Positions 1 through 39,767 of a stretch of DNA of 39,767 nucleotides are shown here, in pieces. This stretch comes from an uncultured Eubacteriales bacterium (GTDB lineage: Bacteria; Bacillota; Clostridia; Oscillospirales; Oscillospiraceae): positions 1 to 39,767 of the forward strand of contig CASEOA010000016.1 of assembly GCA_949289455.1 (NCBI GenBank). Direction: 5' to 3'. Position 1 is the first letter of the stretch. Each line of letters opens with the position of its first letter. The notes under the pieces are model-generated. The model searched no databases, had not been told where the DNA came from, and saw only the letters and a program-made list of their open reading frames with translations. The position numbers and the translations under genes are program-made.

Positions 1-164
1 CATACGAATCCTTTCTACTGGGTTGTTTGGTCACTGTCCAGTATAAGGGGTCTGAAAGGTTTCAGTAATGGCTTTTTCTTTTGAACTCAAATTGGCGATT
101 TCTTCTGAGCTCTATGGGGCTATTTCAGCTGGGCCCGAACAATGTAATAGGAGTGTGTGTCGCA

Positions 165-1286
165 ATGAAAAAAGTCATGTCCCTGATTTTGACCGTTATT
201 CTCTGTGTAAGCCTAGCCACCCCGTCCATGGCAGCCAGCAGCGGAATGTCCAACTTCCAGAAGTCCAACACCTATGCCGGCCAGTTTGCTGATATGTCCG
301 ACAGCTACTGGGGCACCCAGTGGGCCGCCGCATGCTACGAATACGGCCTGATGAATGGGACAGGCAGCAATACCTTTACCCCGCTGGGGGTCCTGTCCAT
401 TGCGGAGGCCATCGCTATGGCCGACCGGGTCCATGAGATTTATACCACCGGCCAGAGCACCATTACCAACGGAAATCCCTGGTACCAGCCCTATGTGGAC
501 TACGCCATTGCCAACGGATTTATCTACGCCGATTCCTTTACCGACTATACAGCCCCCGCTCCCCGCTACCTGATGGCCCAGCTTCTCTACAACGCCATCC
601 CCACGGAGGAGCTCACCGCCATCAACACGATTACCAGCCTGCCCGATGTGCCAGAAGACTGGCTCTATGCTCCGGCTATCTACACTCTCTATGAGGCCGG
701 TGTTCTCACCGGCGGCGACCGCTACGGAACCTTCTCTCCCGCCAACAACATCACGCGGGCGGAAGCCGCCGCCATCCTGGCGCGCCTGGCAGTACCCGCG
801 CTGCGCCAGGAAATCTTGCTGCTGCGCAGAGCGGTTATTTTGACCGCCGGGGGCAGTGAGTTGCTCTCCTTGAATTTTCCCCAGGCCAGTCAAATTACTG
901 CGGATGGCATGTGCTACCAGTATGTGGGCAAAGACAACGCATCTTCCCTGGAGGTTTTCGTAAATTATGAGGAGATTCCTGGAGTATACAACGCCAGTAT
1001 CGCAGATTTCATATCCTCTGAGGAGATTTCGAACATATTATCTGAGAATTTCCAAGGCGCCCAGCTCAGCAGCACCCTGGTGCGTTTTGGGGATGTGGAG
1101 GCCTATTTGACAGAACTGGTATCGGGTACTCAGTTTGAATTTTTTGATCGCATGAGCATTTTGAGCTTCCTGTGGGGAGGAAATCTGATTATGGTAGCTG
1201 TGGGCGGCGTGAACTGTGACACCCTTTTCCAGGACGTGTTTGACAGCCTGGCGGTGCGGGGCCAGCCCCTCAGGATGGCTGACTGA
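165..1286 (+). CDS. Secreted SLH-domain protein
   Basis: A 373-residue exported protein. The chosen start (ATG at 165) gives a clean signal peptide, MKKVMSLILTVILCVSLATP followed by SMA/A, and has an AGGAG at 149-153. An upstream in-frame ATG at 81 would bury the signal sequence. After the signal come three SLH-like segments: residues about 30-85 (FADMSDSYWGTQW), about 100-150 (degenerate), and about 175-235 (PEDWLYAPAIYTLYEAGVLT, ending ITRAEAAAILARL). SLH triplets normally bind pyruvylated secondary cell-wall polymer, so the protein is probably wall-associated. The C-terminal 140 residues have no recognisable family; they are rich in beta-type and acidic residues. No catalytic motif is visible. 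It lies upstream of the giant LRR protein but is separated from it by a terminator and a promoter, so it is a separate unit. Confidence 0.85.
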   Translation: MKKVMSLILTVILCVSLATPSMAASSGMSNFQKSNTYAGQFADMSDSYWGTQWAAACYEYGLMNGTGSNTFTPLGVLSIAEAIAMADRVHEIYTTGQSTITNGNPWYQPYVDYAIANGFIYADSFTDYTAPAPRYLMAQLLYNAIPTEELTAINTITSLPDVPEDWLYAPAIYTLYEAGVLTGGDRYGTFSPANNITRAEAAAILARLAVPALRQEILLLRRAVILTAGGSELLSLNFPQASQITADGMCYQYVGKDNASSLEVFVNYEEIPGVYNASIADFISSEEISNILSENFQGAQLSSTLVRFGDVEAYLTELVSGTQFEFFDRMSILSFLWGGNLIMVAVGGVNCDTLFQDVFDSLAVRGQPLRMAD

Positions 1287-1330
1287 TGTCAGCGCCGGGG
1301 GAAAAGCGCGAATCGCAATTCATAATCTAA

Positions 1331-1429
1331 GGCGTATGACATTGAGGGCATCCAGTTTGCAGCCAAGGGCAGAAAGGCGCCGGCGAGGCTTCTGAGCGTC
1401 GGGCCAATGTTCCATTCTGCCCATACGCC
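1331..1429 (+). other. Possible structured RNA (nested stems, candidate pseudoknot)
   Basis: GGCGTATG at 1331-1338 pairs with CATACGCC at 1422-1429. GGCAGAA at 1368-1374 pairs with TTCTGCC at 1415-1421, directly abutting the outer stem so that the two could stack. ACATTG at 1339-1344 is also complementary to CAATGT at 1405-1410, which would make a pseudoknot with the inner stem. I do not recognise a known riboswitch class. It could be the 3' UTR of the SLH gene or a small RNA ending at the terminator at 1463-1496. Confidence 0.35.
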
Positions 1430-1462
1430 ATTTGCGGTACAGATAGCGCGAGTTTTATTCAG

Positions 1463-1496
1463 GGCGGCAGCCGGGAGATCCGGCTGCCGCCTTTTT
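1463..1496 (+). terminator. Rho-independent terminator
   Basis: A perfect 12-bp GC-rich stem (GGCGGCAGCCGG 1463-1474, CCGGCTGCCGCC 1480-1491) with a 5-base loop is followed by TTTTT. It ends transcription from the SLH gene, or from the structured element just upstream. Confidence 0.9.
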
Positions 1497-1569
1497 AACC
1501 TCCCGGCACGGCCATTCGCCTGTAGGGGAATTATTGGATTCCAGCTTGTGGATATTTTATGAAATGAGG

Positions 1570-1597
1570 TTGAAAATAGTTCGGACTATAGTATAAT
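1570..1597 (+). promoter_or_regulatory. Sigma-A promoter of the giant LRR/vWA gene
   Basis: TTGAAA (1570-1575), a 16-bp spacer and TATAAT (1592-1597), in a locally AT-rich stretch. The predicted start near 1604 leaves a leader of about 140 bases before the ATG at 1745. Confidence 0.75.
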
Positions 1598-1744
1598 TAT
1601 ATTAATTTCTTGGCCGGGGCCCTGCGCAAGCATTATCAACGTGTCCAGTTGACGGTTTTTCCTTTGGAGGGTCTCGGCGCCTTGCTGTTGTTCAAGTTGT
1701 TACAGTCCTAACAAGGCACAGAGAGGAAAACAGGGGGGATCATT

Positions 1745-4700
1745 ATGGCAAAACGAATGCTTGCATGGGTACTTTCGTTGGTCTTTATGGCATCTTTGCT
1801 GCCGCTGGAGGCCCGGGGTGCGGGAGAGGTGCGGGATTCCGCGGTCTCTGAGGGTTCTGTGGTTCAGGTTGTCTCAGAAGAACCATCGGAACCCCCGGCC
1901 CTGCCGGAAGAAGAGGAGCTGACCGGGGCGCTTTTGAGCACCGGGGTATTTGAGGACTTCGGCTATTCCCTGACGGAAACCGGTGTGACCATTACGGACT
2001 ATACCGGCGCCGGCGGGGCCGTGACCATCCCCGCTGAAATCGAGGGCAGCCCTGTGGTGGCCATTGGCAGCAGCGTGTTCAGCGGCGAAGCGCTTACTGC
2101 CATCACGCTGCCCAGTACCTTGACCAGCATTGGAAATTATGCCTTTCAGAATTGTGACGGGCTGACCTCCGTGGTGCTTCCGGACAGCCTGACCACCCTG
2201 GGGAGCTATGCGTTTCGGAATTGTACCGCCCTGGCCAGCATTACCTACCCCAAGGGGCTGACCTCGGTGGGCAGCAGCGGGGCGTTTTCCGGCTGCACGG
2301 CCCTGAAACAGGTGACGGTGCCTGAGGGGGTAACGGCACTGCCCAACTATGTGTTTTACAACTGCGCCTCCCTGGAGGGAGTCAGCCTGCCCAGCACCTT
2401 GACTGTCATTGGCAGCAATGCGTTTCGGAACTGTACCGGCCTGACTGGGTTGACGCTTCCCCAGGGCTTGGAAGAGATTGGAACATACGCCTTTGCAGGC
2501 TGTTCCAACCTGGCGTCGGTGGTGTTCCCGGACAACCTGACCACCTTAGGGAGCAATGCGTTCCAGGACTGCGCGTCTCTGGAAGGGGTCAGCCTGCCCG
2601 GCAGCTTGACTGCCATTGGCAGCTATGCGTTCCGGGACTGCACCGGCCTGACCGTGTTGACGCTTCCCCAGGGTTTGGAAGAGATTGGAACATACGCCTT
2701 TGCGGGCTGCTCCGATCTGGCGTCGGTGGTGTTTCCGGACAGCCTGACCACCTTGGGAAGCCATGCGTTCCAGAATTGTACCGCCCTGGCCAGCATCACC
2801 TATCCCAAGGGGCTGACCTCGGTGGGCAGTAACGGGGCATTTGCCGGCTGCACGGCCCTGAAACAGGTGACGGTGCCTGAGGGGGTAACGGCATTGCCCG
2901 ACCGTGTGTTTTACAACTGTGCCTCCCTGGAAGGGGTCAGCCTGCCCAGCACCTTGACTGCCATTGGCAGCTATGCGTTCCGGAACTGCGCTGGCCTGAC
3001 CACGGTGACGCTTCCTCAGGGGCTGACGGAGATTGACACATATGCCTTTGCGGACTGCTCCAAGCTGGCGTCGGTGGTGTTCCCGGACAGCCTGACCACC
3101 TTGGAAAGACATGCGTTCCGGGATTGTACCGCCCTGGCCAGCATTACTTATCCCGAGGGACTGACTTCGGTGGGCAACAGCGGAGTGTTTTCCGGCTGCA
3201 CGGCCCTGAAACAGGTGACGGTACCCGAGGGGGTAACGGCGCTGCCCAACTATTTGTTCTACAACTGTGCCGCCCTGGAAGAGGTCAGCCTGCCCGGCAC
3301 CTTGACTGCCATCGGCAGCAACGTATTCCAGGGCTGTACCGGTCTGAGCTCGGTGGTCTTGCCTGAGGGGCTGACGCAGGTGGGCGGCAATGCCTTTTAT
3401 CAGTGCTCCGGCCTGACGCAGATATCCATGCCTGACACCCTGACCACCATCGGCAGCAATGCGTTCCGGTACTGTACGGGTTTGACCACATTGACGCTCC
3501 CCGAGGGCTTGGAAGAGATTGAAACATATGCCTTTGCGGGCTGTTCCAACCTGGCGTCGGTGGTGTTCCCGGACAGTCTGACCACTATGGGGAACTATGC
3601 GTTTCGGGATTGTGCCGCCCTGGCCAGCATCACCTATCCCAAGGGGCTGACCTCGGTGGGCAGCAGCGGGGTGTTTTCCGGCTGCACAGCCCTGAAGCAG
3701 GTGACGGTGCCCGAGGGGGTAACGGCGCTGCCCGACCGTGTGTTTTATAACTGTGCCTCCCTGGAAGAGGTCAGCCTGCCCAGCACCTTGACCACCATTG
3801 GCAGCAATGTGTTCCAGAACTGCACCGGCCTGATCTCGGTAGTCCTGCCTGAGGGGCTGACGCAGATGGGCAGCAATGCCTTTTATGGGTGTTCCAACCT
3901 GACAAAACTATCTCTGCCCAGCACTTTGACCGCCATTAGCAGCAACGCCTTCCAGAACTGCACCAGCCTGACCGAGGTGACGTTTGCCCAGGGGTTGACG
4001 GAGATTGGCAGCAATGCATTCCGATCCTGTACCGGTCTCACCACGTTGACGCTCCCCCAGGGGTTGACGGAAATTGGCATGTATGCCTTTTTGGGCTGCT
4101 CCAACCTGACGTCGGTGGTGTTCCCGGACAGCCTGACCACCTTGGAGAGCAATGCGTTCCAGAATTGTACCGCTCTGGCCAGCATGAACTACCCCAAGGG
4201 GCTGACCACGGTGGGCATCAGCGGGGCCTTTGCCGGCTGTACGGCTCTGAAACAGGTGACGGTGCCCGAGGGCGTAACGGCGCTGCCTTCCTATGTGTTT
4301 TCCAATGCCGCTTCTTTGGAGGAGGTCATCCTGCCCAGCACCCTGACCAGCATTGGAGGCAGTGCGTTCCAAAAGTGCACCGGCCTCACGGCCATTGTCC
4401 TGCCGGATACCCTGACCAGCATTGGAAACTATGCCTTTGACGGATGCAGCGCCCTGCGTTCCATCAATTTGCCCACAGACGTGACCATAGGAGTGGACGC
4501 GTTTCGGGGCTGCGCCCTTGGGGGCGACTGCGGCCCGGACGCCCAGTGGTCGCTGGATCTGGAAGAGCGGGAGATGACCATCAGCGGCACCGGGGCCATA
4601 TCCTTGGAAGGGGAACAGGCGCCGTGGTATGGGCTGAAAAACTATGTGGGACACGTGACCATTGGCCCGGAGATCACCAGCATTGCGGACGGCGCCTTTG

Positions 4701-7700
4701 CCGACTGCACGGAGCTGACCAGCGTGGTGCTGCCTGACAGCGTGACGGAGGTGGGCAGCCGGGCTTTCGCGGGGTGCACGTCCCTGAAGCGGATTGAGCT
4801 GTCGGCCAACCTCCAGACGGTGGGGGATGACGCCTTTGCCGGGTGTGGAAATGTGGACACCATGATTTTCTGCGGGGATCTGCCCCAGATCGGCCAGAAC
4901 GCCATGCCCCCGGCAGAAGGATACAAGGCCTATTACCCCAAGACCGCCGACGGCTGGAGTGACGAGGCGGTTTCCCAGTATCCCGCCGCCCAGTGGTCCA
5001 TGTGGGACGATACCCTGCCCACCCGGGATATTGTGCTGCTGCTGGACGTGTCCGGCAGTATGGCCGGCAGCCGGCTCACCGCGCTGAAAGAGGCGGTGAA
5101 CACCTTTGCCGACCAGGTGGGGGGCAGATTGACCAACACCCGCATCGCTGTCATCTCTTATGCCAGTGAGGCTGCGGTGGAGATGCCCCTGTCCACCGAC
5201 GTGGAGTGGCTGCACAACCGGGTCAACCGCATGACCGCCACCGGCAGCACCTATTACCTGAAGGGGCTGGATGCGGTAAACGCCATGCTGTCGGAGTCGG
5301 AGTCCGACGTGAAGAGCGTGATTCTGTTCAGCGACGGCGCGCCTTCCGATTCCCAGAGCTCCATCCTCACCCAGGCGGCCGCCATGCGGGCGGATTACTA
5401 CATCTATACCGTGGGCCTCACTCCCACAGCGACCCAGCGGCAGCTGCTGATCAATGTGGCGGGCACCGAGCAGAATTACTTTGAGGCGGAGGATATTCAG
5501 GCCCTGGTGGAGTTGTTTATCTCCATTTCGGAAAACATTGGAGAGGAAAACCTGACGGAAGTGACCATGACCCGGGGCGGGGCGCAGATCAACGCCCTGA
5601 CCGAGAGCCAGAGCTTTGAACAGGGCTCGGAGGAAGTGGTGGATCTACAGGTGACGCCCTACTGGTCGGACAGCGTCCCGGGCACCATCCGGATCACCCA
5701 GCGGGGCCAGACCATACTGGAGAGCGAGACCGGCACGTTTACGGGAGTGGCCCCCGGCAAGCTCTTCCAGCCGCTGGAGCGGATTTATGTGGTGCTGGTG
5801 GATGCCGACGGGCGGATTACCGCCATGGTAAAGACCCAGATCGACATCGCCGTGGCAGAGAGCAGCCGGCAGGAGGCCGGTACCACCCAGATTGCCCTGA
5901 CCGTGTATGAAAACAAGAAGGAGAGCGGCAGCGGCAGCGCCTCCTACATCCTCAGCAGCGGAGCCAAGATTACCGCCGGCGGCAAGAGCTACCTCACCGG
6001 GGACAACGGGCAGGTTCAGATCCCGGCAGTGACCGAGGGCTCGGTGACCGTGGAGAAGGAGGGCTTTGTGTCCCGCACCCTCACCGCGGCCCAGTTGAAC
6101 GCCTCCAAAAAAATCTACCTGCAAAAGGCCTCCGACAAGCCGGTGATTTCCGCCGTCTGGCTGGGGGACGTGGATGTGCTGAACCAGGACTGCGGTATGG
6201 ACCTGCTGAGCAAGGAGAGCGTTACCCTCCGGGCGGAGGTCAGCTGGGGCAAGGGGGGCCAGGGCACGCTGGCCCTGGTCCAGGATGCCCGCCGGGTCCA
6301 GTTTACAGGCGACAGCCTGACCACGGTGCTCAGCGACAACTTTGACCTGTCCGAGACCCTCTACATTGTGGCGACGGACGGCAGCGGCGCCACGGTGAAA
6401 GAACCGCTGAAATTTGAGACAGGCAGCGTTTCCGCCATTCCCGACGTGCTGGACGGGGCCTCCTTTGCCCTGGGGAGCAGTATCAGCCTGACCCTGCCCG
6501 ACTCCATCAAGCCCGATTTCTTCGCCGGCACCGAGGTCAGCGCCGGGATCTCCTCCATTGTGCCCATCACCATTACCACGGAGGATGGGAAGGTATATGT
6601 GGCCATCGGCGCCGACCTGGTGAGCTATGAGAATTCCGATAAATGGGCCACCAGCACGGAGTCCGGGAACCGGGCCCATACCCTCACCCGGGAGACCAAG
6701 ACCTTTATCAGCAAGCTGAAGGATACCGGCGTGTTCGATACCGGCGGCGCTTCCTCCAGCCTGAAAAAGCTGAAAAGCCTGGAGCAGACCTACCGCAGGG
6801 CCCTGCGGTATCCTCAGGGCTCCTTCGGGTTTGAGGCGGACTTTACCCTCCTGGGCTTTGCCGAGGGCTATATCAATGAGCAGGGCGGCGTGACCTGGCT
6901 GGACGGCGGCGTGATTTTCAATCCCTCTGTAGGCGCGTCCATGAACCTGCCCTTCGCCCTGGGCCCCGTGCCCATGTTCTTTGAGGCCTCCCTCACCGGC
7001 GAGGTAACCGCCCAGCTGAACATCATTTTCAACGAGGCGGCAAAGAACTTCCTGCCCAACGGCCAGATCAGCGGCAAGGTTACCCTGAGCGGCGGCGTGT
7101 GCGCGGGGATCAAGAACGTCCTCTATGTGGGCGGCGGCCTGGAGGGCAGCCTGAAGCCCGACTGGCGGATCTATACGGGCGGCAGACAGGACTCCTTCAA
7201 ACTGACCGCCTCGGTCAACGCCTACGCCAAAATCGGAATTGCCTTTTTCGAGTACAAAAAGTCCTGGGACCCCTTCTATGATGCGGTGTGGATCGAATAT
7301 CCCCAGCAAAACAAAAACGTACTCTTCTCCTCCATGCTGGAGGAGGCATACGACCCCATCAGCTATACGCCCAAGGACCTGTCCTACCTGGACGGCAGTT
7401 CCCAGTTCCTGCCGGAGGACTCCAATCCCTCCCTAATGGGGGACGCCTCGGCAGCCCAGATCCTCAAGACCAACATCTACCGGGAGTCCACTCCCCAGTA
7501 TGTCCGCTTTGCCGACGGGACGGCGCTGGCGGTGTGGATTGACGCCGCCGACAGCGGCAGCAACAGCCTCCAGCTCTATTACTCCTACTATAACGGCGGG
7601 AGCTGGAGCAGCCCCGCCCTGGTGTGCGGAGACGGCACCCTGGACTACGCGCCCCAGCTGGTTCTGGTGAACGGGACCGCCTGGGTGGTGTGGCAGAACG

Positions 7701-9394
7701 CCGTGCGCACCTTTACCCAGGAGGAAACCCTGGAAAGCATCGCGCCGGACTTTGACATCTCCGCGGCTTCCTTTACCCCCGGCAGCGGGTTTGGCGCTCC
7801 CGCCACCTTTACCCGGCAGGGCCTGGACATGCTGCCCACCCTGTGCGGCGATGAGGACGGCGTGGTCTATGCCGTCTGGGTGAATAACAGCAACAACGAC
7901 TGGTTCGGCAGCGGCGCCAACAGCATCCTGTACGCCGCCTGTACCGACGGGACCTGGTCGGAGGTCAAGGCCGCCTACACCGGCCTGGGCGCCATCGACG
8001 CGCTGGCGGCGGACGGGCAGAAGGGCCTGCAGCTGGCCTACTGCATGGAGACCGACGGCGTGGCCCGCCTGTATGAAAACGGCCAGCCTGTGGAGGAGGC
8101 CCAGTCCCCCGCCAGCAGCCCCTGCTATCTGGAGCATACCCTGTACTGGGCGGAAGAGGGCGGCATCAACTGGATGGGCAACAAGTCTGCCCCCTCCCTG
8201 CCCGGCGTGAGCCGGTTCCAGCTGCTCACAGGCGGCGGCGAGCGGGCGGTGCTCTATACCGTCTCCAACGGCCTGTATTCCACCTTGAACCTCTCCTACT
8301 ACAATGAGGAGCTGGGCCAGTGGTGCCAGCCGGTGGCGCTCACCGACGGGACCGGATTTGTGGGCGCGTTCTCCGGGGCCATGGCGGCCGACGGGACGGT
8401 GGAGGTACTGCTGAACCACCAGCAGGTGACCGGCACCTTCCAGGACGACGACCCCTACGGCACTGCCCAGCTGGAGCGGATTGCCCTGGCCTCCCAGTAC
8501 GACCTGACCATGGGGGAACTGATCTATGACGCCGGGGCGTACAGCGCGGGCAGCGATATGGAGCTGTCCTTCCAGCTGACCAACAACGGCAGCCGCACCA
8601 TTCCCGCGGTGGTCATTCAGGTGACCGGCGACGGGGGCGCGGAGCTCTCCTCCATCGTCATGGACGACCCGCTGGCCCCCGGCCAGACCATGACCGCCGC
8701 CACCTATTTCCGGGTGGCCGAGGGCCAGACCAGCCAGACCGTCACGGTGACGGCCACCCCCCAGGATCTGACTGACAGCAACCTGACGGACAACAGCCGA
8801 ACCGTCACCCTGTCCTTTGAGGACGTGGCGGTAGAGGGGGCCTCCTGGGGTGAAAAGGCGGACGGCTCCATGGCCCTGTTTGCAAGCGTGGTCAACTACG
8901 GCTATACCAAGCGGACCGGGCTCACGGTGGAGCTGCGGTCGGCCAGCCTGACCGGGCCGGTGGTGGCACAGACCACCGTGGCCGAACTGGAGCCGCTGGG
9001 GCTGGCCCAGGTCAGCTTTGACCTGGCGGTATCCGGCGCCCAGGTGTACTATGTGGCGATCAAAGACAGCGGGGACGAGTTCACCGCAAACGACAGCGAC
9101 TTTATTGCCCTGGGGGGAGACGGAGTGGCTACCTTTGCCGAGATCGGCAGCGTGTCCTCCACCGGTGTGGAGCTGACCCTCCGCAACAGTCAGGCGGGCA
9201 CCTGCCTGGCGGCGGTGTACGGCGAGAACAACCAGCTGCTGACGGTTGGGGCCCTCCAGGTGGAGGCCAATGCCGGCGCCATCCAGGTCCCCTATCCCAT
9301 CTTTGACCAGAGCGCGGCCCGGGAGATCCGGGTGTTCCTGCTGGATCAGGATCTGAACCCCCTGTATCCCCAGGTGGAAAAGGAGTTGAACTGA
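1745..9394 (+). CDS. Giant secreted BspA-type LRR / von Willebrand A surface protein
   Basis: A 2549-residue exported protein with an N-terminal signal peptide (MAKRMLAWVLSLVFMASLLP, cleaved near RGA/G). Residues about 105-930 and 970-1050 are LRR_5 (BspA/TpLRR) repeats of 23 residues with the pattern LxxIxLPxxLTxIGxxAFxxC. A von Willebrand A domain follows at about 1095-1268 with an intact MIDAS: DVSGS (D1101), a threonine in TGST, and SDGAP. About 1385-1460 is Cna_B/carboxypeptidase-regulatory-like. About 1915-2240 has repeated AVWxN and WSSPALV-type strands suggesting a BNR/sialidase-like beta-propeller. CARDB-like beta-sandwiches lie at about 2252-2455. There is no SLH, LPxTG or transmembrane anchor, so it is secreted or held by partners. 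BspA LRRs and vWA domains usually mediate adhesion. The start has a purine-rich site (GGGGGGA) and follows a strong promoter. Its stop overlaps the next ATG by one base. Confidence 0.92.
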   Translation: MAKRMLAWVLSLVFMASLLPLEARGAGEVRDSAVSEGSVVQVVSEEPSEPPALPEEEELTGALLSTGVFEDFGYSLTETGVTITDYTGAGGAVTIPAEIEGSPVVAIGSSVFSGEALTAITLPSTLTSIGNYAFQNCDGLTSVVLPDSLTTLGSYAFRNCTALASITYPKGLTSVGSSGAFSGCTALKQVTVPEGVTALPNYVFYNCASLEGVSLPSTLTVIGSNAFRNCTGLTGLTLPQGLEEIGTYAFAGCSNLASVVFPDNLTTLGSNAFQDCASLEGVSLPGSLTAIGSYAFRDCTGLTVLTLPQGLEEIGTYAFAGCSDLASVVFPDSLTTLGSHAFQNCTALASITYPKGLTSVGSNGAFAGCTALKQVTVPEGVTALPDRVFYNCASLEGVSLPSTLTAIGSYAFRNCAGLTTVTLPQGLTEIDTYAFADCSKLASVVFPDSLTTLERHAFRDCTALASITYPEGLTSVGNSGVFSGCTALKQVTVPEGVTALPNYLFYNCAALEEVSLPGTLTAIGSNVFQGCTGLSSVVLPEGLTQVGGNAFYQCSGLTQISMPDTLTTIGSNAFRYCTGLTTLTLPEGLEEIETYAFAGCSNLASVVFPDSLTTMGNYAFRDCAALASITYPKGLTSVGSSGVFSGCTALKQVTVPEGVTALPDRVFYNCASLEEVSLPSTLTTIGSNVFQNCTGLISVVLPEGLTQMGSNAFYGCSNLTKLSLPSTLTAISSNAFQNCTSLTEVTFAQGLTEIGSNAFRSCTGLTTLTLPQGLTEIGMYAFLGCSNLTSVVFPDSLTTLESNAFQNCTALASMNYPKGLTTVGISGAFAGCTALKQVTVPEGVTALPSYVFSNAASLEEVILPSTLTSIGGSAFQKCTGLTAIVLPDTLTSIGNYAFDGCSALRSINLPTDVTIGVDAFRGCALGGDCGPDAQWSLDLEEREMTISGTGAISLEGEQAPWYGLKNYVGHVTIGPEITSIADGAFADCTELTSVVLPDSVTEVGSRAFAGCTSLKRIELSANLQTVGDDAFAGCGNVDTMIFCGDLPQIGQNAMPPAEGYKAYYPKTADGWSDEAVSQYPAAQWSMWDDTLPTRDIVLLLDVSGSMAGSRLTALKEAVNTFADQVGGRLTNTRIAVISYASEAAVEMPLSTDVEWLHNRVNRMTATGSTYYLKGLDAVNAMLSESESDVKSVILFSDGAPSDSQSSILTQAAAMRADYYIYTVGLTPTATQRQLLINVAGTEQNYFEAEDIQALVELFISISENIGEENLTEVTMTRGGAQINALTESQSFEQGSEEVVDLQVTPYWSDSVPGTIRITQRGQTILESETGTFTGVAPGKLFQPLERIYVVLVDADGRITAMVKTQIDIAVAESSRQEAGTTQIALTVYENKKESGSGSASYILSSGAKITAGGKSYLTGDNGQVQIPAVTEGSVTVEKEGFVSRTLTAAQLNASKKIYLQKASDKPVISAVWLGDVDVLNQDCGMDLLSKESVTLRAEVSWGKGGQGTLALVQDARRVQFTGDSLTTVLSDNFDLSETLYIVATDGSGATVKEPLKFETGSVSAIPDVLDGASFALGSSISLTLPDSIKPDFFAGTEVSAGISSIVPITITTEDGKVYVAIGADLVSYENSDKWATSTESGNRAHTLTRETKTFISKLKDTGVFDTGGASSSLKKLKSLEQTYRRALRYPQGSFGFEADFTLLGFAEGYINEQGGVTWLDGGVIFNPSVGASMNLPFALGPVPMFFEASLTGEVTAQLNIIFNEAAKNFLPNGQISGKVTLSGGVCAGIKNVLYVGGGLEGSLKPDWRIYTGGRQDSFKLTASVNAYAKIGIAFFEYKKSWDPFYDAVWIEYPQQNKNVLFSSMLEEAYDPISYTPKDLSYLDGSSQFLPEDSNPSLMGDASAAQILKTNIYRESTPQYVRFADGTALAVWIDAADSGSNSLQLYYSYYNGGSWSSPALVCGDGTLDYAPQLVLVNGTAWVVWQNAVRTFTQEETLESIAPDFDISAASFTPGSGFGAPATFTRQGLDMLPTLCGDEDGVVYAVWVNNSNNDWFGSGANSILYAACTDGTWSEVKAAYTGLGAIDALAADGQKGLQLAYCMETDGVARLYENGQPVEEAQSPASSPCYLEHTLYWAEEGGINWMGNKSAPSLPGVSRFQLLTGGGERAVLYTVSNGLYSTLNLSYYNEELGQWCQPVALTDGTGFVGAFSGAMAADGTVEVLLNHQQVTGTFQDDDPYGTAQLERIALASQYDLTMGELIYDAGAYSAGSDMELSFQLTNNGSRTIPAVVIQVTGDGGAELSSIVMDDPLAPGQTMTAATYFRVAEGQTSQTVTVTATPQDLTDSNLTDNSRTVTLSFEDVAVEGASWGEKADGSMALFASVVNYGYTKRTGLTVELRSASLTGPVVAQTTVAELEPLGLAQVSFDLAVSGAQVYYVAIKDSGDEFTANDSDFIALGGDGVATFAEIGSVSSTGVELTLRNSQAGTCLAAVYGENNQLLTVGALQVEANAGAIQVPYPIFDQSAAREIRVFLLDQDLNPLYPQVEKELN
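2060..4560 (+). repeat. Long array of 69-bp LRR-coding repeats with block duplication
   Basis: About 35 tandem units of 69 bp (23 residues), with an occasional 72-bp unit. One recognisable unit, starting GCCCTGGCCAGCAT and encoding ALASITYP, recurs at 2228, 2783, 3131, 3617 and 4172. The intervals are 555, 348, 486 and 555 bp. Each equals 7, 4, 6 or 7 units of 69 bp plus one of 72 bp, so whole multi-repeat blocks have been duplicated and trimmed. Sequence identity between blocks is very high at the DNA level. Confidence 0.9.
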
Positions 9395-10017
9395 TGTTCT
9401 TCAGACGCAAACCCGGGCCGGAGACCTCCGGCCCTCTGGCGGACGAGATTGCCCGCCGGGTGTTGGGACCCACGGCCCGGGGCGCGGCCGGCCAGCGGTT
9501 CCCCACCGCCCACCGCTACCCCTTTTTGTCCGGTTGGGGGGAGGGCTGTGAGTGCGGCTATCTGGTGGAGGGGGCCTGGGGCGGCCGGAAGCTGTCCCTG
9601 GCTGTGCCGTTGCAGCTCTACCGCAGCGAAGCCGACCGGGCGCGGGCCCGCTACTCCCTGACCGGACTGTGCCTCCAGCTGGAGGCGCCGGGTTGGCGGG
9701 ACCGGGAGGCCTATCTGTTCAGCGGCCGCCCCTTCCGGGCGCCGGAAGAGGCGGGTTGGGTAAAAAATCCGCCGGTCCGCCGCCGGGAGGCCTGGTCTGC
9801 GGAAGCGCCCCTCTCCCCCGGGGAGATGGAGCGGGCAGCCGCGCTGGTGGATTGGCTGGAGGAGGAAGCCGCCGCCGCCATCTCCGCCCGGTATGGGCTG
9901 TTCCTGGGCCGGGGGACGGCCAGCGTGGTATTTTGGGAGCCGGAGCTGTATGACCTGGAGGCGCAGCTGCGGATTATTACGGAACTGCTGGACCGGCTCC
10001 CACCCTCCGCGCTGTAG
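9394..10017 (+). CDS. Hypothetical protein, translationally coupled to the giant surface protein
   Basis: A 207-residue protein that I do not recognise. Its ATG overlaps the stop of the upstream gene (TGATG at 9392-9396), with AGGAG at 9381-9385, so it is almost certainly translationally coupled. It has no signal peptide and no membrane segment. It is rich in Arg, Glu, Ala and Gly, with a mixed N-terminal half (LPLQLYRSEADRARARYSL-like strands and helices) and a helical C-terminus ending ELLDRLPPSAL. It is therefore predicted to be cytoplasmic, unlike its partner. The tight coupling suggests a role in making, exporting or regulating the 2549-residue protein, for example as a chaperone, but nothing in the sequence proves that. 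Confidence 0.75.
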   Translation: MFFRRKPGPETSGPLADEIARRVLGPTARGAAGQRFPTAHRYPFLSGWGEGCECGYLVEGAWGGRKLSLAVPLQLYRSEADRARARYSLTGLCLQLEAPGWRDREAYLFSGRPFRAPEEAGWVKNPPVRRREAWSAEAPLSPGEMERAAALVDWLEEEAAAAISARYGLFLGRGTASVVFWEPELYDLEAQLRIITELLDRLPPSAL

Positions 10018-10040
10018 GAAGCTGCTGAAACAACCGCAAA

Positions 10041-10094
10041 AATGACAAAAACGGGACAGCGGGCCGCTTTGTGCGGCCCGCTGTCCCGTTTGAA
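10041..10094. terminator. Bidirectional terminator between convergent genes
   Basis: A 17-bp perfect stem (10051-10067 with 10073-10089, ACGGGACAGCGGGCCGC) is flanked by TTTG on the plus side and by TTTTGTCATTTTT on the minus side. It serves both 9394-10017 (+) and 10106-12088 (-). Confidence 0.9.
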
Positions 10095-10105
10095 TTTGGA
10101 ATGGC

Positions 10106-12088
10106 CTATTTTTCTGCCTGGGACAGGGTTACCTCTTTTGACTTTGAGATGGGCTTCAGGTTTTCCATAGATTCCAGCCACAGCACCATAAACCGCTGGG
10201 CGTCGGGAATTTGCGCAAACGCAAAGGTTGTATGCTCAGCCGCCTTGCGCAGGTCTAATCCGCAAAGCCGCCCGTCGCCGTCATAAACCGCCGCGATCAA
10301 CACGCCGCCCATCTCGTGCTCCGACGCAAGCTGAACCGAAAAGCTCAGCGTGTCCCCTGTACTCAGGTTGTCGATGGTGATGGCGTCCAACACGTCGTCA
10401 GACTGGATATCTCCGCTCAGATACCACAGGTCCAGGGGCTCATACTCTGCCGTATAATTCACATCATATCCGTCCCCATAGGTTCCGCTCAGCCCTGTGT
10501 AAAAGCTCACGCCAATGGGGGTGCGGCCGGAAAGGTCTTTTACCTCAAATGCCAGCGTGGCAATGGTCCCGTTGTAGGTGATATTGTCTGCCGAATCCCA
10601 GCTCATGTTATAGACGCCGGTATCCATGCCCGCCCCTGGGGTGTAGAGCGCGCCCAATTCCTGGGCCTGTACGGATGTAAGGGTGAGCTTTGACGTATCA
10701 TAGGATATTTGGATGTTGAGATTGGCAAAGCCGGTGTTTCCCGACAGCCGGACAGGCACATATACCGTGTCGCCCGCCTTGCCGCCGGCGCTGCCCACGC
10801 TTACCATCGTACAGCCTGCCGTCGAGATATCCGTGAAATACATGGTCAACCCGGACGAGGTATAGTCAAGCACAGCTTGCTCCGCCGCGCTGCCCTTGGC
10901 GCCGTATACCGTCAGCCCCGAGGTGGATATGCCGAAATATGCAATTTCGGTGACGGTTTCAGGCACATACAGCCCTTTGAGCTCAGTGGAATAAAACGCG
11001 GCGTGTGAGATCTGGCTGACACTGGGGGGAATACAGAAGCGGTCGCCGTCCTTGCCGGAGGGGTAGCGTACAAGGGTTGTCATATCCTTGTTGTACAGCA
11101 CGCCGTCATATGCGGAAAAGTACTGGTTTTCCCCGCTGACCGAGATGCTTTCCAGGGCATAACCCGATAGCGAGTCGCCTGTAAGGCTGCGCAGGCCGGA
11201 GGGCAGCTCAATGTGCCGGAGATTGGGGCAGTCGAAAAACACCTCGTCCCCCAGCTCCAATAAGCTCTCCGGCAATGCAACCTCTGAGACGGCGGTACTG
11301 GAGAATGCGTAATCGCCGATGCCCGTAACGCCCTCGGAGACCACGATATTTGTAATTTCGTCGTTGTGGTCCGCCCACGGCGTGTCGTCCACGCCGTAAT
11401 CGTACATGCCGCCGGTTCCGGTGATGGTTAAAACGCCGCCGTCAAGGGACCACTCCAGGTCCTCCCCGCATGCGTTTGTGGGCCGGACCGTCACCGTACA
11501 CTGGGCCGTAAGTCCATTGACGGTTTCGGCTGTGATCACCGCCGTCCCTTTGGATATGCCCTTTACCACGCCGCTATCGCTTACGCTTGCCACCGATGTG
11601 TCGCTGCTCCACCAGGTGCAGGCGGTCTCAGCATTTTCCGGTGCAAACTCCGGCGTCAGCGTAATGGAGGTTGTGTCGGTGATCTCCGCCGTGGGCGGGA
11701 GGGTAATGGATTGGGGATCTTCTCCTCGGATCACAAAATAGTAGATAAAGGTTCCTGGTATGAGCTCCAGCCAGGGATCGCCCCAGTATTCCTCAAATTC
11801 GACCCTTATGGTTACAATTTTTCCGCCGGAGGACGCCAGAGCCCTGACGTCGCTGGTGTCTTTGTTAAAATTCTGCCCCACAATCTCCAGCTTTGACGGG
11901 TCGGAGCTGTACCAGTTTGCATTCAGAAAATCATCACTGCCGATGGTTCTGCCCGTCTCGATGGTATAGCGGTCGCCCACATTCAGGTAAATGGTTTTCC
12001 GTTCCGGCGTGGGTTCCGCATACGCCGTGGGAATCAATGCGGGGCAAATGAGGATGCAGACAAAAAGCATAGAAAGCAATTTTTTCAT
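10106..12088 (-). CDS. Secreted cohesin-domain protein with Big_2 and LRR modules
   Basis: A 660-residue exported protein (signal MKKLLSMLFVCILICPALIP, cleaved near AYA/E). A bacterial Ig-like Big_2 domain lies at about 130-205 (SSDTSVASVSDSGVVKGISK). BspA-type LRR_5 repeats lie at about 215-410. A cohesin module lies at about 422-555 with the typical start (GDTVYVPVRLSGNTGFANLN), the YDTSKLTLTSV strand and the closing ATLAFEVKD strand. About 100 residues at the C-terminus are unassigned. Cohesins bind dockerins, and this gene starts three bases after the stop of a dockerin gene, in the same operon. No SLH or sortase anchor is visible. It has no enzyme domain. Its LRRs resemble those of the giant protein upstream, suggesting shared partners or ligands. 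Confidence 0.88.
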   Translation of the reverse strand: MKKLLSMLFVCILICPALIPTAYAEPTPERKTIYLNVGDRYTIETGRTIGSDDFLNANWYSSDPSKLEIVGQNFNKDTSDVRALASSGGKIVTIRVEFEEYWGDPWLELIPGTFIYYFVIRGEDPQSITLPPTAEITDTTSITLTPEFAPENAETACTWWSSDTSVASVSDSGVVKGISKGTAVITAETVNGLTAQCTVTVRPTNACGEDLEWSLDGGVLTITGTGGMYDYGVDDTPWADHNDEITNIVVSEGVTGIGDYAFSSTAVSEVALPESLLELGDEVFFDCPNLRHIELPSGLRSLTGDSLSGYALESISVSGENQYFSAYDGVLYNKDMTTLVRYPSGKDGDRFCIPPSVSQISHAAFYSTELKGLYVPETVTEIAYFGISTSGLTVYGAKGSAAEQAVLDYTSSGLTMYFTDISTAGCTMVSVGSAGGKAGDTVYVPVRLSGNTGFANLNIQISYDTSKLTLTSVQAQELGALYTPGAGMDTGVYNMSWDSADNITYNGTIATLAFEVKDLSGRTPIGVSFYTGLSGTYGDGYDVNYTAEYEPLDLWYLSGDIQSDDVLDAITIDNLSTGDTLSFSVQLASEHEMGGVLIAAVYDGDGRLCGLDLRKAAEHTTFAFAQIPDAQRFMVLWLESMENLKPISKSKEVTLSQAEK

Positions 12089-12091
12089 CGC

Positions 12092-13585
12092 TTATCCCTC
12101 CGCCTGGGCCTTCAGATACTGAAGCAAATCGGTGACGTCCCGGCTGTTTGCGGTTCCATCGCCGTTTACGTCCGCTGTCTCCGCCGTCAGACCGGTCTGG
12201 CTGTGGCCGCTGAGATATTGGGCCAACAGCTGCCCGTCCTCCATGGTGCATACGCCGTCGCCGTTGACGTCATACCGCTCCGATGCCGGAGGTCTCACGG
12301 TCACCACACAGGTATCGCTTCCGCCGCCGTCCTCCGACGCGGCGGTTATGACCGCCTTGCCCGGGGTCAGGCCCTGCACGGTTCCGCCGTCCACAACGGC
12401 AACGCTTTCGTCAGATGACGACCAGAGGATGGTCTGATTGGTGGCGTTTTCAGGGGTTATGGTTGCGTGGAGGGACAAGGCATCTCCGGCGTCCAGCAGC
12501 ACTTCGTGTTGGTCCAGGGCCAGCTCCGATGTTTTGATCACCACCGAAACGCGGCACTCGCCGCGGAATCCGCCGTCCTCCGTGGTGGCGCTGATCACCG
12601 TGTCCCCGATTTCCCGCGCCGTTACCGTCCCGTCGGCCGAGACGGACGCGGCGGTTGGGTTGGACGACGCCCACACCACCTCCTTGTTCCATGCGTCGGC
12701 GGGAAATACCTGGGCGGTGAGCGCCGCCGTCTGGCCGGGTTCTAAAAACAGGCGCTCCGCGTCCAGGGTAACGCCCTCCACCGGTATTTTCAGAAACGCC
12801 CGCTCGTTGATGTGGCAGGGGAACCCGTTATTCATGTCGGCGTCGATTTTCCACACGGTATCAAAGTCCCAGCCCGCATAGGTTTGGGGGTTTTTCATCT
12901 CCGCGTCGCTTTTGCCGTAGTCGCCGCCCAGGACGCAGCCCGTTATCGTGCCGTTGTTTTCGCCTGCAAACGATGTCACCTTATAGGTATATCCGCGCCA
13001 GTAGCAGTGTTCGATCGTCCCGTGATTTACGCCCACAAATGCGCCGAACCGAAGATTTGTGCTTGCGCTTCCTCCGAATGACACGTCCGCCGTGGAATAG
13101 GTGTTTCGGATAATTCCGCCCGTTTCGTTGACGGCTGCCACCGTGCCAACCTGGGCATAGCCGCTTGTGGCCCGTATGCTGCCGGAGACGTGGACATTTT
13201 CAATCAGTCCGGCGTTGCTTTTCACAAACACAGGCGGAAGGGCTGTGTCGCTTGTGATCTCAATGGATAAATTTTTGAGGGTGCCGCTGTTGATGTAAAT
13301 AAACCCGTTTTGTGTGGTCCGGATGGAGATCTGATACCCATCGCCGTCAAGGACCCCCGAAAATGACTAGCCGGTCCAGCTGCCCACCTCAATATTGGCC
13401 GTCAGCTTGTAATGTGCGTCGCGCACCTCTTTGATCTGTAATAGGGCTTCTTCGTCCGGGATGAGGTAGGGGTCCTGCTCCGTACCGGAGCCAAGTACCG
13501 TGTTGGCTTTGCCGGAAATGGAGATGCACATAAGGATGAGACATAGGGACAGGAGTGTGGATACGACATACTTTGTTTTTTTCAT
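12092..13585 (-). pseudogene. Dockerin protein gene interrupted by one in-frame TAG
   Basis: The frame runs without shift from an ATG at 13585 (SD GGGAGG, eight bases upstream) to TAA at 12094-12092, about 497 codons, except for TAG at 13369-13367 (codon 73). Before the stop are a signal peptide (MKKTKYVVSTLLSLCLILMC) and the start of a beta-helix-like domain ending EVGSWTG. Immediately after it the same domain continues with SFSGVLDGDGYQI, then GLUG-like repeats, two Big_2 domains and a C-terminal type I dockerin. The dockerin has two calcium loops, DVNGDGVCTMED and DVNGDGTANSRD. Coding quality is good on both sides, so the stop is recent, a sequencing error, or read through. The internal ATG at 13231 has no signal peptide and would not be exported. 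This is the first gene of a two-gene operon with the cohesin gene at 12088. Confidence 0.8.
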
Positions 13586-13702
13586 CATCAGATCCTCCCG
13601 GTATGTCAAGGTTTGCAGGGAAGTGGTTCTGGCGACGGCAGGCGCGGAATGGCACTTGTTGTTTTGCGCCAGACAAATTTGAATATATGGATGATTGAGT
13701 AT

Positions 13703-13732
13703 AGTATAACAAATGGTACAGCCGGAATTCAA
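13703..13732 (-). promoter_or_regulatory. Promoter of the minus-strand dockerin/cohesin operon
   Basis: TTGAAT at 13732-13727, an 18-bp spacer and TATACT at 13708-13703, about 115 bases before the ATG at 13585. Confidence 0.6.
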
Positions 13733-13851
13733 GACAGAATGGGGTTGACATAGCGGCCCGGGAGACTGTTGTCCCGCCTGCGCCTGTCCCGGCCGCCCCT
13801 GTGTGGGACGGGCGGCGGCCAAAGAATTTATTACTATGCAGAGAGATAATC

Positions 13852-13880
13852 TGGACATGCGAAGGAAAATAGAGTATATT
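13852..13880 (+). promoter_or_regulatory. Promoter of the plus-strand cohesin/dockerin/SLH operon
   Basis: TGGACA at 13852-13857, a 17-bp spacer and TATATT at 13875-13880, in AT-rich sequence about 75 bases before the ATG at 13959. Confidence 0.55.
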
Positions 13881-13958
13881 GTAGTAAACAGATTTTAGAA
13901 AAAATGTAGTTTGCAGCTTGTTGAATTGCACCAGTGCCAAAGTTGAAGGAGGGATAGG

Positions 13959-15107
13959 ATGAGGAAGAGAGGATTGGCGTGTTTTTTGTTGCTTCTGGTG
14001 TGTCTGACCGCCTGCCTGCCCGGCACACTGGCGGCGGAGGGGAGCACGGCGCGGGTGGTCTTTGAGAGCAGCGAGCCGGACGCCGACGGCTGCTTCCAGG
14101 TGACCATGACCATGTACGACGTGACCTTTCGGGTCTATCAGTTCGCCCTGCGGTATGACCCCGCGGTGGTAACGCCGGTGGGGCCGGACGGGGCGGCTGC
14201 CGGCAGCTTCGGCGCCTTTGCCCGAAAAAATCCGGAGACCGATTGGATCAACACGGTGGGCACCCAGCTCAACGCTGAGACGGGACTGATCGACTTTTCG
14301 GGCTACATCATGCCGGGCACCCAAGGCGAGCTGCTGGATCAGCTGGGACAGGCCACGGTGGGGTCCGACGGCCTGCTGATCTACACCTTCTATTTTAAGA
14401 AGGTAGCCGAGGGGGACGCCGCCATCCAGGTGGCCACCCAGGAGAAGGGGGAGCCCTACCGGCCTGCCTGCCCCCAGGGCGTGATTGTCGCCGGTGAGGA
14501 GGGCGAAGTACCGGTGACGGTCACCTTCCAGATGGCGGAAAGCGTGGGCCCCGGCGGCAGCGAGGACTTTACCGGCCAGCCCCAGGAGCCGGTCAAGGAT
14601 GCGGATGAACTGCTGAACGAGGGCATTTTCCTAAAGATCGGCGGCCACGCGGCGGTGGCGGACGGCGGGGTGGTGGCCATTTACCCCGGCGAACCCAACG
14701 TAACCGCTTATGCCCACGACAACCGCACCTTTGTGCCCATCCGTTTCGTAAGCGAGGAACTGGGCGCCCAGGTGGAATGGGAGAACGACACCCAGACCGC
14801 CGTTATTACCAAGGACGGCCGCACCGTCCGGATGCAGGTGGGGGCCCTGACCTACACCCTGGACGGGGAGGAAAAGGCCATGGACGTCCCGGCGGAGTTT
14901 ACCCCCTCGGTGGGGGGCAATTTCCGCACCATGGTGCCGGTGCGCTTTGTCACCGAGGCCCTGGGCTATCAGGTGGAATGGGACCAGACCCGCAACCTGG
15001 TGGTTATCATGGACCCGTCCTACGGCTGGGACCCTGCCGGTGAAACCGAAGGGCAGGTTATGAATGAGGCGGTACGCCTGATGACCATGTACGGCGGATT
15101 TGTGTAA
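13959..15107 (+). CDS. Secreted cohesin-like / copper-amine-oxidase N-domain protein
   Basis: A 382-residue exported protein, first gene of a three-gene operon, with AAGGAGGG just upstream. The signal sequence MRKRGLACFLLLLVCLTACL contains a lipobox-like LTAC but also continues to an AxA-type site (LAA/E), so either processing is possible. Residues about 29-190 look like a cohesin-fold module (VYQFALRYDPAVVTPVG, later LIYTFYFKKV). Residues about 225-357 are a copper amine oxidase N-terminal-like (stalk) domain made of two halves, RTFVPIRFVSEELGAQVEW and RTMVPVRFVTEALGYQVEW. In Clostridia these are common non-catalytic surface modules. The next gene, 12 bases away, encodes a dockerin. The cohesin call rests on pattern only and is less certain than for 10106-12088. 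Confidence 0.82.
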   Translation: MRKRGLACFLLLLVCLTACLPGTLAAEGSTARVVFESSEPDADGCFQVTMTMYDVTFRVYQFALRYDPAVVTPVGPDGAAAGSFGAFARKNPETDWINTVGTQLNAETGLIDFSGYIMPGTQGELLDQLGQATVGSDGLLIYTFYFKKVAEGDAAIQVATQEKGEPYRPACPQGVIVAGEEGEVPVTVTFQMAESVGPGGSEDFTGQPQEPVKDADELLNEGIFLKIGGHAAVADGGVVAIYPGEPNVTAYAHDNRTFVPIRFVSEELGAQVEWENDTQTAVITKDGRTVRMQVGALTYTLDGEEKAMDVPAEFTPSVGGNFRTMVPVRFVTEALGYQVEWDQTRNLVVIMDPSYGWDPAGETEGQVMNEAVRLMTMYGGFV

Positions 15108-15119
15108 GGAGGGAAGAGC

Positions 15120-15998
15120 ATGAGGAAACTGATACGGCTGGGGTTGGTTCTGGGCGTGCTGACGGCGGCCCTGACCTGCACCGCTTTGGCGGCGGGAACC
15201 AGCACCGAGGACTATACCACCGCCAAGGATGGCTGCACGGTGGTGTATCATGCGGAGCAGCAGAACTACACCGCGTCCTACACCAACACCATAGCGGGCA
15301 ACCAGTACGCCCTGCTGGTGGTGAAGGGAACGGAAGAGCATCACCCCATCAATGAGGACACCATTATGTACATCGACCAGCAGGCGGCCACGGCGAGTGG
15401 GGTGAGCTTTACCTTCATTCCCAAGAGCACCCCGGACTGCGTGGTACTGCTGGGCGGCGTGTTTGCGGATGGAGCGACCTCCCCCGTGACGCTGGGCACC
15501 CTGATTGGCCAGGGCGTGACGGTCAGCGGCAGCGTGACCAGCTACAACCCCGGCAATCCCACCACGGTGGAGCTGTATGCAGCCGGTACGACAGCCAATC
15601 CGGTGGCCGTGGCTGCCATTCCGGCCGCCGCCGGCAATGGTCAGGTCACCCAGGATTTTGCGCTGGAGGGAGTGCCCACTGGCGCTACTTATGATTTGAA
15701 GATCAGCAAGGCGGGGCATACCACCTACTGGCTCACCGGTATCCCGGTCACAGAAGGGGATTTGAAGCTGGATGTGCTGAAACTGGTGAGCGGCGATGTG
15801 GACGGCAACGGAAGTGTCAATGGTTTGGATCAAAATGAGATCCTGCGCGGCGATACTTATAATCTGACAACGGATGAGGCTGTAGTCAAAGCTGCTGACA
15901 TTGACGGCAATAATCTGGTCAATGGTATGGATATCAACACAGTGCTGTCTTCTGAAAACTATAACAGAGGCACTGTCAGTGAAGAATACGGTAAGTAG
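15120..15998 (+). CDS. Secreted dockerin protein
   Basis: A 292-residue exported protein (signal MRKLIRLGLVLGVLTAALTC, cleaved near ALA/A) with GGAGGGA before the start. Residues about 28-125 are an unassigned beta-rich region. About 130-215 resemble the carboxypeptidase-regulatory-like domain that often precedes dockerins (VSGSVTSYNPGNPTTVELY, then YDLKISKAGHTTYW). A C-terminal type I dockerin spans about 224-282, with calcium loops DVDGNGSVNGLD and DIDGNNLVNGMD. The residues at loop positions 10-11, which set specificity in known dockerins, are GL and GM, nearly symmetrical and unlike the ME/SR of the dockerin at 12092-13585. No catalytic domain is present. It sits between two genes with cohesin-like modules, 12 and 11 bases away, so their products are its likely partners. 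Confidence 0.87.
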   Translation: MRKLIRLGLVLGVLTAALTCTALAAGTSTEDYTTAKDGCTVVYHAEQQNYTASYTNTIAGNQYALLVVKGTEEHHPINEDTIMYIDQQAATASGVSFTFIPKSTPDCVVLLGGVFADGATSPVTLGTLIGQGVTVSGSVTSYNPGNPTTVELYAAGTTANPVAVAAIPAAAGNGQVTQDFALEGVPTGATYDLKISKAGHTTYWLTGIPVTEGDLKLDVLKLVSGDVDGNGSVNGLDQNEILRGDTYNLTTDEAVVKAADIDGNNLVNGMDINTVLSSENYNRGTVSEEYGK

Positions 15999-16009
15999 GG
16001 GGATTGAAC

Positions 16010-19000
16010 ATGCGACAGGTAAAAAAGGGGCTGGCCCTGCTCCTTACGCTCTTAATGCTGATTGGCTGCCTGCCGACTGCGGTATTTGCCGCGGTCAGCC
16101 CGGACTATTCGGCAAAGTTTGAAATTGAGCGGACAAGCGAGCAGAATTTCAACAGCCAGGACGTGGCGAAATTCAGTTTTGTGGTCAATGCCAACGGGAA
16201 AAACGTGGGGAATCTGTGCTCCCTTTTGGTGGTGTACGATACCTCTGTTTTTCAGCTGCTGAACAAAGGTGCAAAGGTACAGAATGTGACCACAACCGGC
16301 TGGAGTACCAACATCGGCAATGCCATTGGCGTATCTACTTATGAAGATGACAACTACAATGCATTTACCTCCATGGCATATGCCTGTAGCTCGGAGGATG
16401 GTTCACAGGGCTATCTGATGTTGCAGCCCACGCTCAGCGGAGCGGGTACGGCCATTTCCGAGGATACTGCGCTGATGAGCGTGTATTTTGGCCTGGCCGA
16501 GGGCGTGTCCTGGGATGCGATTCCCTCCAACGCCATCCGTCTTGCAACGATGGAAGAGAGCGCCATGCTGAATCAGAGCGGTATTGTCATCATCAACGAT
16601 GGTGATAAGACCAATTACATTTACGGCTATGCTGACGGCGAGGATACTCTGGCCCAGGCGGAGCTGTCTGCCGTGGGCTACACCCCGGTGAAACCGGCCT
16701 ATACCGGCACTCAGGCTGCCGTGCCCGTAGTGGAGAAGAAGCAGGGCGGCAGCGTGACCCTGAAGGCGCAGGCCATTGACGGCGCGACGGTGGAGTACGC
16801 CTACAGTACCTCCAATGCTGTGCCCACCAGCGGCTGGCAGGACGGCACCGAGTTTACCAATATTCCCGCGGGCACCTATTATTTCTTTGCCCGGGTGAAG
16901 GAAACCGATCAGCACCAGGCGGGTACTGCCGCGGTCTCTGAGGCAGTGACCGTCTATGACGCTCCCACCATTGAGTATAAGACCAATACCCTGACTGGTC
17001 TGAAGGTGGGGCAGGCTGTGACGGCCATGGAGCCCACCGTAACGGGCGGCGCGCCTGAACTAACTTACAGCGCCGAGGGCCTGCTGGCCGGGCTGACCAT
17101 CAATGAGGATACCGGCGTGATTTCCGGCGCCCCCGCCACCACGGCGGAGAGCGGCAGCGCCACCATTACCGTGACCGACGCCGAGGGCCAGATTGGCACC
17201 ACTACGGTGACCTGGGAAAAGGTGTCCGGCCAGAGTCTGAGCAAGGATAACTTTACCTATGCTGACACCAATATGATCTACAATGGCGATCCGGTCAAGG
17301 CCGATGTGGCCTATGCCGGTGAAATCACCATGGAAGAAGCCGGAGCCATTACGGTGTACTACGAAGGGGCCGACGGCACCGATTATGCCAAGTCTGCCGA
17401 TGCGCCCAAGGCGGTGGGCACCTACACGGTCAGCGCCAAGAATGCCGGCGGCACCAAGTATGAGGTCTCCGAGGTGGCGGTGGGCACCCTGACCATCACC
17501 CCTGCCACCATTACCGTGACCTCCATTACGGTGGCGGCCAAGGAGTATGACGGCAATACCACAGCCACCATTACGAAGGTGGACTTCAGCGGCAAGTGCG
17601 GCAGTGACGACGTGAGCGTGGCCTTTGATCGGGCTGCCGCCGCCTTTGCCGATGCCGCTGTCGGGGAGAATAAGGCGGTCACCGTGTCCGGCCTGGCGCT
17701 GGCTGGCGCGGATGCGGCCAACTATACCCTGGCGGATGTTAAGGTGAATGTGACGGGTACCATCACGCCCGCCAAGTATACGGTCAATAGCTCCGAGGAG
17801 CAGAGCGTGGTGGTGGGTGTGGGCGCCTTTACCCAGCCCTCCTTTACCGGCGTGAACGGCGAGGCGGTGGAAGGCAAGCTGAGCTATTCCTACAATGGCC
17901 AGGACATGACCTATGACCAGGTCGTGGCCGAGCTGGCCAAGCTGGCCAAGGGCGCCACTGTGACCGTCAAGTGGAGCTTTGCCGCCAACAGTGACAACTA
18001 TGTTGTGGAGCCCGTGACAGGCACCATTCGGGTTACCCTGGTGGACATCATCTTCCAGGTGGGCGGCCAGCCGGTTTCCATTGAAAACGCCCTGACGGTG
18101 AAGCAGAACCCCGTCTATGGGGATACCTGGGAGCAGATTGTCAAGATCACCGGTTCCATCTCTGCTACCGTGGACAAGGCCGAGGTGCCCGGCACTTATT
18201 CGCTGAGCGTGACCGGGAGGCCGGACGCCGGGAATAGAACCTATCAGATCCTCTTCAACGCGGACGACAGCAGCAAGTATCAGAATGTGGAAGTGCTTAC
18301 CGGCACCGTGGATGTGGCGCAGCTGGAGGCTGTGCTGGCCTGGGAAAACAACACCGGCCTGGTGTACGACGGCGCTGCCAAGAACGTGACCGCCAAGGTG
18401 ACCAACCTGGTGGGTGAGGATGAATGCACCGTCACCGTCGCCGGCGGCGACAAGGTGGATGCGGGCACCTATACCGCCACCGCCACCGCCCTGAGCAACA
18501 ACAACTACAAGCTGCCTGAAAACGCCAGCATGGAGTACACCATCGCGCCCAAGGCCGCTACCCTGACGGTCACCGTGGAGCCTGCTGAGTTTGAGTATGA
18601 CGGAACGATGCAGCAGCCCAAGACCGTTACCGTCAAGGACGGGGAGACCGTGCTGAAGGCGGGTACCGACTACACCGTGGAGATCCCCGAGAGCACTGAC
18701 GTGGGTACTTACACCGTGAAGGTTACCGGCGTTGGCAACTATGCGGGCAGCACCGGCAGCACTACCTATGCGATCACCAAGGTGAGCCAGGCGGATCTGG
18801 TCATCAGCCAGATCGCTGACAAGACCTACGGGGACGAACCCTTTGAGATCACCGTCACCGGCGGCAGCGGCGATGGCAAGCTGGCCCTGACCTCCTCTGA
18901 CACCTCCATTCTGTCCCTGGCCCTCAAGGCCGACAGCGACAACGTGTGGATCGCCACCATCCGGAAGGCGGGCACCGTCACCCTGAAGGCCAGCAAGGGC

Positions 19001-21205
19001 GAGGACGAGAACTACAAAGAGGCAATCAAAGAGGTTGAGGTGACCATTGCCCCCAAGAGCATGGAAGGCTTCACCGTGACCCTGCCGGAGGACTATGCCC
19101 CTGTCTATAGCGGCAGCGCCTTTACGCCCGCCGTCACCGTCAAGGACGGGGAGACCGAGCTGAAGCTGAACACCGACTACACCGTGACCTACACCGACAA
19201 TGTCAACGCCGGTACGGCCACCGTTACCGTCAACGGTACCGGCAACTATACCGGTACCCTCAACGCCAACTTTACCATCAGCAAGGCCCCTCTGGATGAG
19301 ATGATTCCCACTCTGATGGGCGAAGCCAAGGTGGGCAGCGTGCTTACCGCCAAGCTGGCCGGTGTGGGCAGCGGCGAGTACACCTGGAAGTGGTACTGTG
19401 TGGTGGACGGCGAGCCCGGCTACGAGGAGCTTACTGCGCTTGCGGGCCAGGCCAGCTTTGTGGTGACCACCGAGCTGTCCAACAAGACCATCTATGCCGA
19501 GGCTGTGGCCGTGGAGAACGGCAACTACACCGGCGTGACCAAGTCCAGCGAGCCTGTGACCGTGGCCAAGCAGGCCATTTCCGGTACTGTGGTGATTACT
19601 GCGGAGGATACTCCCATTGCCGTGGGTACCGAGCTTACCGCTGTGACCACCGCTGTGACGCCCGATGTGGATCTGACCTACCAGTGGAATGTGGACGGCA
19701 AGGCTGTGGAGGACGCCACCGGCGCTGCCTATACCGTGCAGGAAGCTGACGCCGAAAAGTCCATTACCGTGACCGTGACTGCCGCCGGCGATTACGAGGG
19801 CAGCATCACCAGCGCCCCCGTGGTGGTGGGCAAGACCGTGCTGAGCGGCACTCCCACTGTGAAGCTGCCCGACGGGGTGACCGAGCCTGTGGTGGATACT
19901 GTTCTCACCGCGGATCTGGGCGGCATTGCCCCTGAGAGCTGCACCATTCAGTGGCTGCGGGATGGCGTGGTGATCTCCGGCGCTACCGGCGAGACCTATA
20001 CGGTGGGCGCGGAAGACAGAGGGCATTCTATCTCCTTCAAGCTGACCGGTACCGGCGAGTACACCGGCGAGTTGATGAGCGATGGGGTGAACGTAGAGCC
20101 CACCGTTCCCGCCGCTCCCGCCGTCACTGCCAGCGCCGGCAACGGCAAGGTGACCGTGTCCTGGAAGGTATCGGACAACGGCGGCCTGCCCGTCACCGGT
20201 TATGTACTGACCTATGGTGAGTATGAAGTCAAGCTGGATGCGGAAACCGCCTCTTATGTGGTGACCGGCCTGACCAACGACACCGAGTACACCTTTACTG
20301 TGGTGGCCATCAACGGCGCGGGTGAAAGTGCGCCCGGCAGCGCCAATGCCACGCCCACCCAGCCCAGCGGCGGCGGTGGCGGCGGCGGTGGTGTGACCAC
20401 CTATGCCATTACCGTGGAAAAGACCGAAAATGGCGACGTGACTGTCTCCTCCAAGACCGCTGCCAAGGACAAGACGGTGACCATCACCGTGACGCCCGAC
20501 GAGGGCTATGAGCTGGCCAGCCTGACCGTCACCGACAAGAACGGCGACGCTGTTGCGCTGGAAAAGACGGACGACGGCCAGTACACCTTTACCATGCCGG
20601 CCTCCAAGGTCAGCATCCAGGCCCAGTTCCAGGCGATCCCGCCGTTCCAGTTCTCCGATGTGGACCCCGAGGGTTGGGCGGCCCCCTACATCTACGACCT
20701 GTATGACCAGGGCGTTGTGGAGGGCGTCGGCGGCGACCTGTTTGCCCCCACCCGTGTGATCACCCGCGCGGAGTTTGTCAAGATGCTGGCGGGTGTGGCC
20801 GGTGTGACCGACGAGGATCTGGACGGCGCGCACACCAACTTTACGGATGTGGAGCCCGACAGCTGGTATGAGGCCTATGTGGCCTGGGCCGTGGAGAACC
20901 AGGTGACCAACGGCACGTCTGAGACCACCTTCAGTCCCACTGCCCCCATCAACCGGGAGCAGATGGCTACCATGATTTACCGCTTTGCCGAGGCCAACGG
21001 CGTGGAGCTGCCGGAGACCTATCCGGCGGAGACCTTCGTGGATGCGGACACCTTCTCCGACTGGTCGGTGGAGGCCATCTCCGCCATGCAGCAGGCGGGT
21101 ATCATCAACGGCGTGGGCGGCAACCGCTTCGCGCCCACCGTGGATGCGACCCGTGAGCAGGCCTGCAAGATGCTGTCCATCCTGCTGGACATCATGGAGG
21201 GCTAA
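16010..21205 (+). CDS. SLH-anchored multidomain scaffold with N-terminal cohesin-like module
   Basis: A 1731-residue exported protein. ATG at 16010 fits the GGGGG site at 15998-16002; an in-frame TTG at 16004 is too close to it. The signal peptide (MRQVKKGLALLLTLLMLIGC...FAA) also contains an LIGC lipobox-like stretch. Residues about 28-230 look cohesin-like (FSFVVNANGKNVGNLCSLLV followed by VYDTSVFQLL). A putative-Ig domain lies at about 320-405. About 410-1090 are repeated YDG/MBG-type beta modules (VKDGETVLKAGTDYTV and similar). Ig-like modules follow to about 1360, then an FN3 domain at about 1364-1450, a glycine run and a Listeria-Bacteroides-type repeat. Three SLH domains end the protein (about 1547-1731; TRAEFVKML, NREQMATMI, TREQACKML). 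It is probably the wall anchor of the cohesin/dockerin assembly. Confidence 0.9.
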   Translation: MRQVKKGLALLLTLLMLIGCLPTAVFAAVSPDYSAKFEIERTSEQNFNSQDVAKFSFVVNANGKNVGNLCSLLVVYDTSVFQLLNKGAKVQNVTTTGWSTNIGNAIGVSTYEDDNYNAFTSMAYACSSEDGSQGYLMLQPTLSGAGTAISEDTALMSVYFGLAEGVSWDAIPSNAIRLATMEESAMLNQSGIVIINDGDKTNYIYGYADGEDTLAQAELSAVGYTPVKPAYTGTQAAVPVVEKKQGGSVTLKAQAIDGATVEYAYSTSNAVPTSGWQDGTEFTNIPAGTYYFFARVKETDQHQAGTAAVSEAVTVYDAPTIEYKTNTLTGLKVGQAVTAMEPTVTGGAPELTYSAEGLLAGLTINEDTGVISGAPATTAESGSATITVTDAEGQIGTTTVTWEKVSGQSLSKDNFTYADTNMIYNGDPVKADVAYAGEITMEEAGAITVYYEGADGTDYAKSADAPKAVGTYTVSAKNAGGTKYEVSEVAVGTLTITPATITVTSITVAAKEYDGNTTATITKVDFSGKCGSDDVSVAFDRAAAAFADAAVGENKAVTVSGLALAGADAANYTLADVKVNVTGTITPAKYTVNSSEEQSVVVGVGAFTQPSFTGVNGEAVEGKLSYSYNGQDMTYDQVVAELAKLAKGATVTVKWSFAANSDNYVVEPVTGTIRVTLVDIIFQVGGQPVSIENALTVKQNPVYGDTWEQIVKITGSISATVDKAEVPGTYSLSVTGRPDAGNRTYQILFNADDSSKYQNVEVLTGTVDVAQLEAVLAWENNTGLVYDGAAKNVTAKVTNLVGEDECTVTVAGGDKVDAGTYTATATALSNNNYKLPENASMEYTIAPKAATLTVTVEPAEFEYDGTMQQPKTVTVKDGETVLKAGTDYTVEIPESTDVGTYTVKVTGVGNYAGSTGSTTYAITKVSQADLVISQIADKTYGDEPFEITVTGGSGDGKLALTSSDTSILSLALKADSDNVWIATIRKAGTVTLKASKGEDENYKEAIKEVEVTIAPKSMEGFTVTLPEDYAPVYSGSAFTPAVTVKDGETELKLNTDYTVTYTDNVNAGTATVTVNGTGNYTGTLNANFTISKAPLDEMIPTLMGEAKVGSVLTAKLAGVGSGEYTWKWYCVVDGEPGYEELTALAGQASFVVTTELSNKTIYAEAVAVENGNYTGVTKSSEPVTVAKQAISGTVVITAEDTPIAVGTELTAVTTAVTPDVDLTYQWNVDGKAVEDATGAAYTVQEADAEKSITVTVTAAGDYEGSITSAPVVVGKTVLSGTPTVKLPDGVTEPVVDTVLTADLGGIAPESCTIQWLRDGVVISGATGETYTVGAEDRGHSISFKLTGTGEYTGELMSDGVNVEPTVPAAPAVTASAGNGKVTVSWKVSDNGGLPVTGYVLTYGEYEVKLDAETASYVVTGLTNDTEYTFTVVAINGAGESAPGSANATPTQPSGGGGGGGGVTTYAITVEKTENGDVTVSSKTAAKDKTVTITVTPDEGYELASLTVTDKNGDAVALEKTDDGQYTFTMPASKVSIQAQFQAIPPFQFSDVDPEGWAAPYIYDLYDQGVVEGVGGDLFAPTRVITRAEFVKMLAGVAGVTDEDLDGAHTNFTDVEPDSWYEAYVAWAVENQVTNGTSETTFSPTAPINREQMATMIYRFAEANGVELPETYPAETFVDADTFSDWSVEAISAMQQAGIINGVGGNRFAPTVDATREQACKMLSILLDIMEG

Positions 21206-21221
21206 GTAGTCTGATCGCTTG

Positions 21222-21266
21222 AGGCGGGGCCTGCTGCGTATGCGCAGCAGGCCCCGCCTGTCTTTT
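21222..21266 (+). terminator. Terminator of the cohesin/dockerin/SLH operon
   Basis: A perfect 17-bp stem (AGGCGGGGCCTGCTGCG at 21222-21238 with its complement at 21243-21259) and a four-base loop are followed by GTCTTTT. It separates the SLH scaffold from the transglutaminase-like gene. Confidence 0.88.
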
Positions 21267-21282
21267 GGGGGAGATGAAGAAT

Positions 21283-22959
21283 ATGAAATGGTTAAGGTAT
21301 CTGTTGTCCGCCCTGCTGGCGCTGGGGCTGGCCGCCGTCCCCGCACTGGCGGCGGGGGAGGAATCAGCCGTGTCGGAATATGTGCAGGCGTCCGTCTTTA
21401 AAGGCGGGGCCTGTTCCGGCGCGCAGAGCGTGCCCGGCCAGGCGCAGCTGCTGACAGACGAACAGGAGGAGCAGCTCTATAAGCTTCTGCTGGACGGACT
21501 GAAGGCAAAGGCAGACAAGATTGATATTAGCGCGGTCAACCTAAAATTCCTGGACGATAGGGAAATTCTTATTAAAGTATATGAGAAAGTGACCAACGAC
21601 CATCCGGAGCTCTACTATGTCACCGGAGGCTTTGGCAGTTCCGGCTATTCTGGCGGCATATATATTGAGGTGAGGCCGAATTATGACGAGGAATTGCTGA
21701 ATACCGATTCGGAGGCCTTTTTCGAGGCGGTGGACGCGGCCATGTCCCAGGTGGAGGAGTCCATGACCGATCTGGAAAAGGCCCTGGTGCTCCACGACTG
21801 GCTGGTGCTCCGCGTGGCCTACAACTGGGATGTGGCAACCACAGGGAGTACCGATTCCCATGTGCCGTATACGGCCTATGGCGCGCTGGTCAACGGCGAC
21901 GCCGTCTGCCAGGGTTACGCAGAGGCGTACAAACTGCTGATGGATCAGTGCGGCATCCCCTGCGTGATGGTGCCCAGCGACCCTATGAACCACGTCTGGA
22001 ACGGAGTGCAGATTGACGGCGCGTGGTATCATGTGGACACCACATGGGATGACCCCACCCCCAATATGGAGGGCTATTGCAGCCACGAGAATTTTTTGCG
22101 CTCGGACACGGGGATCGCAAGTACTAAACATAAAGAATGGGAGACGCCGGAGGGCATTACCTTTTCCGACACGGATCAGACCGGGGTGTTCCGCGGCAGC
22201 AGCACGGCGTTCTATTATTATCAGGGCAGCTATTACTACCTGAGTATTGACAGAGGGCAGGGAACCTTATACTGCGCGGCAGACCTGGAGAGTTCCCCTC
22301 AGATCAAAACAATCAACCTCAGCTTTTTCTACCACCGTTTCCAACTGGAAGGTTCATCGGGGTGGGCTTACTACCCGAATTACAGCGTTGCCTGGGTGGA
22401 CGGCGCGCTCTACTATGTGGATCAGCAGCGCCGACTGTGCCGCCTGGAGCTGAGCGATCTCTCCGCGTCCGGCTTGGGCACGGTGCCCTTTACCGCGGCG
22501 GGCTCGGCGGATGGGTACTATGACAGCACCCATGACTCCATCTGCCTGCGCTATGACGCGCAATCCGGGGATATTGTGGCGGTATCCAAAACCCGGCCGG
22601 AGACCGAATTGGGGCGGTTCCAGACGCCGGACTACCCGCCCAGGTGGGACGGCGTCTCCAAAGAGCAGACAGCCCTGGCGGGGGCCAGATGGCTGGAGGA
22701 CGGCGTCCTTCAGATCGGCCTGGTGTACCAGGGGAACGGGCAGGACGTGCCCACGCTGTGGGCCGCGGTATATGATGACGCCTCCCGCATGACCGACGTG
22801 TACCAGGTGGATACCACGGGCCTGGAGGCGGGCCTTACGGTTTTGGAGCTCCAACTGCCTGCCCAGGCGGCGGAATGCCAGGTGCGGCTCTTCCTGTTGG
22901 GGCCGGGCTGTCTGCCCTGCGGGGAAAACATAAGCCTGGCAGGAAGCCGGGCCGCATAA
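21283..22959 (+). CDS. Secreted transglutaminase-like protein
   Basis: A 558-residue exported protein. ATG at 21283 has GGGGGAG nine bases upstream and gives the signal MKWLRYLLSALLALGLAAVP (cleaved near ALA/A). The ATG at 21274 and the TTG at 21265 are badly placed. Residues about 150-260 form a transglutaminase/cysteine protease core with an apparent triad: C209 (GDAVCQGYAEAY), H237 (MNHVWNG) and D252 (WYHVDTTWDD). Upstream, about 40-140, is a helical domain often found before this core in Firmicutes (EQLYKLLLDGLKAKADKID). The C-terminal 270 residues are beta-rich; they may be a propeller or Ig-like and have no clear family. Family members hydrolyse or cross-link protein or peptidoglycan amides. 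Next to the surface assembly, it could cross-link or process the surface proteins. It follows a terminator, so it may depend on read-through; no separate promoter was found. Confidence 0.87.
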   Translation: MKWLRYLLSALLALGLAAVPALAAGEESAVSEYVQASVFKGGACSGAQSVPGQAQLLTDEQEEQLYKLLLDGLKAKADKIDISAVNLKFLDDREILIKVYEKVTNDHPELYYVTGGFGSSGYSGGIYIEVRPNYDEELLNTDSEAFFEAVDAAMSQVEESMTDLEKALVLHDWLVLRVAYNWDVATTGSTDSHVPYTAYGALVNGDAVCQGYAEAYKLLMDQCGIPCVMVPSDPMNHVWNGVQIDGAWYHVDTTWDDPTPNMEGYCSHENFLRSDTGIASTKHKEWETPEGITFSDTDQTGVFRGSSTAFYYYQGSYYYLSIDRGQGTLYCAADLESSPQIKTINLSFFYHRFQLEGSSGWAYYPNYSVAWVDGALYYVDQQRRLCRLELSDLSASGLGTVPFTAAGSADGYYDSTHDSICLRYDAQSGDIVAVSKTRPETELGRFQTPDYPPRWDGVSKEQTALAGARWLEDGVLQIGLVYQGNGQDVPTLWAAVYDDASRMTDVYQVDTTGLEAGLTVLELQLPAQAAECQVRLFLLGPGCLPCGENISLAGSRAA

Positions 22960-23009
22960 AGCGCTGGATTTAAAATCGGCCAGAAGCTGCCCTTTACGCT
23001 CCGGGTGAC

Positions 23010-23053
23010 AAAAAACGGGACTGTTGCGTTGTTTTGCAACAGTCCCGTTTTTT
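23010..23053. terminator. Bidirectional terminator between convergent genes
   Basis: AAAAAACGGGACTGTTGC (23010-23027) is complementary to GCAACAGTCCCGTTTTTT (23036-23053). T-runs on both strands serve the transglutaminase-like gene (+) and the aminotransferase gene (-). Confidence 0.92.
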
Positions 23054-23057
23054 AAGT

Positions 23058-24224
23058 TCAGCACATTTTTTCCTTCAGGTGGCTCAGCCGGTCCAGAGCC
23101 TCCACCAGGGTCTCGTCGGTCTTGGCGAAGTGGAGCCGGATGATGTTCTGCACGTCCTCCTTGAAGAAGGAGGTGCCGGGCACGGCGGCCACCCCCACCT
23201 TGGCCGTCATCTCCTCGCAGAACTCCACGTCGGTCTGGCCCTTTTTCAGGTAGGGGGCGATGTCGGCCAGCACGAAGTAGGTGCCCTGGGGATCGGTGAA
23301 GGGGATGCCGATGTCCCGCAGGCCGTTGGTAAAGAGGTCCTTCATGTGGGTGTAGTGGGCCCCGAACTCCTCATAGTAGCTGTCGGGCATCTCCAGGCCC
23401 ACGATGGCGGCCTCCATCAGGGGGGAGGCCACCCCCACGGCGTTGAAGTCGTGGTACTGCTTGATCTTGTCCATGATGGGCTTGGGGGCCAGGGCGTAGC
23501 CCAGCCGCCAGCCGGTAACCGAGTAGGTCTTGGACAGGGAGGAGCAGGAAATGGTGCGCTCCCACATGCCGGGCATGTTGCACATGTACAGGTGCTTGTG
23601 GGGGGCGTAGACAATGTGCTCGTATACCTCGTCCATGATGGCGTACACGTCGTACTTGACGCACAGCTGGGCGATGAGCTTCAGCTCTTCCTCGGTGAAC
23701 ACCTTGCCGCTGGGGTTGGAGGGATTGCAGATGAGGATGGCCTTGGGGTGCTGCTTGAAGGCGTCCTCCAGCACGTTGGGGTCGAAGCCGAAGGCGGGGG
23801 GCACCAGGGGGACGAACACCGGCTCGCAGTCGGCGAAGAGGATCTGGGCCTGATAGTTCTCAAAGTAGGGGGAGAAGAGCACCACCTTGTCCCCCGGGTT
23901 GGTGACGGCGAAGATGGCGTCCACCATGGCCTCGGTGGAGCCGATGGTCACCACCATTTCGGTGTCCGGGTCAAAATCCCGGCCCATGAACCGCTTGCAC
24001 TTGCGGGCCAGGGCCTGGCGGAAGTTGGGGGCGCCCATGGTGATGGGGTACTGGTGGGGGCCCTCGTAGGCCACCTGGGCCAGACGGTCCAGCATGGCCT
24101 TGGGGGGGTCAAAGTCGGGGAAGCCCTGGGCCAGGTTGATGGCGTCATGGGCGATGGCCACCCGGGTCATCCTGCGGATGACGGACTCGGTAAAAAATTC
24201 CGTCTTTTTGCTCAAAGGCTGCAT
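23058..24224 (-). CDS. Class I pyridoxal-phosphate aminotransferase (likely aromatic)
   Basis: A 388-residue cytosolic fold-type I aminotransferase. The PLP lysine is K232 in SSLSKTYSVTGWRLGYA. Upstream motifs include NLAQGFPDFDPP, PNFRQAL, the NPSNPSGKV loop and MDEVYEHIVY (the PLP-binding Asp/Tyr pair). Length and motifs fit the aspartate/aromatic/methionine class I family. It is the last gene of the ior operon, 18 bases after the ACT gene. That points to interconversion of arylpyruvates with Phe, Tyr or Trp, donor probably glutamate. The strand and context indicate control by the Phe T-box far upstream. Substrate specificity cannot be read from sequence alone. Confidence 0.9.
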   Translation of the reverse strand: MQPLSKKTEFFTESVIRRMTRVAIAHDAINLAQGFPDFDPPKAMLDRLAQVAYEGPHQYPITMGAPNFRQALARKCKRFMGRDFDPDTEMVVTIGSTEAMVDAIFAVTNPGDKVVLFSPYFENYQAQILFADCEPVFVPLVPPAFGFDPNVLEDAFKQHPKAILICNPSNPSGKVFTEEELKLIAQLCVKYDVYAIMDEVYEHIVYAPHKHLYMCNMPGMWERTISCSSLSKTYSVTGWRLGYALAPKPIMDKIKQYHDFNAVGVASPLMEAAIVGLEMPDSYYEEFGAHYTHMKDLFTNGLRDIGIPFTDPQGTYFVLADIAPYLKKGQTDVEFCEEMTAKVGVAAVPGTSFFKEDVQNIIRLHFAKTDETLVEALDRLSHLKEKMC

Positions 24225-24242
24225 AGGGTGTTACCTCTCATT

Positions 24243-24680
24243 TCATTCGTTCTCAATGCCCAGCTCGCCGTGGAGGGCGGGGGGCATCCCGTTGTCCTTC
24301 AGCAGGGTGGCCAGCCGGTCCAGGTTGGCCACCCGGAAGATCATGCAGGCCCGGTCCTGGACCTGGCCGAACACGGAGTAGACGTACTCAATGTCGATAT
24401 TTTCGTTGGCCAGCAGGGTGAGGATCTTTCCCAGGGCCCCCGGCTCGTCGGGCACCACCACCGCCAGCACCGGGGTCATGGACAGCACAAACCCGTGCTC
24501 CAGCAGCAGGGAGGCCGCCTTCTGGGGCTTGTCCACGATCATACGCAGCACGCCGTAGTCGCTGGTCTCGGCGATGTGGAGGGCCCGCATGTTGATCTGG
24601 TTGTCGGCCAGAATGGTGGTAATCTCCGCCAGCTGCCCGGCCCGGTTTTCCAGGAATACGGAAATCTGTTGGATCGTCAT
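24243..24680 (-). CDS. Tandem ACT-domain protein
   Basis: A 145-residue protein with two ACT domains (about 1-68, starting TIQQISVFLENRAGQLAEIT, and about 70-140, starting LAVVVPDEPGALGKIL). ACT domains bind amino acids and act as sensors. Proteins of this type commonly sit next to phenylacetate-CoA ligase genes in anaerobes. Its strong ribosome site AAAGGAGG overlaps the stop of the upstream ligase gene, so translation is probably coupled. It likely senses an aromatic amino acid and modulates the ligase or the aminotransferase; that partner assignment is inference. Confidence 0.88.
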   Translation of the reverse strand: MTIQQISVFLENRAGQLAEITTILADNQINMRALHIAETSDYGVLRMIVDKPQKAASLLLEHGFVLSMTPVLAVVVPDEPGALGKILTLLANENIDIEYVYSVFGQVQDRACMIFRVANLDRLATLLKDNGMPPALHGELGIENE

Positions 24681-24695
24681 ATGCTTGCTCCTCCT

Positions 24696-25997
24696 TTAAA
24701 TCTTCCGCTTGTCGATGACCCGGACGGCCTTGCCCTCGGAGCGGGTGATGGACTTGGGGGCCACCAGCCGCACCTTGGCGTAGATGCCCAGCATGGCCTT
24801 CAGGGCGGCCACCACCTGCTTCTCCTTCTCGGCCACCTGGCTCAGCTGGTCGGAGAACATCTCCGGGGTCATCTCCACCAGCACCTCCATGGTGTCGGTG
24901 TTGTTCACCCGGTCCACGATGATCTGATAGTTGGGGGCAAAGCTCTGGCCCATGAGGACGGTCTCGATCTGGGACGGGAACACGTTGACGCCCTTGATGA
25001 TAAGCATGTCGTCGCTGCGGCCCATGGGCTTGCTCATCTTGATGTGGGTGCGGCCGCAGGGGCAGTCCTCGTGGCGGAGCACGCAGATGTCCCGGGTGCG
25101 GTAGCGCAGCAGGGGGAAGGCATCCTTGGTGATGGAGGTAAACACCAGCTCGCCCATGGAGCCCTCGGGGAGCACCTCCCCGGTGTCCGGGTCGATGATC
25201 TCGGCGATGAAGTGGTCCTCGTTGATGTGCATACCGGTCTGGGCGGAGCACTCGAAGGACACGCCGGGGCCGGACAGCTCGGTGAGGCCGTAGATGTCGT
25301 AGGCCTTGATGCCCAGGGTCTTTTCGATGTCCCGGCGCATCTCCTGGCTCCAGGCCTCGGCGCCGAAGATGCCCGCCTTCAGGGGGATCTCCTCCGGGGT
25401 CATGCCCATCTCCTTCATGCTCTCGGCCAGATAGGCGGCGTAGGAGGGGGTGCAGCACAGGATGGTGGCGTTCAGGTCCCGGATGAACATGATCTGCCGC
25501 TCGGTGTTGCCCGAGGAGGTGGGGATGGTGAGGCAGCCCACCTTGTGGGAGCCGCCGTTGAGGCCGGGGCCGCCGGTGAACAGGCCGTAGCCGTAGCTCA
25601 CCTGGCACACGTCCTCATTGGTGCCGCCGGCGGCCACGATAGCCCGGGCGCAGCAGTCCTCCCACAGGTCGATGTCGTGCTGGGTGTAGAAGGCCACCAC
25701 CCGCTTGCCGGTGGTGCCCGAGGTGGACTGGATGCGCACGCAGTCCTTCAACGGCTTGCCCATGAGGCCGTAGGGGTAGGCCTCCCGCAGGTCGTCCTTG
25801 GACAGGAAGGGCAGCTTGTGCAGGTCCTCCACGCTCTTGATATCGGCGGGGGTCAGGCCCTTCTCCTCCATCTTCTTGCGGTAGTAGGGCACGCTGTCCC
25901 ACACATGCTGCACCTGCTTCACCAGGCGCTCGTTCTGCCAGGCCAGGATCTGCTCCCGGCTGGCGCACTCAATCTCGGGCTGATAATAACGTTCCAT
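24696..25997 (-). CDS. paaK: Phenylacetate-CoA ligase family
   Basis: A 433-residue adenylate-forming ligase: arylacetate + ATP + CoA gives arylacetyl-CoA + AMP + PPi. It has the family P-loop (QSTSGTTGKRVVAFYT, near residue 87), the YGLTELSGPG motif (near 235) and the hinge region DMLIIKGVNVFPSQIE. CPCGRTH in the middle resembles a metal-binding loop seen in PaaK proteins of anaerobes. Length is normal for PaaK. It lies between iorB and an ACT gene, the usual setting in anaerobes that interconvert arylpyruvates and aryl-CoA. With IorAB it can either conserve energy from arylpyruvate oxidation or activate phenylacetate or indoleacetate for resynthesis of amino acids. The upstream T-box favours the second. 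Confidence 0.92.
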   Translation of the reverse strand: MERYYQPEIECASREQILAWQNERLVKQVQHVWDSVPYYRKKMEEKGLTPADIKSVEDLHKLPFLSKDDLREAYPYGLMGKPLKDCVRIQSTSGTTGKRVVAFYTQHDIDLWEDCCARAIVAAGGTNEDVCQVSYGYGLFTGGPGLNGGSHKVGCLTIPTSSGNTERQIMFIRDLNATILCCTPSYAAYLAESMKEMGMTPEEIPLKAGIFGAEAWSQEMRRDIEKTLGIKAYDIYGLTELSGPGVSFECSAQTGMHINEDHFIAEIIDPDTGEVLPEGSMGELVFTSITKDAFPLLRYRTRDICVLRHEDCPCGRTHIKMSKPMGRSDDMLIIKGVNVFPSQIETVLMGQSFAPNYQIIVDRVNNTDTMEVLVEMTPEMFSDQLSQVAEKEKQVVAALKAMLGIYAKVRLVAPKSITRSEGKAVRVIDKRKI

Positions 25998-26037
25998 ATC
26001 AGGTCGTTTCCTTTCCTCTTCTGTCTCACAGGGGGGC

Positions 26038-26607
26038 TCAGGCCCGGCCCAGGCTGAACGCCTTCTGGTTCATCTCCAGGAATTTGGCGGGGACGCTCTT
26101 TTCAATGGCGGCGTGCCAGTCGTCCTCGCTGATGTCAAAGTAACGGCTCAGCCGGCCCATGAGCACCAGGTTCACCGCCTTGCTGGAGCCGGCCTCCTCC
26201 GCCAGGCCCAGGGCGTCAAAGGCGTCCACCTGGATGCCCAGCCCGGCCATTTTCTCCGCCAGCTGCTGGGGATACTGGGCGGCGCCGGTGATGACGGGCA
26301 TGGGGTTGATCTGCTGGGTGTTGGTGACGATCCGCCCCCCCTGCTTCAAATACTCAGTCCACCGGGCGGCCTCCAGCAGCTCAAAGGATACGATGAAGTC
26401 GGCCTCCCCCTTGTCGATGATGGGGGAATAGACCTTGTCGCCGAAGCGGACGTAGGTGACCACGCTGCCCCCCCGCTGGCTCATGCCGTGGACCTCGGAC
26501 ACCTTTACGTCGTAGCCCTTGTCCAGCAGCAGACGGCCAAGCAGTTTGCTGGCCAGCAGGGAGCCCTGGCCTCCCACGCCCACGATCATGATATTTTTCG
26601 TTTCCAT
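26038..26607 (-). CDS. iorB: Indolepyruvate:ferredoxin oxidoreductase, beta subunit
   Basis: A 189-residue subunit of the family fused as the gamma domain in other 2-oxoacid:ferredoxin oxidoreductases. Characteristic motifs are VGVGGQGSLLASKLLG at the N-terminus and HGMSQRGGSVVTYVRFG. With IorA it forms the enzyme that interconverts arylpyruvate + CoA + oxidised ferredoxin and arylacetyl-CoA + CO2 + reduced ferredoxin. It starts 12 bases after the iorA stop, which supports co-expression in equal amounts. Length matches known IorB (about 190-200). Confidence 0.93.
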   Translation of the reverse strand: METKNIMIVGVGGQGSLLASKLLGRLLLDKGYDVKVSEVHGMSQRGGSVVTYVRFGDKVYSPIIDKGEADFIVSFELLEAARWTEYLKQGGRIVTNTQQINPMPVITGAAQYPQQLAEKMAGLGIQVDAFDALGLAEEAGSSKAVNLVLMGRLSRYFDISEDDWHAAIEKSVPAKFLEMNQKAFSLGRA

Positions 26608-26619
26608 ATGGGTACCTCC

Positions 26620-28359
26620 TCACGCCTGGGGCGCCCCGAGGGCGTCAACGGGACACAGCTGCTGGCACACGCCGCAGCCCACGCACAGGGTGTTGTCCAC
26701 CCGGGCCTTGCCCTCCACGATGGAGATGGCCGGGCAGCCGATCTTCATGCAGCTCTTGCAGCCCACGCACTTGCCGGTATCCACCGTCAGGGGGGCCTTG
26801 TGCTTCACATATTTCAGCAGGGCGCAGGGCCGGCGGGAGATGATCACCGAGGGCTCCGCCGCCGCCAGCTCCTCCTTCACCGCGTCCTCGCACTCTTTCA
26901 GGTTGTAGGGGTCCACCACCCGCACCCGGCGGATACCCACGCTGCGGCACAGGGACTCCAGGTCGATCTTGGTGCAGGGGTCGCCCTTCAGATTGTAGCC
27001 GGTGGTGGGGTTCTGCTGGTGGCCGGTCATGCCGGTAATGGAGTTGTCCAGGATGATAACGGTGGAGTTGGACTCATTGTAGGCGATGTTGATAAGGCCG
27101 GTGACGCCGGAATGCATGAAGGTGGAGTCGCCGATCACCGCCACGGTCTTGCCCTCCATGGCTCCGCCGCTGGCCTTGTTGAAGCCGTGGAGGCCGGACA
27201 CCGAGGCCCCCATGCAGATGGTGGTGTCGATGGCCGCCAGGGGGGGCACCGCCCCCAGGGTGTAGCAGCCGATGTCCCCCAGCACGGTGAGCTTCAGTTT
27301 ATTTAAGGTGTAGAACAGGCCCCGGTGGGGACAGCCGGCGCACATCACCGGCGGACGGGCGGGGATGGGTTCCGGCAGGACGGCGCCCACGTCGGGGGCC
27401 TTGCCCAGCTGGGCGGCCACAATGTTCTGGTTGAGCTCGTCGATGAGGGAGAAGAGCTCCTTGCCCTTCACGGACAGGCCCAGCTCCTTGCAGTGGGTCT
27501 CAATGAAGCCGTCCAGCTCCTCCACCACCACCAGCTGGTCCACCGAGGCGGCGAAGTCCCGGATTTTCTGCTCCGGCATGGGCCAGATCATCCCCAGCTT
27601 GAGCACCGGGTAGGTGTCCCCCAGGGCCTCCTTCACATACTGATAGCTGGTAGAGGAGGTGATAATGCCCATGGACTTGTCCTTGCCCGCCTCAATCCGG
27701 TTGAGGGGGGTGGTCTCGGCGTAGGCGATGAGGGCCTTTGTGCGCTCTTCCACCACCGGGTGGCGGCGCTTGGCGTTGCCCGGCATCATGATGTACTTGG
27801 CCCCGTTCTTCTCATAGGGCTTCTCCGGCGGGGTAATCCGCTCCGCCGGTTCCACCACGCTCTGGGAGTGGGCCACCCGGGTGCACATTTTCAGCAGCAC
27901 CGGGGTGTCGAATTCCTCCGACAGGTCGTAGGCCAGCTTGGCCATAGCCAGGCCCTCGGCGGAGTCGGCGGGCTCCAGCATGGGGATCTTGGATGAGCGG
28001 GCGTAATGGCGGGAGTCCTGTTCGTTCTGGGAGGAGTGCATCCCGGCGTCGTCGGCCACGGCGATCACCATGCCGGCGTTGACGCCGGTGTAGCCGATGG
28101 TGAAGAGAGGGTCGGCGGCCACGTTGAGGCCCACATGCTTCATGCCGCAGAAGGACCGCTTGCCCGCCAGGCAGGCGCCGAAGGCGGACTCCATGGCCAC
28201 CTTCTCGTTGGGGGCCCACTCCGCGTAGACCTCCGGGTATTTGGCAATGGCCTCGGTGATCTCGGTGCTGGGGGTGCCGGGATAGCTGGAGACAAAGGCG
28301 CAGCCCGCCTCGTACAGGCCCCGGGCCACAGCCTCATTGCCAAGCATCAGGGTTTTCAT
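26620..28359 (-). CDS. iorA: Indolepyruvate:ferredoxin oxidoreductase, alpha subunit
   Basis: A 579-residue catalytic subunit. The start at 28359 (MKTLMLGNEAVARGLYEAGC) has GGAGG seven bases upstream. A longer in-frame reading to 28473 runs back through the T-box terminator and is rejected. Domains: pyrimidine-binding domain at about 5-180 (SSYPGTPSTEI), linking domain, TPP-binding domain at about 350-500 with VLGDIGCYTLG and GDSTFMHSG...N, and a C-terminal ferredoxin domain at about 528-575 with two 4Fe-4S sites (CVGCKSCMKIGCP and CVGCGVCQQLCP). It oxidises, or reductively makes, indole-, phenyl- or hydroxyphenylpyruvate. It is the first gene under the Phe-type T-box, so expression should rise when charged tRNA-Phe is scarce. 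Confidence 0.95.
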   Translation of the reverse strand: MKTLMLGNEAVARGLYEAGCAFVSSYPGTPSTEITEAIAKYPEVYAEWAPNEKVAMESAFGACLAGKRSFCGMKHVGLNVAADPLFTIGYTGVNAGMVIAVADDAGMHSSQNEQDSRHYARSSKIPMLEPADSAEGLAMAKLAYDLSEEFDTPVLLKMCTRVAHSQSVVEPAERITPPEKPYEKNGAKYIMMPGNAKRRHPVVEERTKALIAYAETTPLNRIEAGKDKSMGIITSSTSYQYVKEALGDTYPVLKLGMIWPMPEQKIRDFAASVDQLVVVEELDGFIETHCKELGLSVKGKELFSLIDELNQNIVAAQLGKAPDVGAVLPEPIPARPPVMCAGCPHRGLFYTLNKLKLTVLGDIGCYTLGAVPPLAAIDTTICMGASVSGLHGFNKASGGAMEGKTVAVIGDSTFMHSGVTGLINIAYNESNSTVIILDNSITGMTGHQQNPTTGYNLKGDPCTKIDLESLCRSVGIRRVRVVDPYNLKECEDAVKEELAAAEPSVIISRRPCALLKYVKHKAPLTVDTGKCVGCKSCMKIGCPAISIVEGKARVDNTLCVGCGVCQQLCPVDALGAPQA

Positions 28360-28417
28360 CGCTGTTCCTCCTTCTCCCCCGCCTGGGGCGGGAGGGTGAT
28401 AGTATCGGTGGCAGAAC

Positions 28418-28692
28418 AAAAAAGTCCTCTGCAAGAAAGCCTTGCAGAGGACGAGAACTTCCCGTGGTACCACCTCAGTTTACCGCCAACGGCGGCCTCG
28501 GGGGATGCTTCAATATCCCCGGCGCTGTAACGGGCGCCCCCGTCGCTGCTTACTGCCGGGCATACCCGGTTCGGCAGGCCGCTCAGGAAGGAATTCGGGA
28601 CGGGCCTCCCGCTGCCTCGCACCGGCCGGCAGCTCTCTGGGGGGAGCAACCCCTTCCCTACTTGGTTCCGTCATCGCGTTGCAATATGGATG
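28418..28692 (-). promoter_or_regulatory. T-box leader, TTC (Phe) specifier
   Basis: Minus-strand leader of iorA. Stem I begins with GCGATGACGG...AAGTAGGG. The specifier region reads GAA-TTC-CTTCCTGAG, with TTC at 28593-28591, aligning with the T-box consensus GAA-NNN-ACTCCCGAG. The T-box sequence GGTGGTACCACGG (28474-28462) contains TGGT, which pairs with an ACCA tRNA end, right for tRNA-Phe (A73). The competing terminator is a 12-bp stem, CTTGCAGAGGAC type (28452-28424), followed by TTTTTT. Uncharged tRNA-Phe should stabilise the antiterminator and switch the ior operon on. Confidence 0.92.
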
Positions 28693-28698
28693 GAAATA

Positions 28699-28727
28699 AC
28701 TCTACCACTTTTATGTGCTAAAGTCAA
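28699..28727 (-). promoter_or_regulatory. Promoter of the Phe T-box / ior operon
   Basis: TTGACT (28727-28722), a 17-bp spacer and TAGAGT (28704-28699), just downstream of the symporter stop. The whole 29-bp element differs at one position from the promoter of the Tyr T-box at 32450-32478. Confidence 0.75.
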
Positions 28728-28752
28728 TGGCCTTTCGGGAAGTTTTGTAAAA

Positions 28753-30342
28753 TTAAGCCTTGCGTTTTTTGGACTTTTTGGAGCGGGCCTCCCCCTGGCG
28801 GCCGATGGAGTCCTTCACGGTGACGGTGACGGTGCGCTCATAGCAGGCGAAAATGGACTCAATTTCCTGGCTGGAGGGGGCCTTGGACACCAGGCTCACC
28901 ACCGGCACCAGCACCAGCCCCGCCAGCATACAGAAGGCGCCGCAGTTGATGGGGGATTGGAGAATAGCGGGGAAGGATTTGCCGAAAAAGATGTTGGCCA
29001 GCATCACCACGGTGGAAAACAGGAAGCTGACCATGCAGGCCGGTTTGGTGACCCGCTTCCAGTACAGGCCGTAGAGGAAGGGGGCCAGGAAGGCCCCGGC
29101 CAGGGCGCCCCAGGACACGCCCATAAGCTGGGCGATAAAGGTGACGTTGCTGGTATACTGGATGATGGCCAGCACCACGCTGATGGCGATGAACACCACC
29201 ACCAGGACCCGCATCCACCGCACCTGCCGCTTTTCGTCCATCTCCTTGATGAGGTTGCCCTTGATAAAGTCCAGGGTGAGGGTGGAGGAGGAGGCCAGCA
29301 CCAGGGAGCTGAGGGTGGACATGGAGGCGGAGAGCACCAGGATCACCACCACGGCGATGAGCACCGCCGGCAGACCGGAGAGCATGGTGGGGATGATGGA
29401 GTCGTAGCCTCCGGCGGCCACCGCCTCGGGGGTGGAGAACAGCCGGCCGAAGCCCCCCAGGAAGTAGCAGCCTCCGGCCACCACCACGGCAAAGGCGGTG
29501 GACACCACCATGCCGGTGTTGATGGATTTTTCGCTTTTGATGGCGTAGAATTTCTGCACCATCTGGGGCAGGCCCCAGGTGCCCAGGCTGGTGAGGAGGA
29601 CCACACCCAGCAGGTTCACCGGGTCGGGGCCGAAGAAGGAGGCGAACACGCCGGGGGTCTCGGAGGTGGCGGGGTCGCTGACCCGGGCCAGCCCGTCCAG
29701 GGCGGCCAGGAAGCCCCCCTGGCTGTTGAGCACCGCGGCAATGACGGCAATGATGCCGAAAATCATGATGATGCCCTGGATAAAGTCGTTGATGGCGGTG
29801 GCCATGTATCCTCCGGCGATGACATAGATGCCGGTGAGCACCGCCATGACCACCACGCACACGGCGTAGTCGATGTCAAAGGCCATGGCAAACAGGCGGC
29901 TCAGGCCGTTGTACAGGCTGGCGGTGTAGGGGATGAGGAAAATAAAGATGATCACCGAGGCGGTGAGCTTCAAAGACCGGCTGTGGAAGCGCTTGCCGAA
30001 GAATTCCGGCATGGTGGCGCTGTCCAGGTGCTGGGTCATGACCCGGGTGCGGCGGCCCAGCACCGCCCAGGCCAGCAGGGAGCCCAGAAAGGCGTTGCCC
30101 AGCCCCGCCCAGGTGGCGGCGATGCCGTATTTCCAGCCGAACTGACCGGCGTAGCCCACAAAGACCACGGCGGAAAAATAGCTGGTGCCGTAGGCGAAGG
30201 CGGTGAGCCAGGGGCCCACCGACCGGCCCCCCAGCACAAAGCCGTTGACGTCGGTGGTGTGGCGGCGGCAGTACAGCCCGATGCCCACCATCACCGCGAA
30301 AAACACCACCAGCATGGAGCCCTTGATGACCATATCTCTCAT
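28753..30342 (-). CDS. Sodium:solute symporter (SSF family)
   Basis: A 529-residue inner-membrane protein with about 13 hydrophobic segments and the SSF hallmarks: GGRSVGPWLTAFAYGTSYFS near the N-terminus, YxxVYxGGYMATAINDFIQG-type sequence (IYVIAGGYMATAINDFIQGI) and LASSSTLTLDF. Length and layout fit the SLC5/PutP-PanF-like family, which imports carboxylates, amino acids or vitamins with Na+. It is the second gene after the Tyr T-box, behind an acyl-CoA ligase, and lies just upstream of the Phe T-box operon. A role in aryl-acid uptake (phenylacetate, hydroxyphenylacetate) is a reasonable inference; short-chain carboxylates are the main alternative. No terminator follows, so transcripts may run into the Phe T-box. 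Confidence 0.9.
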   Translation of the reverse strand: MRDMVIKGSMLVVFFAVMVGIGLYCRRHTTDVNGFVLGGRSVGPWLTAFAYGTSYFSAVVFVGYAGQFGWKYGIAATWAGLGNAFLGSLLAWAVLGRRTRVMTQHLDSATMPEFFGKRFHSRSLKLTASVIIFIFLIPYTASLYNGLSRLFAMAFDIDYAVCVVVMAVLTGIYVIAGGYMATAINDFIQGIIMIFGIIAVIAAVLNSQGGFLAALDGLARVSDPATSETPGVFASFFGPDPVNLLGVVLLTSLGTWGLPQMVQKFYAIKSEKSINTGMVVSTAFAVVVAGGCYFLGGFGRLFSTPEAVAAGGYDSIIPTMLSGLPAVLIAVVVILVLSASMSTLSSLVLASSSTLTLDFIKGNLIKEMDEKRQVRWMRVLVVVFIAISVVLAIIQYTSNVTFIAQLMGVSWGALAGAFLAPFLYGLYWKRVTKPACMVSFLFSTVVMLANIFFGKSFPAILQSPINCGAFCMLAGLVLVPVVSLVSKAPSSQEIESIFACYERTVTVTVKDSIGRQGEARSKKSKKRKA

Positions 30343-30508
30343 TGCCGTATTCCCTCATTTCCTTTGGCGCGGAGCCGAAAATTGGCCGAAACTGGAGATT
30401 GTTCCCGCTATTTTGGGGGGCCAAGGGCGCAAAAACCAGGCCTCCCGGGAAAACGCCTCCCGCGGGGATGAATCTCCTATCTTCTATTTCCCAACTCCTC
30501 ACTGGAGT

Positions 30509-32146
30509 TTAGCTGTTGTTCTGTACCTCTACCAGCCGGCCGGAGCAGTACCGCTCCCGGAGCACCGGCTTTTCGATTTTGCCGGTGGGGTTGCGGGGCA
30601 CCTTGTCAAAGATGACCTTCCGGGGCCGCTTGTACCGGGGCAGCTCCTTGCAAAAGGAATTGATCTCCTCCTCGGTGCAGGAGACCCCCTCCTTGACCTG
30701 GATGATGGCGGCGGCGATCTCCCCCAGCCGCTTGTCGGGCAGGCCGATGACGGCGGCGTCGCTGATCTTGTCGTTCTTGCGCAAAAAGTCCTCGATCTGC
30801 ACCGGGTAGATGTTCTCGCCCCCGGAGATGATCACGTCCTTTTTCCGGTCCACCAGGTAGATGAAGCCCTCCTCGTCCTGGCGGGCCATGTCGCCGGTGT
30901 ACAGCCACTCCCCCTTCAGCACCTCCTCGGTGGCCTTGGGGTTTTTATAGTAGCACTGCATGACGCCGGGGCCCTTCACCGCCAGCTCCCCCACGTCTCC
31001 GGGGGTGACGTCCTTGCCCTGGTCGTCCACAATGCGGGCCTCCCACAGGTAGCCCGGCTTGCCGATGGCCCCCACCTTGCGGATGTTTTCCACCCCCAGG
31101 TGGACGCACCCCGGGCCGATGGACTCGCTGAGGCCGTAGTTGGTGTCGTACTGGTGGTGGGGGAAGATCTTCTGCCACCGGTGGATCAGGCTGGGAGGCA
31201 CCGGCTGGGCGCCGATGTGCATCAGCCGCCACTGGTCCAGGTAGTAGTGGTCCAAATCCACCCGGCCGCTGTCAATGGCGTCCAGAATATCCTGAGCCCA
31301 GGGCACCAGCAGCCAGACAATGGTGCACTTTTCCTCGGTAATGGCCCGGAGAATCCACTCGGGCTTCACGTCCCGCAGCAGCACCGCCTTGCCTCCGCTG
31401 GCAAGGGAGCCGAACCAGTGCATCTTGGCCCCGGTGTGGTAGAGGGGCGGGATGCACAGGAACACGTCCTGCCGGGTCTGGCCGTGGTGGCGCTGCTCGG
31501 TAAGGGCGGAGCAGTACAGGGCCCGGTGGTTGTGGAGGATGGCCTTGGGGAAGCCGGTGGTGCCAGAGGAGAAGTAGATGGCGGCGTAGTCGGCCTCGTC
31601 CAGGGCCACCGGCGGGGCGCTGGAGGAGCAGAAGCCCATGAGCTTGCAGCAGTCCTCGGCGTAATCCGGCTTGTTGGGCCCCACGAAGAACATCATCTTG
31701 ACCTGGGGCAGCTGGCGGGCGATGGGGTCCATCCGGCCGATGAACTCGGGGCCAAAGACCAGTACCTCCACATCGGCCAGCTCCAGGCAGTATTTGATCT
31801 CGTCGGTGGAGTAGCGGAAGTTCAGCGGCACCGCCAGGCAGCCCGCCTTCAGAGCGCCAAAGTAGATGGGCAGCCACTCCAGGCAGTTCATCAGCAGGAT
31901 GCCCACCTTGGCCCCCCGCTCCACCCCCCGGCTCAGCAGCAGGTTGGCAAACCGGTTGGCCCGGCTGTCAAAGTCCCGCCAGCTCAGCTCCCGGCGGTAG
32001 GGGGCGTTGGGATTGGTGCTCTGGATCAGGCTGAAATCCCGCCAGGTCACCGCCTTGTCCCGCTCCTCCGAGGGGGTGATCTCCACCAGGGCTGTGTCCG
32101 CGCCGTACAGCCGGGCGTTGCGCTCCAACAGTTCCGTTATGACCAT
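30509..32146 (-). CDS. AMP-dependent acyl/aryl-CoA ligase
   Basis: A 545-residue adenylate-forming enzyme of the FadD/4CL type: acid + ATP + CoA gives acyl-CoA + AMP + PPi. Motifs: P-loop YFSSGTTGFPKAILHNH near residue 189, YGLSESIGPG, the GELAVKGPGVM stretch, YTGDMARQDEEGFIYLVDRK (adenine-binding and hinge), and the catalytic lysine region RNPTGKIEKPVLRERY at the C-terminus. SD AAAGGAGAG precedes the ATG. It is the first gene after the Tyr T-box and precedes a symporter by 166 bases with no terminator. The Tyr-responsive leader makes an aryl acid such as 4-hydroxyphenylacetate a likely substrate; family signatures alone cannot separate this from fatty or other aromatic acids. Confidence 0.88.
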   Translation of the reverse strand: MVITELLERNARLYGADTALVEITPSEERDKAVTWRDFSLIQSTNPNAPYRRELSWRDFDSRANRFANLLLSRGVERGAKVGILLMNCLEWLPIYFGALKAGCLAVPLNFRYSTDEIKYCLELADVEVLVFGPEFIGRMDPIARQLPQVKMMFFVGPNKPDYAEDCCKLMGFCSSSAPPVALDEADYAAIYFSSGTTGFPKAILHNHRALYCSALTEQRHHGQTRQDVFLCIPPLYHTGAKMHWFGSLASGGKAVLLRDVKPEWILRAITEEKCTIVWLLVPWAQDILDAIDSGRVDLDHYYLDQWRLMHIGAQPVPPSLIHRWQKIFPHHQYDTNYGLSESIGPGCVHLGVENIRKVGAIGKPGYLWEARIVDDQGKDVTPGDVGELAVKGPGVMQCYYKNPKATEEVLKGEWLYTGDMARQDEEGFIYLVDRKKDVIISGGENIYPVQIEDFLRKNDKISDAAVIGLPDKRLGEIAAAIIQVKEGVSCTEEEINSFCKELPRYKRPRKVIFDKVPRNPTGKIEKPVLRERYCSGRLVEVQNNS

Positions 32147-32174
32147 GGTAACTCTCCTTTACTTCTGTAAATGC

Positions 32175-32443
32175 AAAAAAATCGTCCTCTGCCTGTGCAG
32201 AGGACGAGAACATTCCCGTGGTACCACCTCAATTTGCCGCGGTTACGGCCTCATGGGGCCGGGTGAGCCCCCGCGCGGTATCGGGCGCACCCGTCGCCGC
32301 CTACTGGGGGACACCCCGTTGGGCGGGCCGCTCGGGAGGGTATTGGGCGGCGGCCTCCCCTCCTGCCTCGCACCGGCCGGCAGGTCTCTGAAGGGGATGA
32401 TCCGGGCCTACTTGGCTCCGTCATCGCGTTGCTGTGATTGATG
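32175..32443 (-). promoter_or_regulatory. T-box leader, TAC (Tyr) specifier
   Basis: Minus-strand leader of the acyl-CoA ligase gene. Stem I starts GCGATGACGGAGCCAAGTAG. The specifier region reads CAA-TAC-CCTCCCGAG with TAC at 32342-32340, in exact register with TTC in the Phe leader. The T-box sequence GAGGTGGTACCACGG (32230-32216) carries TGGT, matching a tRNA with A73, as tRNA-Tyr has. The terminator stem CGTCCTCTGC (32206-32183, four-base loop) is followed by a T-run. It should turn on the ligase and symporter when tRNA-Tyr is uncharged. Confidence 0.92.
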
Positions 32444-32449
32444 TGCTAC

Positions 32450-32478
32450 ACTCTACCACTTTTAAGTGCTAAAGTCAA
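32450..32478 (-). promoter_or_regulatory. Promoter of the Tyr T-box operon
   Basis: TTGACT (32478-32473), a 17-bp spacer holding the palindrome CACTTAAAAGTG, and TAGAGT (32455-32450). It lies just past the thioesterase stop and is nearly identical to the promoter at 28699-28727. Confidence 0.75.
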
Positions 32479-32487
32479 GGGGATATT

Positions 32488-32898
32488 TTACTTTTTTGCC
32501 GGCGGTGTGGTATAGCCGTTGACCACAAAGTGGGCCACCTGGGTGCCCAGCTCGTCGGTCACTGTAACCTGGTACAGGCAGGTGGTCCGCCCCGCCTTGA
32601 GGCAGTCCGCCCGGGCGGTGAGGGTGTCCCCCCGAGCGGGGGAGAGGAAGGTCACCGATACTTGCCGGGTCACCGTCATGCTGTCGCTGTGGCCGTTGGC
32701 CGCCACGGCAAAGGCAAAGTCGGCCAGGGTAAAGATGGCGCCCCCCATGGGCACGTTGTTGATGTTGCGGTGAACCGGCTGGAGGACCATGGAGCAGACG
32801 GCGTGGCCGGGGGCGGCCTCGTCGATCACCGCCCCGGCGGCCTGGGTGGCGAACCGGTCGGAGGCAAAGCGGGCGCGGATCTGGTCAAGGTCGGGCAT
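32488..32898 (-). CDS. PaaI-type hotdog thioesterase
   Basis: A 136-residue hotdog-fold acyl-CoA thioesterase of the PaaI family. The core motif HRNINNVPMGGAIFTLADFA (with the conserved N/G and D/A positions) is present, and length fits. These enzymes hydrolyse aryl-CoA or phenylacetyl-CoA derivatives and can free trapped CoA. It precedes the Tyr T-box unit on the same strand and is functionally linked to the two aryl-CoA ligases by location. SD AAAAGGAG lies before the start. The gap to the araR terminator is only about 30 bases and holds no clear promoter, so it may rely on read-through. Confidence 0.88.
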   Translation of the reverse strand: MPDLDQIRARFASDRFATQAAGAVIDEAAPGHAVCSMVLQPVHRNINNVPMGGAIFTLADFAFAVAANGHSDSMTVTRQVSVTFLSPARGDTLTARADCLKAGRTTCLYQVTVTDELGTQVAHFVVNGYTTPPAKK

Positions 32899-32928
32899 GG
32901 GAAAGACTCCTTTTCTATTGATTGTCTG

Positions 32929-32964
32929 AAAAAAGCAAGACCCGGGGCGGTGGCCGCCCCGGGT
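32929..32964 (-). terminator. Terminator of the AraR-like gene
   Basis: A perfect 11-bp stem (ACCCGGGGCGG 32940-32950, CCGCCCCGGGT 32954-32964) with a three-base loop is followed on the minus strand by CTTGCTTTTTT. Confidence 0.88.
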
Positions 32965-32969
32965 AACAT

Positions 32970-34031
32970 TCAGCTGCTCTGCCGTTCAATGAGGAACCAG
33001 GGGGCCACCTCGGAGGTGCACTCCTCCCCCCGCAGCCGCCGTATCAGCAGCTCGGCGGCCATCTGTCCCACGTTGTAGTCCCCGTGGGACAGGGAGGTAA
33101 TGCCGATGGGGGACAGCTCGCTGTACTGGCTGTTGTCGAAGCTGACCACCGCCATGTCCTTGGGGATGCGGATGCCCCTTTTCAGCAGGTAGGAGATGAG
33201 CCGGGAGGCCACCTCGTCGTTGTAGCACACCACGGCGGTGCAGCTGCCGATGACCCGATCCACCGCCGCCCAGGACTCGTCGTTGTCCAGCAGGTCCCCC
33301 TTGCTCTCGGTGTTGTACCAGTAGACCTGCTGGTCCTCCAGTGGGAGGCCCAGGTCCCGCAGGGCGTCGGCGTAGCCGGCGTACCGCTGGAGGCCCTGGA
33401 TGTCGTCGTTTTTGAAGATGCCGGCCATGGCCCGGTGGCCTTTCCGGTAGAGGTACTCCACCAGCTGCCGGCCGCCGCCGTAGTTGTCGTCCAGTACCGA
33501 CAGGGAGCCGGGCAGCCGGTTATAATCCCCGTGCATGAACACCAGGGGGATACCGGCGTCGATCAGGCTCTGGTACAGATCCAGGTTGGGGTTGGGCAGG
33601 CCGGTCTTGCTCCCCTCCACCAAAATGCCGTCGGGCCGCACCCCATCCAGCAGGGACTGGAGGATGCGCCGCTCGGTGGACACCTGGTTCTGCGTGGAGA
33701 ATAAGGTGGGGGCGGCATTGTTGGCGGCCAGCACGGTTTCGATCTCCCGGAGGATGGAGGGAAAGATATAGTTGCTGATGTAGGTGGTCACCACCGCCAC
33801 GGTGAGCCGGCGGGGGGTCCCCTGTTCCAGAATGTGGGAACCGCTGCCCTGCCGGCGCTCAATGAGCTTCTCGCTGGCCAGAAGGGACAGGGCCTGGCGG
33901 ACGGTCTGGCGGCTGACCTGGAACTGTTGGCACAGGGCCTGCTCCGTGGGCAGCAGCATGGTATCCTCATAGAGGCCGTTCTGAATGGCGGCCCGCAGAC
34001 TGTCCGCCACGGCCTGATATTTGTGCTGCAT
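32970..34031 (-). CDS. araR: AraR-like arabinose repressor (GntR HTH + LacI-type sensor)
   Basis: A 353-residue regulator. The start at 34031 (MQHKYQAVADSLRAAIQNG) follows a GAGGTGGAG site; upstream in-frame extensions lack support. Residues about 1-70 are a GntR-type winged helix (LCQQFQVSRQTVRQALSLL, RQGSGSHI). Residues about 80-350 are a LacI/periplasmic-binding-protein sensor domain (PDGILVEGSKTG, VVCYNDEVASRLISYLLKRG, MAVVSFDNSQYS). This fusion is the AraR architecture of Firmicutes, in which L-arabinose releases the repressor from DNA. It is divergent from an ABC sugar importer followed by araA, and AraR-like operators occur in both promoters, which supports the symbol. Confidence 0.9.
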   Translation of the reverse strand: MQHKYQAVADSLRAAIQNGLYEDTMLLPTEQALCQQFQVSRQTVRQALSLLASEKLIERRQGSGSHILEQGTPRRLTVAVVTTYISNYIFPSILREIETVLAANNAAPTLFSTQNQVSTERRILQSLLDGVRPDGILVEGSKTGLPNPNLDLYQSLIDAGIPLVFMHGDYNRLPGSLSVLDDNYGGGRQLVEYLYRKGHRAMAGIFKNDDIQGLQRYAGYADALRDLGLPLEDQQVYWYNTESKGDLLDNDESWAAVDRVIGSCTAVVCYNDEVASRLISYLLKRGIRIPKDMAVVSFDNSQYSELSPIGITSLSHGDYNVGQMAAELLIRRLRGEECTSEVAPWFLIERQSS

Positions 34032-34114
34032 ATGCTCCACCTCGCAGTATGGAAAGAGTGGGCCGGCGGCGGGAACAGACAAAAGCTCCGGTCGTCTGCC
34101 GTTACTATGAGGTA

Positions 34115-34143
34115 AGCATAGCATATTTGTATGTAGCCTGCAA
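34115..34143 (-). promoter_or_regulatory. araR promoter with internal operator-like site
   Basis: TTGCAG (34143-34138), a 17-bp spacer and TATGCT (34120-34115). The sequence at 34125-34140, ATTTGTATGTAGCCTG on the plus strand, matches 10 of 16 positions of the Bacillus AraR operator ATTTGTACGTACAAAT as I recall it, and lies in the spacer, consistent with autorepression. Confidence 0.55.
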
Positions 34144-34479
34144 GAGCAAATATCCAAAATTGTATTGGCGATGCGCCTGGCCCGGGAACCGGGTGTGGGG
34201 TGGAAATAGTGGAAACATACTATACATTCTGGCAAAAATGCGGGAATTAAACTGCGGAAAATGATGGCACCTCCCATAACTCGTCAAAAAATGATCCAGA
34301 TGAATTGGGGAGAATGTGCAAAATCACTAAATACATTTTTTCTTTTAACTGTAATAAAAAGTTCACAATTTTCCAAAGAATGTGTAAATTATGAAATAAT
34401 ATTTAAAATACAATAAAAAAGATAGAATTTATTCTGGTCGATTTAGTTTAAATGTATTGTCGCAAACCTAGAAAGTTCA

Positions 34480-34495
34480 AATTGTTCGTACATCT
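34480..34495 (+). promoter_or_regulatory. AraR operator-like site
   Basis: AATTGTTCGTACATCT matches 12 of 16 positions of the Bacillus AraR operator ATTTGTACGTACAAAT (recalled, not searched). It ends two bases before the -35 box. A weaker match (9 of 16) lies at 34502-34517, two helical turns away, inside the promoter. Confidence 0.65.
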
Positions 34496-34497
34496 TG

Positions 34498-34525
34498 TTG
34501 ACATTTTCTGTACAAGGTATATACT
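34498..34525 (+). promoter_or_regulatory. Promoter of the sugar importer operon
   Basis: A consensus TTGACA (34498-34503), a 16-bp spacer and TATACT (34520-34525), followed by a leader of about 70 bases. The overlap with operator-like sequence suggests repression by AraR. Confidence 0.8.
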
Positions 34526-34599
34526 TACAGGCAAGGAGCCTTCGGGCTCAAGCCATCGGCCCATCTGGGGCCGGACAATTTGAAATGGAGGAATTTGGC

Positions 34600-35709
34600 A
34601 TGAAGAAGAAACTGCTTGCTCTGCTCCTTGCTCTGGGCATGGGCGCTTCCCTGGCCGCCTGCGGCGGCGGCGGTGGTACCACCCAGACCCCCGCCGGCGG
34701 TGAGAGCACTCCCCCCGCCAGCACCGAGACCACCCCCGCCGGCGGCGAGGAGACCACCCCCGCTACTTCCGGCGAGGTGATCACCGTTGGCTTCGCTCAG
34801 GTGGGCCACGAGTCCGACTGGCGTACCGCTTCCACCAAGTCCGCTCAGGACGTGTTCTCCGCTGAGAACGGCTATGAGCTGTCCTTTGTGGACTGCGACA
34901 ACGACTCCGCCGCTCAGCTGGAGGCTGTCCGTAACTTCATCCAGCAGGGTGTGGACTACATCATCATCGACCCCATCGTTGCCACTGGCTGGGACGCCGT
35001 CCTGACCGAGTGTGAGGATGCCGGCATCCCCGTCATCGTCATTGACCGTACCATCGACGACTCCGACAAGTACGTCTCCTGGGTCGGCTCCGACTTTAAG
35101 GTTGAGGGTCTGGCCTGCGGCGAGTGGCTGAAGGCCTATGCTGCCGACAAGGGCATCACCGAGATCAACGCCCTGGTCATCGAGGGCTCCGTGGGCGCCT
35201 CCGCCACCATCGGCCGTACCGACGGCTTCAAGGAGATCGCTGACCGCGAGGGCTGGACCATCCTCGACTCCCAGTCCGGTGACTTCACCGAGGCTGGCGG
35301 CCAGGAGGTTATGGAGTCCTACTGCCAGAGCTATGCCGGCCAGTTCAACGTGGTCATCTGCCAGAACGATAACGAGGCCGCCGGCGCCATGACCGCCATG
35401 GACAACGCTGGCGTCACCTACGGCGTGGACGGCGACGTGATCCTGGTGTCCTTCGACGCCAACAAGCCCTATGTCCAGATGGTCATGGAAGGCAAGATCA
35501 ACGCCAACTTCGAGTGCAACCCCATGGCTGCCCCCACCGTTGCTGAGATCATCCAGCAGCTGGAGGCCGGCGAGACTCCCGAGAAGGAGATCTACGTTTC
35601 CGAGTCCTGGTTCGTGGCCGAGGATAACGTGACCACCATCACCGTCAACGGCGAGGAGCAGGAGTGCATCTACGTCACCCAGGAAGTCCTGGATGCCCGT
35701 CCCTACTAA
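34600..35709 (+). CDS. YtfQ-like sugar-binding lipoprotein of an ABC importer
   Basis: A 369-residue lipoprotein. ATG at 34600 follows GGAGGAA and gives a lipoprotein signal, MKKKLLALLLALGMGASLAA before C21. A Thr/Pro/Gly-rich linker runs to about residue 60. The rest is a LacI-family periplasmic-binding fold: VGFAQVGHESDWRTAS, VATGWDAVLTECEDAGIPVI, DRTIDD, GSVGASATIGRTDGF and SQSGDFTEAGGQEVMESY. These stretches closely parallel E. coli YtfQ, the galactofuranose-binding protein. With AraR and AraA beside it, L-arabinose in its furanose form is the best guess for the ligand. A hairpin terminator after the gene fits higher expression than the transport subunits. Codon use is very C-rich, as in highly expressed genes. 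Confidence 0.9.
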   Translation: MKKKLLALLLALGMGASLAACGGGGGTTQTPAGGESTPPASTETTPAGGEETTPATSGEVITVGFAQVGHESDWRTASTKSAQDVFSAENGYELSFVDCDNDSAAQLEAVRNFIQQGVDYIIIDPIVATGWDAVLTECEDAGIPVIVIDRTIDDSDKYVSWVGSDFKVEGLACGEWLKAYAADKGITEINALVIEGSVGASATIGRTDGFKEIADREGWTILDSQSGDFTEAGGQEVMESYCQSYAGQFNVVICQNDNEAAGAMTAMDNAGVTYGVDGDVILVSFDANKPYVQMVMEGKINANFECNPMAAPTVAEIIQQLEAGETPEKEIYVSESWFVAEDNVTTITVNGEEQECIYVTQEVLDARPY

Positions 35710-35745
35710 GACCGGTCCTCAACTGAATCGGCAGCAAGCATCCCC

Positions 35746-35782
35746 AGGGAGGACCCCCGGTAATTCCCGGGTCCTCCCTTTT
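35746..35782 (+). terminator. Intercistronic hairpin after the binding-protein gene
   Basis: AGGGAGGACCC (35746-35756) is perfectly complementary to GGGTCCTCCCT (35769-35779) and is followed by TTTT. It probably works as a partial terminator or mRNA-stabilising stem, lowering ATPase and permease output relative to the binding protein. Confidence 0.8.
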
Positions 35783-35800
35783 GATTTCGAGGTGATAGTT

Positions 35801-37321
35801 TTGGAAGATAACATCGTTCTGACCGCGCGGGGCATCTGTATGACCTTCCCCGGGGTAAAAGCCCTGGAAAATGTGGACTTCACCCTCCGCCGGGGTGAGA
35901 TTCACGCCCTGATGGGGGAAAACGGAGCGGGTAAGTCCACCCTCATCAAGTGCCTGACCGGCATCAACGACTTTGAGGCCGGCGAAATCCGGGTAGCCGG
36001 CATCGACGGTCCGGTGAAAAACCGCAACACCCAGGACGCCCAGAAGGTGGGCATCTCCACCGTGTACCAAGAGGTCAACCTCTGCCCCAACCTGAGCGTG
36101 GCGGAGAACCTGTACATCGGTCGGGAGCCTATGACCCCCTTCCACACCATCGACCGCCGGGCCATGAACAAGAAGGCCGACGAGCTGGTGAAGCGTCTGG
36201 ACATCAAGGTGGACGTTACCCAGAACCTGGAAAACTACTCCCTGGCCATCCAGCAGATGATTGCCATCGCCCGGGCGGTGGACATGGATTGTAAGGCCCT
36301 CATCCTGGACGAGCCCACCTCTTCCCTGGACGACACCGAGGTGGAGAAGCTCTTCAAGATGATGCTCCAGCTGAAGGAGCACGGGGTGGGTATCGTGTTT
36401 GTCACCCACTTCCTGGAGCAGGTGTACGCCGTGTGCGACCGGATCACCGTGCTGCGCAATGGTACCCTGGTGGGCGAGTATCCGGTGGCCGAGCTGCCCC
36501 GGGTGAAACTGGTGGCCGCCATGATGGGCAAGGACTTCGACGACCTGGCCTCCATCAAGCCCGAAGGCTTCACCTATGACGCCGAGGCTCCTCTGGAGAT
36601 CGAGGCCCGGGGCCTCAGCCACAAGGGTACCATCAAGCCCTTCGACCTGGACATCCACAAGGGCGAGGTCATCGGCCTCACCGGCCTGCTGGGCTCCGGC
36701 CGCAGCGAGCTGGCCCGGGCCATCTACGGCGCCGACAAGGCCCAGACCGGCACCCTGAAGGTGGGCGGCAAAGAGGCCAAGATCAACCAGCCCATCGACG
36801 CCATGAACCTGGGCATGGGCCTGCTGCCCGACGACCGTAAGGCCGAGGGCATCATCGGCGACCTGTCCGTCCGGGAGAACATCATCCTGGCCCTCCAGGC
36901 CAAGCGGGGCATGTTCAAGCAGCTGCCCCGGGCCAAGCAGGAGGAGATTGCCGACCGGTACATCGACCTGCTGCAAATCAAGACGGCCACCCGGGAGACC
37001 CCCATCAAGCAGCTCTCCGGCGGCAACCAGCAGAAGGCCATTCTGGCCCGGTGGCTGGCCACCGATCCCAGTTTCCTCATCCTGGACGAGCCCACCCGTG
37101 GTATCGACATCGGCACCAAGACCGAGATTCAGAAGCTCATCATCCAGCTGGCCGGCGAGGGCAAGAGCATTATGTTCATCTCCTCCGAGATCGAGGAGAT
37201 GCTGCGTACCTGCAACCGCATGGCGGTGCTGCGGGACGGCGCCAAGGTAGGCGAGCTGGACGGCGAGTTGACCCAGGAGCGGGTCATGGCCGCCATTGCG
37301 GGAGGTGCGAACGATGAGTAA
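35801..37321 (+). CDS. YtfR-like sugar ABC importer ATPase (two NBDs)
   Basis: A 506-residue cytosolic ATPase with two nucleotide-binding domains, the standard length for AraG/MglA/YtfR proteins. I chose TTG at 35801 because GAGG (35789-35792) lies eight bases upstream; an in-frame GTG at 35792 overlaps that site. The first NBD has Walker A GENGAGKSTL, an atypical signature (YSLAIQQMIAIARA) and Walker B ALILDEPTSSLDD. The second NBD has the degenerate GLLGSGRSELARAIYG, a normal LSGGNQQKAILARW and LILDEPTRGID. This pairing is typical of the family. Its stop overlaps the next ORF by eight bases. Confidence 0.92.
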   Translation: MEDNIVLTARGICMTFPGVKALENVDFTLRRGEIHALMGENGAGKSTLIKCLTGINDFEAGEIRVAGIDGPVKNRNTQDAQKVGISTVYQEVNLCPNLSVAENLYIGREPMTPFHTIDRRAMNKKADELVKRLDIKVDVTQNLENYSLAIQQMIAIARAVDMDCKALILDEPTSSLDDTEVEKLFKMMLQLKEHGVGIVFVTHFLEQVYAVCDRITVLRNGTLVGEYPVAELPRVKLVAAMMGKDFDDLASIKPEGFTYDAEAPLEIEARGLSHKGTIKPFDLDIHKGEVIGLTGLLGSGRSELARAIYGADKAQTGTLKVGGKEAKINQPIDAMNLGMGLLPDDRKAEGIIGDLSVRENIILALQAKRGMFKQLPRAKQEEIADRYIDLLQIKTATRETPIKQLSGGNQQKAILARWLATDPSFLILDEPTRGIDIGTKTEIQKLIIQLAGEGKSIMFISSEIEEMLRTCNRMAVLRDGAKVGELDGELTQERVMAAIAGGANDE

Positions 37322-38393
37322 CCTGAAAAAACTCACCCAGAAGCGGCTGTTCCTGCCAGTGTTCTGTATGATCCTGGTACTGTGCATCAACATGGTGTAC
37401 GATGTGGCCTCCGGGAACGCGTTCTATAACTTTTTCGAGATTACCCTGACCAACGGCCTGCTCAGCGGCCGTCTGATCAACATCCTCAACCGCGGCAGCG
37501 AGGTGGCCATCCTGGCCATCGGCATGACCCTGGTGGTCTCCGCCTCCGCCGGTACCGATATCTCCGTGGGTTCCGTCATGAGCCTGTGCGCCTCCTTCTG
37601 CTGCATGCTGGTGGCCGGCTTCGGCGTGTCCTCCGTGTCCAGTGCCGAGGAGTTCGCCATGCCTCTGGCTGTGGGCCTCATTGGCGCCCTGCTGATGGGC
37701 TGCCTGTGCGGCGCCTTCAACGGCGGCCTGGTGGCTTACTTGAATATCCAACCCATGGTGGCCACCCTGATTTTGTGGTCGGCCGCCCGGGCCATCGGCC
37801 TGCTGCTGTGCAACAACCTGATCGTGTACATCCGCGTGCCTGAGTACGGCGTGTTCGGCGGCTATGTGGGCCCCATCCCCACCCCCATCATCATTGCCGC
37901 CGTCTGCGTGGCGGTGATTTCGGTGGTGCTGAAAAAGACCGCCATGGGCATGTACGTCCAGTCCGTGGGCATCAACAAGAAGGCCAGCCGCATCGCCGGC
38001 CTGAACTCCAAGAAGATCATCTTCGTGTGCTACCTGATCTGTGGCCTGTGCGCCGGCATCGCCGGTATCGTGGCCTCCTCCCGGATCACCAGCGCCGACT
38101 CCAACAACATCGGCCTGGACATGGAGCTGGACGCCATCCTGGCCGTGGCCCTGGGCGGCAACAGCCTGGGCGGCGGTAAGTTTAACCTGGCCGGCTCCAT
38201 CATCGGCGCCTACACCATTCAGGCCATTACCACCACCATGTACAACATGGGCGTGTCCTCCGCCGTCACCCCGGTGTTCAAGGCCATCGTGGTCATCGTC
38301 ATCGTGGCGGTTCAGGCCCCGCCGGTGAAGGCCTGGTTCAAAAAGCGCTCCGCCGCCAAGGCTGTGGCGCAGAAGGGGGTGGCCAGCGTATGA
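37314..38393 (+). CDS. YtfT-like sugar ABC importer permease
   Basis: A 359-residue inner-membrane permease of the ribose/xylose (BPD_transp_2) family, with about 8-10 hydrophobic segments. ATG at 37314 has GGAGG at 37301-37305. Motifs match E. coli YtfT: AILAIGMTLVVSASAGTDIS, NIQPMVATLILWSAAR, SVGINKKASRIAGLNSKKI, LCAGIAGIVASSRI, LELDAILAVALGGNSLGGG (here MELDAILAV) and GKFNLAGSIIGA. The overlap with the ATPase gene (8 bases) and with the next permease gene (4 bases) shows tight coupling. It forms the channel with the second permease, so the importer is a heteromeric type. Confidence 0.92.
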   Translation: MSNLKKLTQKRLFLPVFCMILVLCINMVYDVASGNAFYNFFEITLTNGLLSGRLINILNRGSEVAILAIGMTLVVSASAGTDISVGSVMSLCASFCCMLVAGFGVSSVSSAEEFAMPLAVGLIGALLMGCLCGAFNGGLVAYLNIQPMVATLILWSAARAIGLLLCNNLIVYIRVPEYGVFGGYVGPIPTPIIIAAVCVAVISVVLKKTAMGMYVQSVGINKKASRIAGLNSKKIIFVCYLICGLCAGIAGIVASSRITSADSNNIGLDMELDAILAVALGGNSLGGGKFNLAGSIIGAYTIQAITTTMYNMGVSSAVTPVFKAIVVIVIVAVQAPPVKAWFKKRSAAKAVAQKGVASV

Positions 38394-39436
38394 GTAAGCC
38401 TGCCAACGCGCTGAAAGAGCGCAAGCAGATGAACAGCAACACCGTGCTGCTGATCATCACCATCGTCCTGTTTGTGATCCTCTATGCCGGCGGCTGCGTG
38501 GCCTACGCCAGCAAGGGCTTCACCACGGTGCAGACCTTCCTCAACCTCTTCCGCACCAACGCCGGCCTGATCTGCGTGGCCTGCGGCATGACCTGCGTCA
38601 TGCTTACCGGCGGTATCGACATTTCCGTGGGCTCCCTGGTGGCCCTGGACTGTATGCTGCTGGCCCAGGGCATGGGCGAGTGGAACATGAGCGCCCCCGT
38701 CATGATTATCCTGGTGCTGGTCATCGGCCTGGTGTTCGGCCTGTTCATGGGCTTCTGCGTGGGCTATCTGGAGATCCAGCCCTTCATCGTCACCATGGCC
38801 GGCATGTTCTTCGCCAGAGGCATGACCGCCGTTATCTCCACCAACCAGCTGTCCATCACCGCCGATGTGGACCAGTTCTTCTATGACCTGGCCAACTTCC
38901 GCATCTACCTGCCCTTCGGCGGCACCGTCAACCGGGCGGGCAAGGTGGTCATGCCCTACATCGGTGTGGGCGTGGTCATCGCCCTGGTGGTGCTGGTGGC
39001 CATCTTCCTGATCCTGCGCTACACCAAGTTCGGCCGCTCCCTGTACGCCGTGGGCGGCAGCGAGCAGTCCGCCGCCATGATGGGCCTGGACGTGAAAAAG
39101 ACCAAGATGAAGGCCTACGTCCTGTCCTCCTTCCTGTGCTCCATCGGCGGCATCTGCTACTGCATGAACACCATGTCCGCCTCGGTGTCCCAGGCCACCG
39201 GCATGGAGATGGACGCCATCTCCTCCGCCGTCATCGGCGGCACCCTGCTCACCGGCGGCGTGGGCAACGTCATCGGCTCCCTGTTCGGTGTGCTCATCAA
39301 CGGCACCATCTCCACCATCGTCAAGACCAACGGTAAGCTGGCCTCCTCCTGGCCCAACATCCTTACCGCTGTGCTGCTGTGCTTCTTCATCGTCCTCCAG
39401 AGCGTGTTCGCCATGCTGAAGGACCGCAAGAAGTAA
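38390..39436 (+). CDS. YjfF-like sugar ABC importer permease
   Basis: A 348-residue permease, second of the pair, starting at the ATGA overlap with the upstream stop. Motifs parallel E. coli YjfF: GMTCVMLTGGIDISVGSLVA, EIQPFIVTMAGMFFARGMTA, FGRSLYAVGGSEQSAAMMGL, MEMDAISSAVIGGTLLTGGV and GNVIGSLFGVLINGTISTIV. Two different permeases in one importer, rather than one used twice, is the signature of the YtfQRT-YjfF type and sets it apart from AraFGH and RbsABC. A strong hairpin terminator follows. Confidence 0.92.
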   Translation: MSKPANALKERKQMNSNTVLLIITIVLFVILYAGGCVAYASKGFTTVQTFLNLFRTNAGLICVACGMTCVMLTGGIDISVGSLVALDCMLLAQGMGEWNMSAPVMIILVLVIGLVFGLFMGFCVGYLEIQPFIVTMAGMFFARGMTAVISTNQLSITADVDQFFYDLANFRIYLPFGGTVNRAGKVVMPYIGVGVVIALVVLVAIFLILRYTKFGRSLYAVGGSEQSAAMMGLDVKKTKMKAYVLSSFLCSIGGICYCMNTMSASVSQATGMEMDAISSAVIGGTLLTGGVGNVIGSLFGVLINGTISTIVKTNGKLASSWPNILTAVLLCFFIVLQSVFAMLKDRKK

Positions 39437-39458
39437 TCCCATTCCTCCAAGCGTTGCC

Positions 39459-39534
39459 GGCCACCCGGGGGCGACGGCCTGGGCCAGCTGCAAGTTTCTT
39501 CCGGCCCCAGACCGTCCCTCCGGGTGGCCTTTTT
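39459..39534 (+). terminator. Large hairpin terminator between importer operon and araA
   Basis: GGCCACCCGG (39459-39468) pairs with CCGGGTGGCC (39520-39529). An inner, imperfect stem (GACGGCCTGGGCC with GGCCCCAGACCGTC) extends it, and TTTTT follows. No promoter was seen between it and araA, so araA may be reached by read-through. Confidence 0.78.
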
Positions 39535-39566
39535 GCCCTATTTTTTATGAAATGAGGTAGATGAAC

Positions 39567-39767
39567 ATGAACAACAAAGAATTCTGGTTCGTGGTAGGCA
39601 GTCAGTTCCTGTACGGTCCCGAGGTGCTGGAGACCGTGGCCGCCCGTGCCGCCGAGATGGCGGACAAGCTCAACGCCTCCGGCAACCTGCCCTGCAAGCT
39701 GGTGTACAAGGTGACCGCCAAGACCAACAAGGAGATCGCCGACGTGGTCAAGGAGGCCAACTACGAC
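39567..39767 (+). CDS. araA: L-arabinose isomerase, N-terminal fragment (cut by window end)
   Basis: An open frame of 67 codons running off the window. It begins MNNKEFWFVVGSQFLYGPEV and contains NLPCKLVYK and a final EANYD, which match the N-terminus of AraA (E. coli: WFVIGSQHLYGPE, LPCKLV, ANYD). AraA converts L-arabinose to L-ribulose. ATG at 39567 lies nine bases from GAGG (39554-39557); the ATG at 39561 is only three bases away. It confirms the arabinose theme of the neighbouring regulator and importer. araB and araD probably follow outside the window. Confidence 0.93.
   Translation, partial: MNNKEFWFVVGSQFLYGPEVLETVAARAAEMADKLNASGNLPCKLVYKVTAKTNKEIADVVKEANYD

Follow-up and report, generated by a model that had tools for sequence, protein, structure and literature searches.

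Serial tyrosine and phenylalanine T-box leaders probably place an aryl-acid module under amino acid shortage control in an uncultured Oscillospiraceae bacterium

Introduction

T-box leaders that appear to read tRNA-Tyr and tRNA-Phe are found in front of aryl-acid genes in a 39,767-nucleotide stretch of DNA (the window; contig CASEOA010000016.1, assembly GCA_949289455.1) from an uncultured Oscillospiraceae bacterium that is probably of animal gut origin. This arrangement raises the question of why such genes should answer to phenylalanine and tyrosine, and in which direction they work. Positions 28418-32443 span both leaders together with an acyl-CoA ligase and a symporter, and the part containing the indolepyruvate:ferredoxin oxidoreductase (IOR) runs from 28362 down to 23058. 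All features described below lie on the minus strand.

Results

Two full-length T-box leaders in series

A covariance model run with RF00230 matched both leaders over all 219 model positions, the Phe leader (28444..28683) with 102.4 bits (E 1.1e-21), above the gathering score of 93, and the Tyr leader (32197..32433) with 77.3 bits (E 4.7e-17), below that score; the initial annotation of two same-strand T-boxes is thereby borne out. Each leader is preceded by a candidate promoter, TTGACT-17-TAGAGT, read from the sequence as a consensus match only (32450..32478 for Tyr; 28699..28727 for Phe, beginning 25 bases past the end of the symporter gene), and the two promoters are identical except for one spacer base. 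Each leader ends in a predicted intrinsic terminator, a hairpin followed by a T run, at 32175..32206 (Tyr, −19.3 kcal/mol) and 28418..28452 (Phe, −22.3 kcal/mol). The 5′ arm of the Tyr terminator overlaps the antiterminator, and folding of the antiterminator part, the terminator part and the whole predicts that the two structures are mutually exclusive, with a CCUC strand common to both. The antiterminator bulge carries UGGU at 32223..32226 (Tyr) and at 28469..28472 (Phe; sequence and RF00230 alignment), which would pair with an ACCA tRNA end (A73). The leaders had been described as aligning base for base through the specifier loop and differing only in the middle base of the specifier. This holds for the specifier-loop stretch, which aligns without gaps and in which the codons differ solely at the middle base, but it is true of the codon and not of the whole leader, because 241 of 292 aligned bases from promoter to terminator are identical.

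The specifiers read UUC and UAC

The RF00230 alignment places the specifiers at 28591..28593 (UUC, Phe) and 32340..32342 (UAC, Tyr), where the 3′ strand of the specifier loop reads GAA-UUC-C followed by UUCC-UGAG in the Phe leader and CAA-UAC-C followed by CUCC-CGAG in the Tyr leader. Alignment with control leaders from the same genome gives the same assignment, pheS carrying UUC, tyrS UAC and thrS ACC with UGGA. In a covariation test of six Stem I pairs, 94/94 cells were paired, against 32-52% in slid controls, and in one register only, each of the four specifier-stem pairs varies at both of its positions; one of the five shuffle measures, the count of additional pair types, did not exceed the shuffles. 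Relatives with a full-length loop (L043, GAA-A-UUC-G; L065, GAA-U-UAC-C) agree with UUC and UAC. The tRNA-Phe(GAA) and tRNA-Tyr(GTA) of the host have matching anticodons and both carry A73, as had been proposed from the TGGT of the two antiterminators.

Two features depart from the canonical T-box. The specifier-loop strand is one base shorter, and a C follows the specifier, each in 12 of the 14 leaders of this group; both window leaders have the C in place of the usual purine, which the available part of PMC7583486 describes as a common T-box preference, not an absolute one. With the loop one base under the RF00230 consensus, counting from the GAA side yields UCC and ACC (Ser and Thr), and one base further in L029 and L043 it yields UCA and UCG, again Ser. 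Such a register, or the Ile register (AUU/AUA), is nevertheless highly improbable. The stem on the specifier side covaries in a single register, the full-length loops of L043 and L065 give UUC and UAC, and UGGU is mismatched to the host discriminators among the tRNAs read (T73 in the single Thr, G73 in four Ser), the thrS leader having UGGA; the Ser/Thr and Ile registers were therefore rejected. The discriminator comparison took in no tRNA-Ile and so does not exclude Ile by that criterion. The Ile register, which the initial annotation had named as its own refutation, is contradicted by the own-genome leaders, the stem covariation and the L043/L065 loops, and AUU and AUA each make up 0.01 of Ile specifiers in the TBDB table excerpted from PMC7778990. 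Own-genome leaders, stem covariation, relatives' loops and discriminators thus all agree on Phe and Tyr.

Genes behind and beside the leaders

The Tyr leader precedes an AMP-forming acyl-CoA ligase (30509..32146; PF00501, PF13193; NCBIfam PRK06187 below cut-off) and a sodium:solute symporter (28753..30342; PF00474, SSF). In NCBIfam this ligase comes closest, though under the cut-off, to a subfamily of long-chain fatty-acid ligases, and the structures it matches in the PDB are those of fatty acyl-CoA synthetases. The Phe leader precedes IorA, the alpha subunit of indolepyruvate (arylpyruvate):ferredoxin oxidoreductase (26620..28362; TIGR03336, 700 bits, cut-off 650.9; no match to solved structures at E 1e-20), IorB, the beta subunit (26038..26607; NF005325, 279.8 bits, cut-off 230), a PaaK-like AMP-forming arylacetate-CoA ligase (24696..25997; TIGR02155, 503.8 bits, under the cut-off of 646.3), an ACT-domain pair protein (24243..24680; PF19571, ACT_8) and a class I/II aminotransferase (23058..24224; PF00155). 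The best PDB matches of the PaaK-like protein (4r1l, 2y27, 2y4o) are phenylacetate-CoA ligases. Both gene orders had been named correctly from the sequence, and gene families for an IOR, an aryl-CoA ligase and an aminotransferase co-occur in the window. A PaaI-like hotdog thioesterase (32488..32898; TIGR02286 below cut-off, PF03061) lies directly upstream of the Tyr promoter, behind neither T-box.

Recurrence among relatives

A T-box was found upstream of the operon in 15 of 80 iorA loci of relatives, and all 15 specify Phe or Tyr, so that the association of Phe/Tyr T-boxes with aryl-acid genes noted in the window is seen again in other lineages and is not confined to this locus. In 11 relatives a Phe/Tyr T-box stands directly before the ligase, which is followed by iorA on the same strand, with or without the symporter. 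Of the 73 loci whose upstream sequence extends for 350 bases or more, 58 gave no match to the T-box model R1; nor, at E up to 1, did nine further IorA loci of relatives (L162-L170), and a T-box is absent from 9 of the 11 iorA-bearing genomes of the genus. Across the 80 loci, ligase and iorA are divergently oriented in 16, a thioesterase lies near the operon in nine, and the aminotransferase adjoins it in just six. In the 1.27 Mb of sequence that yielded these leaders, the model had only three other matches, two Trp leaders and one Val leader, which precede TrpB-like and valS-like genes (named by eye). The genome that contains the window offers a parallel, an Ile T-box (AUC) ahead of a four-subunit 2-oxoacid:ferredoxin oxidoreductase.

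A conserved short leader with a similar promoter and terminator takes the place of the T-box in 8 of the 9 T-box-less genus mates, and the same short leader occurs in two genomes of another genus. An Rfam scan of 14 T-box-less loci of the genus gave no T-box; its single match, to an sRNA, was weak, with 30.5 bits where the gathering score is 162. In local alignments of the short leader with the Phe leader, shuffles scored as well in 0/500 (L099), 10/500 (L160) and 311/500 (L107) cases. The short leader may derive from the T-box, as is weakly suggested, mainly by the common promoter and terminator.

The shikimate branch is present

Chorismate synthase, prephenate dehydratase (PDT) and prephenate dehydrogenase (PDH) are all encoded in the genome, which makes reliance on aryl acids unnecessary, and aryl-acid auxotrophy was rejected. 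The module does not appear to substitute for an absent prephenate branch in the order either. With presence defined as a score over the TIGR03336 cut-off, IorA showed no enrichment among 346 genomes of the order, occurring in 27 of 45 PDT-less and 168 of 301 PDT-bearing genomes (p=0.63), where the 45 are 20 listed genomes plus 25 searched genomes not among the positives, and the 27 were counted from E-values with the cut-off taken near 1e-195, three further PDT-less genomes (G378, G399 and G437) having strong matches judged just under it. A trend in a 60-genome set (IorA in 7/8 PDT-less genomes at least 90% complete versus 17/33 with PDT, p=0.11) was not borne out in this larger draw.

Discussion

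The arrangement is likely to represent two transcription-attenuating T-boxes in series within one operon, driving the assimilation of aryl acids into phenylalanine and tyrosine; the sequences show the leaders, specifiers, terminators, gene families and the recurrence of the association, and the tRNA response, substrates and direction are inferred. The first T-box, read by tRNA-Tyr, would control the acyl-CoA ligase and sodium symporter, and the second, read by tRNA-Phe, IorAB, PaaK, the ACT-domain protein and the aminotransferase. An uncharged cognate tRNA would base-pair at two sites, anticodon to specifier and ACCA end to UGGU, letting the antiterminator form so that transcription goes on; when the tRNA is charged, the hairpin with its T run would end transcription. 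Arylacetates would be taken up and activated to CoA esters by the ligases, IOR with reduced ferredoxin would carboxylate arylacetyl-CoA reductively to arylpyruvate, and transamination of the arylpyruvates would give phenylalanine and tyrosine. The module is predicted to be induced by shortage of these amino acids.

Given T-boxes as described, the module could still run oxidatively, from phenylalanine and tyrosine to arylacetates for electron disposal or ATP, with the T-boxes inherited or serving redox balance. IOR is known from amino acid fermentation, and that of Bacteroides thetaiotaomicron takes part in phenylacetate formation from phenylalanine in work cited in the accessible portion of PMC13285125; the presence of shikimate genes and the lack of IorA enrichment in PDT-less genomes also sit comfortably with this reading, as does the neighboring thioesterase, which could serve arylacetate release and so counts against assimilation. 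Yet degrading a scarce amino acid upon its shortage makes little sense, every one of the 15 T-box-bearing loci has a Phe or Tyr specifier, and the symporter and AMP-forming ligases point inward; we therefore regard an oxidative module as unlikely. Control by Phe/Tyr shortage thus leads us to read the aromatic-acid genes as making these amino acids, not degrading them, and aryl-acid assimilation would fit such control better than breakdown. The same portion of PMC13285125 argues, on the basis of ligase energetics and a resemblance to methanogens, that a Bacteroides IOR beside an AMP-forming ligase may be biosynthetic.

It is conceivable, if doubtful, that the ligase and symporter serve another acid, such as a fatty acid, the aromatic amino acid role being confined to the IOR half. 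The fatty-acid affinities of the ligase, in models (below cut-off) and structures, and its divergent orientation from iorA in some loci favor this, and the 11 relatives in which it stands between a Phe/Tyr T-box and iorA on one strand argue against it.

In architecture, both leaders resemble the canonical long Stem I transcriptional T-box (RF00230; tyrS, pheS), with specifier, Stem III, UGGU antiterminator and competing terminator with T run, but the controlled genes are IOR/PaaK and acyl-CoA ligase/symporter instead of a synthetase or shikimate genes. Rumen anaerobes are said to make phenylalanine from phenylacetic acid, going by the title of Allison 1965 in the references of PMC7356843; the same chemistry is proposed here, and a ruminant gut site is named in the source record for 7 of the 15 T-box-bearing loci, with a set of genes and its regulation put forward in addition. 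An IOR-based aryl-acid route to aromatic amino acids is attributed to methanogens by Porat et al., according to an excerpt of PMC4162585. The likeness lies in an IOR-type enzyme proposed to run from aryl acids to amino acids; the present system, unlike that route, is bacterial, T-box controlled and accompanied by shikimate genes, with a putative flow in that direction. The HpdDEFG pathway of Clostridium scatologenes shares the arylpyruvate:ferredoxin oxidoreductase chemistry, but uses a VOR-like enzyme, a phosphotransferase and a kinase and forms ATP, in contrast to IOR with AMP-forming ligases here (PMC13285125, in part). A literature search joining T-box and specifier with indolepyruvate oxidoreductase, indolepyruvate or phenylacetate, run on article texts other than supplements and the two principal surveys of T-boxes (Vitreschak 2008; Gutierrez-Preciado 2009), found nothing; requiring at least three of T-box, iorA, paaK and tRNA returned the Geobacter genome paper PMC2700814 alone, whose available text contains iorA 0 times.

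More speculatively, T-boxes in gut Oscillospiraceae and their relatives might mark an assimilatory, ferredoxin-oxidoreductase-run branch of amino acid synthesis, in which Phe/Tyr T-boxes govern IOR and an Ile T-box governs an enzyme of the pyruvate synthase type; the T-box of iorA might, in one genus, have shrunk, with promoter and terminator kept, to a new attenuator of ~90 bases reading another signal. As to the direction of IOR in gut anaerobes, the biosynthetic one has been raised for Bacteroides (PMC13285125, 2026, in the part available). The recurrent Phe/Tyr T-boxes add independent regulatory evidence favoring aryl-acid assimilation. Phenylacetate and 4-hydroxyphenylacetate are host-relevant metabolites, and for that reason their consumers would matter as much as their producers do.

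T-box leaders and the genes that they precede

The T-box covariance model RF00230 matches both of the same-strand leaders proposed in the initial annotation. The Phe leader (28444–28683, minus strand; 102.4 bits) was the sole match in the window at gathering thresholds in the Rfam scan, whereas the Tyr leader (32197–32433, minus strand; 77.3 bits, E = 4.7e-17, model positions 1–219 of 219) was found by a permissive Rfam scan of 32050–32600 and scores below the RF00230 gathering score of 93. The leaders are identical at 241 of 292 aligned bases from promoter through terminator and have in common a TTGACT-17-TAGAGT promoter, in which one spacer base differs. The 3′ end of each is a strong hairpin with a T run (−22.3 kcal/mol for Phe and −19.3 kcal/mol for Tyr, folded alone), and in both the predicted antiterminator takes its 3′ strand from the terminator 5′ arm. 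By class, these RNAs are ordinary T-boxes, and the assignment of both leaders is near certain. The −35 box of the Phe promoter follows 25 bases after the end of the symporter gene, so transcription initiated at the Tyr promoter has to cross the Phe leader.

Family matches bear out the gene content described initially. Behind the Tyr leader are an acyl-CoA ligase (PF00501/PF13193; its solved-structure matches are fatty acyl-CoA synthetases) and an SSF symporter (PF00474); behind the Phe leader are IorA (TIGR03336, above cut-off) and IorB (above its family cut-off) of the indolepyruvate (arylpyruvate):ferredoxin oxidoreductase (IOR), PaaK (TIGR02155, below cut-off; best solved matches are phenylacetate-CoA ligases), an ACT pair (PF19571) and an aminotransferase (PF00155). 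Elsewhere in the window, positions 81–21205 hold a surface-protein cluster that encodes SLH proteins, an LRR protein of BspA type with VWA, one protein with a cohesin domain and another that combines a dockerin domain with Big_2 repeats. At 32970–39436, a GntR/LacI-type hybrid regulator is transcribed divergently from genes for a sugar ABC transporter, whose binding protein resembles YtfQ (below cut-off) and whose ATPase and permeases were recognized by eye.

Specifier register and discriminator base

In the covariance alignment, the 3′ strand of the specifier loop reads GAA-UUC-C then UUCC-UGAG in the Phe leader and CAA-UAC-C then CUCC-CGAG in the Tyr leader, each leader being one base short of the RF00230 consensus between GAA and the specifier. 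Four register checks (own-genome controls, stem covariation, full-length loops and the discriminator base) concur with the UUC (Phe) and UAC (Tyr) specifiers first read. At a limit of E ≤ 1, RF00230 matched the genome at 16 places, five of them above the cut-off; three T-boxes before synthetase genes, whose identities were confirmed by NCBIfam, served as controls and read GAA-A-UAC-G with UGGU (tyrS), UUC-G with UGGU (pheS) and ACC-A with UGGA (thrS). When 14 leaders of this group were aligned with the tyrS and pheS leaders, the six tested Stem I pairs formed in 94 of 94 cells and all four pairs of the specifier-adjacent stem were changed on both sides; pairing fell to 32–52% when the partner was slid by 1 to 3 columns. 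Four of five measures lay above nearly all shuffles of this alignment, the fifth (the number of further pair types) not. The full-length specifier loop is present in two relatives, as GAA-A-UUC-G (locus L043) and GAA-U-UAC-C (L065).

The own-genome tRNAs (31 matches, 30 with a locus) agree with the proposed match of the antiterminator UGGU to A73, which is found in both tRNA-Phe(GAA) and tRNA-Tyr(GTA). Among those read, four tRNA-Ser have G73 and one tRNA-Thr has T73, so UGGU is unfit for either and Ser and Thr specifier readings were rejected. The Ile reading, named initially as the refuting register, was rejected by the register and not by the discriminator base, because no tRNA-Ile was among the tRNAs read.

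Recurrence in relatives

Named genomes of bacteria and archaea were scanned with IorA and the best 80 loci (1.27 Mb) sampled, the best matches being titled Avoscillospira, Oscillospiraceae and Clostridia. The proteins of the window, searched by tblastn, place the operon genes of relatives in the order ligase, (symporter), IorA, IorB, PaaK, ACT; a thioesterase turned up in nine of the 80 loci and an adjacent aminotransferase gene in six, with some loci truncated at contig ends. R1, a Stem I model made from this leader group's alignment, gave 18 matches, of which 12 belong to the training set and so match by construction. Of the 18, fifteen are located upstream of the ior operon: the T-box immediately precedes the ligase in 11 loci (L020, L021, L025, L031, L034, L037, L040, L043, L046, L050, L065) and iorA in one (L029), and in three it lies 508–720 bases upstream of iorA, a single gene intervening (L059, L069, L070). 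All 15 specify Phe or Tyr, with UAC in L031, L034, L050 and L065 and UUC in the other 11. Same-strand ligases upstream of iorA, with or without a symporter, were sorted by script to 31 of the 80 loci. Since only 11 of these 31 bear a T-box, and 58 of the 73 loci with 350 or more bases of sequence ahead of the operon gave no match to R1 (which divergent T-boxes could escape), the link of Phe/Tyr T-boxes to the ior operon recurs, yet is far from universal.

The other three R1 matches are a Val leader that precedes a valS-like gene (L063) and two Trp (UGG) T-boxes, each before a TrpB-like gene, immediately following paaK and the ACT gene (L055:14341–14572 and L061:3467–3677); genes and codons of these three loci were read by eye from likeness to L001/L010 products. 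A Trp repressor family gene lies between the Phe T-box and iorAB at L069:9654–9965 (PF01371, tested for this locus only), and a similar intervening gene was seen by eye before iorA in L059 and L070. The L065 record, with its Tyr T-box before the same ligase–ior operon, is titled uncultured Chloroflexi bacterium, which would reflect either inter-phylum transfer or an error in bin assignment.

T-box-bearing loci of the sample have one R1 match each, usually before the ligase; two serial T-boxes with different specifiers were seen only in the own genome and one close relative (G006). The Phe and Tyr leaders of these two genomes cluster with L050 in the leader tree (support 0.89), and elsewhere in the tree, where several branches are weak, Phe and Tyr specifiers are intermixed. 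This clustering would fit a local duplication followed by a specifier change.

A mini-leader in place of the T-box

Eleven of the 20 genus genomes searched gave an IorA match; two of them carry the T-box (the own genome and G006). Eight have no T-box and retain a very similar promoter and a terminator of the same type, with a conserved segment of ~50 bases between them; L104 (G016) showed neither T-box nor this mini-leader within 112 bases of the contig end. The mini-leader is ~90 bases long, has a promoter and a strong terminator, and stands upstream of iorA in L099–L103 and L105–L107, and also in L159 and L160. In 300 family genomes, six of the genus among them, its core pattern matched G004 and G015, already among the eight, and two genomes of one further genus, G130 and G253, again directly before iorA, which brings the mini-leader to 10 genomes; one chance-like match with two mismatches fell in G154. 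RNAalifold gave covariation in only 1 of 31 pairs. By eye, GUAGAGG of the core is able to pair with CCUCUGC of the terminator 5′ arm, a candidate antiterminator pairing, and the mini-leader is possibly a T-box-derived attenuator. In nine of ten ligase promoters of T-box-less genus mates (L110–L119), CTTTAAAG was seen by eye within an inverted repeat in the −35/−10 spacer; the repeat may be an operator.

Direction of the IOR module

According to two surveys (PMC2494555, PMC3766115), most T-box-controlled genes act in the charging, synthesis or uptake of the amino acid named by the specifier. Given these usual targets, Phe/Tyr T-boxes on IOR, ligases, symporter and aminotransferase argue for arylacetate assimilation to Phe/Tyr, in which arylacetate would be taken up by the symporter, activated by the ligases, reductively carboxylated by IOR and transaminated to Phe/Tyr by the aminotransferase. 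Rumen anaerobes were reportedly found by Allison in 1965 (cited in PMC7356843) to form Phe from phenylacetic acid. In the genome itself, an Ile T-box (GAA-G-AUC-A; L005:1501–1729) precedes a gamma-delta-alpha-beta 2-oxoacid:ferredoxin oxidoreductase set of pyruvate-synthase type (L150:3922–6939, minus strand), for whose alpha and beta subunits the best models are pyruvate synthase, below their cut-offs. The gamma subunit was found at E up to 1e-60 in four of the 20 genus genomes, own included; the AUC specifier is readable in three of these (L154 and L156 besides the own leader), the fourth being cut by a contig end.

Several observations count against assimilation: each of the 20 genus genomes searched, own included, has matches to chorismate synthase and prephenate dehydratase; prephenate dehydrogenase is above its family cut-off in 18; IorA was not enriched in those genomes of the order that are without prephenate dehydratase; and a thioesterase adjoins the operon. 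With this evidence weighed, the T-boxes are near certain and an assimilatory direction, from aryl acids to Phe/Tyr, is likely. In PMC4162585 and PMC13285125, reverse-running IOR is attributed to methanogens, and the latter suggests it for Bacteroides too, because the ligase there is AMP-forming. As far as our searches reach, the two main T-box surveys lying outside the literature searched, the regulated genes and what they entail for IOR are new.
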